Source: Microbacterium sp. LWS13-1.2 (GTDB taxonomy: Bacteria; Actinomycetota; Actinomycetes; Actinomycetales; Microbacteriaceae). From it: DNA of 64,000 nucleotides. Position 1 is the first letter of the stretch. Each line of letters opens with the position of its first letter. Both the position numbers and the translations under genes were made by a program. The stretch spans positions 3,410,001 through 3,474,000 of the forward strand of contig NZ_CP151632.1 of assembly GCF_040144835.1 (NCBI RefSeq), in the 5' to 3' direction. The notes beneath the pieces are model-generated. The model was not told the DNA's origin. It made no database searches and was given only the letters and a program-made list of their open reading frames with translations. Positions 1 to 64,000 of this stretch are shown piece after piece.

Positions 1-94
1 CACGACGGTCGTGTGTCCGAATCGTTGTGGAATCTGTCCCTGTCGTCAAGCTCGCCACGGATAGAGTCGCGGGACCCCCCTCGATGGAGACGCC

Positions 95-1108
95 GTGCGA
101 CGATCCCTTCCCCTCGCCCTCGCCGCCCTTGCCGTTCTCGGCACGCTCACCGCGTGCGCGCCGGCGGAGCAGGATGCTGCGGGCCGGACGCCCGCTGCGA
201 CCCCTGCCGCGACATCTTCTCCGACGCCGACGCCCGCCCCGACTCTGGTGAACGCGGGGACGTCTCCGCCAGGCGTTTTCGGCGGGGACTGTGAGGTTGC
301 AGTGCCTGCCGCTGTGCTCGCGGCCGCGACAGGCATAGAGGGAATCGAGGTGACGCGTCGGGACGTGAACTGGACCCGCGCGATCAACAACATCGGCGGG
401 CTCGTCTGCGAATGGCGCGGCGGAAACGTCTCGGGAGAGGTCACGATCCTCCCGAAGGTGGGACTCGATGGCGCGGCCCTGCCTGCTGCCGAGGCCGACT
501 ACTACTTCGGGGCTTGCGACTGGGGCTGCTCGTGGGAGGCGGAATCCGCCGACCTCTGGATCAGCGGATACGCATCCGACCTGCCTGATCGCGGCCGCGC
601 CGAAACCGATCGGATCGGTGCCGAGATCGCTGCGGGCATCGCCGCCAACGCGGCCGGCGCAGGCATCGACTGGCAGCTCGACCGGACGCAGTGGTGGCCG
701 GCTCAGGAGTGTGAGACTCTCGCCGCTGAGCTGACGACTCACCTCGGTCAACCGGTGGCCGCGCAGGCCGCGGGTTACCACGACCCGCCGAGCGCGGCGA
801 CCGCGGTCGCCGATATCGCCTCGCGGCGTACGTGGTGCGCATTCGAGACCGACGGTCGGCAGATCGCGCTCGCAGTCTTCGAGTCGGGCGCGGCCTGGGA
901 CGTCCCCTGGGCCGATCTTGGTGAGGCGGTCGATCTCGGCGTTCCCGGAATCGGGGCGTACTTCTCTACTCAAGGCGGGTACCTGGGAGGGCAGGTCTAC
1001 GAGGCCACCGACGGAATCAACGCCATGACCGTCGAGATCGCGCCCGACAGCGGTTGGCACGCGGAGGACCTGGCTGCGGTCTTCGCGGAGGCTTTCGTCA
1101 CTCCCTGA
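95..1108 (+). CDS. Secreted lipoprotein, function unknown
   Basis: A 337-residue exported lipoprotein. The GTG start at 95 is chosen because GGAG lies six bases upstream and the protein then opens with a classical signal: RR, a hydrophobic stretch, and the lipobox LTAC with the lipidated Cys at residue 21. After a Thr/Pro/Ala-rich spacer (about 25-55) comes a globular part with several Cys (GGDCEV, LVCEWRG, GACDWGCSW, QECETL, WCAFE) that could form disulfides outside the cell. I do not recognise the family. The pattern resembles DUF3558-like actinobacterial lipoproteins only loosely. It converges with the PspC gene only six bases downstream. Confidence 0.85.
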   Translation: MRRSLPLALAALAVLGTLTACAPAEQDAAGRTPAATPAATSSPTPTPAPTLVNAGTSPPGVFGGDCEVAVPAAVLAAATGIEGIEVTRRDVNWTRAINNIGGLVCEWRGGNVSGEVTILPKVGLDGAALPAAEADYYFGACDWGCSWEAESADLWISGYASDLPDRGRAETDRIGAEIAAGIAANAAGAGIDWQLDRTQWWPAQECETLAAELTTHLGQPVAAQAAGYHDPPSAATAVADIASRRTWCAFETDGRQIALAVFESGAAWDVPWADLGEAVDLGVPGIGAYFSTQGGYLGGQVYEATDGINAMTVEIAPDSGWHAEDLAAVFAEAFVTP

Positions 1109-1114
1109 CCGACG

Positions 1115-1297
1115 TCAGCTCTCGTCCGGCATGAGGATCCACAGCAACAGGTACATCAGGATCGATACGCCGAAGAAGACGGTCGAGGCGACGGTGAGCA
1201 CGCGCACCGGCACCACGCTGCAGCCGAAGCGGTCCGCGATGCCCTGGCAGACCCCGGCGAGAATGCGTCCCCGTCTGGGACGAACCAGGCGATGCAT
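1115..1297 (-). CDS. PspC domain protein (copy 1)
   Basis: A 60-residue protein consisting of a single PspC domain. It has a basic N-terminus (RPRRGR), the family core ILAGVCQGIADRFG, and one membrane segment ending LLLWILMPDES. PspC domains are membrane-associated and in some bacteria take part in envelope-stress signalling; a role here is inference. It is a tandem paralogue of the next gene (1358-1540), same length and orientation, separated by 60 bp. No good Shine-Dalgarno is visible before the ATG. Confidence 0.85.
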   Translation of the reverse strand: MHRLVRPRRGRILAGVCQGIADRFGCSVVPVRVLTVASTVFFGVSILMYLLLWILMPDES

Positions 1298-1357
1298 GCG
1301 TTCATCATGGCGCGGCGAACCCCTGCGCGCCAGGGGCGGGCGAGCGGAACCCCGGCG

Positions 1358-1540
1358 TCAGCGCTCGGAGGGGACCAGGATCCAGAGCAGGATGTAGATC
1401 CACAGCGACAGGCCGAAGAAGACGACGGCGAGGACGGTGAGGATCCGGATCAGGGTCACGTTCCACCCGAAGCGGTTGGCGACGGCGGCGCAGACGCCGG
1501 CGATCCATCGGCCCTGCTGAGGTCTCACGAGTGCGTTCAT
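1358..1540 (-). CDS. PspC domain protein (copy 2)
   Basis: A second 60-residue PspC protein. It aligns end to end with its neighbour: RPQQGRWIAGVCAAVANRFG, then a membrane helix ending LLWILVPSER. The start was set at the ATG at 1540, since a much longer upstream extension in this frame only reads through the ABC-F gene in a non-coding frame. The pair probably arose by tandem duplication. Both copies follow the ABC-F gene on the same strand with about 100 bp between, so read-through from it is possible. Confidence 0.85.
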   Translation of the reverse strand: MNALVRPQQGRWIAGVCAAVANRFGWNVTLIRILTVLAVVFFGLSLWIYILLWILVPSER

Positions 1541-1644
1541 GAGTTCATCATCCGCGAGTCGGGGCGCCGGCGCACGGGTGCTGGCCCCCGGACAGTCGGG
1601 GGAGCAGCCCGCGGCCGGGCACGAAGCCCGGCCGCGGTGCGTCC

Positions 1645-3321
1645 TCAGCGCTCCGTCAACGTGCCGTCGCGGTCGAGCTCGAGCACGAGGCTGACGCCGA
1701 TGCGCTCGAGGAACGCGTCGTCGTGGCTCACCACGAGCACCGCGCCGCGGTAGGCGGCGATCGCGTCGACGAGTTGGTCGACCGTGTCGAGGTCGAGGTT
1801 GTTCGTCGGCTCGTCGAAGACGAGCAGCTGCGGCGGCGGATCGGCGAGCATGAGCCGGGCGAGAGCCACGCGGAAGCGCTCGCCACCCGACAGCGTGCCC
1901 ACCGGGCGTTCGACGGCCGCTCCTCGGATGAGGAACCGCGCCAGCCGGTTGCGCAGCTCGACGATCGTGACGCCGGGCGCAGACGGAACGACGTTGTCGA
2001 GCACGGATGCCGTGTCGTCGAGCCCGTCGACGCGCTGCGGGAGGTACCCGACGCGGTCGGTGTGCAGCTCGGCGCGTACCGAACTCAGGAACGGTGAGGC
2101 GGTTGCCGCGTCGAGCCCCGGAAACCCGGGGTCGTGGCCGCCGGCATCCGCACCTCTTCCTGAGTTCGGAACGCTTTCGGCGACCAGCCGCTCCAGCAGC
2201 GTCGTCTTGCCCGCTCCGTTCGGGCCGATCAGCGCGACCCGTTCGGGCCCCTGGATCACCCACGACCGCTCGCCGTCGCCGAGCGTCGCGATGCGACGGC
2301 CCGCTGGCACTCCGGGGTCGGGCAGGTCGATCTTCACGATGTCGTCGTCGCGCACGCGGCGCTCCGCGACATCGAGGGCCTCGCGCGCCGACGCCTCGCG
2401 CTCGGCCTTCTCGCCGCGCAGCTTGCCCGCCGAGACCTGGGCCGCCATCCGGCGTCCGTTCGCGACGATCTTCGGCACGCGCTTCTCCTCGTACGCCTTC
2501 TGCCCCATCGCGGCGCGGCGCGAGAGGGTGGTCTCGGCCTCGATGCGCTGGCGCTTCTCGCGTTTGACGGCCTGGCGGGCCGCTCGCTCGGCGTCACGGG
2601 CGGCGCCCTGCTCGGCATCCAACCATGCCCGCCACTGCGAGTACGGACCGCCGAACACCGACAGCTCGTTCGCATACAGCTCGGCGGTGTCGTCCATCAG
2701 CTCGAGCAGCGCCGTGTCGTGGCTGACCACCACAAGGGCGCCCCGCCACGAGCGCACCATGTCGTACAGCCGCGTGCGGGCGTCGCGGTCGAGGTTGTTG
2801 GTCGGCTCGTCGAGCAGCGCGATCTCGGGGCTGCGCAGACGGATGCCGGCGATCGCGGTGAGCACCGCCTCGCCGCCGGACAGCTGCCCGACGCTGCGGT
2901 CGAGCATGTCTGGTGCGAGTCCTGCCTCGGCGAGCGCGGCGTGCGCGCGCGCCTCGATGTCCCAGTCGGAGCCCACCGCGTCGAAGTGACGCGGATCGGG
3001 ATCGCCGGACTCGATGGCGCGCAGCGCGCGGAGGGTGTCGCCGACGCCGAGCAGGTCGGCGACGGGGCGGTCGACGTCGAGCGTCAGCCGCTGCGGCAGG
3101 TATGCGGCATCCGCTGTCCGGGCGATGTGCCCGGCGGAGGGCGTGAGGTCCCCGGCGATCAGGCGCAGCAGCGTGGACTTTCCGGAGCCGTTGCGGCCGA
3201 CGAGGCCGGTGCGGCCGGTGCCGAACGATCCGGAGACGTCGGCGAGGGCGACGGTGCCGTCGGCCCAGGCGAATGAGACCCGGTCGAGGACGATGACGGG
3301 TGTGAGAGTGTGTGCGGGCAT
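1645..3321 (-). CDS. ABC-F family ATP-binding protein
   Basis: A soluble twin-ATPase of the ABC-F family, 558 residues, without membrane segments. Domain 1 has Walker A GRNGSGKS (42-49), signature LSGGE (147-151) and Walker B ALLDEPTNNLD. A charged coiled linker follows (about 235-325). Domain 2 has GPNGAGKT (366-373), LSGGERFR and VFDEPTNNLD. ABC-F proteins act on the ribosome as translation factors or protect it from antibiotics; which applies here cannot be read from sequence. The ATG at 3321 is preferred because GGAGG precedes it, while the longer in-frame start has no ribosome binding site. The 5' leader is long (see the promoter at 3555-3583), a common trait of antibiotic-induced ABC-F genes. 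Confidence 0.88.
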   Translation of the reverse strand: MPAHTLTPVIVLDRVSFAWADGTVALADVSGSFGTGRTGLVGRNGSGKSTLLRLIAGDLTPSAGHIARTADAAYLPQRLTLDVDRPVADLLGVGDTLRALRAIESGDPDPRHFDAVGSDWDIEARAHAALAEAGLAPDMLDRSVGQLSGGEAVLTAIAGIRLRSPEIALLDEPTNNLDRDARTRLYDMVRSWRGALVVVSHDTALLELMDDTAELYANELSVFGGPYSQWRAWLDAEQGAARDAERAARQAVKREKRQRIEAETTLSRRAAMGQKAYEEKRVPKIVANGRRMAAQVSAGKLRGEKAEREASAREALDVAERRVRDDDIVKIDLPDPGVPAGRRIATLGDGERSWVIQGPERVALIGPNGAGKTTLLERLVAESVPNSGRGADAGGHDPGFPGLDAATASPFLSSVRAELHTDRVGYLPQRVDGLDDTASVLDNVVPSAPGVTIVELRNRLARFLIRGAAVERPVGTLSGGERFRVALARLMLADPPPQLLVFDEPTNNLDLDTVDQLVDAIAAYRGAVLVVSHDDAFLERIGVSLVLELDRDGTLTER

Positions 3322-3447
3322 GAGGCCTCCTATGTCAGTCGAGCGCTGACACCGAGGGACCGCGGGATCCGTCCGGAACGTGCCGGCCTGGGAAGGCTGA
3401 GGCATCGCGGGAGGAGAAGCGATGGATCGACGAGCAGCGCGGAATCG

Positions 3448-3531
3448 TCAGGCGCTGCGAGACGTCGAGGGTCGACGGAGCAGCGCGATTACAGCGCGGA
3501 CGCGTCGATCAGCTTCAAGGGAGTTCCTCAC
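3448..3531 (-). CDS. Possible leader peptide ORF upstream of ABC-F
   Basis: A GTG-started 27-codon ORF inside the ABC-F leader, ending 126 bases before the ABC-F start. It is Arg-rich and includes DRRVRA. Arg-x-Arg motifs are known to stall ribosomes with macrolides in Erm leader peptides, which is the only reason to list it. It has no visible Shine-Dalgarno. This is a weak candidate, inferred from position and residue content. Confidence 0.2.
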   Translation of the reverse strand: MRNSLEADRRVRAVIALLRRPSTSRSA

Positions 3532-3554
3532 CGAGGGGACAAAGGCCGTGAGAC

Positions 3555-3583
3555 ACCATAGCGGACGATGCTGACCATGGCCA
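3555..3583 (-). promoter_or_regulatory. Candidate promoter of the ABC-F gene
   Basis: On the minus strand, TGGCCA (3583-3578), a 17-base spacer and TATGGT (3560-3555) match a SigA-type promoter at four of six bases in each box. It would give a leader of about 225 bases. A small hairpin TGTCAG/CTGACA sits just before the Shine-Dalgarno of the ABC-F gene. Confidence 0.4.
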
Positions 3584-3593
3584 GGAAACGCGA

Positions 3594-4259
3594 TCAGCCG
3601 ACCGCATCGAGAGCCGTCAGCCGCTTGTCCAGGAATGCCGCCACATCGGCGAGCTCCTGCTCCGAGACGCTGTGCGTGAGGCCCGGGTACACGCGGCCGC
3701 TGAGTTCGGCGTGCTCGGGCAGCCACTGCGTGGTGTGCGCGACGACGAACTCCGGGATGACGTCGTCGTTCGTCCCCCGGCCCCAGAACACCGGCAGCCG
3801 CAGCTCGGCGAGCGCGGCGTCCCCCGCCAGCTCGCCGGGTGTGACGTAGCCGGACAGGTTGACGGCGTACGCGAAGCGCTGCGGCTCGAGGCGCATCGCC
3901 TGCAGTGACACCGCGCCGCCCTGCGAGAAGCCGAGGAGGCCGATGGATGCCGCACCCGCGGCATGCGCGTCGATCCACGTGATGACCGCCTCGGCGGCGC
4001 GGGTCACGTGCGAGGCGTCGCGCCCCTCCAGCCCTTCGATCGGATACCAGGAGCGTCCCGGGGCCGGCCACGGGGGTGCGAGGGGCGCGGCGAGGCTGGC
4101 GACCGCGAATGCCTCGGGCAAGTACTGACGCAGCGGATAGAGGTCGTGCTCGTCGGCGCCGTAGCCGTGGAGGAGCAGCAGCAGGTGCCGGCCGGCGACG
4201 GCCGACCGGTCGGTCGACCACAGCACGGCGTCGGCGTCGAGGACGAGCGCTTCCGGCAT
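3594..4259 (-). CDS. Alpha/beta hydrolase, carboxylesterase/phospholipase type
   Basis: A cytoplasmic serine esterase of 221 residues in the phospholipase/carboxylesterase family (Abhydrolase_2 type). It has the oxyanion segment LLHGYGADE (about 29-37) and the nucleophile elbow GFSQGG with Ser112. The acid residue is in GTNDDVIP (Asp165 or 166) and His196 is in LTHS. Length and motif order fit the family; the substrate is unknown. GGGAGG precedes the ATG. It is transcribed toward the ABC-F leader and is probably a single gene. Confidence 0.88.
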   Translation of the reverse strand: MPEALVLDADAVLWSTDRSAVAGRHLLLLLHGYGADEHDLYPLRQYLPEAFAVASLAAPLAPPWPAPGRSWYPIEGLEGRDASHVTRAAEAVITWIDAHAAGAASIGLLGFSQGGAVSLQAMRLEPQRFAYAVNLSGYVTPGELAGDAALAELRLPVFWGRGTNDDVIPEFVVAHTTQWLPEHAELSGRVYPGLTHSVSEQELADVAAFLDKRLTALDAVG

Positions 4260-4338
4260 GCCCTCATCCTCCCATCCGCGGCCGACACGGCGAAGGGCGG
4301 ATCCGAGCGCCGCAACCGGCAGCCTCCGGTCGGGCCGG

Positions 4339-4962
4339 TCAGATCTTGATCGGGAAGGTGAGCAGGATGCCGATCCCTACGGTCATCACGACCAATGCGA
4401 GCCCGAGGAGCACCCGACCGATCCAGGTCCGCACATCGCGTTGCGACATCGCGGTCAGGAACAGCACGAGGGCGAACAGCACCGTCAGCAGTGAGTAGTT
4501 GTCGCCGCGCTGGTTGCTCTCGAGAGCTTCGGCGAACTTGGCGTCCGCCCGCTCGTTGAGCTCCACCGCCTCCACCTCGCCCGGCGGCACGTATTCGTCG
4601 CGGGCGAAGGGAGCGTTCTCGACCATCCCGTCGGCCTGCCACGCGTCGAAGGCGACCGTGAACCACGGCTGGAAGCGTTCCTGGATGTACTGCGCCAGCT
4701 CGGTGTCGCCCTCGCCCTCCGCCAGCACCCACTGCGCGTAGACCGACAGGTCGAACTGCTGAGCCGCCCGCGCCTCGTTCTCGGCACTCGCGGCCTGGAT
4801 GCGGGCGCCCGACGCCTCGCTGAACGCGATCGACATCTCGCCGCCCCACTTCGACGACTCGAAGCCGCACCACGCCGTGAGCACCGCGGTGATCGACAGC
4901 ACGAAGACGCCCACGATGTCCTGGATGCGGCTGATACGCGTCTGCGGCGGGTCCTCGGCCAT
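4339..4962 (-). CDS. Membrane protein, function unknown
   Basis: A 207-residue protein with one membrane helix near the N-terminus (about 15-33) and two at the C-terminus (about 155-200), enclosing a polar, helical, acidic region of about 120 residues. The layout resembles DUF4337-type proteins, but I would not assign it. The ATG at 4962 is chosen because GGGAGG lies at good distance; the longer frame runs into the divergent gene. A TATTCT box about 30 bases upstream of the start suggests a short leader. Confidence 0.8.
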   Translation of the reverse strand: MAEDPPQTRISRIQDIVGVFVLSITAVLTAWCGFESSKWGGEMSIAFSEASGARIQAASAENEARAAQQFDLSVYAQWVLAEGEGDTELAQYIQERFQPWFTVAFDAWQADGMVENAPFARDEYVPPGEVEAVELNERADAKFAEALESNQRGDNYSLLTVLFALVLFLTAMSQRDVRTWIGRVLLGLALVVMTVGIGILLTFPIKI

Positions 4963-5059
4963 GGCGTCCTCCCGAAACGATGCCCTCAGAATAATGACGC
5001 ATCCGCATCGGCGCGGTGGACGCGCGGCAGGATCGGGACGGAGCGGGTATACAGGAGGC

Positions 5060-5647
5060 ATGTCCGTGCGCACCCCTGACCCCGAACCTGCGGGCGACGA
5101 GCCGTTCGGCCCGCCGGCGGGAAACATCTCGAATCCGGCCTGGCTGAGCGACATCGAGCTGGAGGAGGCGCGCCGCCGGCTGCCGATGCTCTACGTCGAG
5201 GGGGTGCCCGTGCGCACCGACGGGATGGGGCAGGTCACCCAGGTCGGCATCCTGCTGCGGGCGACACCGGTGGGTGAGATCTCGCGCACCATCGTCTCGG
5301 GCCGCGTCCGCTACGGCGAGACGGTCCGCGACGCCCTCTTCCGCCACCTCGAGAACGACCTCGGCCCGATGGCGTTCCCGATGCTCCCGCCGCAGCCGAC
5401 GCCGTTCACCGTGGCCGAGTACTTCCCCCTCCCCGGCATGACCGCCTACCACGACGACCGCCAGCATGCGGTGTCGCTCGCGTTCGTCGTGCCGGTGACC
5501 GGCACGTGCGAGCCCCGCCAGGACGCCCTCGAGGTCACCTGGCTGACTCCGGAGGAAGCGGCATCCGACGCCCTCTCGGCCGAGATGGAAGGCGGCCGGG
5601 GGACTCTGGTGCGCATGGCTCTCGCGAGCGTGGGCGCGCTGCGCTGA
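5060..5647 (+). CDS. Nudix-like protein with degenerate Nudix box
   Basis: A 195-residue protein with the shape of an actinobacterial Nudix-related family (DUF4916-like, from memory). The Nudix box lies around GRVRYGETVRDALFRHLEND. G-x5-E and the later R and G are in place, but the catalytic RE-x-x-EE positions read R-H-L-E-N-D, so the usual metal-binding glutamates are lost. It is probably not an ordinary pyrophosphohydrolase. Start: AGGAGG lies only one base from the ATG at 5060, whereas a GTG at 5066 has a seven-base spacing and may be the true start. It diverges from the membrane-protein gene. Confidence 0.82.
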   Translation: MSVRTPDPEPAGDEPFGPPAGNISNPAWLSDIELEEARRRLPMLYVEGVPVRTDGMGQVTQVGILLRATPVGEISRTIVSGRVRYGETVRDALFRHLENDLGPMAFPMLPPQPTPFTVAEYFPLPGMTAYHDDRQHAVSLAFVVPVTGTCEPRQDALEVTWLTPEEAASDALSAEMEGGRGTLVRMALASVGALR

Positions 5648-5709
5648 CCGATCGGCGCCCGCCGCCGGATCTCTTCGCGAACCGACGGCGTCGCCCTTAG
5701 GCTCGCAGG

Positions 5710-7623
5710 GTGACCCTCGAGCCCCTGCCGTTTCCATCCGCCGCCGCCGGGTGGGCGGCCTTCGCCGATGAGCGCCCCGGCGCCCGGATCGCCCGGGTCC
5801 GCGAGATCGATGGGCGGCTGAAGTCCGAGTCGTCGCTCACGACCGTCGAGCGTCTGGAGCTGTGGAACGACGCAGACATCGCCCTCAGCGAGGCCCTCAG
5901 CGAGGCCTACGTCCTGAGCGAGGCGCACCCCGATCAGGCCGTGCGCGAGCGCGCCGAGGCTCAGGTGCAGACGGTGGAGTCGCTCTCGGCGGCGCGGCTT
6001 CTCGACCGTGATCTCTGGAACGCCTTCGCGGATGCGTCGGCGACCGCGCTCGACGACGATCAGGCGCGGCTGCTCGCCCACCTGCTGCGCGACTTCCGGC
6101 GCGGCGGCGTCGAGCTCGACGATGCCGACCGCGAGCGCGCCCGGCAGCTGGCGGACCGCGACACCGAGCTGTCGCTGGCGTTCTCGCGGAACATCCGCGA
6201 CGGGCGTCGCGAGATCACCGTTCCCGCGGACGGACTGGCGGGCATGCCGCAGGACTTCCTCGACTCCCACCCCGCCGACGAGCACGGGCGGGTGACGCTG
6301 TCGACCGACTACCCCGACCTCATGCCGGTCCGCGACTACGCGCGCGAGCGCGCGACGCGGATCGCCCTGGTGAGCGCCTACAACGACCTCGCGTGGCCCG
6401 AGAACGACGCGATCCTGGCCGAACTGCTCGACGTCCGCGCCGAGCGTGCCCGGCTGCTCGGGTATCCCGACTGGGCGGACTACGAGACCGAGACCCGCAT
6501 GATCGGGTCGGGCGCGGCGATCCCCGCGTTCCTCTCCCGGCTCGACGATGCGTCGCGCTCGGCGGCGCAGGCGGAGTACCCGCAGCTGCTCGAGCGACTG
6601 CGGCGCGACGTCCCCGATGCGGAGGTCGTGACCATCGCCGACTTCTGGTACCTGCTGGGCGCGATCAAGCGCGAGCAGTACGACGTCGACGCCCAGCTGG
6701 TCCGCTCGTACTTCCCGTTCGAGCGGGTCGTGGCGGGCGTGCTCGATGTCACCGGCCGCCTGCTCGACGTCCAGTACGTGCCGGTCGACGCTGATGCCTG
6801 GCACGAGGACGTGCAGTCGTTCGACGTGATGCGCGGCGACGAGCGGCTCGGACGCATCCACCTCGACCTGCACCCGCGGGAGGGCAAGTTCAGCCACGCA
6901 GCCTGCTTCCCGCTGGCACCCGGCGTGGCGGGCCGGGTGCTCCCCGAGGCCGCGCTGCTGTGCAACTTCTCGCGCGGCCTTCTCGAGCACGACGAGGTGG
7001 TGACCTTCTTCCACGAGTTCGGTCACCTGGTGCACGACATCCTCGGCGGCCGCCAGCGATTCGCACGGTTCAGCGGAGTGGCGACCGAATGGGACTTCGT
7101 CGAGGCGCCGAGCCAGCTGCTCGAGGAGTGGGCATGGGATGCCGGAGTGCTCGCCTCGTTCAGCGGCGACGCGCAGGGCGAGCCCATTCCCGCCGACCTC
7201 GTGGCTCGGATGCGCACCGCCGACGCGTTCGGACGCGCGCTCGAGGTGCGCCGGCAGCTCGGGCACGCGAACGTGTCGTACCACCTGCACGTGGATCGGC
7301 CGGCCGATCTGCAGGCCGAGACCGAGCGGCTCTACGCGGCCGCCAGCCCGGTCCAGCCGCTGCCGGGGCTCCACTCCTACGCGGGGTTCGGCCACCTCAC
7401 CGGCTACGGCGCGTGCTACTACACGTACCAGTGGAGCCTCGTGATCGCGCGCGACCTGCTGAGCGGCTTCACCGGCGGACTCATGGATGCCGAGGCCGCG
7501 CGTCGCTACCGCTCCGAGGTGCTCGAACGGGGCGGATCGCGCGACGCGAACGACCTCGTCGAGGCGTTCCTCGGCCGCCCGTCGTCCTTCGAGGCGTACC
7601 GGGAGTGGCTCGCCGGCATCTGA
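5710..7623 (+). CDS. M3 family metallopeptidase (thimet oligopeptidase type)
   Basis: A 637-residue cytoplasmic zinc oligopeptidase. The zinc site is FFHEFGHLVHD with His435, Glu436 and His439, and the third ligand Glu465 is in WDFVEAPSQ, the M3 arrangement. The C-terminal half carries the conserved HSYAGFGHLTGYGACYYTYQWS region. These enzymes finish the breakdown of short peptides. The GTG start lacks a Shine-Dalgarno but has TAGGCT (5698-5703) six bases upstream, so the mRNA is probably leaderless. Slightly shorter than typical Dcp/thimet enzymes but intact. Confidence 0.93.
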   Translation: MTLEPLPFPSAAAGWAAFADERPGARIARVREIDGRLKSESSLTTVERLELWNDADIALSEALSEAYVLSEAHPDQAVRERAEAQVQTVESLSAARLLDRDLWNAFADASATALDDDQARLLAHLLRDFRRGGVELDDADRERARQLADRDTELSLAFSRNIRDGRREITVPADGLAGMPQDFLDSHPADEHGRVTLSTDYPDLMPVRDYARERATRIALVSAYNDLAWPENDAILAELLDVRAERARLLGYPDWADYETETRMIGSGAAIPAFLSRLDDASRSAAQAEYPQLLERLRRDVPDAEVVTIADFWYLLGAIKREQYDVDAQLVRSYFPFERVVAGVLDVTGRLLDVQYVPVDADAWHEDVQSFDVMRGDERLGRIHLDLHPREGKFSHAACFPLAPGVAGRVLPEAALLCNFSRGLLEHDEVVTFFHEFGHLVHDILGGRQRFARFSGVATEWDFVEAPSQLLEEWAWDAGVLASFSGDAQGEPIPADLVARMRTADAFGRALEVRRQLGHANVSYHLHVDRPADLQAETERLYAAASPVQPLPGLHSYAGFGHLTGYGACYYTYQWSLVIARDLLSGFTGGLMDAEAARRYRSEVLERGGSRDANDLVEAFLGRPSSFEAYREWLAGI

Positions 7624-7828
7624 CGTTTCGCCGACACAGCCGGGGGATGTAGGGTTCACCTACCCTGATACGCAGTCACCTGCGACACAACCCCCCGGTG
7701 TCGTCGAGGACGATGCGGCCACCGCTGCTCGCGGGCGAGGCGATACGTTCGCCGGCGCCGTGGGCCAGGACGCACGCCTCCGCCGAGCGCACTCGCCGAC
7801 ACAGCAAGCCAGAAGCGGAGACACACCG

Positions 7829-9511
7829 ATGTCCGACCACGCCGTGAGCGCCGGTAATCCGGGCCAGGACGACCCGACCCCCTTCGACAACCTCATCGGC
7901 GGCGACCCGGCGACGACCTCGTTCGGGTCGGGCTTCACGACGACGTTCCGCGGGTACGACAAGGAAGAGGTCGACGCCGCGATCGCCGGGCTCGACGCGC
8001 GCGTGCGCGCGGCCCACGACGAGGTCGCGCAGCTGAAGCAGCACCAGCGTCGTGCCGGTGCTGCGGTCGCGCAGAGCCGCGCCAAGGCGGAGCGCCTCGA
8101 GGCGGAGCTCCAGGCGGCCGCCGAGAAGCGCCAGGCCGAGATCGACGCCGCCATCGCCGGCCGCCGTGCGGAGCTGGATGCCGCGCTCGAGGCCAAGCAG
8201 GACGAGATCGAGCGGCTCGAGGCGGCGCTCACCGAGGCCGAGGAGGGCCGTCGGGCCGAGCTCGAGCGCGTCGCGGCCGAGGCTTCCGCCGCCCGCGACG
8301 AGGAAGGCGACATCGTCCAGCGGCTGCGAGGCGAGATCGAACTCGCGAACGCGAAGCTCGCCGACGCCGAGCAGCGGGTGCAGACCCTGAGCGACGAGCT
8401 GGTCGGCGCCACGACGGAGTCACCGAACCGCCAGCAGTTCGAAGAGGTGCTGCGCGTCGCCGAGGACCAGGCCAGCCTCCTCATCCGCAACGCGAGCGTC
8501 CAGGGCGATCGTCTGCTCGAGGCGGCCCGCGAAGAGATCGCGAACCGCCGTTCGTCGGCGCTGGCCGAGGCGGAGGCCATCCTCTCGCAGGCCCAGCACG
8601 AGGCCCAGCAGGTGCGGCTCAAGATCGACACCGAACTGACCGCCCATGAAGCGCGCATCGAGCGCGAGGCGGCGCACGCCGCCGAGAAGGTGTCGCAGGC
8701 CGAGCGCGAGGCTGCGGCCATCCGCTCCGAGGCGGAGAAGGGGGCGGCCGTGCTGCGCTCCGCCGTCGCGCGCGAGACGGCACGCGATCGGTCCGACGCC
8801 GAGGAGGCGGTGCGCGAGCTGCGCCTGCGGGCACTCGAGTTCGAGGCATCCCTCACCCGCCGGCAGGATGACGCGCACCAGGAGTTCCTCGTGCTGCACA
8901 ACCAGGCGGTCGCCCACGCCGAGCGCATCACGCAGGACGCCAACGACCAGGTCACCGCGTCGCTCGATCACGCGCAGCGCGTGTCGGTGAAGGCCGAGGA
9001 CTTCGAGCGGCTGATGCGCGCGCAGTCGCAGCAGATCGAGGCCGACGCACAGGTGCGGGCGCGAGAGCACCTGGAGCGGGCGCACGTGAAGGCCGAGCGC
9101 ATCATCGACCTGGTGACGACGCACTCGCAGGCCGTGCTGCGCGACGCCGAGGACCGCACGCGTCAGCTGCGCTGGCAGCAGCACCAGTTGATGAGCTTCA
9201 TGGCCGAGGTGAAGGAGCTCATCCGCCCGGAGACGTCGGTCACGGCGGCCGTCGCGGGCGAGGGTGCCGCCGCGATCGCGGACGTCGACCTGGAGCCGGC
9301 GGATGCCGAGCCGGTCGAGTTCGAGCCCGCCGAGGCCGAGCGCGACGACGCTGAGCCCGCCGGGGCCGATCCGTCCGCGGCCGAGCCGAGCCACGTCGAG
9401 GGTGCGGAGGCGGAGGCCGACCTGGAAGTCGCGACAGAGGAGGCCGACGGCGAGGTGAGCGAGAACGCCCCCGACGAGCAGAGCGACCACGACGAGCGGA
9501 GCGCCCACTGA
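7829..9511 (+). CDS. DivIVA-domain coiled-coil protein
   Basis: A 560-residue cytoskeletal-type protein. Residues about 30-65 (TFRGYDKEEVDAAIAGLDAR) match the N-terminal DivIVA membrane/curvature-binding element. Almost all of the rest (65-465) is charged coiled coil rich in Ala, Glu, Arg and Gln. The tail (about 480-560) is acidic, Ala/Glu/Asp-rich and likely disordered. Related actinobacterial proteins (Wag31, SepIVA) organise polar growth and division; the specific role is inference. Start at the ATG at 7829 with GGAG upstream; the in-frame extension overlaps the M3 gene. The 205-bp gap upstream shows no further gene. Confidence 0.88.
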   Translation: MSDHAVSAGNPGQDDPTPFDNLIGGDPATTSFGSGFTTTFRGYDKEEVDAAIAGLDARVRAAHDEVAQLKQHQRRAGAAVAQSRAKAERLEAELQAAAEKRQAEIDAAIAGRRAELDAALEAKQDEIERLEAALTEAEEGRRAELERVAAEASAARDEEGDIVQRLRGEIELANAKLADAEQRVQTLSDELVGATTESPNRQQFEEVLRVAEDQASLLIRNASVQGDRLLEAAREEIANRRSSALAEAEAILSQAQHEAQQVRLKIDTELTAHEARIEREAAHAAEKVSQAEREAAAIRSEAEKGAAVLRSAVARETARDRSDAEEAVRELRLRALEFEASLTRRQDDAHQEFLVLHNQAVAHAERITQDANDQVTASLDHAQRVSVKAEDFERLMRAQSQQIEADAQVRAREHLERAHVKAERIIDLVTTHSQAVLRDAEDRTRQLRWQQHQLMSFMAEVKELIRPETSVTAAVAGEGAAAIADVDLEPADAEPVEFEPAEAERDDAEPAGADPSAAEPSHVEGAEAEADLEVATEEADGEVSENAPDEQSDHDERSAH

Positions 9512-9518
9512 CCCCCGG

Positions 9519-9557
9519 GCGTTTCGTCTCGCTCGTTCCTCGCTCGCTCAACGACCG
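9519..9557 (-). repeat. REP-like intergenic repeat, single copy
   Basis: One copy of the GGTCGTTGAGCGAGCGA... family, read on the minus strand. It overlaps the end of the threonine aldolase gene: its GGT CGT TGA encodes that gene's last two residues and stop. It lies between the convergent DivIVA and aldolase genes. Confidence 0.85.
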
Positions 9558-10624
9558 ATAGCGGAGGTCTCGCGGGCGATCGCGGCGAGGAAGGCGTCGA
9601 TGTCGTTCTCGGAGGTGTCGAAGCTGCACATCCAGCGCACCTCGTTCTTCGCGGCATCCCAGTCGTAGAACTTGAAGGACGTGCGGAGGCGGTCCGCGAC
9701 GCCGTCGGGGAGGGTGGCGAAGACGCCGTTCGCCTGCGTCGGCTGCGTGAACGCGATGCCGCGGATCGAGCCGTCGGCGACACCGGCCTCGATGCCCGCG
9801 CGCAGGCGCTGCGCCATCGCGTTGGAGTGCGATGCATTGCGCAGCCACAGGTCGCCCTCGAGCAGGGCGAGCAGCTGCGCCGACACGAAGCGCATCTTCG
9901 ACGCGAGCTGCATGTCGAGCTTGCGCAGGAACTTCAGCCCCTCGGATGCCTCCGGGTTCAGCACCACGATCGCCTCTCCGAGCATGGCGCCGTTCTTGGT
10001 GCCTCCGAAGCTCAGCACGTCGACGCCCGCGTCACGGGTGAACGCCCGGAACGGGACGCCCAGCGACGCGGCGGCGTTGGAGATGCGCGAGCCGTCCATG
10101 TGCACGCGCATGCCCAGGCTGTGCGCGTGGTCGGCAATGGCGGTGATCTCGTCGATGGTGTACAGCGTGCCGAGCTCGGTGGACTGCGTGATCGACACGG
10201 TGAGCGGCTGCGCGCGGTGCTCGTCGCCCCAGCCCCAGGCTTCGCGGTCGATGAGCTCGGGCGTGAGCTTGCCGTCGTCGGTGGGCACGGTCAGCAGCTT
10301 GATGCCGGCCACGCGTTCGGGGGCGCCGCCCTCGTCGACGTTGATGTGCGCGGTGCCCGCCGTGACGACGGCTCCCCAGCGGGGGAGCATCGACTGCAGC
10401 CCGACGACGTTCGCACCGGTGCCGTTGAACACCGGGTACGCCTCGACGCCCTCGCCGAAGTGGCGGGCCATGACCTCCTGCAGACGCGCGGTGTAGACGT
10501 CGTCGCCGTACGAGACCTGGTGGCCGTCGTTGGCGGCGGCGATCGCGGCCAGCACCTCGGGGTGGATGCCGGAGTAGTTGTCCGAGGCGAAGCCCCGCAG
10601 GTTCGGGTCGTGGATCGTGGTCAC
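9548..10624 (-). CDS. ltaE: Low-specificity L-threonine aldolase
   Basis: A PLP enzyme (fold type I, 358 residues) that splits L-threonine or beta-hydroxy amino acids into glycine and an aldehyde. Visible motifs are GFASDNYSGIHPEVL at the N-terminus, FNGTGANVVG, HMDGSR with Asp177 (pyridine-nitrogen contact) and SFGGTKNG with the Schiff-base Lys210. The start is a GTG at 10624; no other good start lies before it. Its last codons and stop (Gly-Arg-stop) come from an intergenic repeat. It is the last gene of a same-strand block after DUF6421-like and SDR genes. Confidence 0.9.
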   Translation of the reverse strand: MTTIHDPNLRGFASDNYSGIHPEVLAAIAAANDGHQVSYGDDVYTARLQEVMARHFGEGVEAYPVFNGTGANVVGLQSMLPRWGAVVTAGTAHINVDEGGAPERVAGIKLLTVPTDDGKLTPELIDREAWGWGDEHRAQPLTVSITQSTELGTLYTIDEITAIADHAHSLGMRVHMDGSRISNAAASLGVPFRAFTRDAGVDVLSFGGTKNGAMLGEAIVVLNPEASEGLKFLRKLDMQLASKMRFVSAQLLALLEGDLWLRNASHSNAMAQRLRAGIEAGVADGSIRGIAFTQPTQANGVFATLPDGVADRLRTSFKFYDWDAAKNEVRWMCSFDTSENDIDAFLAAIARETSAIGR

Positions 10625-10671
10625 GGGTGTCCAATCTAGTTCGCGCGGCGACCCGGCTCCGCCGGGGATCG

Positions 10672-11385
10672 TCAGAGCGAAGGGTCGGTGAGTTCGACGA
10701 TCGTGTCGTTCGTCTCGGCGGCGGGTGTCGCCCAGAGGTCGGCGAATCGCTGCGCGAGCGCTTCTTCGAGGCCGTCGAGGCTCTTGGTGCGGAAGATGAC
10801 GGATGCCGCGGCCAGCGGCTGCCCGGAGTCCTTCGCGGCCCTCGCGAACCCCTGCCCTACGGCTCGCGCCCACGCCTCGCTCGCGGCCTTGACGGCGGCG
10901 TAACTGGCGCCGCCGGCGAGCGGGCGCTCGACCGCCGTCGAGGACACGATGGCGGTGCGCGCGGACGACGACGATCGCAGATCGGCGTCGAACGCCCGGC
11001 TGACGTGGCGGAGTGCGGTGAGCGAGCGCTCGAGGAAGCGGTAGTCCTCCTCGGTCTGCCCCGCGAGGCCGCCGCCGCCCCGCCATCCGCCGACGAGGTG
11101 GAGCACTCCGTCGACGCGGCCGTCGGTGGCGTGCACGCGCTCGGCGAGGGCGGCGACGTCCGCTTCGTCCGTCAGGTCGCAGATCTCGGTGCGGAGGCTT
11201 CCCGCCTGGCCGGCACCGGCGGCGCCGGCGCCCGTGTCGAGCGAGTCCGTGAGCTCCCGCAGCTTCTGCGCGTCATGGCCGACCGCGACGACGCGGGCGC
11301 CTGCGGCGACGAGCTCGCGGGTCGCCGCGAGACCGGAGGCGCTCGTCGCGCCCGAGATGACCACAAGCCTGCCTGTGACGCTCAT
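10672..11385 (-). CDS. SDR family NAD(P)-dependent oxidoreductase
   Basis: A 237-residue short-chain dehydrogenase with a Rossmann fold. The cofactor loop is SGATSASGLA (11-20), a variant of TGxxxGxG. The catalytic residues are Ser149, Tyr162 and Lys166 in SYAAVKAA. A Gly-rich segment (WRGGGGLAG, 101-109) follows the second strand region. The substrate is unknown. AGGAG precedes the ATG. The 100-bp gap to the upstream DUF6421-like gene contains two alternative hairpins (11415-11475). Co-orientation with DUF6421-like and threonine aldolase genes suggests one transcription unit. Confidence 0.88.
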   Translation of the reverse strand: MSVTGRLVVISGATSASGLAATRELVAAGARVVAVGHDAQKLRELTDSLDTGAGAAGAGQAGSLRTEICDLTDEADVAALAERVHATDGRVDGVLHLVGGWRGGGGLAGQTEEDYRFLERSLTALRHVSRAFDADLRSSSSARTAIVSSTAVERPLAGGASYAAVKAASEAWARAVGQGFARAAKDSGQPLAAASVIFRTKSLDGLEEALAQRFADLWATPAAETNDTIVELTDPSL

Positions 11386-11414
11386 GCTCCTACCCTTCCA
11401 CGCCTCGGGCGCAC

Positions 11415-11475
11415 GGTCTCGCCGGCCGTCGACGGCCGCGGGTCCTCGGCGAGACCCTGCGCTCCCGCCGAGGAC
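11415..11475 (-). promoter_or_regulatory. Two mutually exclusive hairpins (attenuator-like)
   Basis: In the minus-strand transcript between the DUF6421-like and SDR genes, GTCCTCGGCG pairs with CGCCGAGGAC (11475-11466 with 11451-11442). GGTCTCGCCG pairs with CGGCGAGACC (11456-11447 with 11424-11415). The middle segment is shared, so only one stem can form. Both stems are perfect 10-mers. Confidence 0.5.
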
Positions 11476-11485
11476 GTCGGTGATG

Positions 11486-12916
11486 TCAGCAGACGCGGCC
11501 GGTGATGCCGGCGGTCGACTCGATGACCGGCCTCATCTTCTTGTCGAGCGCCTCGAAGAACATCGACAGCGGGAACTCGTCGTCCATGACCGCGTCGGTG
11601 TAGCCCTTTGGCGCTCCGGCGAGGATCTCATCGGGAAGTCCGCGCGCCCAATGCGATGCCGGGTTGGGTGTCAGCGTCGTCCGCACCAGGTCGTACGCGG
11701 CGAGCCAGTGCGCGGTCTTGGGTCGGTCGATCGAGCGCCAGTAGAGGTCGTCGATCGCCTCGCCGAGCGCGACGACGGCGGCGGGCACGTTCTCCCAGTC
11801 GAATGCCAGCGCCGTGTCGGTCCAGTGCAGCACGTCGCGCTGGTGCAGCCACGCGAACAGCAGCTGGCCGCCGAGCCCGTCATAGTTGCGCACGCGCGAG
11901 CCGGTGATCGCGAAGCGGAAGATCCGGTCGAAGATCACGGCGTACTGCACGAGCTTCGCGTGCTCGAGCATTTCCGCCTCTGCGGCGTCCAGGCTCTCGC
12001 CGGCATCCGCGCGCGCCGACAGCCGACGCTGGATCGCCACGCACTCGCGGAACGCCGTGAGGTCGCACCGCAGCTCCTCCAGCGAGTACAGGAAGTACGG
12101 CATCCGCTGCTTGATCATGAACGGATCGAACGGCAGGTCGCCGCGCATATGCGTGCGGTCGTGGATGATGTCCCACATCACGAACGTCTTCTCGGTGAGC
12201 GCCTGGTCGTCGAGCATGCGCGCGGCATCCGCAGGCAGGTCGAGCTTCGTGATCTCGGCGGCGGCCCGCACGACGCGGCGGTAGCGCGCCGCCTCGCGGT
12301 CCTGGAAGATCGCGCCCCACGTGAAGCGGGGGATCTCGCGCATCGCGACGGTCTCAGGAAAGAGCACAGCGCTGTTGGTGTCGTAGCCGGGCGTGAAGTC
12401 GAGGAACCGCAGCGACACGAACAGCTTGTTGCCGTAGTCGCCGGCCTCGAGCCGCGCGATGAACTCGGGCCAGATCACCTCGACGAGCACCGCCTCGACG
12501 CGACGGTCGCTCGAGCCGTTCTGCGTGTACATCGGGAAGACGACGAGATGACGGATGCCGTCGGCCCGGTCCTGCTGCGGCTGGAACGCCTGCAGCGAAT
12601 CGAGGAAGTCCGGGATGCCGAAGCCCTCGTCCGCCCAGCGCTCGAAGTCGCGCACCGACGCGGCCAGGTACTCGGCGTCGTGCGGGAACGCGGGCGCGAG
12701 AGCGCGGATGCCTGCGACGATCCCGGCGACGTGGGTTAGAGCGTCGACGCGTGCGGCGGCATCCGGAACCGAGCCGTCCTGCGCCTGCAGGGCCTGGATC
12801 GAGGTCGCCGCCTCTTTGAGCTGCCGCCAGGCGTCGCTGGTCTCGGCGAGCCGGGGGTCCTCGACGACCTCGGGTTCGCCGACGATGACCTGCGTGGTGC
12901 GGGCGTGGATGGACAT
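11486..12916 (-). CDS. DUF6421-like protein
   Basis: A 476-residue cytosolic protein without signal or membrane segments. I recognise it by overall feel as the actinobacterial DUF6421 family, moderately sure. It has a conserved-looking His/Asp/Trp-rich core (MWDIIHDRTHMRGDLPFDPFM, about 270-290, and WLHQRDVLHWTDTALAFDWENV, about 375-395) that could bind a metal or act as an enzyme, but no assigned chemistry. GGAGG before the ATG at 12916 fixes the start. First gene of a unit with the SDR and threonine aldolase genes, divergent from an Lrp/AsnC regulator. A TAGAAT box (12962-12957) is the likely -10. Confidence 0.8.
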   Translation of the reverse strand: MSIHARTTQVIVGEPEVVEDPRLAETSDAWRQLKEAATSIQALQAQDGSVPDAAARVDALTHVAGIVAGIRALAPAFPHDAEYLAASVRDFERWADEGFGIPDFLDSLQAFQPQQDRADGIRHLVVFPMYTQNGSSDRRVEAVLVEVIWPEFIARLEAGDYGNKLFVSLRFLDFTPGYDTNSAVLFPETVAMREIPRFTWGAIFQDREAARYRRVVRAAAEITKLDLPADAARMLDDQALTEKTFVMWDIIHDRTHMRGDLPFDPFMIKQRMPYFLYSLEELRCDLTAFRECVAIQRRLSARADAGESLDAAEAEMLEHAKLVQYAVIFDRIFRFAITGSRVRNYDGLGGQLLFAWLHQRDVLHWTDTALAFDWENVPAAVVALGEAIDDLYWRSIDRPKTAHWLAAYDLVRTTLTPNPASHWARGLPDEILAGAPKGYTDAVMDDEFPLSMFFEALDKKMRPVIESTAGITGRVC

Positions 12917-12970
12917 GTGAACCTCCGATCTTCGAGTCGAGGATGATCTCGGGTCGATTCTACGGGATAT

Positions 12971-13013
12971 CTTCCGGCGATACATATGCGTAGCAGGAAG
13001 ACTTCCTGTCGTT
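12971..13013. promoter_or_regulatory. Candidate Lrp/AsnC operator
   Basis: A perfect 15-bp dyad CAGGAAGACTTCCTG lies at 12994-13008 between the divergent DUF6421-like and Lrp genes. CTTCCGGCGAT (12971) and CTTCCTGTCGT (13002) are near-direct repeats spaced 31 bp, about three helical turns, which suits binding of an Lrp-type multimer on one DNA face. The site sits upstream of both predicted -10 boxes. Confidence 0.5.
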
Positions 13014-13040
13014 GCAGGCGGCCGCTGGTAGCCTGGGGGC

Positions 13041-13511
13041 ATGAGCGAAGACGGCCCCGGACGCCTCGACGACGACATCGATGCGGGGATCGTGCGCGAG
13101 GTGTCGCGCAATGCGCGCGCGACGCTGGCCGAGCTGTCCGCGGCCGTCGGGCTCTCGATCTCGGCCGTGCAGACCCGGCTGCGCCGGCTGGAGGCTCGTG
13201 GTGTCATCACGGGATATCGCGCGCTCGTCGACGCCGAATCCGTCGGCAAGCCGCTCGCCGCATTCGTCGAGATCACGCCGCTCGATCCCGGCCAGCCCGA
13301 CAACGCGCCCGAGCTTCTCGAGCACCTGTCCGAGATCGAGGCGTGCCACTCGATCGCCGGCGACGCGAGCTACATGCTGCTGGTGCGGGTCGCTTCCCCC
13401 CGGCACCTGGAGACGCTCATCCGCGACATCCGCTCGTCGGCTTCGGTCAACACGCGCACCACGGTCGTGCTCCAGACCTTCTACGAGAACAGGCCGGTCT
13501 TCCCTGCCTGA
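13041..13511 (+). CDS. Lrp/AsnC family transcriptional regulator
   Basis: A 156-residue feast/famine regulator. It has an N-terminal winged HTH (about 10-60: LDDDIDAGIVREVSRNARAT, LSISAVQTRLRRLEARGVITGY) and a C-terminal AsnC/RAM ligand domain (about 70-150). Family members sense amino acids and often control divergent genes, so the DUF6421-like/SDR/threonine aldolase unit is the natural target. No ribosome binding site of note; TAGCCT (13029-13034) six bases before the ATG suggests a leaderless mRNA. A strong palindrome lies upstream, consistent with autoregulation. Confidence 0.9.
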   Translation: MSEDGPGRLDDDIDAGIVREVSRNARATLAELSAAVGLSISAVQTRLRRLEARGVITGYRALVDAESVGKPLAAFVEITPLDPGQPDNAPELLEHLSEIEACHSIAGDASYMLLVRVASPRHLETLIRDIRSSASVNTRTTVVLQTFYENRPVFPA

Positions 13512-13533
13512 GTCCGCGGGTAGCCTCAGGAGC

Positions 13534-14508
13534 ATGCCGTCCTCATCCGAGCCGCCCGCGTTCGCCGACGGCCGGGGAGTCTTCATCGTGCGCAACGCCG
13601 CCTCCGGCACCGCCGTGGTGCGGGCGGACCCCGCGGGGACTCTCGCTGCGCGACTGCCCGAGGCCACGATCCACGAGCTCGGCGACGGGGAGGACCTCGC
13701 CGAGGTGGTCGCCGGTGCGATGCGGTCGGAGGAACCCCCCGCCATCCTGGGCGTCTACGGCGGGGACGGTTCGGTGTCGCGGATGGCGGCGCTCGCCCGG
13801 GAGCACGGGCGTCCGCTCCTGGTGATGCCGGGTGGCACCTTCAACCACTTCGCCCGCTCGGCGGGCCTCGACGACGTGGACACGGCCATCGACGCGCTCC
13901 AGAGCGGCACCACCATCGAGGTGAGCGCGATCGAGGCCCAGGCGGACGACGGCGAGCCGATCCTCGCGCTCAATGCGGTGTCGGTGGGCACCTACCCCGA
14001 GCTGATCGACGAGCGCGATCGCCGGCGGCAGTCGCTCGGCAAGTGGCTGGGCGGGATGGTCGCCGCCTGGCGGACGCTCAGGACGGCGGAGTCGCTGACG
14101 ATCGTGCGCGACGGCCGGCGGGCGCGCGTGTGGTCCGTGTTCGTCGGCATCGGGCGCAATGATCCCCAGCGCGTCGCGACGATGCAGCGAGAGACGCTCG
14201 TTGAACCGACACTCGACGTCCGCATCCACCACGCGCGCGGCTCACGGCTGCGCGCGATGGCGTCCCTCGCGTTCGGGCGGCGCACCGCCGCCGTGCTGCG
14301 GGCGGTGCGGCTCATGCCGCCTCGCTCCGACGTCGAGCGTCTGCTCGTCGCGGAGTTCGCGATGACGGTGCGCCTCGAAGAGGGGCATCCGTCGGTCTTC
14401 GTCCACGACGGCGAGCTCGAAGAGCAGGCGCCTACCGGCTTCACGCTGCGCTGCGTCGCCGTCCCCCGCGCGGTGACGGTCTTCGTGCCGCCGCTGCCCG
14501 GTCGTTGA
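13534..14508 (+). CDS. Diacylglycerol kinase catalytic-domain protein
   Basis: A 324-residue lipid-kinase-like protein. The nucleotide-binding signature GVYGGDGSV (GGDGS at 76-80) and MPGGTFNHFARSAGL match the DAGK/sphingosine-kinase catalytic domain, and the C-terminal beta-domain continues to about residue 310. The lipid substrate is unknown. The ATG has both AGGAG and a TAGCCT box (13521-13526) seven bases upstream. The last codons Pro-Gly-Arg-stop run into an intergenic repeat, whose GGTCGTTGA supplies the stop. Same strand as the Lrp gene, 22 bp downstream. Confidence 0.85.
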   Translation: MPSSSEPPAFADGRGVFIVRNAASGTAVVRADPAGTLAARLPEATIHELGDGEDLAEVVAGAMRSEEPPAILGVYGGDGSVSRMAALAREHGRPLLVMPGGTFNHFARSAGLDDVDTAIDALQSGTTIEVSAIEAQADDGEPILALNAVSVGTYPELIDERDRRRQSLGKWLGGMVAAWRTLRTAESLTIVRDGRRARVWSVFVGIGRNDPQRVATMQRETLVEPTLDVRIHHARGSRLRAMASLAFGRRTAAVLRAVRLMPPRSDVERLLVAEFAMTVRLEEGHPSVFVHDGELEEQAPTGFTLRCVAVPRAVTVFVPPLPGR

Positions 14509-14637
14509 GCGAGCGAAGCGAGACGAAACGCGCTGGACCGACGACGCACCTCAGCCCAGGGCGTTTCGTCTCGCTCGTTCCTCGCTCGCTCAACGACCGG
14601 ATATCGTTCACTGAGCGAAGGAAGAGCGACGAAACGC
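14499..14637. repeat. REP-like repeat cluster, three copies
   Basis: Copy 1 (14499-14531, plus), copy 2 (14561-14600, minus) and a degenerate copy 3 (14601-14637, plus) of the GGTCGTTGAGCGAGCGAAGC family. Copies 1 and 2 are inverted and can form a long hairpin between the convergent diacylglycerol-kinase-like and mmsA genes, so the cluster may act as a two-way terminator. Copy 1 supplies the stop codon of the kinase gene. Confidence 0.88.
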
Positions 14638-14638
14638 G

Positions 14639-16171
14639 TCAGTCGTGCTGCGGGAAGCCCAGGTTGATCCCGCCGTGCGACGGGTCGAGCCAGCGTGAGG
14701 TGACGGCCTTCTCGGCGGTGAAGAACTCGAACGCGTGAGGGCCGTACGCCTTCGTGTCTCCGAAGTGCGACGCCTTCCAGCCTCCGAAGGAGTGGTACGC
14801 GACGGGCACCGGGATCGGCACGTTGATGCCGATCATGCCCACGGTCGCCTCATGCTGGAAGCGCCGCGCCGCGCCGCCGTCGTTGGTGAAGATGGCGGTG
14901 CCGTTGCCGTACGGGCTGGCGTTGATGATGTCGAGGCCGTCTTCGTAGCCCTCGACCCGCACGACCGAGAGCACCGGGCCGAACACCTCGTCGGCGTACA
15001 CCGACGAGGTCGTCGGCACGTTGTCGATGAGCGTCGGGCCGAGCCAGAAGCCGTTCGGGTCGCCGTCGATGTCGACGTCGCGACCGTCGACGACCACCGA
15101 CGCGCCGTCGGAGGACGCCACGTCGATGTACGAGGCGACCTTGTCACGGTGCTGCCCGGTGATGAGAGGGCCCATGTCGCACCCGCGCATGCCATCGCCG
15201 GTGCGGAGCGTCTTCATCCGCTGCGACACCTTGGCCACGAACTCATCGGCCACCGTGTCGACGGCCAGCACCACCGAGATCGCCATGCAGCGCTCGCCCG
15301 CCGAGCCGAAGCCCGCGTTCACAGCGGCGTCCGCGGCGAGGTCGAGGTCGGCATCCGGAAGCACCAGCATGTGGTTCTTGGCGCCGCCGAACGCCTGCAC
15401 GCGCTTGCCGTGCGCGGTCGCCGTCTCATAGACGTACTTGGCGATCGGCGTCGAGCCGACGAACGAGATCCCGCGCACGTCGGGGTGCTCGAGGAGCGCG
15501 TCGACGGCCTCCTTGTCGCCGTGCACGACGTTGAAGACGCCCTCCGGCAGGCCCGCCTCGGTCAGGAGCGCCGCCATCCAGTTGGCGGCGGTCGGGTCCT
15601 TCTCGCTGGGCTTGAGCACCACCGCGTTGCCGGCGGCGAGCGCGACGGAGAAGAACCACAGCGGCACCATCGCCGGGAAGTTGAAGGGGCTGATGATGCC
15701 GACGACGCCCAGCGGCTGGCGGAGCGTGTACACGTCGATGCCGGTCGAGACGTTCTCGGAGTAGGCGCCCTTGGTGAGGTGCCCCACGCCGCACGCGAAC
15801 TCGACGACCTCCATGCCGCGGGCGATCTCGCCCAGAGCGTCCGAGAGCACCTTGCCGTGCTCGGCGGTCAGGATCTCGGCGAGCTCCTGCTTGCGCTGGT
15901 TCAGCAGCTCGCGGAAGTTGAACAGCACCGCCTGGCGCTTCGCGATCGATGCGTCGCGCCAGAGCGCCCACGCCGCCGAGGCGGCGTCGACCGCTTCGCC
16001 CACATCGGCGCGGGATGCGAACCGCACCTGCTTCTGCACGATGCCGAGTGCCGGGTTGAACACCTGTCCGGTGCGATCGGATGCCCCCGCCCAGGGGGCG
16101 CCGTTCACCCAGTGATCCAGGACAGTCGTGTCGGCACCCACCGTCTCGGTGTGCTCCATCGTGTCCGTCAT
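14639..16171 (-). CDS. mmsA: CoA-acylating methylmalonate-semialdehyde dehydrogenase
   Basis: A 510-residue aldehyde dehydrogenase of the CoA-dependent MMSDH type. It converts malonate or methylmalonate semialdehyde to acetyl- or propionyl-CoA with NAD. Features are FNFPAMVPLWF, the cofactor segment FVGSTPIAKYVYE and the catalytic Cys295 in GSAGERCMAIS, whose GERCMA context is typical of MMSDH rather than betaine or aldehyde dehydrogenases. AAAGGAGG precedes the ATG. As last gene of the cluster it would oxidise the semialdehyde made by the upstream aminotransferase, completing beta-alanine (or 3-aminoisobutyrate) catabolism. Confidence 0.92.
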   Translation of the reverse strand: MTDTMEHTETVGADTTVLDHWVNGAPWAGASDRTGQVFNPALGIVQKQVRFASRADVGEAVDAASAAWALWRDASIAKRQAVLFNFRELLNQRKQELAEILTAEHGKVLSDALGEIARGMEVVEFACGVGHLTKGAYSENVSTGIDVYTLRQPLGVVGIISPFNFPAMVPLWFFSVALAAGNAVVLKPSEKDPTAANWMAALLTEAGLPEGVFNVVHGDKEAVDALLEHPDVRGISFVGSTPIAKYVYETATAHGKRVQAFGGAKNHMLVLPDADLDLAADAAVNAGFGSAGERCMAISVVLAVDTVADEFVAKVSQRMKTLRTGDGMRGCDMGPLITGQHRDKVASYIDVASSDGASVVVDGRDVDIDGDPNGFWLGPTLIDNVPTTSSVYADEVFGPVLSVVRVEGYEDGLDIINASPYGNGTAIFTNDGGAARRFQHEATVGMIGINVPIPVPVAYHSFGGWKASHFGDTKAYGPHAFEFFTAEKAVTSRWLDPSHGGINLGFPQHD

Positions 16172-16242
16172 TGTCGTGTTCCTCCTTTGGAATCCGCCTG
16201 AGCGACTCGTGATCGCCCAGCAGTGCGGGATGCACGCGTCAG

Positions 16243-16264
16243 CCCTTCGACAGGCTCAGGGACC
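16243..16264 (-). repeat. Second intergenic repeat family
   Basis: On the minus strand the sequence GGTCCCTGAGCCTGTCGAAG continues to GGG. I know this as a common actinobacterial intergenic element. Here it overlaps the 3' end of the aminotransferase gene: GGT CCC TGA gives its last Gly-Pro and stop. Confidence 0.7.
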
Positions 16265-17572
16265 GTCTTCCTCGACGCTCGTCAGGGCTTCATCGTAGAT
16301 CGCGATCGCCTCCTGCACCTCCCCGTCGGTGACGACGCAGGGCGGCACGACATGGATCCGGTTGTCAGCGGCGAACGGCAGCAGGCCGCGCGAGGTGAGC
16401 TCCTTCTTGAGCCGGCCGATCACGTCTGCGCCCACCGGCTCGCGCGACTCGCGGTCCGAGACGAGCTCGAGTGCCCAGAAGACGCCTTCGCCCCGCACCT
16501 CGCCGATGAGCGGATGCCGCGCCGCGAGGTCGCGCAGCCCCGGGCCGATCGCGTCCTCGCCCACGCGGCGGGCGTTGTCGACGATGCCCTCCGCCTCCAT
16601 CGCGTCGATGGAGGCGATGATGGATGCCGCCGCCAGCGGGTGCCCGGAGTACGTGAGCCCGCCGGGGAAGACGCGGTCGTCGAAGGTCGCCGAGATCTCG
16701 TCCGAGATGATCACGCCGCCCACCGGGACGTAGCCGGAGTTCACGCCCTTCGCGAAGGTGATGAGGTCGGGCACGACGTCGTACCCCTGGAACGCGAACC
16801 AGCGCCCGGTCCGGCCGAACCCGGCCATGACCTCGTCGAGGATCAGCACGATGCCGTATCGGTCGGCCAGCGCCCGCACACCGGCGAGGTAGCCGGGCGG
16901 CGGCAGCAGGATCCCCGCGGTGCCCGGAATCGACTCGAGCAGCAGCGCCGCGATCGTCGAGGGGCCCTCCGACTGGATGACGCGCTCGAGGTGGTGCAGC
17001 GCCCGCTCCGACTCCTCCTCGGGCGTGGTCGCCCAGAACTCCGAGCGGTACAGATACGGACCGAAGAAGTGCACGTGGCCGCGGGCGAACTGATTCGGCA
17101 TCCGTCGCCAGTCGCCGGTCGCGACGATCGCCGCCCCGGTGTTGCCGTGGTACGACCGGTAGGTCGAGAGGACCGTGTCGCGGCCGGTGTGAAGGCGGGC
17201 CATGCGGATCGCGTTCTCGATCGCGTCGGCGCCGCCGTTGGTGAAGAAGACCTTGGCGAAGCCGTCCGGCGCCTTGCCGAGGATGCGCTGCGCCGCCCGG
17301 CCGCGGGCGAGGTTGGCCGTGGCGGGGCCGATCGTCGCGAGCTCCTCGGCCTGCGCCCGGATGGCCGCGACGACGGCAGGATGCTGGTGCCCGATGTTGA
17401 CGTTCACCAGCTGGCTCGAGAAGTCGAGCATGCGACGGCCGGCGTGATCCCACACCACTGTTCCGGCGCCGCCCGCGATGACGGGGAGGTCGAGCCCGGC
17501 CTGCGCGGACCAGGAGTGGAACACGTGCTCGCGGTCGAGCTGCTTCGCGAGCGCGTCGAGATCTTCGGTCAT
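16256..17572 (-). CDS. Class III aminotransferase, likely beta-alanine transaminase
   Basis: A 438-residue PLP enzyme of the class III omega-aminotransferase group. It shows FFTNGGADAIENAIRMAR, the YRSYHGNT loop, ILDEVMAGFGRTG with Asp246, and the Schiff-base Lys275 in ITFAKGVNSGYVP. Position between the N-carbamoyl-beta-alanine hydrolase and mmsA suggests it converts beta-alanine to malonate semialdehyde; that assignment is inference from context. No strong ribosome binding site. The stop codon comes from the second repeat family. It lies downstream of the NMT1-type lipoprotein with 175 bp of repeats between. Confidence 0.88.
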   Translation of the reverse strand: MTEDLDALAKQLDREHVFHSWSAQAGLDLPVIAGGAGTVVWDHAGRRMLDFSSQLVNVNIGHQHPAVVAAIRAQAEELATIGPATANLARGRAAQRILGKAPDGFAKVFFTNGGADAIENAIRMARLHTGRDTVLSTYRSYHGNTGAAIVATGDWRRMPNQFARGHVHFFGPYLYRSEFWATTPEEESERALHHLERVIQSEGPSTIAALLLESIPGTAGILLPPPGYLAGVRALADRYGIVLILDEVMAGFGRTGRWFAFQGYDVVPDLITFAKGVNSGYVPVGGVIISDEISATFDDRVFPGGLTYSGHPLAAASIIASIDAMEAEGIVDNARRVGEDAIGPGLRDLAARHPLIGEVRGEGVFWALELVSDRESREPVGADVIGRLKKELTSRGLLPFAADNRIHVVPPCVVTDGEVQEAIAIYDEALTSVEEDGP

Positions 17573-17609
17573 GCGGCCACGCTTCCCGTTCTCTGTCGCC
17601 GGGTCAAGG

Positions 17610-17740
17610 GCGTTCCGTCTCGCTCAGGGCGTTTCGTCTCTGCGTTTCGACTCGCAAGCTCGCTCAACGACCGCGTTCCTCGCTCGCTCAACGACCGACC
17701 GCAAGCCGGCCGTTGAGCGAGCGGAGCGAGACGAAACGCA
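17610..17740. repeat. REP-like repeat cluster
   Basis: Several full and partial copies: a fragment from 17610, minus-strand copies 17626-17673 and 17674-17697, and an inverted plus-strand copy 17705-17740. They fill nearly all the gap between the aminotransferase and the ABC binding-protein gene. The inverted pair can form a hairpin inside the operon. No gene is seen in this gap. Confidence 0.85.
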
Positions 17741-17747
17741 TCCCGAC

Positions 17748-18938
17748 CTACTGACCGCCCTCGGTGAGGGTGACGTCGATCGGCGTGTACTCGCCGGCGA
17801 CCTCGACGCCCTCGTCCTTCAGCTCGGCGAGCGCCTTCTCGATGTACTCGTTCGAATAGGCCGAGTCGGCGGGCTCCGTGGTGATGAGCTCGAGGTCGTC
17901 CTGGTTCTTGGCCGACAGCGCTCCGGCCACGGTCTTGTCCCACGCGGCCTCATCGACGAGCCCGAAGTCGACACCCGTCCAGATGAGCTTGTTGACCTCG
18001 TTCATCTGCCACAGCTGGTGCACCGGGCCCACGGGGAACGCGGCCTCGGCGTTGGAGGCGATGTCGTAGACGATCGTCGCAGCCTCCTCGGGGTTGTCGC
18101 GCGCGTAGATCCAGCCCTTGGTCACGGCTTTCAGGAACCGGACGGCCGCGTCGGCGTACGCCGGGTCTTCCTCGAGGCGCTGGGTGTCCGCCCAGATCGC
18201 GTCCTGCAGCATGGCACCCTCGGTGTCTTCGTACGAGATGACGTCGAAGTCCTCGGGCTGGTAGAGCTCGCCCGTCTCCGGGTTCACGACCTCGAGGATC
18301 TGCGCCCACTCGTTGTACGTCATCGCCTGGGCGGCGTCGACGTCACGGTCGAGCAGGGCGTTCATCGAGAAGTCCTGGGTCGTGATCGACACGGAGGTGG
18401 AGTCGAGGTCCTCGGCGGCCATCGCGGCGAAGATCTCCCACTCGTTGCCGAAGCCCCACGAGCCGATGCGCTTGCCTTCGAAGTCCGAGACGGACGTGAT
18501 GCCATCGCCCTTCCACGCGACCTGCAGGGTGCCCGACTTCTGGAACACCTGCGCGATGTCGGTGAGCTCGACGCCCGTCGCCTCGAGCGTGCCGAGCACC
18601 TTCGGCACCCAGGCGATCGCGAAGTCGACATCGCCCGCGACGAGGGCGTCCTGCGGCACGATGTCACCGCCCGACGGCACGATCTCGACGTCGTCGAAGC
18701 CCTCCTCCTCGAAGTAGCCCTGCTCCTGGGCGACGTAGTAGCCGGCGAACTGCGCCTGCGGCAGCCACTGCAGCTGCAGCTTGATCGAGCTGAGCGGTTC
18801 GAAGTCCGCGTCGTCGCCGCCGTCATCGGTGTCGCCCGAGCCGGAGCAGGCGGCGAGGGCGAGTGCCGCGATGGTCGCGACGGATGCCGCGGCCAGCCCA
18901 CGTCGGATGCCGGACCTGCGTGAGTTGCTGTGTCTCAT
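17748..18938 (-). CDS. ABC transporter substrate-binding lipoprotein (NMT1/THI5 type)
   Basis: A 396-residue exported lipoprotein with a signal peptide, lipobox LAAC and lipidated Cys31. The mature part has the NMT1/SsuA-type fold: IKLQLQWLPQAQFAGYYVAQEQGYFEEEGF and a SGGDIVPQDALVAGDVDFAI segment. Proteins of this class bind pyrimidine-like ligands (thiamin precursors, riboflavin) or sulfonates. With the hydantoinase pathway around it, a pyrimidine, hydantoin or ureide ligand is likely but inferred. Start at the ATG at 18938 with AAAGGAA upstream. Confidence 0.9.
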   Translation of the reverse strand: MRHSNSRRSGIRRGLAAASVATIAALALAACSGSGDTDDGGDDADFEPLSSIKLQLQWLPQAQFAGYYVAQEQGYFEEEGFDDVEIVPSGGDIVPQDALVAGDVDFAIAWVPKVLGTLEATGVELTDIAQVFQKSGTLQVAWKGDGITSVSDFEGKRIGSWGFGNEWEIFAAMAAEDLDSTSVSITTQDFSMNALLDRDVDAAQAMTYNEWAQILEVVNPETGELYQPEDFDVISYEDTEGAMLQDAIWADTQRLEEDPAYADAAVRFLKAVTKGWIYARDNPEEAATIVYDIASNAEAAFPVGPVHQLWQMNEVNKLIWTGVDFGLVDEAAWDKTVAGALSAKNQDDLELITTEPADSAYSNEYIEKALAELKDEGVEVAGEYTPIDVTLTEGGQ

Positions 18939-18997
18939 TGCGTTCCTTTCGTGTGGTGCGTCTTTTCTTGGTGGTAGAGCCTGTCGATACCCGCCGG

Positions 18998-19837
18998 TTA
19001 GCCCGGCGACCGCCTCGTCGCCAGCCGCTCCAGCAGCGAGGTCACGAGGAAGAACACGAGGCCGATGATGATGCCGCCGAGGACATAGGCCCATGCGAGG
19101 GCGGCGCGCCCCGATTTCGCGTAGGTCGCGATGGCGGTGCCGATGCCGTCGGCCGGGCCGCCGAAATACTCGGCGACCAGCGCGGCGATCACGGCGAGCG
19201 AGCTGGCGATGCGCAGGCCCGTCATCAGATAGGGGAGCGCGGTCGGCAGGGTGAGCACGCGGAACGTCTGGAAGCCGGATGCCGCCGACGAGCGCAGCAG
19301 ATCGCGATGCACGGGCCGGGTCTGGCGGAGGCCGCGCAGGACGTTGACGAACACGGGGATGAAGGCCGCGATCGTCGCCACCGCCTGGCGCCCGAACTGG
19401 CTCGACGCGCCGAACATCGTGTTGAGGATCGGCGTGACCGCGACGATCGGGATGACCGCCAGGGCCGACACCAGCGGGGCGAGCATGCCGTCGATGGGCC
19501 GGGCCGCGGCGGCGAGTCCCGCGAACAGGAGCGCGAGGAGGGATCCGACCACGAGCCCGATCAGCGCGTTCGTGGCCGTGATCCTCATGTCGTCGAGGAT
19601 GATCGGGAACCGGCGGACGAACTCCTCCGCGATCGCGATCGGGCTCGGCAGCATCCGGGGCGCGGTGCCGAGCACGTCGACCCAGAAGATCCAGATCGCG
19701 AGGATCAGGATGCCGACCACGACGGGCGCCACCCACCGCAGCCACCCCGGAAGCTCGCGCTCGCCGGGCTCGGGGCGCTGCGCCTTGCCCGCCGGCGTCG
19801 GCGGGGCGGGCAGCATCGTGGTCGCCGTATCCGTCAT
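18998..19837 (-). CDS. ABC transporter permease
   Basis: A 279-residue inner-membrane permease of the SsuC/TauC/ThiX type with about six helices. The EAA-loop that contacts the ATPase is in the region RDLLRSSAASGFQTFRVLTLPTALPYLMTGLR (about 180-211). It overlaps the ATPase gene by four bases (ATGA), so the two are translationally coupled. It partners the other permease at 20622-21551, giving a heterodimeric channel. Confidence 0.9.
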   Translation of the reverse strand: MTDTATTMLPAPPTPAGKAQRPEPGERELPGWLRWVAPVVVGILILAIWIFWVDVLGTAPRMLPSPIAIAEEFVRRFPIILDDMRITATNALIGLVVGSLLALLFAGLAAAARPIDGMLAPLVSALAVIPIVAVTPILNTMFGASSQFGRQAVATIAAFIPVFVNVLRGLRQTRPVHRDLLRSSAASGFQTFRVLTLPTALPYLMTGLRIASSLAVIAALVAEYFGGPADGIGTAIATYAKSGRAALAWAYVLGGIIIGLVFFLVTSLLERLATRRSPG

Positions 19838-20625
19838 GATTCACTCGCCCTCGCGACGGGCGAGCCGTGCAAGGCCTCGCGGACGGCGGTGACGCGATCG
19901 AAGAACGCCGGCGACTCGCGCAGCGCCTCGTCGCGCTGTTCGCCGAGACCCGTCGCGATGACGTCGGTGATGCGGCCGGGACGCGGGCTCATCACGACGA
20001 CGCGGTCGGACAGGAAGACGGCTTCGGGGATCGAGTGCGTCACGAACACCACGGCGGCCGATGTCTCGGCCGCGATGCGTGTGAGCTCGGATTGGAGCCG
20101 CTCGCGCGTCATCTCGTCCAGCGCGCCGAACGGCTCGTCCATGAGCAGGAGCCTCGGCCGCGCGGCGAGTGCGCGCGCGATGGCGACGCGCTGCTGCATG
20201 CCGCCCGACAGCTGGTCGGGGTACCGGTCGACGAAGTCCGAGAGACCGACCAGCTCGGCGAGCTCGGCGACGCGGGTCGCCCGCGCGGCCTTGCCGGTGC
20301 CGTGCAGCTCGAGCGGCAGTCCGATGTTGGCGGCCACCGTGCGCCACGGCAGGAGTCCTGCCTGCTGGAAGGCGATGCCGTAGTCCTGGTCGATGCGGGC
20401 GCGCTTGGCCGGCTTGCCGAAGATCTCGAGGGCGCCGGTGGTGGCCTGGTCGAGGTCGGCGATCAGGCGCAGCAGCGTCGACTTGCCGCAGCCCGAGGGG
20501 CCTATGAGCGACACGAACTCGCCGGCGGCGACCTCCAGTTCGACCTCGGTGAGCGCGACGACCTCCTCGGTCGCAGTCGGGAAGACCTTCCCGACTGCGG
20601 CTGCGTGCACGGCAAGGTCCGTCAT
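19834..20625 (-). CDS. ABC transporter ATP-binding protein
   Basis: A 263-residue importer ATPase of the SsuB/TauB/ThiZ type. Walker A is GPSGCGKST (about 43-51), the Q-loop is FQQAGLLPWRTV, the signature is LSGGMQQR, and Walker B with the switch reads LLLMDEPFGALD and VTHS. The ATG at 20625 was chosen; the longer frame overlaps the upstream permease. Four-base overlaps on both sides tie it to both permeases. Confidence 0.92.
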   Translation of the reverse strand: MTDLAVHAAAVGKVFPTATEEVVALTEVELEVAAGEFVSLIGPSGCGKSTLLRLIADLDQATTGALEIFGKPAKRARIDQDYGIAFQQAGLLPWRTVAANIGLPLELHGTGKAARATRVAELAELVGLSDFVDRYPDQLSGGMQQRVAIARALAARPRLLLMDEPFGALDEMTRERLQSELTRIAAETSAAVVFVTHSIPEAVFLSDRVVVMSPRPGRITDVIATGLGEQRDEALRESPAFFDRVTAVREALHGSPVARASES

Positions 20626-21551
20626 GCGGTGGCCTCTCCTCTGCGGTAGTTGGCGAGTCCGAGGCCGATGAGGGCCACCGAGCCGGCGGCGATCAGGCCG
20701 AGGGCGATCGAGCCGAACGTCGGTCCCCACGGCGCGGCGGGGTCGCTCGAGGCCTGGCCGGCGAGCTGGATCAGCATGCGGCCGATTCCGCCTCGCATGC
20801 CGATCGACACCTCGGCGACGACGGCGCCGAGCACGGCGTTCGCGGCGGCGAGCCGGAGCGCGGGCAGCAGGTGCGGCACCGCGGCGGGCAGCCGCAGGCG
20901 CAGGAGCGTCGGCCAGTAGCCGGCGGCGTAGCTGTTCATCAGATCGAGGTGGATGCGGTCGGGTGAGCCGAGGCCGCGGAGCACGCCGACGGCGACCGGG
21001 AAGAACGCGAGGTACGACGCGATGACGGCGACCGACAGCCACTGCGGCCAGGAGCCGCCGCCGCGGTCGATCTGATTGCCGATGGCGTTGACGACCGGGG
21101 CGAACGCGATGAGCGGCACGATCTGGCTGACAACGATCCAGGGGAGCAGGCCCCACTCCAGCAGGCGCCAGCGCTGCATGACGAGTCCGAGCACGGCGCC
21201 GACGGCGACGCCGATCAGCCAGCCGACTGCCGCGATGCCGAGCGTCACGAGCGCGGCGCCGGCGACAGAGACCCACAGCGGCGGGGTATCGCCGCCGCTG
21301 GTCGGGGCGAACAGCCGGGCGACCATGTCCCAGACGTGCGGCATGGCGCGGTCGTGGGTGCGCGGCAGGATCATGACACCCGAGCCCGACTCGCCTGCCA
21401 CCGCCCCGATCACGAACCCGTCGCTGGGGCCGAGGAACTTGTACAGCTCCCACAGCACGAGCACGGCGAGCACGCCGAGGGCTCCCCAGCCCGCGGCGAT
21501 CCAGCCGCGCAGCTCGCCCTGCCTCCGGGCCGACCAGCCGATCGGTCTCAT
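20622..21551 (-). CDS. ABC transporter permease
   Basis: A 309-residue membrane permease, second channel subunit of the NMT1-type importer. It has a basic N-terminus, one helix (about 16-40), a periplasmic segment, then a five-helix permease core. The coupling loop is near LMNSYAAGYWPTLLRLRLPAAVPHLLPALR. It starts 10 bases after the luciferase-like gene and overlaps the ATPase gene by four bases. Confidence 0.88.
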   Translation of the reverse strand: MRPIGWSARRQGELRGWIAAGWGALGVLAVLVLWELYKFLGPSDGFVIGAVAGESGSGVMILPRTHDRAMPHVWDMVARLFAPTSGGDTPPLWVSVAGAALVTLGIAAVGWLIGVAVGAVLGLVMQRWRLLEWGLLPWIVVSQIVPLIAFAPVVNAIGNQIDRGGGSWPQWLSVAVIASYLAFFPVAVGVLRGLGSPDRIHLDLMNSYAAGYWPTLLRLRLPAAVPHLLPALRLAAANAVLGAVVAEVSIGMRGGIGRMLIQLAGQASSDPAAPWGPTFGSIALGLIAAGSVALIGLGLANYRRGEATA

Positions 21552-21561
21552 GCCGCAGCCC

Positions 21562-22578
21562 TCACTTCTTCGCGGCGACGTGGGTCTGAAGCGCAGGGAT
21601 CACGGTCTCGCCGTAGACGCGGAGGGTCTCCTCCTTGTTGTCGTGCTGCAGGTAGCCGGCGAACTGCGTGACGCCGAGCTCGCGCAGCTGCTCGAGCTTG
21701 GCGATGTGCTCGTCGGCGGTGCCCAGGATGCAGAAGCGCTCGACGATCTCGTCGGGCACGAAGTCGACATGGTCGTTGTCGGCCTTGCCGTGGGTGTTGT
21801 AGTCGTATCCCTGGCGACCTGCGATGTAGTCCGTCAGCGCGTCGGGAACGGCCCCGTGCTCGCCGTACTTGGCCACGATGTCGGCGACGTGGTTGCCCAC
21901 CATCCCGCCGAACCACCGGCACTGGTCGCGCATGTGCGCCCGGTCCTCGCCGATGTACATGGGCGCCGCCACGCAGAACGACAGCGACTCCGGGTCGCGG
22001 CCGGCGGCGGCCGCGGCATCCTTCACCGTCTTGATCATCCAGGCGGCGATGTCGACGTCCGAGAGCTGCAGGATGAAGCCGTCGCCGACCTCGCCGGTGA
22101 GCTTCAGCGCCAGCGGGCCGTACGCGGCCACCCAGACGTCGAGCTGCGATCCGCGGCTCCACGGGAACTGCAGGGTCGCACCCTTGTACTCGACCGGGCG
22201 GGAGTTGGCGAGCTCCCGGATCACGTGGATCGACTCGCGCAGCTCGGCCATCGTCACCGGCTTGCCGTTGGTGACGCGCACCGCCGAGTCACCGCGGCCG
22301 ATGCCGCAGATCGTGCGGTTGCCGTACATCTCGTTGAGCGTGGCGAAGACGGATGCCGTGACCGTCCAGTCGCGCGTCGCGGGGTTCGTGACGAACGGCC
22401 CGACGGTGACCCGCTTGGTCTCGGCGAGGATCGCGGAGTGGACGACGTAGGGCTCCTGCCACAGCAGGTGCGAGTCGAACGTCCACACGTGGCTGAACCC
22501 GTGCGCCTCGGCGAGCCGGGCGAGCTGCACGGTGCGCGCGGCGGGCGGATTGGTCTGCAGGACGACTCCGAAGTCCAT
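21562..22578 (-). CDS. LLM-class (luciferase-like) flavin- or F420-dependent oxidoreductase
   Basis: A 338-residue TIM-barrel oxidoreductase of the bacterial-luciferase-like superfamily. It has MDFGVVLQTNPPA at the N-terminus, a FSHVWTFDSHLLWQEPYV strand-helix unit and GNRTICGIGRGDSAVR with the phosphate-binding region. Members use FMN or F420; which cofactor cannot be decided here. It sits between the hydantoinase and the transporter genes, so it probably acts on the pathway substrate: reducing or dehydrogenating a pyrimidine ring, or oxidatively opening it as RutA does. AGGAG precedes the ATG. Confidence 0.88.
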   Translation of the reverse strand: MDFGVVLQTNPPAARTVQLARLAEAHGFSHVWTFDSHLLWQEPYVVHSAILAETKRVTVGPFVTNPATRDWTVTASVFATLNEMYGNRTICGIGRGDSAVRVTNGKPVTMAELRESIHVIRELANSRPVEYKGATLQFPWSRGSQLDVWVAAYGPLALKLTGEVGDGFILQLSDVDIAAWMIKTVKDAAAAAGRDPESLSFCVAAPMYIGEDRAHMRDQCRWFGGMVGNHVADIVAKYGEHGAVPDALTDYIAGRQGYDYNTHGKADNDHVDFVPDEIVERFCILGTADEHIAKLEQLRELGVTQFAGYLQHDNKEETLRVYGETVIPALQTHVAAKK

Positions 22579-22597
22579 GTGTGCTCCTACGTTCGTG

Positions 22598-22692
22598 ACG
22601 TTTCGTCTCGCTCGTCCCTCGCTCGCTCGACGACCGGGTGACGTACCGGTCCTTGAGCGAGCGAAGCGAGACGAAACGCAGAGACGAAACGT
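22598..22692. repeat. REP-like inverted repeat pair
   Basis: A minus-strand copy (22598-22637) and a plus-strand copy (22646-22692, with a duplicated GAGACGAAACG tail) of the same intergenic family form a large inverted repeat. It fills the 121-bp gap between the hydantoinase and luciferase-like genes, so the operon transcript would carry a strong internal hairpin. Confidence 0.88.
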
Positions 22693-22699
22693 GCCATGG

Positions 22700-24133
22700 T
22701 CAGATGAGGTACTGCGAGAGGCCGCGCTTGAGGAAGCGGCCGTCGCCCTTGGCGCCGTGGTACTGGCCGCCGTCGATCAGGACCTTGCCGCGTGAGATCA
22801 CGGTGTCGACGTGCCCGTCGATCTCGATTCCCTCCCACGCCGAGTGGTCCATGTTCATGTGGTGGGATGCCGCAGAGATGCTGGTGTGGCCGTTCGGGTC
22901 GTAGACCACGACGTCGCCGTCGGCGCCCGGCTGGATCACGCCCTTGCGACCGTAGAGGCCGAACATGCGCGCGGGCGTGGTCGAGGTGAGCTCCACCCAC
23001 CGTTCGAGCGTGATCTTGCCGGTGACGACGCCCTGGTACATGAGGTCCATGCGGTGCTCGACCGACCCGATGCCGTTGGGGATCGCGCGGAAGTCGTCGA
23101 GGCCGAGGTCCTTCTGCCCCTTCATGCAGAACGGGCAGTGGTCGGTCGAGACCATCTGGATGTCGTTGGTGCGCAGCGCCTGCCACATGTGGTGCTGGTG
23201 GCCGTCCTTGGCGCTCCGCAGCGGCGTCGAGCACACCCACTTCGCCCCCTCGAACTGCCCCCACTCCTCGCTGAACGCGCCGAGCTGCTCCTCGAGCGAA
23301 AGGTAGAGGTACTGCGGGCAGGTCTCGCCGAACACGTTCCAGCCCTGGTCGCGCGCCCAGGCGATCTGATCAACCGCCTGCTTGGCGCTCACGTGCACCG
23401 TGTAGAGGGGCGCACCGGTGAGATTCGCGAGCATGATCGCGCGGTGGGTGGCCTCCTCCTCCATCTGCCAGGCGCGGGCGATGCCGTGATAGTACGGCGC
23501 CTTCTTGCCGGCATCCGCCAGCTGCGCCGCCAGCACGTCGATCGCCGGACCGTTCTCGGCGTGCATCATCGTGAGCAGGCCGGTCTCTGCCGACACCTGC
23601 ATCGCCTTCAGCACCTGCGCGTCGTCGGAGTAGAAGACGCCGGGGTAGGCCATGAACAGTTTGAAGCTGGAGATGCCCTCGTCGAGGAGGCCCCGCATCG
23701 CGGCGAGCGAGTCCTCGTCGACGCCGCCGACGATCTGGTGGAAGCCGTAGTCGATCGCGCAGTTGCCGGCGGCCTTCTCGTGCCAGGCGGCCAGGCCGTC
23801 CTGCACGCGCTCGCCGTAGCGCTGCACCGCGAAGTCGATGATCGACGTGGTGCCGCCCCAGGCCGCCGCCCGCGTGCCGGTCTCGAATGTGTCGGAGGCG
23901 TTCGTGCCGCCGAAGGGCAGCTCCATGTGGGTGTGCGCGTCGATGCCGCCGGGGATCACGTACTTGCCGGTGGCGTCGATGACGGTGTCGACGGATGCCG
24001 CGACATCCGTCCCGAGAAGCTGCGATCCCGGCGCCAGGACGGCGGCGATGGTCTCGCCGTCGATGAGCACGTCCGCTTCGCCGCGACCGGTCGCCGAGAC
24101 GACGGTCCCGCCCTTGATCAATGTGGTGGTCAT
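22700..24133 (-). CDS. hydA: Dihydropyrimidinase / hydantoinase
   Basis: A 477-residue cyclic amidohydrolase that opens dihydropyrimidine or hydantoin rings to N-carbamoyl amino acids. The binuclear metal site is complete: His67 and His69 in GGIDAHTHMELP, carboxylated Lys158 in ISSFKLFMAYPG, His191 (MMHAENG), His247 (YTVHVSAKQ) and Asp331 (STDHCPF). The product is the substrate of the downstream-acting amidohydrolase encoded just upstream at 24363. AAGGGAG precedes the ATG. The C-terminal half is full length. Confidence 0.94.
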   Translation of the reverse strand: MTTTLIKGGTVVSATGRGEADVLIDGETIAAVLAPGSQLLGTDVAASVDTVIDATGKYVIPGGIDAHTHMELPFGGTNASDTFETGTRAAAWGGTTSIIDFAVQRYGERVQDGLAAWHEKAAGNCAIDYGFHQIVGGVDEDSLAAMRGLLDEGISSFKLFMAYPGVFYSDDAQVLKAMQVSAETGLLTMMHAENGPAIDVLAAQLADAGKKAPYYHGIARAWQMEEEATHRAIMLANLTGAPLYTVHVSAKQAVDQIAWARDQGWNVFGETCPQYLYLSLEEQLGAFSEEWGQFEGAKWVCSTPLRSAKDGHQHHMWQALRTNDIQMVSTDHCPFCMKGQKDLGLDDFRAIPNGIGSVEHRMDLMYQGVVTGKITLERWVELTSTTPARMFGLYGRKGVIQPGADGDVVVYDPNGHTSISAASHHMNMDHSAWEGIEIDGHVDTVISRGKVLIDGGQYHGAKGDGRFLKRGLSQYLI

Positions 24134-24150
24134 TGCATCTCCCTTGATCC

Positions 24151-24340
24151 CGGTCGTTGAGCGAGCTTGCGAGTCGAAGCGCCGCGAGCCACTCTCCCAC
24201 CGGTCGTTGAGCGTGCGAGGAACGCGGTCGTTGAGCGAGCTTGCGAGTCGAAACGCAGAGCCGAAACGCCTCGGGCCGCTGCGTGACGTCGGTTCGGCGC
24301 GTTTCGTCTCGGTCGCTGCGCTCCCTCGCTCAACGACCGG
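24151..24340. repeat. REP-like repeat cluster, four copies
   Basis: Three plus-strand copies (24151-24182, 24200-24224, 24225-24269) and one inverted copy (24297-24340) occupy the 229-bp gap between the N-carbamoyl amidohydrolase and hydA. Copies differ in the middle (GAGCGAGCTTGCGAGTCG versus GAGCGAGCGAAGCGAG). I see no coding sequence or other signal in this gap. Confidence 0.88.
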
Positions 24341-24362
24341 GAGGGGAACGACCGCATATCGG

Positions 24363-25211
24363 TCACGGCTTCGCGATCCGGGTGTACGAGTCGGGCCGGC
24401 GATCGCGGTAGAACTGCCAGTCGTCGCGCATCTCGCGCACCATGTCGAGGTCGAGGTCGCGAACGAGCAGCTCCTCGTGCTCGCCCGACCCGCGCTCGCC
24501 GACGAAGTTGCCCCGCGGATCGATCACCTGGCTCGTGCCGTAGAAGTCCACCGCGAGGTCGCCGTATTCGTTGTCCTCGCGGCCGACCCGGTTGGGCTGC
24601 AGCACGAAGTACCCGTTGGCGACGGCCGCGGCGGGTCCTTCGACCTCCCACAGCCGGTTCGACAGCCCGGGCTTGGTGGCGTTCGGGTTGAAGACCATGT
24701 GCGCGTCGGCGAGGCCGAGCTCGCGCCATCCCTCGGGGAAGTGGCGGTCGTAGCAGATGTACATGCCGACGCGTCCCACCGCGGTCTCGAAGACGGGGTA
24801 CCCGAGGTTGCCGGGGCGGAAGTAGAACTTCTCCCAGAACCGGTCGAGGTGCGGCAGGTGGTGCTTGCGGTAGATGCCGAGGGTGGTGCCGTCTGCATCG
24901 ACCAGCACCGTGGTGTTGTAGTAGACCCCGGTCTCGGCCTCCTCGTAGATGGGGAGCACCATCACGAGCCCGAGCTCCTTGGCGACCGCGGCGAAGCGCT
25001 GCACGATGGGGCCGTCGACCGGCTCGGCGAAGCGGTAGTACTTCTTGTCCTGCGTGATCCCGAAGTAGGGGCCGTAGAACAGCTCCTGGAAGCACACGAC
25101 CTGCGCGCCCTGGCTCGCGGCATCCCGCGCGAAACCTTCGTGCTTGTCGAGCATCGACTCCTTGTCGCCCGTCCAGGTGGTCTGCGAAATCGCCGCGCGT
25201 ACCGTCGTCAT
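24363..25211 (-). CDS. N-carbamoyl-beta-alanine amidohydrolase (nitrilase superfamily)
   Basis: A 282-residue carbon-nitrogen hydrolase with the full Glu-Lys-Cys triad: Glu43 (CFQELFYGP), Lys116 (IYRKHHLPH) and Cys153 (MYICYDRHFPE). The FYGPYFG, HLDRFWEKFYF and NPNATKPGLSNRLW segments fit beta-ureidopropionase-like enzymes, which release CO2 and ammonia from N-carbamoyl-beta-alanine. The start at 25211 (ATG, GGAGAG upstream) is preferred over a longer frame that enters the promoter region. First gene of the catabolic cluster. Confidence 0.9.
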   Translation of the reverse strand: MTTVRAAISQTTWTGDKESMLDKHEGFARDAASQGAQVVCFQELFYGPYFGITQDKKYYRFAEPVDGPIVQRFAAVAKELGLVMVLPIYEEAETGVYYNTTVLVDADGTTLGIYRKHHLPHLDRFWEKFYFRPGNLGYPVFETAVGRVGMYICYDRHFPEGWRELGLADAHMVFNPNATKPGLSNRLWEVEGPAAAVANGYFVLQPNRVGREDNEYGDLAVDFYGTSQVIDPRGNFVGERGSGEHEELLVRDLDLDMVREMRDDWQFYRDRRPDSYTRIAKP

Positions 25212-25347
25212 CGTCTCTCCGTTCGTGAACCGGCGGATGCCGTGTTCCTCGTCCCTCGGGTGGGACCGGCGGGGTCCGCTCCCGCGGCGGCCCTGCACCC
25301 CGATCCTGTCGACCCGACGTTTCCCGTCGGTTTCGGCCTGTGACGCG

Positions 25348-25376
25348 ACAGTAAAGCCTGACCCGGTGCGGCGCAA
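25348..25376 (-). promoter_or_regulatory. Candidate promoter of the pyrimidine-catabolic operon
   Basis: On the minus strand TTGCGC (25376-25371), exactly 17 bases, then TACTGT (25353-25348) gives a SigA-like promoter about 140 bases before the first gene. It lies in the 272-bp region divergent from the two-component system. The rest of this region holds an 18-bp palindrome (25413-25430) and nothing else I can read. Confidence 0.5.
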
Positions 25377-25483
25377 TGGTTGGCTCGGCAGACCTTTCGA
25401 TGGATCGCAGGACGGATGCCGCGGCATCCGAGGTACATCTCCGGACGGATGCCGCCGCACAGCGCGTCCCGTAACGTGAAACG

Positions 25484-26686
25484 GTGTTCCGCCGCCTGAA
25501 GACGTACCAGCTCGTCACCGACGTCTCGGTCGCGCTGGTCTTCCTGCTGGTCGCCTGGCCGGTCGAGGCAGTCACAGCGACGGGTGCGTTCGGCGTGGAG
25601 TACCTGATCGGATCGGACGGGCACACCGTGTTCGGCCTGCTCATCGCCGGCATCTTCAGCGCCGCTCTGGCGGTGCGCCGGCTGTCGCCCGCCCTCGCGC
25701 TCGGGCTCGCGTGGCTGGGCGCCGTGGCGCAGATCGGCCTGGGGCGCCCGCCCAGCTTCTCGGACGTCGCGATCTTCGCGGTGCTGTACGCCACGGCGGC
25801 GTACGGGGTGCGGCCGGTGTACTGGGCAGGGTTCGTCTCGGCGATCGTCGGCGCTCTCGTGATCACCGTCTACCTGTTCGCCGGACCGGTGTTCGCCGGG
25901 GGCGGGCTGTCGTGGCAGACGCTGCCCATCGCCCTCGTCACGCTCGTCGCCGCCGCCTTCGCCCTGGGGCTCTCGTGGACGATCGGCGCGCTCGTGCGCA
26001 CGGCGGTGCGGGCACGGGAGAATCGCGAGGCGCAGCAGCGCGCCGAGGCGGAGACCGTCGCCGAGCAGGAGCGGGTGCGCATCGCCCGCGACATGCACGA
26101 CGTCGTCGCGCACTCGCTCGCGGTCGTGATCGCCCAGGCCGACGGAGCGCGCTACGCCGTCGCGGCCGATCCCGCGGTCGCGACCGATGCGCTGGCGACG
26201 ATCTCGAGCACCGCGCGTTCGGCGCTGGCCGACGTGCGGCTGCTCCTCGGCCAGCTGCGCCATCGCCAGGGGGACGGACCGCAGCCGACGATCGCCGACC
26301 TCGAAGAGCTCTACGCGCAGGTGCGCGCCGCCGGCGTGGAGCTGCGCGTCGACGTCGACCCCGCACCGCAGCGCAGCTCGGCCGAGGGCGAACCGGCGGC
26401 GGCCGTGCAGCTCGCGGTCTACCGCATCCTGCAGGAGGCGCTGACGAATGCGCTCCGCCACGGTGCCCCTGGCGGCCCTGTCGACGTGCGGCTCGCCTGG
26501 CTACCCGATCGCGTCGAACTCGATGTGCGCAACCCGATCGTGCCCGGCACCCAGCCGGCCAGGTTCGGACACGGACTCATCGGCATGCGCGAGCGCGCCC
26601 AGCTCGCGGGCGGCCGCCTCGACGCGGCCGACGAGTTCGGCGCCTTCACCGTGCGCGCGCACATCCCGATCGGAGATCTCGCATGA
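25484..26686 (+). CDS. Two-component sensor histidine kinase (NarL/DesK class)
   Basis: A 400-residue membrane kinase. Several hydrophobic helices form the N-terminal half (to about 180), then comes the HisKA_3 dimerisation domain with the phospho-acceptor His205 in ARDMHDVVAHSL, and an HATPase region (EALTNALRHGAPG, then GHGLIGMRERAQLAGG). No extracytoplasmic sensor domain is evident, so it may sense the membrane or a ligand within it. The GTG start has TAACGT (25472-25477) six bases upstream and no Shine-Dalgarno: probably leaderless. Overlaps its regulator gene by four bases. Confidence 0.9.
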   Translation: MFRRLKTYQLVTDVSVALVFLLVAWPVEAVTATGAFGVEYLIGSDGHTVFGLLIAGIFSAALAVRRLSPALALGLAWLGAVAQIGLGRPPSFSDVAIFAVLYATAAYGVRPVYWAGFVSAIVGALVITVYLFAGPVFAGGGLSWQTLPIALVTLVAAAFALGLSWTIGALVRTAVRARENREAQQRAEAETVAEQERVRIARDMHDVVAHSLAVVIAQADGARYAVAADPAVATDALATISSTARSALADVRLLLGQLRHRQGDGPQPTIADLEELYAQVRAAGVELRVDVDPAPQRSSAEGEPAAAVQLAVYRILQEALTNALRHGAPGGPVDVRLAWLPDRVELDVRNPIVPGTQPARFGHGLIGMRERAQLAGGRLDAADEFGAFTVRAHIPIGDLA

Positions 26687-27321
26687 TCCGCGTCGTGCTC
26701 GTCGACGACCAGGCGCTGTTCCGCGCCGGCATCCGCATGCTCATCGACTCGCAGCCCGATCTCGAGGTCGTCGCCGAGGCGGCCGACGGCCGTGAGGGGA
26801 TCGACGCGGTGCGCCGGTCGCGGCCGGACGTGGTGCTCATGGACATCCGCATGCCCGTCATGGACGGCCTCGCGGCCACCGCCGAGCTGCTCACCGACGC
26901 CGAACCCCCGCGCATCGTGATGCTCACGACCTTCGATCTCGACGAGGCGGCGGCCCGGGCCATCCGGCAGGGCGCGAGCGGGTTCCTCCTCAAGGACGCC
27001 GACCCCGAGTTCCTCCTCGCCGCGATCCGCACCGTGCATGCCGGTTCGGCCGTGATCGCGGCATCCGCCACTCGCGAGCTCTTCGAGCGCTTCACGGATG
27101 CCGCGCCCCGGCCCATGCCGCCCGCCTACGGCGACCTCACCGACCGTGAGCGCGAGATCTTCGCCCTCGCCGCGCGCGGCCTCTCGAACGCCGAGATCGC
27201 CGCGCGGGAGTTCCTCTCGGAGGCCACCGTGAAGACGCACATCAGCCGCATCCTCACGAAGCTCGCGCTGCGCGACCGCGTGCAGCTCGTCGTGTTCGCG
27301 TTCGAGCACGGCCTCGCGTAG
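26683..27321 (+). CDS. LuxR/NarL-family response regulator
   Basis: A 212-residue response regulator. The receiver domain has the acidic pocket at Asp8/Asp9, the phospho-accepting Asp54 (VVLMDIRMPVMDG) and Lys104. It is followed by a LuxR-type HTH (about 148-205: LTDREREIFALAARGLSNAEIA, ATVKTHISRIL). Paired with the overlapping histidine kinase gene. Target unknown; the divergent catabolic operon is a candidate by position only. Confidence 0.93.
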   Translation: MIRVVLVDDQALFRAGIRMLIDSQPDLEVVAEAADGREGIDAVRRSRPDVVLMDIRMPVMDGLAATAELLTDAEPPRIVMLTTFDLDEAAARAIRQGASGFLLKDADPEFLLAAIRTVHAGSAVIAASATRELFERFTDAAPRPMPPAYGDLTDREREIFALAARGLSNAEIAAREFLSEATVKTHISRILTKLALRDRVQLVVFAFEHGLA

Positions 27322-27401
27322 TCCGAGCCGGGCGGCGTCACTCCGTGAACGGATGCCGCCGCCAGCGCGGGCGGGTCCGCGCGGCGGCGAACCACGGTGC
27401 G

Positions 27402-28091
27402 TCAGCGGCCCTCGAGCGCGACGCGGTGGGCGGCGTACTTGCGTCGGCCGATCCAGCGCCAGGCGAGACGGCCGGGCGCGGGCATGTGCTTGTGCAGCCA
27501 CTCGTCGCCGCCGTCGGGCTGCGCGGCGAGGATCTCGCCCAGCTGCTGCCACGTCTGGCCCTTGGGGATCGAGGCGCGGCCGTGCTCCGAGAACCACTCC
27601 ACCTCGGCCTCGGTGATGGTGTGTTCCATGACGGGCACGATATTGGTCTCCTCGTCGGGGAGATGCACCGCGATCGCCGCGTTGACGCCGTCGAAGGCAG
27701 CCAGCACGGGCGCGGCATCCGCTGCGGTCGCCGAAGCGCGCCACGCCGGCAGTGCCCGATCCATCGCGCTCAGGTGCACGAGCAGCTCGGCGTTCTGAGC
27801 CTTCATGCGCTCGACGTGCGCGGCGCATGATGGCGCCCGTTCATCGAGTGCCGGCCACAGCCGTTCGTCCTCACCCTCGTGGTGTGCGTGCAGCCCGAGA
27901 GACAGCGTCTCCAGCTGCGTCGCGACGACCGCTGCGTGCGCGGTGTCGCCCGCGCGCACCCGTCCGATGAGGTCGGGTGCCTCGCCGAACCCGCGGCGGA
28001 AGAGGCGATGGATCTCCACCATCCCACTCGCGTCGCACGTCTTCGGGTCTTCGGGCAGCGCGCCGCTGGGCGGCAGGGGCGTAGCGGGCAT
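27402..28091 (-). CDS. Hemerythrin-domain protein
   Basis: A 229-residue cytosolic protein with a hemerythrin/HHE four-helix bundle. Candidate iron ligands are in IHRLFRRG, LHAHHEGEDERLWP, HVERMKAQN and VHLPDEETNIVPVMEH. Such proteins bind a di-iron centre and sense or bind oxygen, NO or iron. The role here is unknown. GGAG precedes the ATG at 28091. The C-terminal extension (about 180-229) includes WLHKHMPAPGRLAWRWIGRRKY and lies outside the bundle. Convergent with the response regulator gene. Confidence 0.85.
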   Translation of the reverse strand: MPATPLPPSGALPEDPKTCDASGMVEIHRLFRRGFGEAPDLIGRVRAGDTAHAAVVATQLETLSLGLHAHHEGEDERLWPALDERAPSCAAHVERMKAQNAELLVHLSAMDRALPAWRASATAADAAPVLAAFDGVNAAIAVHLPDEETNIVPVMEHTITEAEVEWFSEHGRASIPKGQTWQQLGEILAAQPDGGDEWLHKHMPAPGRLAWRWIGRRKYAAHRVALEGR

Positions 28092-28234
28092 GGCGGCTCC
28101 TCGAGACGCGGCGGTCGGGCTGGACGCGACGATAGTCCTGCGAGGCGGCGCGGGGAAGATCATCCCGGAGATGTACGCGGGATGCCTCGCCGGGCCGACG
28201 CGCGCGACGGGTGCCCGTTCCTACTGTCGGAGTC

Positions 28235-29053
28235 ATGGAACTCTCATCGACCGACCTGGGCCTCGCCGCCCGGGTGCAGCAGCTCAGCAAGACCTACGGC
28301 ACAGGCGAGAGCACGGTGCACGCGCTCGACGGGGTGAGCGTCGGCATCCGCCGCGGCGAGTTCACCGCGATCATGGGGCCGTCGGGGTCGGGCAAGTCGA
28401 CGCTGATGCACATCATGGCGGGTCTCGACGCGCCGAGCTCCGGCCGGGCCTGGATCGGCGACACCGACATCACCGGTCTTTCCGACCTCGAGCTGACGGT
28501 CCTGCGCCGCCGCCGGGTGGGATTCGTCTTCCAGGCGTTCAACCTCGTGCCCACCCTCGATGCCCTCGGCAACATCCTGCTGCCGTTCGACCTCGACGGG
28601 CGCCGTCCGACGACGCTCGAGCGGGCGCGCATCGACGGTCTCGTCGAGCGCCTCGGCCTCACCAGCCGCCTCGGCCACCGGCCGCACCAGCTGTCGGGGG
28701 GCCAGCAGCAGCGCGTCGCGATCGCCCGCGCGCTCGCGACGGCTCCCGATCTCGTGTTCGCCGACGAGCCGACCGGCAACCTCGACTCGCGCTCGGGGCG
28801 CGAGGTGCTCGCCCTCCTCGCCGCCGCCACGCGCGAGCACGGCCAGTCGATCGCAATGGTCACCCACGACCCGGTCGCCGCCTCGCACGCCGACCGGGTG
28901 CTGTTCCTCGGCGACGGCCGCATCGTCGCCGACAAACCGCGTCAGAGCGCCGAGGAGATCTCGGCGTACATGCTCGCGTCCGAGCTGAGCGCCGGGGCGC
29001 CGGTCGCCGCCGCGTCGGCCGTCGGCCACGCGGTCGCGCAGGTGACGTCGTGA
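28235..29053 (+). CDS. MacB/LolD-type ABC transporter ATP-binding protein
   Basis: A 272-residue ATPase of the MacB/LolD/FtsE class. Walker A is GPSGSGKST, then FVFQAFNLVPTLDALGN, signature LSGGQQQRVAIARAL, Walker B LVFADEPTGNLDSRSG. It pairs with the overlapping FtsX-type permease. Upstream TACTGT (28222-28227) sits seven bases before the ATG, suggesting a leaderless transcript. The C-terminus has about 30 extra residues rich in Ala. Confidence 0.92.
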   Translation: MELSSTDLGLAARVQQLSKTYGTGESTVHALDGVSVGIRRGEFTAIMGPSGSGKSTLMHIMAGLDAPSSGRAWIGDTDITGLSDLELTVLRRRRVGFVFQAFNLVPTLDALGNILLPFDLDGRRPTTLERARIDGLVERLGLTSRLGHRPHQLSGGQQQRVAIARALATAPDLVFADEPTGNLDSRSGREVLALLAAATREHGQSIAMVTHDPVAASHADRVLFLGDGRIVADKPRQSAEEISAYMLASELSAGAPVAAASAVGHAVAQVTS

Positions 29054-30537
29054 CCGCGCTCGCCCAGACGGGACGGATGCCGCAGCCCGCGGCATCCGTC
29101 ACCGCCGCGTCGTCGGGCGCGGCCTCCCCACTCGCCTGGCTGCGCGAGCGCGGCATGGGCGCGAGCATCCTCGTCGCCGCCATCTCGAGCGCGTTCGGCG
29201 CGATCCTGCTGAGCGCGACCGGATTCATCGCGGCCGTGCTGCGCGCCGACCCCTTCATCGGGGACAGCGGCACGCTCGCCGTCGTGCTCGCGATGATGAG
29301 CGTCCTCCTCATCGGTGTCGCGGTGTACGTGGCGGCCATCGTGACCGCGAACACGTTCGCCACGGTCATCGCCGGACGCACGCGGCGCATCGCACTGCTG
29401 CGCCTCATCGGCGCCTCGGCGCGCTCGCAGCGCTCCGAGGTCGCACGGCAGGGTCTTGTCGTCGGCGTCATCGGCGCCGCGCTCGGACTCGTCGGCGGCA
29501 CGCTCGCCTCGTGGGCCGGCGTCGCGCTGGCCACCTGGGCGCTGGGGATCGAGGACGTCGGCTACGCCGTCGTGCAGGCGGTGCTCGTGATCCCGGCGGC
29601 GGTCGTCGCACTGACCACGTGGGTCGCGGCCTGGGCCGGCTCGCGCCGCGTTCTGACGGTCACGCCGCTGCAGGCGCTCGGCGGGTCGGTCGAGGCCTCC
29701 CACGACGCATTCGCCCGGCGGGGCGCGCGCAACGGCGCCGCGATCACGCTGTTCGCGATCGGCGGCGCCCTGCTGGCGTCCGGCATCCTGCTCGGACTGG
29801 TGACCCCGCTCGGAGTGATCGTCGCCTTCTTCGGCGGCATCTTCTCCTTCACCGGCCTCACGCTCGGCGCGACGCTCGTGATGCCGCCGGTGCTGCGGCT
29901 CGTCGGCAGGCTCTTCGGCGGATCGGCCACGGCGCGCCTGGCCGCCGAGAACGCCCTCCGCTATCCGGAGCGTTCGAGCCGGATGGCCATCGGCGTCGTG
30001 ATGGGCGTGACGCTGGTGACGATGTTCGCGGTCGCGCTCGAGACGGTCAAGGCGGTGTTCGCGGCATCCGCCGACGGCCCGCTGCCCACCGACATGACGA
30101 CGCTCATGGACACCTTCGCGGGCATCATGATGGGCCTCGTCGCCGTCTCGGCCGTCATCGCGGCGGTCGGGCTCGTCAACCTCCTCACGATCGGCGTCGT
30201 GCAGCGCCGGCGCGAACTCGGACTGCTGCGTGCGCTGGGCGTGTCGACGGGCCAGGTGCGTCGGATGGTGCTGCTCGAGGCCGCCCACATCACGATCACC
30301 GCGACCGTCACGGGACTCGTGCTGGGCACCGCGTACGGATGGGCCGGGGCGCAGTCGCTCCTCGGGGCGGTGCCGATGCCGCCGTCGTTCGCCGCGCCGA
30401 CGCTGGTCGCGCCGGCCGTGCCGTGGCTCCCGGTCGCGATCATCGTCGTGGCGACGGCGATCCTCACGCTGGTGGCCGCGGTCGTGCCGACACGACTGGC
30501 GACGCGAGTCGCCCCGGTCGAGGCGCTCGCCGACTGA
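29050..30537 (+). CDS. FtsX-family ABC permease
   Basis: A 495-residue membrane protein with two FtsX-type units, each ending in the usual helices (about 120-210 and 355-490), plus extra helices between. Typical motifs are RTRRIALLRLIGAS and RRRELGLLRALGVSTGQV, cytoplasmic turns contacting the ATPase. With the upstream ATPase it forms a type VII (MacB-like) mechanotransmission or export complex. Substrate unknown. GTG start overlaps the ATPase stop (GTGA). Confidence 0.9.
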   Translation: MTALAQTGRMPQPAASVTAASSGAASPLAWLRERGMGASILVAAISSAFGAILLSATGFIAAVLRADPFIGDSGTLAVVLAMMSVLLIGVAVYVAAIVTANTFATVIAGRTRRIALLRLIGASARSQRSEVARQGLVVGVIGAALGLVGGTLASWAGVALATWALGIEDVGYAVVQAVLVIPAAVVALTTWVAAWAGSRRVLTVTPLQALGGSVEASHDAFARRGARNGAAITLFAIGGALLASGILLGLVTPLGVIVAFFGGIFSFTGLTLGATLVMPPVLRLVGRLFGGSATARLAAENALRYPERSSRMAIGVVMGVTLVTMFAVALETVKAVFAASADGPLPTDMTTLMDTFAGIMMGLVAVSAVIAAVGLVNLLTIGVVQRRRELGLLRALGVSTGQVRRMVLLEAAHITITATVTGLVLGTAYGWAGAQSLLGAVPMPPSFAAPTLVAPAVPWLPVAIIVVATAILTLVAAVVPTRLATRVAPVEALAD

Positions 30538-30548
30538 GGCGGGCCGGG

Positions 30549-30577
30549 TGCCGCGGCGCAGGCTTCGCGCCGCGGCA
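30549..30577. terminator. Bidirectional hairpin terminator
   Basis: TGCCGCGGCGC (30549-30559) and GCGCCGCGGCA (30567-30577) form a perfect 11-bp stem with a 7-base loop in the 44-bp gap between convergent genes. No T-tract follows on either strand. Confidence 0.6.
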
Positions 30578-30581
30578 TCCG

Positions 30582-31889
30582 TCATGCCGGTGGAGGGACG
30601 ATGCGGAACGGGCCGCGAGCGGCGTCCGCCACGAGTTCGAGATACTCCTCGCCGCCGTCGAGGTCGTCGGTCGAGTAGAGATCGGCGACCTCGCGCAGTG
30701 CCGCGACGAGGTGCTGCTGCGGAACCGCGTTGTCGTTCCTGCCGTGGACGCCCTGCCGCGTCGACATCACCGCCGCAAGCCGGGGGAGGTCCGCCGCACG
30801 CGCCTTCCACAGTGCGTGCAGCGATCGCGGCGTCGCATTGCGGCTGCCGTGGTGGCCCACCTTGTAGAGGTCGATCTTCGCCAGCCGGTCGCGGAGGTCC
30901 GCATCGTCGCCCAGCTGATCGAGGGTGTGCCGCCAGTTCTCGATCTGGGCGTCCCCCGAGAACAGCAGGGACACGCCGCCCACCTTCAGCAGCAGGATGA
31001 CGCTGGTGTTGTTCAGCGCGTCGTCGAGGTCGCGGACGAGCCGTGCGGCGGAGCGGGACCGCTGATTCGCCAGCCGGTCGATCAGCCAGCGCACCGGTCC
31101 CGGCCCATGGGTGATCGGCGAGCGTGCGTCGGCCTGGGCAGCGGAACCCACCACACGCAGCGACGCCCCCAGTGCGGTGAGCCAGTACTCCGGGTCCTCT
31201 TCGCGCTGCCGGGCGACCCGTGGGTCCTGGTCGACGGTGGGAGGGCCGAGCACCGTCGCTTCGAGCCCCGGGACGACGTCGGCGAGGCCCGAGTCCATGC
31301 CGGCGTGGAGGTAGCGGCCGCGGCCGTCGCGCGACAGCTCGTTCAGGAGTGCGACCGCTTCGGCGTTCTTGAGCTGGTCCTCGGCGGCTGCCCTGACCTC
31401 GTCGTCGAGACCCACCAGGGTGGCGAGCCCCGCGACCTGCTCCTGCGCCTCCGCGAGCAGAGCGGCGTACCTCGCCGACGCGCGGCTCACCCCTGCGGTT
31501 TCGTCCGGTGCGGCGGCAGGGCCGTTCGCGGTCTCCGAGAGTTCGGGATCCTCGGTCCATGACCGCACCACGAGCTTGGGGGCGAGTCGCTTCATGATCG
31601 CCGCGCCGGCGTCGACCTCGAATCCGCGCAGATGGTCGCGGTGCCGGTGGGTCACCACGAGAACGTCGAGCTCGCCACCGGTGTGCTCCTCGATGAGCGC
31701 CGCGACATCGCCCATGCGGCCGCGCGCCATGCCCTCCCTCGGCGAATGACTCGTGCCGAAGTCGATCAGGATGTGCCGCGTGTCGCGCCCGTCCGGCAGT
31801 GGCGCGTCGTATTCGACGGACACCAGGAAGCAGTCGCCGAAGCCGACCTGGTACATGCGCACGCGGACGCGGATCGGAGTGCTCACCAT
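30582..31889 (-). CDS. MBL-fold metallohydrolase (ComEC/Rec2-like)
   Basis: A 435-residue cytosolic metallo-beta-lactamase-fold hydrolase. It shows VVTHRHRDHLRGF (HxHxDH), a later LLFSGDAQIENW (Asp ligand) and VGHHGSRNATP, the pattern of the ComEC C-terminal nuclease-like domain but without membrane parts. A long insertion (about 110-260) separates the ligands. The ATG at 31889 overlaps the preceding peptidase gene by seven bases; a GTG at 31886 gives a four-base overlap. Coupled to that gene, so the two proteins likely work together. Confidence 0.85.
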   Translation of the reverse strand: MVSTPIRVRVRMYQVGFGDCFLVSVEYDAPLPDGRDTRHILIDFGTSHSPREGMARGRMGDVAALIEEHTGGELDVLVVTHRHRDHLRGFEVDAGAAIMKRLAPKLVVRSWTEDPELSETANGPAAAPDETAGVSRASARYAALLAEAQEQVAGLATLVGLDDEVRAAAEDQLKNAEAVALLNELSRDGRGRYLHAGMDSGLADVVPGLEATVLGPPTVDQDPRVARQREEDPEYWLTALGASLRVVGSAAQADARSPITHGPGPVRWLIDRLANQRSRSAARLVRDLDDALNNTSVILLLKVGGVSLLFSGDAQIENWRHTLDQLGDDADLRDRLAKIDLYKVGHHGSRNATPRSLHALWKARAADLPRLAAVMSTRQGVHGRNDNAVPQQHLVAALREVADLYSTDDLDGGEEYLELVADAARGPFRIVPPPA

Positions 31890-33625
31890 GTCTCCCCGGA
31901 GTCCTGCTGCGTGCGGTGCAGCTCTGCGAACGTCTGCCCGCGGGCGAAGCCGTCCGAGAATCCGAGGCGCGCCGACGAGTCGCGACGCCCGGTCCGCTCG
32001 AGGTGGTCGAGCCGCTTCTGCTGCCGGCGCCAGTCGTCGAGGCGCTTGTGGATGTGCAGCTTGAGCCTGCCGAACTGGTCGAAGATCAGGGTGCCGCCGC
32101 CGAACAGCTGGATGGGGGTGCGCGGGTCGATCGCCGGAGACAATTGGAGCCCCGACTCGTCGGTGAACTCGCGTGCGGTCATATCGGCCATCTGCACGTA
32201 CGTGGCGACCGACTCCGGCACGATCAGGCCGTCGGGGCCGATCCGCTGCGTCGGCAGGACGGACTCGATCACCGTGTAGTAGTCGGTCGACACGTCGAGC
32301 CGACGCGCGTTCTGCCACAGGAATCGGAACACCTCGTCGCGGTCGCTGCGCAGTCCGGCGAAGTTGATCCCGAGATAGTGCGGGGCGAGCTCGGCCTCGA
32401 GCACGTCGGTGACCCGGTCGGACGACCGCTGGATGCCGGCCTTGGCGAACCCGGCCATCAGCAGCTGGCGGTAGCCGAGGTCGTCGTCCGGCACGAGCTC
32501 GTTGTCGGCCAGCAGCACGGCGTTGAGCAGATCGCCGAAGTCGAATTCGACGGGCGGCAGGTAGTCCAGACCGCGGATGAGCATATGGAGCAGCTGGGAT
32601 GCCGCCTTGGCGCCCTCCTCGGCGGCACGTGCGCGGTCGACCGTGATACCGCGGCCGCCGGCGGTCTCGCCGTTCGGGCGGGAGAAGAGCGCCTGGAGCC
32701 GCCGGTACCAGATCTCGATCAGCAGATCGAAGGCGATCGCGACCAGGACCTCGCCCCGCCGGTGCGGCTCGACGAACTCGGGCCGCTTCGCCCAGTCCGC
32801 CGGGGGCGGGTTCAACGCCGATTCGCGCAGCGCCCCACGGCCCTGGGTCAGCACGCTGCCGATCTGCTCTGCGACGCGGGCGAGCATGCTCTTGCGGAGC
32901 GCGTCGGGCTGGATGCGGCCGCGCGGGATGCGGCCGCTCCTGTCGGGCTTGCCGAGAGCCTGCTCGATGACGGGACGCATCGAGAACACTGAGAGGAGCG
33001 CGACGATGTCGGCGAACCCTTCGTGGAAGGCCGCCTGATCGGGCAGGCTCGGCTCGAGGAACCGGCGGCGGAGCCCGTCCAGCACGGCGTGCGTGGTCTC
33101 ATGCACCACCACGTCGTGACTCAGGCACGTGAAGACCGCCTCGCCACGGGGGTCGGCGGGCGGTACATAGCCGAACAGCAGCGCCCGGTCCTCGAACGAG
33201 TAGTACGCGTTCGCCTCGGCGAACGCGTGCGGCACGAGGTAGAGCTGGTGGCTGCCGAAGCCCCACGGCAGTCGCCGGCCGAGCGCCGTCTCGAACGTGG
33301 AGAGCGTCCGAGCCGCGGTGGCGTAGACGTGCTGGGCGTGGAAGGCCAGATCTGTGCGCAGGACCTCGTCGTCGGCATCCGCGAACAGGTCGTCTTTGCC
33401 CAGCGGCGCGTGCTTGACGTAGCGGCCGGTCGCCGTGTCGTAGTCCACGACGTGCAGGCGGGCTCCCCGCGGGCCGTCCTCCATGCGCGACCACGGCACC
33501 TTCACCCGTGCCGTCAGGATCCTGCCGTCGTCGCCGCTGACCGCAGGGTCCTGTGCGATGAGCCGCAGCGTCACGTGCGTGCGCGGCTCGTCGGCATGCT
33601 CGGCGTACTCGACACCATCGGTCAT
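31883..33625 (-). CDS. Gluzincin-type zinc metallopeptidase, unassigned family
   Basis: A 580-residue protein with a zinc-peptidase core: HETTH (His175, Glu176, His179) in VVVHETTHAVLDGLRRRF, and HEGFADIVALLS, whose Glu202 lies 23 residues on, the spacing expected of a gluzincin third ligand. No signal peptide, so it probably acts in the cytoplasm. Residues 1-165 and 290-580 show no family I recognise; the C-terminus is charged and Gln/Arg-rich. Start at the ATG at 33625 with GGGGGTG upstream. Overlaps the MBL hydrolase gene. It could be an effector peptidase, but that is inference. Confidence 0.75.
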   Translation of the reverse strand: MTDGVEYAEHADEPRTHVTLRLIAQDPAVSGDDGRILTARVKVPWSRMEDGPRGARLHVVDYDTATGRYVKHAPLGKDDLFADADDEVLRTDLAFHAQHVYATAARTLSTFETALGRRLPWGFGSHQLYLVPHAFAEANAYYSFEDRALLFGYVPPADPRGEAVFTCLSHDVVVHETTHAVLDGLRRRFLEPSLPDQAAFHEGFADIVALLSVFSMRPVIEQALGKPDRSGRIPRGRIQPDALRKSMLARVAEQIGSVLTQGRGALRESALNPPPADWAKRPEFVEPHRRGEVLVAIAFDLLIEIWYRRLQALFSRPNGETAGGRGITVDRARAAEEGAKAASQLLHMLIRGLDYLPPVEFDFGDLLNAVLLADNELVPDDDLGYRQLLMAGFAKAGIQRSSDRVTDVLEAELAPHYLGINFAGLRSDRDEVFRFLWQNARRLDVSTDYYTVIESVLPTQRIGPDGLIVPESVATYVQMADMTAREFTDESGLQLSPAIDPRTPIQLFGGGTLIFDQFGRLKLHIHKRLDDWRRQQKRLDHLERTGRRDSSARLGFSDGFARGQTFAELHRTQQDSGETW

Positions 33626-33729
33626 GTCGCACCCCCAGGTCCTCGGCTCCACCTTGCAGCGGTTTCCTCCGCTGGGGAAGAGCGTGAGCCGCACGCGGGT
33701 GATACCGGGGCGCCTGACGTCCCTGCGGC

Positions 33730-34236
33730 TCAGGCGTCGGCGGGCTCGGGGTCGTGCGTCCAGCCGGGGGCGAGGGCCTTCACGCGCGCCGCGCGCCACT
33801 GCCAGATGCCCCACAGCACCGGCCACAGCAGCGGCGCGGTCGGACCGCCGATGACGAGGCGGTCCCGCCACAGCGTCTTGCCGGGCTGCCCCGGCGCCGG
33901 CGAGACGGCCATCTGGTGATCCCACACGTCGAGGCTCGCCAGCGGACCGGTCAGCGGGATGCCGCTGTCGCGGAAGACGCGCACACGCCCGCCGGGCTCG
34001 TCGACCGACCGCTCGCTGACGTGGATCAGCTGCCGCCCCATCGGCACCGAGCCGAACGCCGACAGCTGCACGGGGACGTCGTCGCCGGGAGTCCACGACG
34101 TCGGCAGGCCGCGCGGCACCAGCGGCGCGAGATCCATCACCGGGCCGTAGAGCTCGGCCACCGCACGCGGCGAGTGCACTGCCCGCCACGCGGCGTCGGG
34201 GTCGCAGTCGATCACGAACTTCAGCAGGATCCGCAT
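33730..34236 (-). CDS. SRPBCC-like (START/Bet v1 fold) protein
   Basis: A 168-residue protein beginning MRILLKFVIDCDPDAAWRAVHSP, the first strand and helix typical of SRPBCC lipid- or ligand-binding folds. It has a late hydrophobic stretch (PTAPLLWPVLWGIWQWRAARVKAL). No catalytic motif. Function unknown. TGGAG precedes the ATG. It shares a 66-bp gap with the divergent comB gene. Confidence 0.6.
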   Translation of the reverse strand: MRILLKFVIDCDPDAAWRAVHSPRAVAELYGPVMDLAPLVPRGLPTSWTPGDDVPVQLSAFGSVPMGRQLIHVSERSVDEPGGRVRVFRDSGIPLTGPLASLDVWDHQMAVSPAPGQPGKTLWRDRLVIGGPTAPLLWPVLWGIWQWRAARVKALAPGWTHDPEPADA

Positions 34237-34302
34237 GCTCCAGTTTCGCACCCGCCTCGGCGGCGGACGCGGGTCACGGATGCCGCGGCCTACGCTGGAC
34301 GG

Positions 34303-34944
34303 ATGCCCGAGAGTCCCTTCGACCAGCGCCGGTACCAGGTCCGCCACGACTGGGGGGTCGCAGGTCTCCGGCGCCTCGTGCCCGCCGACGTCGTCGTGAT
34401 CGTCGACGTGCTGCGGTTCTCCACGACGGTGACGGATGCCGTCGCGCGCGGCGAGAGCGTGCCGCTCGACGCGTCCGCCCACGCGGTGTCGCTCAACGGC
34501 GCTGCCGTCGCCGAGGCCGCCACGGGGTCGGACGCCACGGTGCTGCTGGGGTGTCTCCGCAATGCGGCCGCCGTGGCGGGCGCCGTGCTCGACATCCAGC
34601 GCCGGCGCGCCGAGCGCACGAGCATCGCGGTGATCGCGGCCGGTGAGCTCGGCGGCCGCGAGCCGGACGCCCCGCTGCGCTTCGCCGTCGAGGACCAGCT
34701 CGGCGCCGGCGCGGTCGTCGACGCCCTCGGCGCCCTCGGCATCGACCACACGTCGCCGGAGTCCGCCGCCGCGTGCGAGGCGTTCCGCGGCCTGCGTGGT
34801 GCGGTGCGCCACCTGCTCACCGCGAGCGGCTCGGGTCAGGAGCTCCTCGATCGCGACGCGCGTGACGAGGTGCTCGACGCCGCGGCGGTGGATGCGGCAT
34901 CCGTCGTCCCGGTGCTGCGTGCCGGTTCGTTCGTCGCGTACTGA
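34303..34944 (+). CDS. 2-phosphosulfolactate phosphatase family protein (ComB)
   Basis: A 213-residue protein matching the ComB family: VVIVDVLRFSTTVTDAVARG (about 29-48), LLGCLRNAAAVA and the late AASGSGQELLDR region. ComB hydrolyses 2-phosphosulfolactate in coenzyme M synthesis; in actinobacteria the true substrate is unclear. The start has no Shine-Dalgarno but TACGCT (34291-34296) six bases before the ATG, so it is probably leaderless. Confidence 0.82.
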   Translation: MPESPFDQRRYQVRHDWGVAGLRRLVPADVVVIVDVLRFSTTVTDAVARGESVPLDASAHAVSLNGAAVAEAATGSDATVLLGCLRNAAAVAGAVLDIQRRRAERTSIAVIAAGELGGREPDAPLRFAVEDQLGAGAVVDALGALGIDHTSPESAAACEAFRGLRGAVRHLLTASGSGQELLDRDARDEVLDAAAVDAASVVPVLRAGSFVAY

Positions 34945-34982
34945 CGCCGACGCTGCGGCGCTGCGGCGCTGCGCGGGGTGCA

Positions 34983-35031
34983 GCGCGTTTCGTCTCTGCG
35001 TTTCGACTCGCAAGCTCGCTCAACGACCGGG
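34983..35031 (-). repeat. REP-like intergenic repeat, single copy
   Basis: One minus-strand copy of the CGGTCGTTGAGCGAGCTTGC variant with a duplicated GAAACGCAGAGACGAAACG tail. It lies in the 109-bp gap between convergent comB and sprT-like genes and is not inverted here. Confidence 0.85.
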
Positions 35032-35053
35032 GCCGTGGGCGCAGGGCGCGGTT

Positions 35054-35545
35054 TCAGTCCCGCGGGGTCAGCGCGGCCAGGCGCGTCGCGCGGGTGATCT
35101 CGCGCCGGGTCCAGGTGAAGGCGTGGCGCTCGTCGAAGTGCGGAGCGCACTTCGCGCACGATGTGGGCCTGGTCGCCTTGCGGTGCCGGTAGGCGACATG
35201 GCCGGCGGGGCACACGCCCACCCACGGAGCGAGCTCCGTCGCGGTCTCGCCCTGGTGGGTCGCGCCGCCGACGTAGCCGAGCTCGCGCGCGACCGCCTTC
35301 CATCGGGGCCCGTGTCCGGCACGGGGGCCCGCGAGCGCATGCGCCACCTCGTGCAGCAGCGTCTGGTGGTTGGTGTCGTCGTCGTAGCGCGCCGCGAGGT
35401 AGCGCGACACGCTGATGCGCTTGTGCGTGTAGTCGCAGAGACCGGCGCGCCGCTTGGCGTTGTCGAACGCGAAGCTCCACGAGGGGTCGAGGTGGGCGGC
35501 GATGAGGGCTTCGGCCCAGTGCCGCACGCGATGCAGTTCCGACAT
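35054..35545 (-). CDS. SprT-like zinc metalloprotease
   Basis: A 163-residue SprT-like protein. It has HQTLLHEVAHALAGPRAGHGPRW (HExxH plus the downstream His) and a C-terminal zinc-ribbon-like part (VGVCPAGH, SCAKCAPHFD). Family members, including SPRTN, relate to DNA-protein crosslink repair; the bacterial role is poorly known. The ATG at 35545 is preferred: TAGTCT (35558-35553) lies seven bases upstream, indicating a leaderless mRNA, and neither this nor the longer GTG start has a Shine-Dalgarno. Confidence 0.85.
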   Translation of the reverse strand: MSELHRVRHWAEALIAAHLDPSWSFAFDNAKRRAGLCDYTHKRISVSRYLAARYDDDTNHQTLLHEVAHALAGPRAGHGPRWKAVARELGYVGGATHQGETATELAPWVGVCPAGHVAYRHRKATRPTSCAKCAPHFDERHAFTWTRREITRATRLAALTPRD

Positions 35546-35595
35546 GGAGGCGAGACTAGAACATATCTCCGACACTCAGAGCGAGGGCATCCACC

Positions 35596-36123
35596 TCAGC
35601 TGGCGACGGATGCCGCGGCCCGGCGCCGGTCGGCGGCGTCGATCGCGAGGAGGGTGGACTCGAGCTGGTCCTCGGTGGCACCGGACTCCTGGCGGAGGAA
35701 AAGCGCGCGCTTGAAGTCCTTGCGGGCGGACTCGTAGTCCCCGGTGTCGAAGTGGACCTTGCCCCGATGCTGGTAGGCGAAGGCGCCGATGCTCGCCCAG
35801 CCCTGTCCCTCGGCCTCTCCCGCGCAGGTGGTGAGCTCCTGCTCGGCGGCGGCGTAGGCGCCCCGCGCCTGCAGCACGGTCGCGTGGAGGATGCGGGCCC
35901 GCAGGAGGTCCTTCCGGGTGCCCGCCATGCGCGCCACCCGCACGGACTGCTCCGAGATCACCAGGGCGTCCTCGGCGCGGTCGAGCACCTTGAGGAGCCA
36001 CACGCGCTCGAGGAGTGCCGGGAGGCTGCGCTGTTCGCCGATCTCTTCGAGCCGCTCCTTGCACTGGCTCGGATTCACCTGTTCGCGGAGAGTGTCGGGA
36101 TCGTACCCGCTGATGTAGCTCAC
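35596..36123 (-). CDS. TPR-repeat protein
   Basis: A 175-residue helical repeat protein. It contains at least three TPR-like units (about 30-60, 70-105, 110-145), for example YAAAEQELTTCAGEAEGQGW and YQHRGKVHFDTGDYESARKDFKRAL. TPRs mediate protein-protein contacts; no catalytic domain. The GTG at 36123 is chosen because GGGAG precedes it; no methionine start nearby fits. Partner unknown. Confidence 0.78.
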   Translation of the reverse strand: MSYISGYDPDTLREQVNPSQCKERLEEIGEQRSLPALLERVWLLKVLDRAEDALVISEQSVRVARMAGTRKDLLRARILHATVLQARGAYAAAEQELTTCAGEAEGQGWASIGAFAYQHRGKVHFDTGDYESARKDFKRALFLRQESGATEDQLESTLLAIDAADRRRAAASVAS

Positions 36124-36209
36124 GTCTGCTCCCTTCGCCGCGCCGGTGGCACAACCCAGTGTGCCTGCCGCTCCGATGCTCGCGGGCGTGCCACGCCGAG
36201 TCGTGGCGG

Positions 36210-37073
36210 TCAGCGGGTGAAGACGGATGCCGAGGGCTTCGGCGACGGCGTCGCGTCGGCGTCGGTGGCGACACGGGCACCGCGCGCGAACTCCTGGAGC
36301 TCGCGGCCCTCCGCCACCTTGGCGGGATGCGGACCGGCCGCCATGAGCCGGGGCAGCCACTCGGTGGGCAGCGGGGCCCGGGAGGCGGCGATCACGAGGT
36401 TGCCGAAGCGGCGGCCCTTGAGCGTCTGCACCTCCGCGAGCACGATGACGTGCTCGAGCACCGCCTGCACCGTGGCGACCTCCCGGCGCGCGAACGCGAG
36501 GCCGGCGCCGTCGGCGACGTTCACCAGCAGCACGCCGTCGGGGGCGAGGAAGCGAGATGCCTCCGTGAAGAACTCCACGGTGGTGAGGTGGGCCGGGGTC
36601 TGCGCCCCGGAGTACACGTCCGACACGACGAGGTCGGCGGCGCCGACGAGGCCCGCGGGCAGCCGTCCGAGCGCTTCGCGGGCGTCGCCGATCCGCACCC
36701 GGATCGAGGCGCCCCGGGGCAGCGGCAGGTTCTCGCGCACCAGGTCCCAGAGGGCGGGCTCCAGCTCGACGACCTGCTGCCGCGAGCCGGGCCGTGTCAC
36801 CTCGACATAACGGGGGATCGTGAGGGCCCCGGCGCCCAGGTGGATCGCGGTCAGCGGCTGCCCCGGCATCCGGAGCCGGTCGATCACGGCTCCCATGCGG
36901 GCGACGTACTCGAAGTGCAGGTGGGTCGGGTCGTCGAGGTCGACGTGCGACTGCGGCGTGCCGTCGACATCGAGCTCCCAGCCGCCGCCGAAGGGCGACC
37001 GCACCACGCGGGCGAGTGTGCCGTCGGAGAGGCGGACGGCCGGGACGGCGGCCTCTTCCCGTGCGCGTGCCAT
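36210..37073 (-). CDS. Spermidine-synthase-like methyltransferase-fold protein
   Basis: A 287-residue protein with the Rossmann-like fold of spermidine synthases. It has LTAIHLGAGALTIPRYV (motif I), a VVELEPALWD acidic strand end, IRVRIGDAREALGRL and LVVSDVYSGAQTP. The N-terminal part is shorter than in true SpeE, and polyamine-binding residues cannot be confirmed. Many actinobacterial homologues are of unknown substrate. GGAGG lies only one base from the ATG, which is unusually close. Confidence 0.8.
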   Translation of the reverse strand: MARAREEAAVPAVRLSDGTLARVVRSPFGGGWELDVDGTPQSHVDLDDPTHLHFEYVARMGAVIDRLRMPGQPLTAIHLGAGALTIPRYVEVTRPGSRQQVVELEPALWDLVRENLPLPRGASIRVRIGDAREALGRLPAGLVGAADLVVSDVYSGAQTPAHLTTVEFFTEASRFLAPDGVLLVNVADGAGLAFARREVATVQAVLEHVIVLAEVQTLKGRRFGNLVIAASRAPLPTEWLPRLMAAGPHPAKVAEGRELQEFARGARVATDADATPSPKPSASVFTR

Positions 37074-37330
37074 GCCTCCACGTTAGCCGCAGCGCGGCAC
37101 CGCACCGGGCGCCGTTGACACTTCTGCCCGCCATCCGTGCGGAGTCCTGCGCACAACGCTGAGATCACGGCATCCGTCGCCGCCGAAACCGAATCGAGAC
37201 ACAGGTGTAACCGACGAGGGTGCTGCGCCCGGGTAGCGTCGGAGCATCACACCCCGCTGAGGGCTTGCGCGCACCTCTGCTCCACGATGACGTGCAGCGG
37301 AGCCCACACGATATGGAAGGTGCACAGCAC

Positions 37331-38992
37331 ATGCTCCACACTGCGAGAAGGCGCTGGCTCGCCGGCGCTGCCGCGGTCGCCGTCGGCGCGATCGTCCTCA
37401 CCGCCTGCGCGAGTCAGCGCGACGACGGAGGCGGAGACGACGAGGCGAGCGGCGACGTCGACACGACCTTCGTGTTCGGCGCGTCAGGAGACCCCGCCAG
37501 CCTCGACCCCGCGTTCGCGAGCGACGGCGAGACGTTCCGCGTCGCGCGCCAGATGTTCGAGGGGCTCGTCGGCACGGTGCCCGGCACCGCCGACCCCGCC
37601 CCGCTGCTCGCCAAGAGCTGGGAGCAGCCGGACGACACGACCTACGTCTTCACCCTCGAGGAGGGCGTGACGTTCCACGACGGCACGGACTTCAACGCCG
37701 AGGCCGTCTGCTTCAACTTCGACCGCCAGAACGCCTTCACCGGTGTCGCGGCGTCGCAGAGCATGGCGTACTACTGGGGCGTCATCATGCGCGGCTTCGG
37801 TGCTGATTCCATCTACGACAGCTGCACGGCCGACAGCGAGACGCAGGCGACGATCACCTTGAAGCAGCCGTTCGCCGGGTTCATCCCCGCGCTGTCGCTG
37901 CCGTCGTTCTCGATCCAGAGCCCGACCGCTCTCGAGGAGTACGGCGCCGACGACGTGGGCGGCACCGAGGAGGCGCCGGTCCAGAGCGAGTACGGCCAGG
38001 AGCACCCGACCGGCACCGGTCCGTTCATGTTCGACTCGATCTCGCTCGGCGAGCAGACCGTCCTCACGGCCAACCCCGACTACTGGGGCGAGCAGGGCGT
38101 GGTCGAAGAGGTCATCTTCCGGGTCATCGGCGACACGACGGCTCGCCGTCAGGCGCTCGAGTCGGGCAGCATCGACGGCTACGACCTGGTCGCGCCCGCC
38201 GATCTCCAGTCGCTGGAGGATGCCGGGTTCTCGCTCGTGAACCGCGACCCGTTCAACGTGCTGTACCTCGGCATGAACCAGGCCGCTCCGGGCCTCTCCG
38301 ACCCGAAGGTGCGCCAGGCGATCGCTCACGCGATCGACAAGGACGCGCTCATCACGCAGGTGCTCCCCGAGGGCACCGTCGCGGCGAGCCAGTTCATGCC
38401 GGACGCCGTGATCGGCTGGAACGAGGACGTCACGCAGTACGACTACGACCCGGAGGCCGCGCAGGCGCTCCTGGCGGAGGCCGGCTACACGGAGGCGAAC
38501 CCGCTGACGATCACGTTCAACTACCCCGTGAACATCTCCCGGCCGTACATGCCCAACCCCGAGCAGATCTTCACCAACCTGCAGAGCCAGCTCGAGGCCG
38601 TGGGCATCGTGCTCAACCCCGTCACGAACGAGTGGGTCGAGTACCTCGACCTGATCCAGGGCGGTACGGACCACGGCATCCACCTGCTGGGCTGGACCGG
38701 CGACTACAACGACCCCGACAACTTCGTGGGAACGTTCTTCGGTCTGCCGACCAACGAGTGGGGCTTCGACAACGCGGAGCTGTTCCAGGCGCTCACCGAT
38801 GCCCGCGGTCTCGCGACCGAGGAGGAGCAGGAGGCCGCCTACGCCGCGATCAACGAGCAGATCATGGAGTTCCTGCCCGGCGTGCCGCTCGCGCACCCGG
38901 TGCCGACCCTCGCGTTCGACGCGCGTGTCACGTCCTACCCGGCCAGCCCGGTGCAGGACGAGGTGTACAACATGGTCGAGCTCAGCGAGTGA
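37331..38992 (+). CDS. Dipeptide/oligopeptide ABC transporter substrate-binding lipoprotein
   Basis: A 553-residue SBP_bac_5 family lipoprotein: signal peptide, lipobox LTAC with Cys26, and the typical LDPAFASDGETFRVARQMFEGL and LLAKSWEQPDDTTYVFTLEEGVTFHDG segments. It delivers peptides or similar solutes to the permeases downstream. The start could also be the ATG at 37313 (GGAG ten bases upstream). The 257-bp region before it has a TTGACA at 37115 but no matching -10. A strong hairpin follows the gene, so it is probably expressed above the permeases. Confidence 0.92.
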   Translation: MLHTARRRWLAGAAAVAVGAIVLTACASQRDDGGGDDEASGDVDTTFVFGASGDPASLDPAFASDGETFRVARQMFEGLVGTVPGTADPAPLLAKSWEQPDDTTYVFTLEEGVTFHDGTDFNAEAVCFNFDRQNAFTGVAASQSMAYYWGVIMRGFGADSIYDSCTADSETQATITLKQPFAGFIPALSLPSFSIQSPTALEEYGADDVGGTEEAPVQSEYGQEHPTGTGPFMFDSISLGEQTVLTANPDYWGEQGVVEEVIFRVIGDTTARRQALESGSIDGYDLVAPADLQSLEDAGFSLVNRDPFNVLYLGMNQAAPGLSDPKVRQAIAHAIDKDALITQVLPEGTVAASQFMPDAVIGWNEDVTQYDYDPEAAQALLAEAGYTEANPLTITFNYPVNISRPYMPNPEQIFTNLQSQLEAVGIVLNPVTNEWVEYLDLIQGGTDHGIHLLGWTGDYNDPDNFVGTFFGLPTNEWGFDNAELFQALTDARGLATEEEQEAAYAAINEQIMEFLPGVPLAHPVPTLAFDARVTSYPASPVQDEVYNMVELSE

Positions 38993-39002
38993 CGCCGTGA
39001 CC

Positions 39003-39040
39003 GGATGCCCCGTCCCGGCCGACGCCGGGACGGGGCATCC
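39003..39040 (+). terminator. Intercistronic hairpin after the binding-protein gene
   Basis: A perfect 17-bp GC-rich stem (39003-39019 with 39024-39040, loop CGAC) lies 10 bases after the binding-protein stop and 58 bases before the permease start. No T-run follows. It probably attenuates transcription or protects the upstream mRNA, a common way to make more binding protein than permease. Confidence 0.7.
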
Positions 39041-39097
39041 CGGTTCCCCTCGTCCGCTCGCCCGCGACCGCCGGTCGCCGTCCCCGGAGATTCCCAC

Positions 39098-40102
39098 GTG
39101 CTACGCACCATCGGCAGGCGCCTCCTCCTGCTCGTCCCGACCCTGTTCGGGTTGACCCTTCTGCTGTTCTTCTGGGTGCGCGCCCTGCCCGGCGGGCCTG
39201 CCGTCGCCCTCCTCGGCGAACGGGCCACGCCCGAACGCGTCGCCGAGATCAACGAGCTGTACGGCTTCAACGAGCCGCTGATCGCCCAGTACTTCACATG
39301 GCTCGGCCAGCTGCTGCAGGGCAACTTCGGCGTCTCGATCCAAACCCAGCGACCGGTGACGGAGGAGTTCCTCCGCCGGTTCCCCGCGACGCTCGAACTC
39401 ACCATGTTCGCGATCATCCTCGCGGTGGGCGTCGGCATCACGATCGGCTACTGGGCCGCGCGGAGGCAGGGGAAGCCGGCCGATCACTTCGCCGTCTTCG
39501 CCAGCCTCATCGGCATCACGATCCCGGTGTTCTTCCTCGGTGTGATCCTCAAGTGGATCTTCGCGGTGCAGTTGGGCTGGCTGCCGTCCGACGGCCGTCA
39601 GGATCCGCGACTGGATGCGACCCACTACACGAACTTCTACGTCCTCGACGGCATCATCACCGGGGAGTGGGATGCCGCGTGGGACGCGTTCCTGCACCTG
39701 ATCCTGCCGGGCATCGCCCTGGCGACCATCCCGCTCGCGATCATCACCCGCATCACCCGCGCCTCGGTGCTCGAGGTGCAGAACTCGGACTACGTCCGCA
39801 CCGGCATGGCGAAGGGCATCTCCCGCGGGACGATCCGCGGCCGGTTCATCCTGCGCAACTCGCTGCTGCCGGTCGTGACCACGATCGGCCTCCAGTTCGG
39901 CCTGCTGCTGTCGGGCGCGATCCTCACCGAGTCGGTGTTCGCGTACCCGGGCATCGGGTCGTTCCTGTACCGCGCGATCTTCAACCGCGACTACCCCGTG
40001 CTGCAGGGGTTCATCCTCTTCATCGCCGTCATCTACGCGCTCATCAACCTCGCGGTCGACGTGTCGTACAGCTTCATCGATCCGAGGGTGCGGGTGCAGT
40101 GA
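39098..40102 (+). CDS. Peptide ABC transporter permease (DppB type)
   Basis: A 334-residue permease with an N-terminal helix (LLLLVPTLFGLTLLLFFWVRAL) and five more helices. The EAA-type loop is at VLEVQNSDYVRTGMAKGISRGTIRGRFILRNSLLPV (about 226-261). This is the DppB/OppB arrangement with the PGGPAVALLGERA segment. The GTG at 39098 has GGAGA eight bases upstream. Next gene is its DppC partner, 43 bp downstream. Confidence 0.92.
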   Translation: MLRTIGRRLLLLVPTLFGLTLLLFFWVRALPGGPAVALLGERATPERVAEINELYGFNEPLIAQYFTWLGQLLQGNFGVSIQTQRPVTEEFLRRFPATLELTMFAIILAVGVGITIGYWAARRQGKPADHFAVFASLIGITIPVFFLGVILKWIFAVQLGWLPSDGRQDPRLDATHYTNFYVLDGIITGEWDAAWDAFLHLILPGIALATIPLAIITRITRASVLEVQNSDYVRTGMAKGISRGTIRGRFILRNSLLPVVTTIGLQFGLLLSGAILTESVFAYPGIGSFLYRAIFNRDYPVLQGFILFIAVIYALINLAVDVSYSFIDPRVRVQ

Positions 40103-40145
40103 TGACGCGCGCGCAGCTGATCAGAGACCACATCGGAGGTGCGGC

Positions 40146-41108
40146 ATGACGTCCGCGATGCTTCCCCCCGCCCCGAGCGGCGGACCCGTCGACGACACCG
40201 CCGTCGACGACAAGGAGCTGCTCGCCGCGAAGACCCGCGGCGGCGGTTTCTGGCGCGACGTCTTCCGGCGCCTGCGCCGCAACCCGAGCGCCTGGGTCGG
40301 CGCCGTCATCACCGCGATCTTCGTCCTCGTCGCGATCTTCGCGCCCTGGCTGGCTCCCTACGGCCCCGAGGAGCTGCCGGGTCAGCAGTACATCACCCCC
40401 GGTCACATCCCCGGTCCTGGCGAGATCGAGGGCTTCCCGCTCGGCCTCGACCGCTTCGGCGGCGACATGCTCTCCAAGCTCATCTGGGGTGCGCGGGCCT
40501 CGCTCGTCATCGGCATCGTGTCGACGCTGCTCGGCCTCGCCGGCGGCATGATCCTCGGACTCATCGCCGCCACCTTCGGCGGCTGGGTCGACACGCTCAT
40601 CATGCGCTTCGTCGACATCCTGCTGTCGGTGCCGTCGCTGCTGCTCGCGGTCTCGATCGCCGCGCTGATGGGGCAGACGCCGCTCGCGATCATGATCGCG
40701 ATCGGGGCGGCCCAGGTGCCCATCTTCGCGCGCCTGCTGCGGGCGTCGATGCTGCAGCAGAGATCGAGCGACTACGTGCTCTCGGCGGCGACCCTCGGTC
40801 TGGGTCGCGGCCGCATCACGATGAGCCACGTCCTGCCGAACGCTGTCGGACCCGTCATCGTGCAGGCGACGCTCACGCTCGCCACCGCGGTCATCGAAGC
40901 CGCCGGCCTGTCGTACCTCGGCCTCGGCGGCGGCGTGCCGCAGACCGCCGAGTGGGGCCGCATGCTCACCTACGCGCAGCTCGAGCTGGCAGTGAACCCC
41001 TGGATCGCGATCCTGCCCGGCATCTGCATCACGATCACCGCGCTCGGCTTCACGCTGCTCGGCGAGGCGCTGCGCGAGGCCATGGACCCGCGCACCCGCG
41101 CCCGCTGA
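40146..41108 (+). CDS. Peptide ABC transporter permease (DppC type)
   Basis: A 320-residue permease of the DppC/OppC class. It has an N-terminal cytoplasmic tail and helix (WVGAVITAIFVLVAIFAPWLAPYGP), the HIPGPGEIEGFPLGLDRFGGDMLSKLIWGARASL periplasmic entry (LGtDrlGrDvlSr-like) and the coupling loop around SDYVLSAATLGLGRGRITMSHVLPN. AGGTG precedes the ATG. Last plus-strand gene of the importer; the ATPases are encoded convergently. Confidence 0.92.
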   Translation: MTSAMLPPAPSGGPVDDTAVDDKELLAAKTRGGGFWRDVFRRLRRNPSAWVGAVITAIFVLVAIFAPWLAPYGPEELPGQQYITPGHIPGPGEIEGFPLGLDRFGGDMLSKLIWGARASLVIGIVSTLLGLAGGMILGLIAATFGGWVDTLIMRFVDILLSVPSLLLAVSIAALMGQTPLAIMIAIGAAQVPIFARLLRASMLQQRSSDYVLSAATLGLGRGRITMSHVLPNAVGPVIVQATLTLATAVIEAAGLSYLGLGGGVPQTAEWGRMLTYAQLELAVNPWIAILPGICITITALGFTLLGEALREAMDPRTRAR

Positions 41109-41136
41109 GTTCGCGTCGCCGCCGCGGCTCCACACC

Positions 41137-41205
41137 GCGAGACCCCAGTGGGTGGACGAGACCCTGGGGTTTCCCCACGGTCTCGTCCACCCACTGGGGT
41201 CTCGC
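41137..41205. terminator. 33-bp stem hairpin between convergent genes
   Basis: Arms 41137-41169 and 41173-41205 are complementary over 33 bases with one mismatch, closed by the loop TTT. It lies in the 173-bp gap between dppC-type and the dual ATPase genes. A two-way terminator or a small hairpin mobile or REP element would both explain it. Nothing else is seen in this gap. Confidence 0.75.
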
Positions 41206-41281
41206 CGAGGGAGGGCGGGGCGCGGGGGACGCCGGGCACCCGGGACGCGCCGGGCACGCGGCGCGCGGGGCCGGCGGGCGG

Positions 41282-43036
41282 TCAGACGGCGATGTCGAGC
41301 TCGTTGCCGGGGATCGAGGCGAGCAGGCGCCGCGTGTAGGGGTCGCGGGGGTTGGTGAAGATCTCCTCGGAGGATGCCGCCTCGACGAGACGTCCCTCCT
41401 TCATGACGCACACGTAGTCGCTGATGAGCCGCACGACGGCCAGGTCGTGCGAGATGAAGAGGTAGCTCAGCCCGTACTCGCGCTGCAGGTCGCGCAGGAG
41501 CGTCAGCACCTGATCCTGCACCAGCACGTCGAGCGCCGACACCGGCTCGTCGCACACGATGAGGTCGGGCGCGAGCGCGAGCGCCCGCGCGATCGCCACA
41601 CGCTGGCGCTGACCGCCCGACAGCTCGGACGGGTAGCGGCGCAGCATCGTCTGCGGAAGCGCGACGTCGTCGAGCAGCTGCCGCACGCGCGCGGCGCGTT
41701 CCTTGGAGGATCCGCGCTTGTAGAAGTCGAGCGGCTCGGAGATGATCCGCTCGATCGAGAACATCGGGTTCAGCGACGAGTACGGGTCCTGGAAGATCGG
41801 CTGCACGCGCTGGCGGAACTGCTTGAGGTCGCCGCCCTTGAGCTTCGCGACGTCCTGGCCGTCGAAGCGGATGGATCCGCTCGTCGGCTCGAACACGCGC
41901 AGCACCATGCGCGCCGTGGTCGTCTTGCCCGACCCCGACTCGCCGACGATCGCCACGGTCTCTCCCCGCGGGATGGCGAACGACACGTCCTGCACTGCGG
42001 CGAACGGCTCCTTGGAGCCCCGGACGCTGTAGATCTTGGTGAGTCCCTCGACCTCGATGATGTAGTCCGGGGCGGGAGACGCTGCGGCGTCGGCCGGGCC
42101 GGCTTCGACAGCGCGATCCGCTGCGGTCGCCGCATCCGTCGCCTCCTCGACGGGGGCGATGTCGGGCTCGGGGCTCGCGGGCACGCTCGCGCGGAACACG
42201 TCGGGCCGCAGCCGCACCGCGGCGACCGAGGGGGCGGCCTTCACGAGCGCCTGCGTGTACGGGTGCTGCGGGTCCTCGAGGATCTGCCGCGCCGGGCCCT
42301 GCTCGACGATGCGTCCGCGGTTCATCACGACCACGCGTGCGGCGCGCTCGGCGGCGAGGCCCAGGTCGTGCGTGATGAGCATGACCGACGTGCCGCGTTC
42401 GCTCGTCATGCGGTCGAGCTGATCGAGGATCGTCTTCTGCACGGTGACGTCGAGGGCGCTCGTGGGCTCGTCGGCGATGAGCAGCTTCGGGTCGCACGCG
42501 AGGCCGATCGCGATGAGCGCGCGCTGGCGCATGCCGCCCGAGAACTCGTGCGGGTACTGCTTGGCGCGCTCAGCGGCGTCGGGCAGGCCCGCCGCGGCCA
42601 GCGTCTCGACCACCTTGCGGTCGACATCCCGGCGGGTGGCGAGGCCGTGCGCGAGGAGCGTCTCGGCGATCTGGCTGCCGATCTTCGCCACCGGGTTGAG
42701 GTTCGACATCGGGTCCTGCGGCACGAGCCCGATCGAGCCGCCGCGGATCGTGCGCATGACGCCCTCGGAGGCGCCGACGAGGTCTTCGCCCTCGAACATG
42801 ATGCTGCCCCGGGTGACCTTGCCGTTGCCGGGCAGCAGCCCGATGACCGCCATCGCGGTGGTCGACTTGCCCGAGCCCGACTCGCCGACGATCGCGAGCG
42901 TCTCACCGGCCGCGAGGTCGAGATCGATGCCTTCGACGGCGTGCACCGGGCCGTCGATGGTCTGGAACTCGACGGCGACGTCGCGGACCTGGAGCAGCGG
43001 CGCCCCGGCCGCGACACGTTCAGTGGATCGGGCCAT
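41282..43036 (-). CDS. Fused dual ATP-binding protein of peptide ABC importer (DppD-DppF type)
   Basis: A 584-residue protein with two complete ABC ATPase domains joined by an Ala/Glu-rich linker (about 305-345). Domain 1 has GESGSGKST (51-59), FSGGMRQR and LLIADEPTSALD. Domain 2 has GESGSGKTTT, FQDPYSSLNPMFS, LSGGQRQR and LIVCDEPVSALD, each with the oligopeptide-transporter C-terminal tail (HPYTQALVKAAP and DPYTRRLLASIP). It replaces separate DppD and DppF and powers the importer encoded convergently. ATG at 43036 preferred; an ATG at 43045 is possible. Confidence 0.92.
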   Translation of the reverse strand: MARSTERVAAGAPLLQVRDVAVEFQTIDGPVHAVEGIDLDLAAGETLAIVGESGSGKSTTAMAVIGLLPGNGKVTRGSIMFEGEDLVGASEGVMRTIRGGSIGLVPQDPMSNLNPVAKIGSQIAETLLAHGLATRRDVDRKVVETLAAAGLPDAAERAKQYPHEFSGGMRQRALIAIGLACDPKLLIADEPTSALDVTVQKTILDQLDRMTSERGTSVMLITHDLGLAAERAARVVVMNRGRIVEQGPARQILEDPQHPYTQALVKAAPSVAAVRLRPDVFRASVPASPEPDIAPVEEATDAATAADRAVEAGPADAAASPAPDYIIEVEGLTKIYSVRGSKEPFAAVQDVSFAIPRGETVAIVGESGSGKTTTARMVLRVFEPTSGSIRFDGQDVAKLKGGDLKQFRQRVQPIFQDPYSSLNPMFSIERIISEPLDFYKRGSSKERAARVRQLLDDVALPQTMLRRYPSELSGGQRQRVAIARALALAPDLIVCDEPVSALDVLVQDQVLTLLRDLQREYGLSYLFISHDLAVVRLISDYVCVMKEGRLVEAASSEEIFTNPRDPYTRRLLASIPGNELDIAV

Positions 43037-43089
43037 GCGCTCCATCCTGCCTGGCGGAGTCGTCTCGCGCATCGATGCGCGGTCAGCCT

Positions 43090-43103
43090 TTACGGATCCG
43101 TAA
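43090..43103. promoter_or_regulatory. Palindromic operator candidate
   Basis: A perfect 14-bp palindrome TTACGGATCCGTAA lies in the divergent region between the dual ATPase and pxpA genes, the right place for a regulator controlling both. No regulator gene is adjacent. Confidence 0.45.
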
Positions 43104-43153
43104 CGCGGGGGCCCGCCGGGCCGGCGGCAGTCTTGCCGCAGTACCGTGGTGCC

Positions 43154-43909
43154 ATGGCGGCGATCGACCTCAACGCGGACCTCGGCGAAACGGTCGGCGG
43201 CATGCCGACGGCCGACGACGAGGCGATGTTCGCGGTGATCTCGAGCGCGAGCGTCGCGTGCGGCGGACACGCCGGCGACGTCCCCTCCATGCGCGAGGCC
43301 GTTGCCAGGGCCGAGCGGTTCAGTGTGGCGGTCGGCGCCCACCCCTCGTACCCCGACCGTGCGAACTTCGGCCGCATCGCCGCGGCGATGGACCCGGCCG
43401 ATCTCTGCGCCGCCGTCGCCGAGCAGCTCGCGGCCCTGGTCGCCGCCGGCGCCGACCTGCGCTACGTCAAGCCGCACGGCGCCCTCTACCACGCCGTCAT
43501 CGGCGACCGACGGCAGGCGGATGCCGTCGCCCGCGCGATCGCCGACTGCTCGGCGCTGCTCGGCCGGCCCCTGCCGGTGCTCGGTCTTCCCGGCGAGATC
43601 GCCGAGGCTGCGGCATCCGTCGGTCTTCCGTTCGTACGCGAGGCCTTCCTCGACCGCGGCTACCTGCCCGACGGATCGCTCGTCCCGCGCACGCAGTCGG
43701 GCGCCCTTCTCGACGACCCCGATCTCGTCGTCGTGCGAGCGGTGCTCCTCGCGCGCGAGGGCGTGGTGGAGGCGATCGACGGGTCGCTCGTGGTGGCCGA
43801 CGCGGTCTCCCTGTGCGTGCACGGCGATTCACCCGGCGCGGTCCATATGGCGCGCGCCGTGCGCGCGGCCCTCGACGCCGCGGGCGTGGAGGTGCGGGCG
43901 CCGTGGTGA
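43154..43909 (+). CDS. pxpA: 5-oxoprolinase subunit PxpA (LamB/YcsF family)
   Basis: A 251-residue LamB/YcsF protein. The N-terminal signature IDLNADLGETVGG, then SVACGGHAGD, VGAHPSYPDRANFGR and VKPHGALYH are hallmarks. With PxpB and PxpC it cleaves 5-oxoproline with ATP to glutamate, removing a damage product of glutamine and peptide N-termini. The start has TACCGT (43142-43147) six bases upstream: probable leaderless mRNA. Overlaps the fused pxpBC gene. Confidence 0.92.
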   Translation: MAAIDLNADLGETVGGMPTADDEAMFAVISSASVACGGHAGDVPSMREAVARAERFSVAVGAHPSYPDRANFGRIAAAMDPADLCAAVAEQLAALVAAGADLRYVKPHGALYHAVIGDRRQADAVARAIADCSALLGRPLPVLGLPGEIAEAAASVGLPFVREAFLDRGYLPDGSLVPRTQSGALLDDPDLVVVRAVLLAREGVVEAIDGSLVVADAVSLCVHGDSPGAVHMARAVRAALDAAGVEVRAPW

Positions 43910-45477
43910 GCACGCCGGCGCCGCGCGTCCGGCCGATGGGGGAGCGCGCGTTCCTCCTCGAGGTCGGCGCGCTCGACGACGTGCTGCCCCTGCACGCCGC
44001 GCTCGCCGCCGCGCGGCCGGAGGGCGTCGTCGACCTGGTGCCGGCGGCTCGGACCGTGCTGGTGCGGGTCGACCCGCGGCTCCTTCCGCTCGCGTCCGCT
44101 CGGGCGTGGGCGCTCGCCGCGGCGGCCGACACCGAGCCCGGTGGCGGCTCCGCCGGGCCGCTCGTCGAGCTCGACATCGCCTACGACGGGGCCGATCTCG
44201 ACAGCACCGCGCTCCTGCTCGGCATCGGTGCCGATGACCTCGTGCGCCGTCATTCCGCGGCGGAGTGGCGCGTGGCCTTCACCGGCTTCGCGCCGGGCTT
44301 CGGCTACCTCGTCAGCGACGACTGGCCGTTCGATGTGCCGCGCCTCGACTCGCCCCGCACCCGGGTGCCCGCGGGGGCGGTGGGACTCGCCGGTGGATTC
44401 GCAGGCGCCTACCCGCGCGACACTCCCGGCGGCTGGCGGCTCATCGGCACCACCACCGCGCCGCTGTTCGATCCGGATGCCGCATCCCCCGCGCTTCTGG
44501 CGCCGGGGACCCGCGTTCGGTTCCGGCCGGCGGCGCGCGCCGGTGGCGGCGGCGCGTCGCCCGGAGTCTCCGGGCGCGTGAGCCCGGCCGCGGCGGAGGC
44601 GCCTGGCCCCGGCATCCGGATCCTCGAACCCGGCCTGCTGGCGACCCTGCAGGATCTCGGACGGGAGGGCGCGGCATCCGTCGGCGTGGCCGTGTCGGGA
44701 GCCCTCGACCGGGCCGCCCTGCGCACCGCCAACCGACTGCTCGGCAACCCCGAGGACGCCGCGGCCATCGAGGTCACGATGGGCGGGCTGCGCGCCGTCG
44801 CGGAGACTGACCTGTGGGTCGCGGTGACCGGTGCGTGGGGTGCTGTGCGCATCGCGGGGCTGGCGGCCGACCCCTATGCGGCGCATCCGTGGCCGGCGGG
44901 CGCCGAGCTGCACCTGGACTGGTTCTCACACGGGGCGCGCGCCTACGTCGCGGTACGGGGCGGCCTCGACGGTCGCACCGCCCTCGGCTCGCGTGCGACC
45001 GATCTGCTCGCCGGGCTCGGACCTGCAGCGCTCCGCGCCGGTGCCGTCGTGGGCGTCCGCGACGACGCCCGCACGCCGATCCCGGTCGCGCCGCCCGCGG
45101 CGTGGGGCGCACCGCACGATGACGAGCTCGAGCTCGAACTGGCACCGGGACCGCGCGCCGAGTGGTTCGCTCCGGAGGCGCTGACGACGCTCTACGACGC
45201 CGTGTGGACCGTCTCGAACCACGCCGATCGCGTCGGCGCACGCCTCGATGGGCCCGAGCTCGCCCGCGTGCGCACGGGGGAGCTGCCGAGCGAGGGCATG
45301 GTCCCGGGCGCGCTGCAGGTGCCGCCCAGCGGCCGGCCCACCATCCTCCTCGCCGACGGGCCCGTGACCGGCGGCTACCCGGTGATCGCCGTGGTGACGG
45401 CCGCCGGCCTCGACCTCGTCGCGCAGGCGCGGCCGGGCACCCGCATCCGGTTCCGGCACGCGCGCCCGCCCGTGTGA
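43903..45477 (+). CDS. Fused 5-oxoprolinase subunits PxpB-PxpC
   Basis: A 524-residue fusion. Residues about 1-210 are the PxpB/KipI (CT_C_D) domain: FTGFAPGFGYLVSDDWPFDVPRLDSPRTRVPAGAVGLAGG. A Gly/Ala/Pro linker (about 210-235) leads to the PxpC/KipA (CT_A_B, biotin-dependent-carboxylase-like) domain, about 240-524: LEPGLLATLQDLGREG, FSHGARAYVAVRGGL, SNHADRVGARLDG. GGAGG lies ten bases before the GTG at 43903; a second GTG at 43906 is possible. Both overlap the pxpA stop, so translation is coupled. Confidence 0.9.
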   Translation: MVSTPAPRVRPMGERAFLLEVGALDDVLPLHAALAAARPEGVVDLVPAARTVLVRVDPRLLPLASARAWALAAAADTEPGGGSAGPLVELDIAYDGADLDSTALLLGIGADDLVRRHSAAEWRVAFTGFAPGFGYLVSDDWPFDVPRLDSPRTRVPAGAVGLAGGFAGAYPRDTPGGWRLIGTTTAPLFDPDAASPALLAPGTRVRFRPAARAGGGGASPGVSGRVSPAAAEAPGPGIRILEPGLLATLQDLGREGAASVGVAVSGALDRAALRTANRLLGNPEDAAAIEVTMGGLRAVAETDLWVAVTGAWGAVRIAGLAADPYAAHPWPAGAELHLDWFSHGARAYVAVRGGLDGRTALGSRATDLLAGLGPAALRAGAVVGVRDDARTPIPVAPPAAWGAPHDDELELELAPGPRAEWFAPEALTTLYDAVWTVSNHADRVGARLDGPELARVRTGELPSEGMVPGALQVPPSGRPTILLADGPVTGGYPVIAVVTAAGLDLVAQARPGTRIRFRHARPPV

Positions 45478-45496
45478 GGGGACCACCGAAGCCGGC

Positions 45497-47698
45497 TCAC
45501 CTGCCTCCGGCCTCGAGCAGGTCGGCGGTTGCGCGGAGGATGGCCACGATCGCGGCGGTGCGCATCTCGGCGGGCGCGCGGTGGCCGTCCGTCTCGATCG
45601 CGACGGATGCCGCAGCAGGAGGCGCGTCGTGTACCGAGGACAGCAGCCCCCGCGCGTTCAGGGCTCCTGCCGCCGAGAGCATCGGTCGCTGCTCGTAGGT
45701 GTCATCGAGGATGTCGAACACCGCCGCGACGAACTCGCTGTTGGTCAGCGCCGGCGTCTTGGCGAACACGCTCAGCGCGGCCGACGAGAACACGCCGCGC
45801 CCGTTCGTCTCGAGCGCGACCTGGTCGGGCTGGCAGGCGCTGATCAGCACCTCCCGGCCGTCGGCCCGCTGCGCGCGGGGCACCGCGGCACGGTCGGTCT
45901 CGACCTCGACGACCCGCTTCCACGCGGCCATGCGGAACGCATCGGCAGGCGACGCCGCCCGCTCCTCGCGGAACGCCGCCTCCTCATCGGCGTCGAGCAC
46001 CGTCATCCGCGGAGTCGCACCTGCGGGGATCTTCCGCGACGTGAACTCGCTCGGCGTGATCTCGCGGTTCACCGAGCCGGAGTGGCACGAGTCGAAGAAG
46101 AGCGTCACCGAGACGCCTTCGGGGATGGCATCCCAGATGGCGCCGAGGTCGTCGTCGACGATGAGCTCGCCGTCGCGGAAGTCGATCGGGCAGAGAGCCT
46201 CGTCCTTCGGCCCGAACGCGTCGGTCTCGTCGCCGTCGAGGTCGGGGACGAATGTTCCGTGCCCGGCGAACTGGATCGCGACGATGTCGCCGTCGCGCGC
46301 CGACGAGACCTTGTCGAGCATCGCCCGCAGGATCGTGTCGCGGGTGGCGTCCTTGTTGTGGATCGACTCCACCTTGAAGCCGGCGCCGGTGAGCGCAGCG
46401 GCCCATGCCTCGGCGTCCGCCACGCAGCCGCTCAGCGGGTCCCTCGGGTACGCGTCGATGCCGATGCACAGCGCCAGCTTGCGCGGCGCGGCACCGCGGG
46501 CGCCGGTCGGCTCCGGGCGCGGCGCAGGCGTGAACTCGCTGACCTCGCGCGTCCGGCGCGGGAAGACGGCAACGTGGTCGGTCTCGTCGCTGTCCGGCAC
46601 GCCGACGACGCGCCGCGCGAGACTCATCATCGTCTCCTCGTCGTTGTCGAAGTCGCCGTGCGAGGTCGCCTGCGTGCTGCTGCGCCGGCCGCGGGCGACC
46701 GGACCGAGGACGAGGCGCTCGGAGGTGTCGCCGAGGTAGGCCATCGTCCGCCCGGAGCGACGCAGGTGCTCCTCGAGACCGAGGATCTCGGCATCCTTCT
46801 CCGCCTCGAATGCCCGCGAGACGAGATACAGGAGCGATTTGCGGTAGACCCCGGCCGTGTTGTCGCGCTTCTCCTGGTTCTCGTTCATCGTGAAGATCGA
46901 CAGGTTCTCGATCTTGCCGGTCTCGGCGAGGGGCAGCAGCGTCGCCTCGAAGGTGTCGACGCGCACGGCGGGCGCGAGGAAGGTCACGCTCTTCACGCTC
47001 TCGACCTTGTCGTCGCCCTCGAACAGCCGCGGCACGAAGTGCGAGTGGTAGATCGACCCGGCGCTGTGCCCGGCGATGTGCAGCTCGATGGCGCCCGCGT
47101 TCGCAGCCATGTACTCCCGGAGCGCCGCCGCGAGCACGTACGCACCGCCTGCCGCACCGCCGTCGATGGCCGGAAGACATGCGCCGGCGGAGTCGAGCTT
47201 CATGTCGTCCCAGAACTTCCGGCCGCCGAGCACTCGTGCCGCGGCTTCCACGGCGAGATCCGTGAGGTCGGTGAAACCGCGCTTGCCGGCCTTGCCCCGG
47301 ACCACGTCTTCGAGAGTGGTCTTGAACCCGCTCTCCCAGACGAGGTGGATGGGGTACACGCCGTTCTTCTTCCACCACGCGACCTGGCGCTGTGCGGTCT
47401 GCAGCCCCGCGGCCTTGTCGGTGAGCCCCCCGTGCGCCCAGATGAGCACCGGAACGGGCGCGGGCGCCTCGCCGGCCGGCGTCTTCTTCGCCTGCTGGTC
47501 GACGAACGCGCCGAGGTCGACGTCGATCATGCGCTTGACGTCCTCGGCCGTGGTCTCGAAGTCCTCGACGGTGCGCGGCTTGGCGCTCGCCGCCGTGGCG
47601 AGCCTGCCGTCCTCCGTGTGGACGACGTGCTTGCGCAGTGCCGTGAGCTCCGCGGCGCTGAGCGTCGCGCCACGGGCGGTCGCGGTGGTGTCGGGCAT
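45497..47698 (-). CDS. Alpha/beta-hydrolase fused to a caspase-family protease
   Basis: A 733-residue cytoplasmic protein with two enzymes. Residues about 80-340 are an alpha/beta-hydrolase: VLIWAHGG (oxyanion region), GHSAGS with nucleophile Ser212, and a charged end. After a basic, Ser/Thr-rich linker (about 335-400, RGRRSST and FPRRTRE) comes a caspase (peptidase C14) domain (about 405-610): KLALCIGIDAY, His480 in IQFAGHGTF and Cys538 in LFFDSCHSGS. Caspase-like enzymes in bacteria act in cell suicide and immunity. The gene is last in a unit with a CHAT protease and STAND ATPase. A plausible model is caspase activation controlling the hydrolase; this is inference. Weak Shine-Dalgarno. Confidence 0.85.
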   Translation of the reverse strand: MPDTTATARGATLSAAELTALRKHVVHTEDGRLATAASAKPRTVEDFETTAEDVKRMIDVDLGAFVDQQAKKTPAGEAPAPVPVLIWAHGGLTDKAAGLQTAQRQVAWWKKNGVYPIHLVWESGFKTTLEDVVRGKAGKRGFTDLTDLAVEAAARVLGGRKFWDDMKLDSAGACLPAIDGGAAGGAYVLAAALREYMAANAGAIELHIAGHSAGSIYHSHFVPRLFEGDDKVESVKSVTFLAPAVRVDTFEATLLPLAETGKIENLSIFTMNENQEKRDNTAGVYRKSLLYLVSRAFEAEKDAEILGLEEHLRRSGRTMAYLGDTSERLVLGPVARGRRSSTQATSHGDFDNDEETMMSLARRVVGVPDSDETDHVAVFPRRTREVSEFTPAPRPEPTGARGAAPRKLALCIGIDAYPRDPLSGCVADAEAWAAALTGAGFKVESIHNKDATRDTILRAMLDKVSSARDGDIVAIQFAGHGTFVPDLDGDETDAFGPKDEALCPIDFRDGELIVDDDLGAIWDAIPEGVSVTLFFDSCHSGSVNREITPSEFTSRKIPAGATPRMTVLDADEEAAFREERAASPADAFRMAAWKRVVEVETDRAAVPRAQRADGREVLISACQPDQVALETNGRGVFSSAALSVFAKTPALTNSEFVAAVFDILDDTYEQRPMLSAAGALNARGLLSSVHDAPPAAASVAIETDGHRAPAEMRTAAIVAILRATADLLEAGGR

Positions 47699-47736
47699 GG
47701 TGTCACGTCCTGTCTGCTGAGGGTGGATGGGTGAAG

Positions 47737-49959
47737 TCAGTGGTGGTCGTCACCGGCGTGGCCGCTGCGCACGAGCTTCGCGCGAGGGTCGGCGTAGACC
47801 GTGAAGGCGAGGGAGGTGAGATCGCCGGCCTCGCGCGCGGCGTGTCGTGCGGCGAGCACCGCCTCGCCGACGGTCGCGCCCTCGCCGAGCGTCTGCGCGT
47901 AGAAGGTGCGGACGAACAGCGCGGTCACGTCATCGCGCACCGCCCACGAGCACCCGATGAACACGCCTGCTCCGCCGCGGAGGAACGCCTCCGCGAACCC
48001 GCCGAGCCCGGTCGCGCCGGAGCGGAGCCGGCCCACGTCGCACGCGCTCAGGAACACGAACGGGGCGGATGCCGCGGCCTGCGGCTCGTCCAGTTCGGGC
48101 AGATCGCGTCGTGCGTCGGAGTCCGTGTACGAGGCCGATCCGTCGTCGTGATCCTCCGAGAACGCGGCGAAGGCGATCTCCTGCCCGCGTGGAGCGGCGT
48201 CGCGCCACCGGCCGTGCCCGGCGAAGTGGAGGAGGTCGAAGCCGTCCGCGATCGCCTGGCGGAAAGCGGCCGGGTCGTCGGCGGAGCGCGGACGGAGCGC
48301 CAGTAGGTCGCCGAGGGTCTCGATCTCCTCGCGGGCGCGCGGGAGGGTCAGGTTGTGATCGACGTAGTCCGGCGCGACCGCGACGACACGGCTGGTGTCG
48401 ACGGGCAGGACCGTGGGTCGCGTCGTCCCGTACATCCACCGCGTCAGCCCGAGGTCGCCGAGGAAGTAGCGCTCCGGGTCGGGTCGCTGCGTGCCGACAG
48501 GCACGAGGTGCAGGATCTCCCAGGGGATGTCGAGTTCGCCTGACGTCTGCAGCACGAGTTGCGAGATCCGCCGCCGCCGGCTCCACAGCAGGGCGTTGAC
48601 CTCATCGCCGAGGAGATCCTCCGCGATCCGGGCGCCGAGTGTGCGCACCTCGCGGCGGACGGTGTCGGCGGCCTCCTCGGCCTCGTCGGGGTCGTCCTCC
48701 ACCGTCTGCCGATACGCCGATCTGATTTCGGCGAGGTCGGCGTAGATGCCCTCGACGTACGCGCTCTTGTCGGCGAGGCGCACCGAGTTCTTCACGACCG
48801 TCCGGCCGATCTTCGCCGTGATGAGCAGCTCGGAGCGGCCGCGCGAGATCGACTCGTCGATCACGAGGGTGGGGAGGTCCGCGATGCTGCGCGGCGGCGC
48901 GGCGACGGATGCCGCCACCACCCGCACGTCGCCGTCGGGGCCGTCGGCGTCGTCGGGGAGGATGGGGGTGCTCAGCGCCAGGACGGCGAGCGGAGCCACC
49001 ACGGGCGCCTGGGTGAACGTGACGGTGATGTGGCCGCGCCCGGGTGCGTCGGGCACCAGCCGGAAGACGAGTCGCCGGGGGTCGTCCCCCTCCGCGGGCA
49101 GCGAGGTCGTGATGACCGACGGGGTGCCGTCGGCGAAGGCGAGGCCGCGCAGCTGCATGCCCACTTCGATGTCACGCGACGGGTCGAACCGTGCCCGGGT
49201 CTTCTTGTGCGCCGTGCCTGCCGTCGGGACGAGGTCCTCCAGCGACAGTCTGACGACGGCATCGAACGCGACGCCGGCGATGACGCGCGAGGGAACCTCC
49301 GCGTCGACGACGGTCGGGACCGGCGTCGCACCGTCCAGGCCGGCGGCCGGCGCCCCCGGCGCCGGCACCGGTGAAGCCGCTGCGGGCGGCGGCGCGGACG
49401 GGGCGGGAGCGGGCGGTGTCGGTGCGGCGGGTGCGAGCCCGGGGGATCGGCCGCCGATCCCACCGCCGATCCCGCCTCCACCCAGTGGCCCCATCTCGAA
49501 TGCACCACCGGTCTCGAACTCCGGCACCGCGGGCGGAGGCACAGCCTCCGCGGCCGACTCGGGCCCGCCGCCCATGCCCATGCCGCCGACGGCGACCTGC
49601 TCCTCGAGCCAGGCGATGCCCGTCTCGAAGTCGCTCGCGACCACGGTCAGATGCAGCGTCTCACCGATGATCAGGTGGATCCGCGCCCCGTAGAGGTGGT
49701 CGCCCCGCCGCTCGAGGTGGATGAGCTCCGCGATCCCGTCGCGCACGGTGAGCGCGGCGTAGTGGACGTCGTCGCCGCCTCGGACGAGCACGGTCGCGAC
49801 GGTGTCCGCGCGCGCGTGGAGCATGACATCGGCGAGCAGCGTGATGCCGTGCTCATCGGGCACGACGTCCGGCGGCGCCGCGTCGATGCGCACGTCGAGG
49901 GAGTCTCCGTCGCCGTCGACGTCGACTGTGCCGCGCGGCACGTCTGGAACCAGAGCCAT
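47737..49959 (-). CDS. CHAT-domain protease
   Basis: A 740-residue protein. Residues 1-120 are a beta-rich domain; 124-215 are a low-complexity Gly then Pro/Ala linker; 225-400 a second beta-rich region. The C-terminal part (about 480-735) is a CHAT domain with catalytic His582 in LLHFAGHGRW and Cys640 in FVFLSACDVG. CHAT proteases are clan CD, related to caspases and separase. The start at 49959 (ATG, GAGGGGG upstream) avoids a false upstream extension across the STAND gene. TATGCT (50026-50021) may be a -10 for its own promoter. Sits 38 bp upstream of the caspase fusion gene. Confidence 0.88.
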   Translation of the reverse strand: MALVPDVPRGTVDVDGDGDSLDVRIDAAPPDVVPDEHGITLLADVMLHARADTVATVLVRGGDDVHYAALTVRDGIAELIHLERRGDHLYGARIHLIIGETLHLTVVASDFETGIAWLEEQVAVGGMGMGGGPESAAEAVPPPAVPEFETGGAFEMGPLGGGGIGGGIGGRSPGLAPAAPTPPAPAPSAPPPAAASPVPAPGAPAAGLDGATPVPTVVDAEVPSRVIAGVAFDAVVRLSLEDLVPTAGTAHKKTRARFDPSRDIEVGMQLRGLAFADGTPSVITTSLPAEGDDPRRLVFRLVPDAPGRGHITVTFTQAPVVAPLAVLALSTPILPDDADGPDGDVRVVAASVAAPPRSIADLPTLVIDESISRGRSELLITAKIGRTVVKNSVRLADKSAYVEGIYADLAEIRSAYRQTVEDDPDEAEEAADTVRREVRTLGARIAEDLLGDEVNALLWSRRRRISQLVLQTSGELDIPWEILHLVPVGTQRPDPERYFLGDLGLTRWMYGTTRPTVLPVDTSRVVAVAPDYVDHNLTLPRAREEIETLGDLLALRPRSADDPAAFRQAIADGFDLLHFAGHGRWRDAAPRGQEIAFAAFSEDHDDGSASYTDSDARRDLPELDEPQAAASAPFVFLSACDVGRLRSGATGLGGFAEAFLRGGAGVFIGCSWAVRDDVTALFVRTFYAQTLGEGATVGEAVLAARHAAREAGDLTSLAFTVYADPRAKLVRSGHAGDDHH

Positions 49960-50084
49960 CTCGACCCCCTCGCAGCGGTGCCCAGTCACCTTTGGATCCG
50001 AGGAGCGCAGTTCGGTGGACAGCATACGAGCACGCTTCTCACCGCACCAGAGCACCGCGTGCGCAGTGCTGATACGTCCTTCCC

Positions 50085-52718
50085 CTACCAGGTGCGCAGG
50101 GTGTCGGCGACGGTCTCCCACTCGTGTTCGGGAAGAGCGAGCTGCACGGCCTCGGCGACCGTGAGCTCGGCACCGGCGGCCTGCCCGGCTTCCACGCTCT
50201 GGGGGTCGTGACCGCGCAGGATCTCGAGATACGGCGTGTGCACCGTGAACGCCTCGACGTCGAAGATGCCGATCCGCTGCCGGATCTCGCCGGCCGCGAC
50301 CGCCAGAGCCGCCGCCCGCCACGCCTCGCTGTGCGCGGCGGCGACGGCGCAGACGCCCTCGAGCCCGTAAGCGACGCCCTCCTCGTAGTGCAGCCGGATC
50401 GACAGCAGCAGGGTGTGCACGAACTCCCGCTCGGCATACTCGGTGCGTCCCAGCTGGAAGTTCAGACGAGCTCGCAGATTGCCGGCGACCGACGTCGTGA
50501 ACAGGTCGCCGCGTGCCTCGGCGAGCGACGTGGCGCGATCGAAGTGCGCGAGGGCGTCGTCGGTGGCGCCCCTGACCCACGCGAGCCTGCCGAGCGACAC
50601 CTCCGTGATGGCCTCCGCCCAGGTGTTCCCGCGCTCGCTCAGCGTCACGACCGCCTCGCGCAGTTCGGCATCGGCCTTGTCGGTGTCGAGGTGGGAGAAC
50701 TGCACGCGCGCGGTCGCGCGCGCGGCGAGGGCCATGGCCGCGGCATCCTCGTCGCCGCTCTCCGTGAACAGCCGTACGCACTCGCCGAGCCCGGCGATCA
50801 CCTGCTCGCTGGGCCGCTGCCACATCTCGCCCCAGAGGGCGAAGAACCACGCGATCGCGCGCGTGTGCTGGGTGATGGGCTGGTCGTGCTGCTTCTCGAG
50901 CAGTTCGAGCATCCACACCCGCACCTCGGCGAAGAAGCCCGAGATCCACCAGTAGATGAGCAGGCTCCACGCGAAGTCGCCGGCGTCGTCCAGCCGGTTC
51001 GTGTAGATGAGGTGGCGCACCGCGGCGCGCAGGTTCGGAAGCTCGAGCCCCAGACGCACGACCGCGTCGGCCTGCCCGCTGCCGCCGAGACCGGGCGCGA
51101 TCCGCTGCACCAGGCCCCGGTAGTAGTCGGCGTGCGCGCGGCGCACCCGCACCGCGTCGCCGCGCTCCTTCAGGCGCCCCAGCGCGTATTCGCGCACGAG
51201 AGACAGCAGCGAGAACACGCGCCGTCCGCCGACCTCGCTCTGCTTCACGAGCGAGCCGTCGATGAGTGCGGTGAGCGCGTCGATCGCCTCGTCGCCCCAC
51301 GAGCGTCCCTCGCCCAGCGCCTCGACAGCGTCGAGTGTGAACCGGGTCGCGAAGACGCCGAGATCTTCGAGCAGCTCGCGCTGCGTGTCGGGGAGCAGGC
51401 TCACGCTCCAGTCGATCGTCGCCCGCATGGTCTTGTGCCGGTCGGGCATATCCCGCACCGCCGCCGTCAGCAGCGGCAGGCTGCTCTCGAGACGCTCCGC
51501 GATGCCGGAAGGGCTCAGGATGCGCACCTTGGCGGCGGCGAGCTCGATCGCCAGCGGCAGCCCTTCCAGCCGGCGGCAGATGTCGGCGAGGTCGCCCGCG
51601 TTGTCTGCGGTGACGTCGAAGTCGGCGTCGATCGCCCGCGCCCGGTCCACGAACAGCGTCACGGCGGCGGACCGCGTGGCGCGATCCAGGCTCGCCGGAC
51701 CTTCGCCGGCCGGGGTCGTCAACGGAGCGACCTCGAAGACGCGCTCGCCGCGGATGCGCAGCACGATGCGGCTCGTCACCAGGAACGTCGCCGTCGGAGC
51801 GACCGTGTACAGCCGCACCAGGACGGGGGCGGCATCCACGATCTGCTCGAAGTTGTCGAGCACGATGAGCACGCGGCGATCGGCGAGCGCGTGGGCGATG
51901 CGCTCCTCGAGCGCCGCTTCGCCGTTGTCGCGGATGCCGAGATAGTAGGCGATCGTCGGCAGCAGCAGTCCCGGCTCGAGCACGCCCTCGAGGAGCACGA
52001 AGTACACGCCGTCGGGGAACATGTCGCCGCACGCCAGCGCGGTCTCGATCGCCAGCCGGCTCTTGCCGATGCCACCGGGGCCGATCAGGCTCACCACGCG
52101 GTCGGTGCCGCGGGCGAGGAGTGTGCGCACGGCGTCGATGTCGGCCTCGCGGCCGATCGTCGGGGTGTAGGGGACGGGGACGCGTCCGATGAGGGTGGGA
52201 GCCTCGGGCTCCGGCTCGGCTGTAGCGGCGACTCGCGATTCGTCGAAGCGTTCGGCGAGGAGCATGGCGAGGTCGCCGGCGACGTGGTCTTCGAGGTCGG
52301 CGGCGGTGTGGAAGTGGAGGTAGGCGGCGGTGTCGTCGGCTTGGATGCGGGCGATGAGCTGGGTGAGGCGTTCGTCGCGGGTGTCGGTGTCTTTGACGTA
52401 GATGAGTTTGGGCATCTCGGGGGAGGCCAGGTTGTATTCGTCTTCGAGTCCGGAGACCGCTTCTTCGGGGGCGACCCAGCCGTAGCTGGCGCCGTAGATG
52501 CCGATGAACACGTCGCTCTGAGCGAGGTAGGAGCGGTAGAGGTCGCGGGGAGGGTGGGGGCGGGCGCCCAGCTCGAACATCACTGGCGCGAGCCGCAGAC
52601 GCTCGATGGCCGACCTCACTGCTTCACGTTCGTCGGCGAGCTCGCGCAGGGTCGAGCTCACGAACACCCGGATCCGCTGGTCGGGCGTGCGGATCACGGG
52701 GGATCGTCCCCCAGTCAT
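50085..52718 (-). CDS. DUF4062 NB-ARC (STAND) ATPase with TPR-like tail
   Basis: An 877-residue signalling ATPase. DUF4062 occupies about 16-155 (RVFVSSTLRELADEREAV, FIGIYGASYGW, MPKLIYVKD). The NB-ARC domain (about 185-440) has Walker A GPGGIGKS (213-220), Walker B VLIVLDN (283-289) and LVTSR (313-317). A winged-helix region (to about 530) and alpha-helical TPR-like repeats follow to the end. STAND ATPases oligomerise on ligand binding to activate effectors, as in Apaf-1, NLRs and bacterial Avs proteins. Probable sensor of the CHAT/caspase unit. The DUF4062 segment uses more GAA/AAA codons than the rest. ATG at 52718 chosen; a GTG at 52754 is possible. Confidence 0.88.
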   Translation of the reverse strand: MTGGRSPVIRTPDQRIRVFVSSTLRELADEREAVRSAIERLRLAPVMFELGARPHPPRDLYRSYLAQSDVFIGIYGASYGWVAPEEAVSGLEDEYNLASPEMPKLIYVKDTDTRDERLTQLIARIQADDTAAYLHFHTAADLEDHVAGDLAMLLAERFDESRVAATAEPEPEAPTLIGRVPVPYTPTIGREADIDAVRTLLARGTDRVVSLIGPGGIGKSRLAIETALACGDMFPDGVYFVLLEGVLEPGLLLPTIAYYLGIRDNGEAALEERIAHALADRRVLIVLDNFEQIVDAAPVLVRLYTVAPTATFLVTSRIVLRIRGERVFEVAPLTTPAGEGPASLDRATRSAAVTLFVDRARAIDADFDVTADNAGDLADICRRLEGLPLAIELAAAKVRILSPSGIAERLESSLPLLTAAVRDMPDRHKTMRATIDWSVSLLPDTQRELLEDLGVFATRFTLDAVEALGEGRSWGDEAIDALTALIDGSLVKQSEVGGRRVFSLLSLVREYALGRLKERGDAVRVRRAHADYYRGLVQRIAPGLGGSGQADAVVRLGLELPNLRAAVRHLIYTNRLDDAGDFAWSLLIYWWISGFFAEVRVWMLELLEKQHDQPITQHTRAIAWFFALWGEMWQRPSEQVIAGLGECVRLFTESGDEDAAAMALAARATARVQFSHLDTDKADAELREAVVTLSERGNTWAEAITEVSLGRLAWVRGATDDALAHFDRATSLAEARGDLFTTSVAGNLRARLNFQLGRTEYAEREFVHTLLLSIRLHYEEGVAYGLEGVCAVAAAHSEAWRAAALAVAAGEIRQRIGIFDVEAFTVHTPYLEILRGHDPQSVEAGQAAGAELTVAEAVQLALPEHEWETVADTLRTW

Positions 52719-52911
52719 GACCACATCATGGACCTGTCCGGCCGATTCCGCCACGGTTTCAGTGCATCGGTGTATCGGAAGCGGTCGATCCTCCCCGTCG
52801 AGTCCTTCCGCTCGGCTTCCGTCAGGAGTATGGTGCGGCGGTGACGGCGCCGAAGGGGTCGCCGTTCGTCCGATCCGGGGCTTCGGACGTCACCATGGGG
52901 AGGGGAATGCG

Positions 52912-53238
52912 ATGAAGAAGGTTTTGGCGTGCGCGGCGGTGGCGATCGGACTGGTGCTCGGCAGCGGCGGAGCCGCGATGGCAGGAGAGGCGACCGGCAA
53001 CGGCGGTGAGGCGCAAGGCGCCAACAACTCCGCGTCGGAGTGCGCGTTCTCGGGGCAGGACACCATCGACAGTGTCGAGGGCAACCCCGAAGGCTTCGAC
53101 GACGACATGCTCGCGATGCGGGGCAACCAGAAGAACGGCTACAAGGGCATCCAGAGCTACGGCATGTTCGTGAGCGCCGGCATCGACGTCGGCGTGAACC
53201 CGGGCATGGCCTGCCGAGGAAACCTCGGCAAGAAGTAG
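52912..53238 (+). CDS. Small secreted protein, function unknown
   Basis: A 108-residue exported protein. The signal peptide MKKVLACAAVAIGLVLGSGG ends near AAMA-GE (about 24/25). The mature part is about 84 residues, Gly/Asn/Asp-rich with two Cys (SECAFS, GMACRGNLGKK) likely to form a disulfide. No family recognised. GAGGGG precedes the ATG. Divergent from the STAND gene and followed by a hairpin terminator, so monocistronic. Confidence 0.8.
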   Translation: MKKVLACAAVAIGLVLGSGGAAMAGEATGNGGEAQGANNSASECAFSGQDTIDSVEGNPEGFDDDMLAMRGNQKNGYKGIQSYGMFVSAGIDVGVNPGMACRGNLGKK

Positions 53239-53254
53239 GCAGCAGCAGGTCGCG

Positions 53255-53289
53255 CCCGCGTGCTCCGGCCCTTGGGCCGGGTGCGCGGG
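53255..53289 (+). terminator. Terminator after the small secreted protein gene
   Basis: Inner stem CCGGCCC/GGGCCGG (53265-53271 with 53274-53280, two-base loop) is extended by CCCGCG/CGCGGG (53255-53260 with 53284-53289) across small internal loops. It separates the secreted-protein gene from the rpoB promoter. No T-tract. Confidence 0.65.
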
Positions 53290-53342
53290 TGCGTGCTGCG
53301 TGGGGTTATACCGCAGCATCCAAAAGTCGTCAAGGATCCGAC

Positions 53343-53371
53343 TGGACACGGCGCGTCGTTCGACGTATAGT
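53343..53371 (+). promoter_or_regulatory. rpoBC promoter (SigA type)
   Basis: TGGACA (53343-53348), exactly 17 bases, TATAGT (53366-53371): five of six matches to TTGACA and TATAAT each. It gives a leader of about 150 bases before the rpoB start. The leader contains CCCCCCCGCG and CGCGCGGG segments that can pair, so it may be structured. Confidence 0.8.
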
Positions 53372-53531
53372 GGGTCTTTGCGCTCTTGGATTCCCCCTGC
53401 CCTCATATGGTGGTCGGCTGTGCCTGCGCCCCCCCGCGTTCACGCGAGGAGTGCCGCGCGGGTTTCGGGGAAGAGAGCACTCCACCTGACGACAAGGAAA
53501 CGAGCCCTACGGGCCCACGGAGGTAATCCCC

Positions 53532-57032
<3,501 letters not shown>

Positions 57033-57073
57033 GCGCGCCAGGTAACGAACGAATTTCCGACACAGGAGAACCA

Positions 57074-60946
<3,873 letters not shown>

Positions 60947-60989
60947 GTCCCCTTCCGGTCGCCGAGCGACCGGGCTGAGACGAAGCAGC

Positions 60990-61023
60990 ACGAAGGGCCC
61001 CGGCATCAGCCGGGGCCCTTCGT
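60990..61023. terminator. rpoBC terminator
   Basis: A perfect 15-bp stem ACGAAGGGCCCCGGC/GCCGGGGCCCTTCGT with loop ATCA follows rpoC by 43 bases, in the gap to the convergent DUF3618-like gene. It can end transcription from both sides. Confidence 0.85.
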
Positions 61024-61044
61024 CGTTCACTGCGGACGGATGCC

Positions 61045-61764
61045 TCAGCCGAGGCGGTGCCAGCCGGGGGAGTCGTCGCTCTCGGCCGAGCCGAGGGGGT
61101 CGGACGACGTCGACGTGCCGGTCTGGCCCATGCTCTCGGAGCCGGTCGTTGCCGCGGCCCCGTCGCCGCTGGAGGGCGACACGTTCTCGGTGACGTTCTC
61201 CTTCACGCGTTCAGCGGTGCTCTGCGCCTCCTCCTTCACGGTCTCGGCAGACGCGACGGCGGAGTCCTTGACCTGCTGAGCGGCATCCTGCGCCGGGCCC
61301 TTCAGTCCCTCGGCCACCTCGTGCGCGGCATCCTTCGCCGTATTCACCGCCTTGTCGACGAGCGGCTGGGCCTTGTCGCGCAGCGCTGTGCTCCACCGCG
61401 TCTCCGCGTCGGTCGTGGGGATCAGGCTCGCGACGAGGAATCCGACTCCCGCCGCCAGGAGGCCGACCACGAGCGGTGCGCCCTGGGTCGTCTGCCTGGC
61501 CTTGTTCGGGAGGTCGCGCACAGCGTCGCCGGCGGTGCCGACGGCCTGCCCGGCGGTGTGGCCGGTGGAGGATGCCGAGTCGCCGAGGTCGTCGGCGACG
61601 CCCATGACACGTCCCTTCACGTCGGTCATGACCTGCCGCGCCCTCGTCTTCTGACGCTCCATGATCTTCGGCGGCGACACCTTGTCGGCGAGCGCGTCCA
61701 CGTCGCGTCCGAGCTCGTCGCGCGTCACCTCGATGTCGGCGCGGATCTGGTCTGGGTTGCTCAT
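61045..61764 (-). CDS. DUF3618-like membrane-anchored protein
   Basis: A 239-residue protein. The N-terminus (PDQIRADIEVTRDELGRDVDALADKVSP) matches DUF3618-type proteins. One membrane helix is at about 95-115 (APLVVGLLAAGVGFLVASLIP), followed by a long Ala/Glu/Lys helix-rich tail (LEA-like) ending Ser/Gly-rich. Last gene of a three-gene unit with overlapping starts and stops. GAGGAG precedes the ATG. Likely envelope- or stress-related; function unknown. Confidence 0.85.
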   Translation of the reverse strand: MSNPDQIRADIEVTRDELGRDVDALADKVSPPKIMERQKTRARQVMTDVKGRVMGVADDLGDSASSTGHTAGQAVGTAGDAVRDLPNKARQTTQGAPLVVGLLAAGVGFLVASLIPTTDAETRWSTALRDKAQPLVDKAVNTAKDAAHEVAEGLKGPAQDAAQQVKDSAVASAETVKEEAQSTAERVKENVTENVSPSSGDGAAATTGSESMGQTGTSTSSDPLGSAESDDSPGWHRLG

Positions 61765-62180
61765 GATCTGTTCTCCTCGTTCCTCTTGAGCGCCTCGGGG
61801 ATCTCTCGAACGGTCTCCACCGTCTGCGGCGCGCCTTGCACGGTCTTCAGCCGGCTCCGCCCGACGGCGTACATGATTCCGGCCACGATGGCCCAGATGA
61901 CGGCGACGACGACGCCCGACCAGCCGAGGCCGATCAGGGTGCCGAGCGCCCACCACAGGGCGAGGCTCAGGAAGAGCACGGCCATCATGGCCGCGTATCC
62001 CGCGCCTCCGAGGAGTCCCGCGCCCTTGCCGGCGCGCTTGGCGGACTCCGAGAGCTCGGCCTTCGCCAGCTCGAGCTCCTTGCGCATCAGGATCGACAGG
62101 TCGCGCGAGACCTCGCCCACGAGGTCGCCCAGCGACGTCTCGGCCGCCTTCTGCTGCGACGGCGTGGGCATGTCGGTCAT
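61761..62180 (-). CDS. Phage-holin-family-like membrane protein (DUF1469 type)
   Basis: A 139-residue protein with an amphipathic N-terminal helix (LVGEVSRDLSILMRKELELAKAEL) and two membrane helices (about 60-80 and 85-108). This is the Phage_holin_3_6/DUF1469 architecture found in chromosomal stress operons of actinobacteria, not prophage. It overlaps the next gene by four bases and the upstream gene by four, so all three are coupled. Confidence 0.85.
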   Translation of the reverse strand: MTDMPTPSQQKAAETSLGDLVGEVSRDLSILMRKELELAKAELSESAKRAGKGAGLLGGAGYAAMMAVLFLSLALWWALGTLIGLGWSGVVVAVIWAIVAGIMYAVGRSRLKTVQGAPQTVETVREIPEALKRNEENRS

Positions 62181-62950
62181 CGTCGTGCCTCACCGCTGGG
62201 CGACCACTCGTTCTGCGCGGTGTCGCCCGCAGTCGACAGCCCCTGCGATCCTGGAGTGGTCGGCATGCTCTCCTGGTCGCCCGCCAGGGCGTCGCCGATC
62301 GGGGTGTCGCCGTCTGCGGCGACACCGGTGTCGTTCCAGCCCGTCGTGCCGGCCGTTCCCGCGGGTGCGCCGACGGTGCCGTTTCCTGCGACCATCGGGC
62401 GGGCGCCCACCCGGCCCGCGCTGCCGTTCGGCATCCCGCTGTCGCTGCGGGCGTCCGACACGAGCGCCCGGGTGAGGCGACCGGCGACGATGCCCACGCC
62501 GAGTGCGATCACCAGGAAGGCCCCGGTGTGGCGGCGGGCGAACCCGCGCACCTCCCGGACCACGTCGGCGGGCTCGCGCTGCTCGAGCCAGTCGGCGGCC
62601 CGGCGCGTCTGCTGCCCGATCGTGCGCACCGCGCTGGTCGCGGCGCCTCCGGCTCCTGAGGCCGTGCCGGATGCCAGGCCCTCCAGCTCGTCACCGGTGC
62701 TGCGCAGCGCTCCGGCAGCGCGGCGCTGCTGCGTCGAGGCCTGCTCCGACAACTGCGTCCGGGTCTCGTCGAAGAACCCTCGGGCGGCGCGCTTGACGTC
62801 GTGGGCGACGCTGCCGGCCTCCTCGCCGGCGACGCCCGCGACGTACTTCGCGCCCGCGTCCACCTCGGCGACCGTGTCGACGGCACGCTCCTTCACGTCT
62901 CCCGTCGCCGCGCTCCGACCTGCGGACTGTTCGGTGTCGTATGTCGACAT
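62177..62950 (-). CDS. Hypothetical membrane-anchored protein
   Basis: A 257-residue protein, first of the three-gene unit. The N-terminal half (1-130) is Ala/Glu/Arg-rich, helical and LEA-like. One membrane helix lies at about 143-163 (TGAFLVIALGVGIVAGRLTRAL). The C-terminal half (165-257) is Gly/Thr/Ser-rich and likely disordered. GGAGGAGGAGG precedes the ATG. Function unknown; the operon as a whole resembles general-stress membrane operons. Confidence 0.8.
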   Translation of the reverse strand: MSTYDTEQSAGRSAATGDVKERAVDTVAEVDAGAKYVAGVAGEEAGSVAHDVKRAARGFFDETRTQLSEQASTQQRRAAGALRSTGDELEGLASGTASGAGGAATSAVRTIGQQTRRAADWLEQREPADVVREVRGFARRHTGAFLVIALGVGIVAGRLTRALVSDARSDSGMPNGSAGRVGARPMVAGNGTVGAPAGTAGTTGWNDTGVAADGDTPIGDALAGDQESMPTTPGSQGLSTAGDTAQNEWSPSGEARR

Positions 62951-63083
62951 GCTCCTCCTCCTCCACTTTCACGTGCGGTGTCGGTCCGGCGCTGTGCCGG
63001 GCCTGGGGATCCGCCGTGGGAGAAAACCGTCCGTCATCCGGGGTGGTTGTAGAGAGGGGGTCGAACTCGGCGCGGCGGGAGTG

Positions 63084-63089
63084 TATTCT
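63084..63089 (+). promoter_or_regulatory. Candidate -10 box upstream of the 63187 gene
   Basis: TATTCT about 98 bases before the start, with TCGAAC 17 bases further up as a weak -35. The 236-bp divergent region shows no other feature I can support. Confidence 0.3.
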
Positions 63090-63186
63090 TCACCGCTCGC
63101 CGGATCGCGCCGCCGCCGGTTCCGCGGCGTGGGTCGAGGCCATCCGGCCGTTCCGGCTTACCGTGGGAAGCGGAGGTGGGGGCCCC

Positions 63187-63801
63187 ATGGCACGGATCGG
63201 TGGTCGCAACGCGTGGATCGCCGTGCCCGCGGGGATCCTGTGCGGGGCGGTCGTCGGGGCACTCGTGTGGCTGTCTCTGCCGATGCTGCCGGTCACGGTC
63301 GCGTGGGTCGGCGACACGCTGCGCAACGCCACGGCGCCGCAGCCGAGCGCGACGCCCGAGCAGATCCCCGCTCAGACGGCGGCGGACGGCGGGGCCGTCG
63401 ACTGCCGGACGCTGTACGCCGACGATCTCTGGAACGAGCTGACCTGGCGACCCGGCTCGCTCCTCGGCCAGTCACTCGGCCCGCCCCCCACCACGGCGAC
63501 CTCGTTCGCCGACGCGGCGGCCCCCGACGTGCTGGTGACCTGCACCTGGCGGTTCGACGCGGGCGGCATCGTCACGACGCTGTCGAAGGTCGACCCGGAT
63601 GCCGTCTCCATCGCCGAGGCCGCGCTCTCGGGCGACGGGTTCTCGTGCGGTACCGCCGGCGGCGCCACGGTGTGCGCGCGGACGCAGGGCTCGGTGCGCG
63701 AGGAGCACACGCTGCGCGACGGGCTCTGGCTCGTGAGCGTCGAGACGCAGTGGCACCCCGATGACTACGGCGCGCGGCTCGACCGCATCGTGTGGGGCTG
63801 A
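63187..63801 (+). CDS. Membrane-anchored extracytoplasmic protein, unknown
   Basis: A 204-residue protein with one N-terminal membrane helix (about 8-40, AWIAVPAGILCGAVVGALVW), then a Pro/Thr/Ala-rich spacer and an extracytoplasmic domain with four Cys (VDCRTLY, VTCTWRF, FSCGTAGG, TVCARTQ), likely two disulfides. Its size and Cys spacing recall the lipoprotein at 95-1108 in a general way. GGAGG precedes the ATG. It converges on the next gene with ten bases between. Confidence 0.75.
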   Translation: MARIGGRNAWIAVPAGILCGAVVGALVWLSLPMLPVTVAWVGDTLRNATAPQPSATPEQIPAQTAADGGAVDCRTLYADDLWNELTWRPGSLLGQSLGPPPTTATSFADAAAPDVLVTCTWRFDAGGIVTTLSKVDPDAVSIAEAALSGDGFSCGTAGGATVCARTQGSVREEHTLRDGLWLVSVETQWHPDDYGARLDRIVWG

Positions 63802-63811
63802 TCCGGCCGCC

Positions 63812-64000
63812 TCAGCCGAAGATGCTCGCGACGACAGCGGCCGTGTAGCCGCTGGGTGCGAGGTTCGAGTAGGTGGTGTCGATGAGGATGTCGTCGCGCC
63901 AGAACAGCGTGCGCCCGTCGGTCACCGGGTACGTCTCGTTCTGCCAGGTCTTCTCGCAGCGCGTGCCGCCGTCGGGGGTGTAGCAGGTGTAGCCCTCGTC
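63812..64000 (-). CDS. 3' end of a gene cut by the window edge
   Basis: The last 189 bases read on the minus strand as 62 codons plus stop, without interruption. The product C-terminus has two Cys (YTCYTPDG, TRCEKTW) and ends with SGYTAAVVASIFG. Codon use fits the neighbours, and the frame is open to the edge. It is probably an extracytoplasmic protein like its convergent neighbour, but only the end is visible. Confidence 0.65.
   Translation of the reverse strand, partial: DEGYTCYTPDGGTRCEKTWQNETYPVTDGRTLFWRDDILIDTTYSNLAPSGYTAAVVASIFG

Follow-up and report, generated by a model that had tools for sequence, protein, structure and literature searches.

The window analysed here, a stretch of 64,000 nucleotides from Microbacterium sp. 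LWS13-1.2, carries three minus-strand genes in the order STAND ATPase, CHAT protease and hydrolase-caspase, separated by gaps of 125 and 38 bp. The open reading frame calls bore out what a sequence-only reading had said of their strand, order and spacing. Judging by the ORF sequences, the flanking genes appear to be rpoB and rpoC at one end, and pxp-like and oligopeptide-transport-like genes at the opposite end. No RNA family was matched between positions 45000 and 54000 of the window. A metalloprotease-family gene and an MBL-fold-like gene lie further off on the same strand.

45497..47698, minus strand: hydrolase-caspase gene, 733 aa
46484..46603, minus strand: linker of the hydrolase-caspase (residues ~366-405), with pLDDT <50 at 385-402 and variable in the alignment
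47737..49959, minus strand: DUF7363-CHAT protease gene, 740 aa (Pfam, alignment, structure model, Foldseek)
50021..50049, minus strand: promoter-like block in the STAND-CHAT gap (TGGTGC, 17 nt, TATGCT)
50085..52718, minus strand: DUF4062-NB-ARC-TPR STAND gene, 877 aa from its ATG (Pfam)
31883..33625, minus strand: metalloprotease-family relative scoring 407 bits against the family profile, with HETTH and a downstream HEGFAD
30582..31889, minus strand: MBL-fold-like gene (motif THRHRDH) that overlaps the end of the metalloprotease gene

The hydrolase-caspase and its adjacent CHAT protease

Pfam placed Peptidase_C14 in the hydrolase-caspase (E 2.7e-25). This metacaspase-like half (about residues 404-691) combines a caspase fold with a His/Cys dyad, H480/C538, that is invariant in 26 of 26 aligned proteins. 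The other half (about residues 15-365) is a predicted alpha/beta-hydrolase: it has a GHSAG elbow conforming to GxSxG, predicted alternating strands and helices, and the invariant residues S212, E276/D279 and H347 of a Ser-acid-His triad, in which E276 or D279 is the putative acid. A profile search with this half against solved structures gave nothing significant, and in the structure search the matches were taken up by the caspase half with no hydrolase row in the list, so that search is uninformative about the hydrolase fold.

Relatives were compared at the best 80 of at least 542 loci, which are no prevalence sample and in some cases come from the same genomes as those given G numbers below. 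The counts further include seven loci beyond the best 80 (L156-L160 and in part L178-L181), with flanks of only ~1.5 kb; the hydrolase-caspases of L157-L160 are identical to ones among the best 80. S212, E276 and H347 were kept in 87 of 87 loci (83 different sequences) and the caspase dyad in 85; for the best 80, part of this conservation at S212 and H347 comes from the scan itself, which selected on those motifs. Locus L181 holds a hydrolase relative without the caspase half. An N-terminal peptidoglycan amidase domain was found in two tested relatives outside Actinomycetota, L113 (Polaromonas, Amidase_2) and L118.

The adjacent protein matched CHAT (E 2.5e-22) and DUF7363 (E 2.2e-15) in Pfam, and runs from an N-terminal strand-rich domain through a disordered Pro/Gly-rich linker (~126-208), DUF7363 and a helical part to the CHAT domain. 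Its dyad H582/C640 is invariant in 23 of 23 aligned proteins; across the loci, among the 26 rows with CHAT matches >200 bits, the His is kept in 26 and the Cys in 25. The structure model (mean pLDDT 77.3) matched separase (5fc2, E 6.5e-10), the TPR-CHAT of Craspase (7zoq, 2.6e-9) and SAVED-CHAT (8tl0, 4.4e-6) in Foldseek. On its modelled structure and conserved residues, the protein is a protease of the CHAT/separase fold with a His/Cys dyad. Pfam matched no SAVED domain on it and the PADLOC SAVED_CHAT match (E 0.0021) spans the CHAT part only; membership of SAVED-CHAT/type III-B CRISPR was ruled out on the missing SAVED domain. The catalytic residues named in the sequence-only reading are the invariant ones in both proteases. 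As for its domain calls, Pfam upheld DUF4062, CHAT and C14, left NB-ARC just under the cut-off and TPR weak, and matched no family to the hydrolase half.

CHAT and the hydrolase-caspase were present or absent together in 129 Microbacterium genomes, occurring in the same 9 and adjacent in all 9. They share one reading frame, confirmed by Pfam, in 4 of the best 80 loci (L088, L089, L090, L104), and proteins P0130 and P0142 are one-chain fusions as well. The distances of CHAT and hydrolase-caspase correlate (r 0.906, n 26, that is 26 of 28 rows, without L118 and L160), and the earlier idea that these two genes form a unit held. With its own genome counted, the pair is patchy, in 6 of 299 genomes of the family, 9 of 396 of the order and 2 of 396 of the phylum, and relatives of the hydrolase-caspase module occur in 11 phyla. 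(The CHAT profile was made without P0034 and the hydrolase-caspase profile without P0130, P0142 and P0144.) The pair is a portable two-gene module, located at other sites in other genera. No conserved sensor gene was found beside it among the loci. The sequence-only reading had been staked on the genes being neighbours elsewhere and not universal housekeeping genes; the neighbourhood search found CHAT and the hydrolase-caspase adjacent in other genomes and patchy in distribution.

A metalloprotease as alternative partner

Within 3.5 kb of the hydrolase-caspase, the adjacent protease was CHAT at 27 of 87 loci, a thermolysin-motif metalloprotease at 50 and both at none, the metalloprotease profile having been built from 41 of the 51 cluster members, taken at the very loci that were later counted. 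Four more loci gave two with CHAT, one with the metalloprotease and one with neither. L178 has one CHAT match upstream and one downstream of the hydrolase-caspase, the latter showing a gap in the profile. On the tree, 3 changes between the CHAT and metalloprotease labels are needed, or 2 without L118. No partner was in reach at 8 of the best 80 loci, of which just 3 lie near a contig edge.

Residues H238, E239, H242, E265 and D269 of the metalloprotease are invariant in 17 of 17 aligned proteins. This is an HExxH motif with a downstream Glu and Asp at M4-like spacing, and the enzyme is presumably a thermolysin-like metalloprotease. Pfam gave no match for the two members scanned, and among solved structures thermolysin came up at E 0.23 and worse.

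In the window itself the metalloprotease relative lies 11.9 kb from the hydrolase-caspase and is not adjacent to it. It was found in 8 of 129 Microbacterium genomes, 6 with the pair (6.5-13.2 kb apart) and 2 (G028, G064) with the STAND gene and no pair; co-occurrence with the pair gave a Fisher p of 4e-7, not corrected for relatedness. Of the 7 Microbacterium genomes that carry the pair at the rpoB site, 6 have the metalloprotease as well, 6.5-13.2 kb off, and weak CHAT matches lie 5.7-7 kb away in L128 (45 bits) and L139 (21 bits). Because of these cases the metalloprotease cannot count as a strict replacement for CHAT, and strict mutual exclusion was rejected: the two proteases exclude each other only as neighbours within 3.5 kb. 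A search with the window metalloprotease at 1e-40, run without a positive control, matched nothing in 14 other pair-bearing genomes; the genome-wide protease search covered pair-bearing genomes.

The MBL-fold-like gene, 13.6 kb from the hydrolase-caspase, adjoins the metalloprotease in 8 of 8 genomes. Its matches are weak only, to ComEC and MBL hydrolases (E 0.08-0.13). The two genes are possibly a second protease/pro-enzyme pair.

Proposed mechanism and alternative readings

Our best reading is a hydrolase effector that is gated by proteolysis and serves conflict systems; its mechanism, substrate and antiphage role we infer. With moderate confidence, we propose a two-gene module of a CHAT initiator and an alpha/beta-hydrolase-metacaspase pro-enzyme, with the hydrolase as executioner and the STAND gene separate. 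By analogy with animal cell death, the hydrolase-caspase is probably switched on by protein cutting. A signal would reach the N-terminal strand-rich/DUF7363 part of CHAT, which as initiator would then cut the hydrolase-caspase, probably in the disordered linker (~366-405); the metacaspase half may amplify the cut, and the freed hydrolase would arrest or kill the cell. The intact hydrolase triad beside two catalytically depleted proteases at L088, described below, and the stand-alone hydrolase of L181 count in favour of this reading; the small number of defence-family matches nearby, the lack of an accompanying conserved sensor gene and the loci with no partner protease in reach count against it. 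A wider version is tentative: a serine hydrolase executioner joined to a metacaspase would stay inactive until an adjacent CHAT or thermolysin-like metalloprotease cuts it, and would serve alone, beside NLR-like receptors or as a VMAP-MoxR-vWA effector, with proteases and pro-enzymes mixed and matched, the metalloprotease family also pairing with an MBL-fold enzyme.

Rather doubtful, in our view, is a non-immune module for autolysis, development or antibacterial attack on envelope lipids or peptidoglycan. The amidase domains of L113 and L118, of a kind already described in metacaspases in 2012 (PMC3501461, in excerpts), would suit it, as would a T4 gp19-like tail-tube gene near L107 and the small defence signal around the loci. 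PADLOC matched 9 families among 65 neighbours of 13 CHAT-type loci and 12 among 83 neighbours of 31 other loci, with 1-3 proteins each, in sets without proteins <100 or >1200 aa, partner clusters and one CHAT protein (L118). DEDDh, PDC-S48 and mad2 came up 3 times each in the CHAT-type set and mad2 twice in the other; single matches were to RTasRmuC, IetA, TRIP13, PD-T4-6, Cas12 models, Csx1, TPR, IetS and LmuA. We judged most of these to be probable housekeeping cross-hits, and the sampled neighbourhoods gave little sign of the nearness to known defence genes that the sequence-only reading had proposed to look for. Against a non-immune role, however, inspection by eye showed no obvious signal peptide in the proteins looked at, the pair at L056 lies near McrBC, Mrr and integrase genes, and that of L088 sits in a VMAP-type conflict locus. 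As to mobility, phage records gave no match to the hydrolase-caspase, 17 loci on viral contigs matched only from residue 389 on (the caspase half), and 5 plasmid records matched, one spanning most of the query.

It is unlikely that the order of events is reversed, with the metacaspase activating CHAT, or that both proteases act side by side on other proteins with the hydrolase as regulator or lipid sensor. Both protease dyads are conserved nearly everywhere, and a caspase activates its partner nuclease in canu (PMC12799240, in part), as this order would have it; the metacaspase is nevertheless constant while the adjacent protease differs, and L181 has its stand-alone hydrolase. The Agromyces cavernae locus L088 also speaks against it. 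Here the CHAT/hydrolase-caspase module forms the C-terminal part of a fusion with a predicted vWA protein, MoxR-like and VMAP genes lie alongside, and each protease lacks a catalytic residue (caspase His to Gln, HGG reading QGG; CHAT Cys to Phe) while the hydrolase triad is intact, a pattern seen in this one case. Pfam supports VMAP-C (PF20028, 41.1 bits, cut-off 27) and, for the MoxR candidate, AAA_5 (22.8 bits, cut-off 22), with bpMoxR at 24.6 bits (cut-off 27). The N-terminal 523 residues of the fusion had no Pfam match; from a motif and the gene order they are a putative vWA. BLASTP found no meaningful similarity between the system's own hydrolase and that of the window, and MoxR, vWA and VMAP were absent from the Pfam matches of the three window proteins (the window has 46 other called genes).

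The sequence-only reading has a single three-gene system, in which threat sensing makes the STAND ATPase oligomerise and so activate CHAT, and CHAT in turn cleaves the hydrolase-caspase. This we consider improbable. The STAND protein matched DUF4062 (E 1.1e-20), NB-ARC (5.5e-5; 23 bits, cut-off 23.5) and, weakly, TPR_21 (0.0038) in Pfam, and no solved structure at 1e-3. The Walker A GxxGxGKS glycines and Lys and the Walker B Asp are kept in 120 of 120 relatives; E92 (116 of 120) and E94 (118 of 120) are candidates for a catalytic Glu. The gene was found in 26 of 129 Microbacterium genomes (E <= 1e-200), near rpoB in all 26 and in 2-4 copies in 14 of them. The three genes lie adjacent on one strand in 7 genomes of the genus sample and in 8 of the best 80 loci, two overlapping sets, and 8 of the 9 pair-bearing Microbacterium have the STAND gene (Fisher p 8e-6, relatedness not corrected), which favours a link inside the genus. 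Yet 19 of the 26 STAND sites near rpoB are without the pair, and the pair occurs without STAND at the same rpoB site in L082 and at other sites in several genera. Among 17 further pair-bearing genomes, of which G565 and G824 may be one strain given the identical L157-L160 hydrolase-caspases, 10 had no STAND match at 1e-60 and 5 a full-length one.

A conserved block between STAND and CHAT, a putative promoter, also speaks against a single system: in 10 aligned gaps with STAND, TGGTGC was exact in 9 and TATGCT in 9. It was not seen in the sole gap without STAND (L082), and a promoter consensus scan did not call it. DUF4062 was moreover reported in 2026 as a TIR-like NADase family (PMC13174449, in excerpts), so the STAND protein may carry its own effector. 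An obligate three-gene unit was rejected, and the STAND ATPase fell away as a required component: it is probably, by analogy, a separate TIR-like-NADase receptor sharing the rpoB site, and at most an optional sensor for the pair. That all these are vertical housekeeping genes of the rpoB region is very improbable: the pair does occupy one site in part of Microbacterium, but it is in few genomes of genus, family and phylum, at other sites in other genera, and diverges fast (L053 versus the window: rpoB 98.4, STAND 87.9, hydrolase-caspase 58.7 and CHAT 44.2 % identity).

Relation to known systems

The favoured CHAT-initiated cascade resembles several systems. Proteases that activate a partner pro-enzyme have been recurrently acquired by immune systems, according to PMC12799240. 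Like the pair here, its nuclease-protease pairs, including canu, are portable modules of protease and pro-enzyme; theirs join a trypsin-like or caspase protease to an MBL nuclease, whereas ours join CHAT or a metalloprotease to a hydrolase-metacaspase. Membership of that class was excluded, with no MBL nuclease among the three proteins by Pfam. The metalloprotease/MBL-like couple 12 kb off comes nearer to those published pairs; its protease is of a different family (PMC12799240, in part).

In VMAP-MoxR-vWA ternary systems the caspase always comes with an alpha/beta-hydrolase gene, the effectors stand behind vWA and the caspases are often inactive, as excerpts of PMC7159879 and PMC8195603 describe. 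The layout of L088 fits this description; hydrolase and caspase are separate genes there and fused here. The main text of PMC7159879 was searched for the word CHAT without a match. The TPR-CHAT of Craspase (Csx29) and separase have the fold and His/Cys dyad in common with our CHAT, but Csx29 has TPR where ours has DUF7363 and a strand-rich N-terminus, with no gRAMP partner known. Steens 2024 reportedly described a cascade from SAVED-CHAT to a caspase in type III-B CRISPR. CHAT is upstream of a bacterial caspase in both readings; here no SAVED domain was found and the caspase is fused to a hydrolase.

With the Swarozyc/DUF4062 NADases (catalytic Glu E97 in KpSwz) the STAND neighbour shares an N-terminal DUF4062 and conserved Glu residues; it adds NB-ARC-TPR and is a predicted NADase, a likeness that bears on the neighbour and not on the pair (PMC13174449, in excerpts). 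Polaromonas L113 has Amidase_2 and caspase like the Amidase_2-metacaspases of PMC3501461, whose available passages mention no hydrolase half of this kind or partner protease. The CHAT/hydrolase-caspase combination was not found in print in the open-licence literature searched, which leaves out most subscription papers.

For annotation, a STAND gene adjoining a protease is no evidence of one system. As two unrelated protease families can fill a single partner position, we predict that one common type of substrate is cut by different proteases. If the favoured reading is true, the pro-enzyme/protease-pair principle, so far described for nucleases (PMC12799240, in part), would come to include a hydrolase that carries a second protease within its own chain, as cascades of initiator and executioner caspases do.

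Hydrolase-caspase genes and their adjacent protease

The genes concerned lie on the minus strand of the window, as follows.

45497-47698, minus strand: alpha/beta-hydrolase fused to a caspase (hydrolase-caspase)
47737-49959, minus strand: DUF7363-CHAT protease, which forms the pair with the preceding gene
50085-52718, minus strand: DUF4062-NB-ARC-TPR protein (STAND), on the rpoB side of the pair

The real unit is the hydrolase-caspase plus one adjacent protease, either CHAT or an HExxH metalloprotease. Hydrolase-caspase relatives were taken from 80 named loci (the best 80 of at least 542) and 7 more, and partners within 3.5 kb were called using profiles of three families: CHAT, caspase and HExxH, the last newly defined by clustering (51 proteins from 46 loci, median 600 aa). 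Among these 87 loci (best 80 of at least 542, plus 7) the partner was CHAT in 27, counting L118, whose CHAT sits on another hydrolase-CHAT protein, and HExxH in 50; none had both, 2 had a lone second caspase and 8 had no partner, including L115, where a 127-aa upstream ORF clusters with CHAT. The corresponding counts for the best 80 of at least 542 loci were 23, 47, 0, 2 and 8. Four loci from an order-wide sample added two with CHAT, one with HExxH and one (L181) with a hydrolase lacking both caspase and partner. CHAT and hydrolase-caspase form a single open frame of 1470-1927 aa in four loci (best 80 of at least 542).

On a tree of the 87 hydrolase-caspases, all partner labels required 11 changes versus 32.3 when shuffled, and the CHAT versus metalloprotease label required 3 (2 without L118), with several forks poorly supported. 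CHAT and hydrolase-caspase distances were correlated (r = 0.906, n = 26 rows; no value as high in 2000 permutations), which can be explained by shared descent alone. In the HExxH family, H238, E239, H242, E265 and D269 were invariant across 17 aligned proteins, with a spacing that we take to be M4-like. Pfam returned no match for the two members scanned, and the match to thermolysin was weak (E = 0.23 at best).

The HExxH protein occurs together with a small second caspase at 11 loci, 10 of them Cryobacterium. At L095-L106 and L127 (10 Cryobacterium, a single Arthrobacter) the hydrolase-caspase is divergent to the HExxH gene, with the small stand-alone caspase adjoining and a Band_7/flotillin-like gene often close by. 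The copy in Cryobacterium sp. Y11 (L147) looks degraded, having lost the caspase Cys/His, with its HExxH gene in pieces. Caspase-like proteins without the hydrolase half are found on 17 viral contigs (L161-L177), and in a Burkholderiales MAG (L107) a T4 gp19-like tail-tube protein is encoded at 7063-7959(+), two genes upstream of an amidase-length hydrolase-caspase. The downstream neighbour in Hymenobacter L118 (12142-15417(+), 1091 aa) fuses an LCAT-like hydrolase to CHAT, and another CHAT protein, P0034, has a DUF7379 hydrolase-like part; CHAT is thus joined with different hydrolases.

The STAND gene at the pxp-rpoB site

CHAT and hydrolase-caspase were found in the same 9 of 129 Microbacterium genomes, adjacent in 9/9, so this part of the three-gene STAND-CHAT-hydrolase/caspase unit proposed by the sequence-only reading stands. 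The STAND gene is not supported as a required member of it: at the STAND/rpoB site, counting the window, the pair is present in 7/26 cases and absent in 19/26. Close STAND relatives (E ≤ 1e-200) occur in 26/129 genomes of the genus, with 2-4 copies in 14 of them. At each of the 25 sites compared beyond the window, rpoB is found upstream, separated by no more than three called genes, and the pxp genes flank the opposite side in 24/25 (the exception being L073). In G112, STANDs lie near rpoB and the pair occupies other places (L066, L055); G032 carries the pair (L056) but gave no STAND match at E ≤ 1e-60; and the pxp-rpoB site of Microbacterium sp. C7(2022) (L082) holds the pair without STAND. 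Across 17 further pair-bearing genomes, a STAND match at 1e-60 was absent in 10 (two of which, with identical hydrolase-caspases, may be one strain), full-length in 5 and limited to the NB-ARC-TPR part in 2 (G818, G822). The STAND gene is separable from the pair, but co-occurrence inside Microbacterium speaks against this (both 8, pair only 1, STAND only 18, neither 102; Fisher p = 8e-6, ignoring relatedness).

Within the STAND-CHAT gap, TGGTGC and TATGCT at a spacing of 17 nt were each exact in 9/10 aligned gaps; this block, which a consensus promoter scan of the gap did not call, is possibly a promoter of the pair's own. A 2026 preprint (PMC13174449) describes DUF4062 as an antiphage effector with TIR-like NADase activity, so a killing domain is plausibly part of the STAND protein itself. 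STAND E92 and E94 were kept in 116/120 and 118/120 relatives, and either may be the counterpart of KpSwz E97.

In 26/129 Microbacterium, 1-4 diverged DUF4062-NB-ARC-TPR genes are arrayed at this site (window 50085-52718, L049-L075), recalling NLR gene clusters. Between STAND and rpoB, window 52912-53238(+) encodes a short protein (108 aa) that is predicted to be secreted and recurs with 50-100% identity at several related sites.

A distant metalloprotease and its MBL-like neighbour

31883-33625, minus strand: metalloprotease of the HExxH partner family (407 bits), 11.9 kb from the hydrolase-caspase

This metalloprotease was found in 8/129 genomes of the genus: 6 of the 7 whose rpoB site carries the pair (separation 6.5-13.2 kb), and two with STAND and no pair. 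A strict exclusion of CHAT and metalloprotease is thereby ruled out, and the exclusion holds for the adjacent place only. In 8/8 genomes it overlaps a ~435-aa gene with an HxHxDH motif (couple at window 30582-33625(-)), which looks MBL-fold-like by eye and from weak ComEC/MBL matches (E 0.08-0.13). The couple resembles the protease and MBL-type nuclease pairs of PMC12799240, although its protease family differs, and may represent another protease/pro-enzyme pair of this region. The limit on exclusion makes the protease swap less tenable as a strict rule, the couple supplies a second case of such pairing, and our odds stay unmoved.

Effector, mechanism and possible role

Over the 87 loci (best 80 of at least 542, plus 7; 83 distinct sequences), hydrolase residues S212, E276 and H347 were kept in 87/87, a conservation partly built in by S212 and H347 belonging to the scan motifs, and the caspase dyad in 85/87. 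CHAT kept its His in 26/26 and its Cys in 25/26. In Agromyces cavernae (L088), a 1927-aa protein runs from ~520 residues through hydrolase, caspase and DUF7363 to CHAT; its frame, open for 1938 codons, was called by the locus-trained and not by the window-trained gene caller. Here the caspase His is Gln (HGG reads QGG) and the CHAT Cys is Phe, whereas S212, E276, D279 and H347 are kept. Upstream lie genes for an alpha/beta-hydrolase, a caspase-VMAP-C protein (VMAP-C 41.1 bits, cut-off 27) and an AAA protein with a below-threshold bpMoxR match. Pfam matched no family in the first ~520 residues, which gene order and motifs suggest to be a putative vWA component. Ternary systems of this kind are reported to place effectors behind a vWA domain (PMC8195603), and ~70% of caspases so placed to be inactive (PMC7159879). 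Searching the L088 proteins against the 87 loci (best 80 of at least 542, plus 7) found no second such case. From this one locus, with its proteases mutated and its hydrolase residues kept, we infer that the hydrolase acts as effector and is normally activated by the two proteases, a step that becomes dispensable under vWA/MoxR control.

As proposed from gene content, residues and folds, CHAT or the metalloprotease would receive a signal and then cut the hydrolase-caspase, possibly in the linker (residues ~366-405); the metacaspase would amplify the cut, and the hydrolase would then damage a cell component. Type III-B CRISPR reportedly has a CHAT-to-caspase cascade. The closest precedent worked out so far comes from Hachiman, AVAST and canu, in which a pro-nuclease is activated by a protease (PMC12799240). 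Protease/pro-enzyme pairs (PMC12799240), caspase with alpha/beta-hydrolase (PMC7159879) and Amidase_2 with metacaspase (PMC3501461) are already known. Searches of an open-licence literature library turned up no fusion of hydrolase and metacaspase partnered by CHAT or a metalloprotease.

Action in lysis or antagonism is a possible alternative. Among metalloprotease-type proteins, 29/47 (best 80 of at least 542 loci) have at least 907 aa, these longer relatives bearing an N-terminal extension, and in favour of the alternative this is a peptidoglycan amidase in both long proteins tested, L113 and L118 (the latter of the CHAT class). Several observations count against immunity: neighbours are mostly ordinary genes, the phage records searched gave no match, viral contigs matched the caspase half alone and few plasmid records had matches. 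Defence or conflict-system genes near the pair, the former of which the sequence-only reading had suggested looking for, are present at L056 and L088. Given the L088 locus and the McrBC, Mrr and integrase genes near the pair at L056, a role of the pair in immunity is nevertheless plausible.
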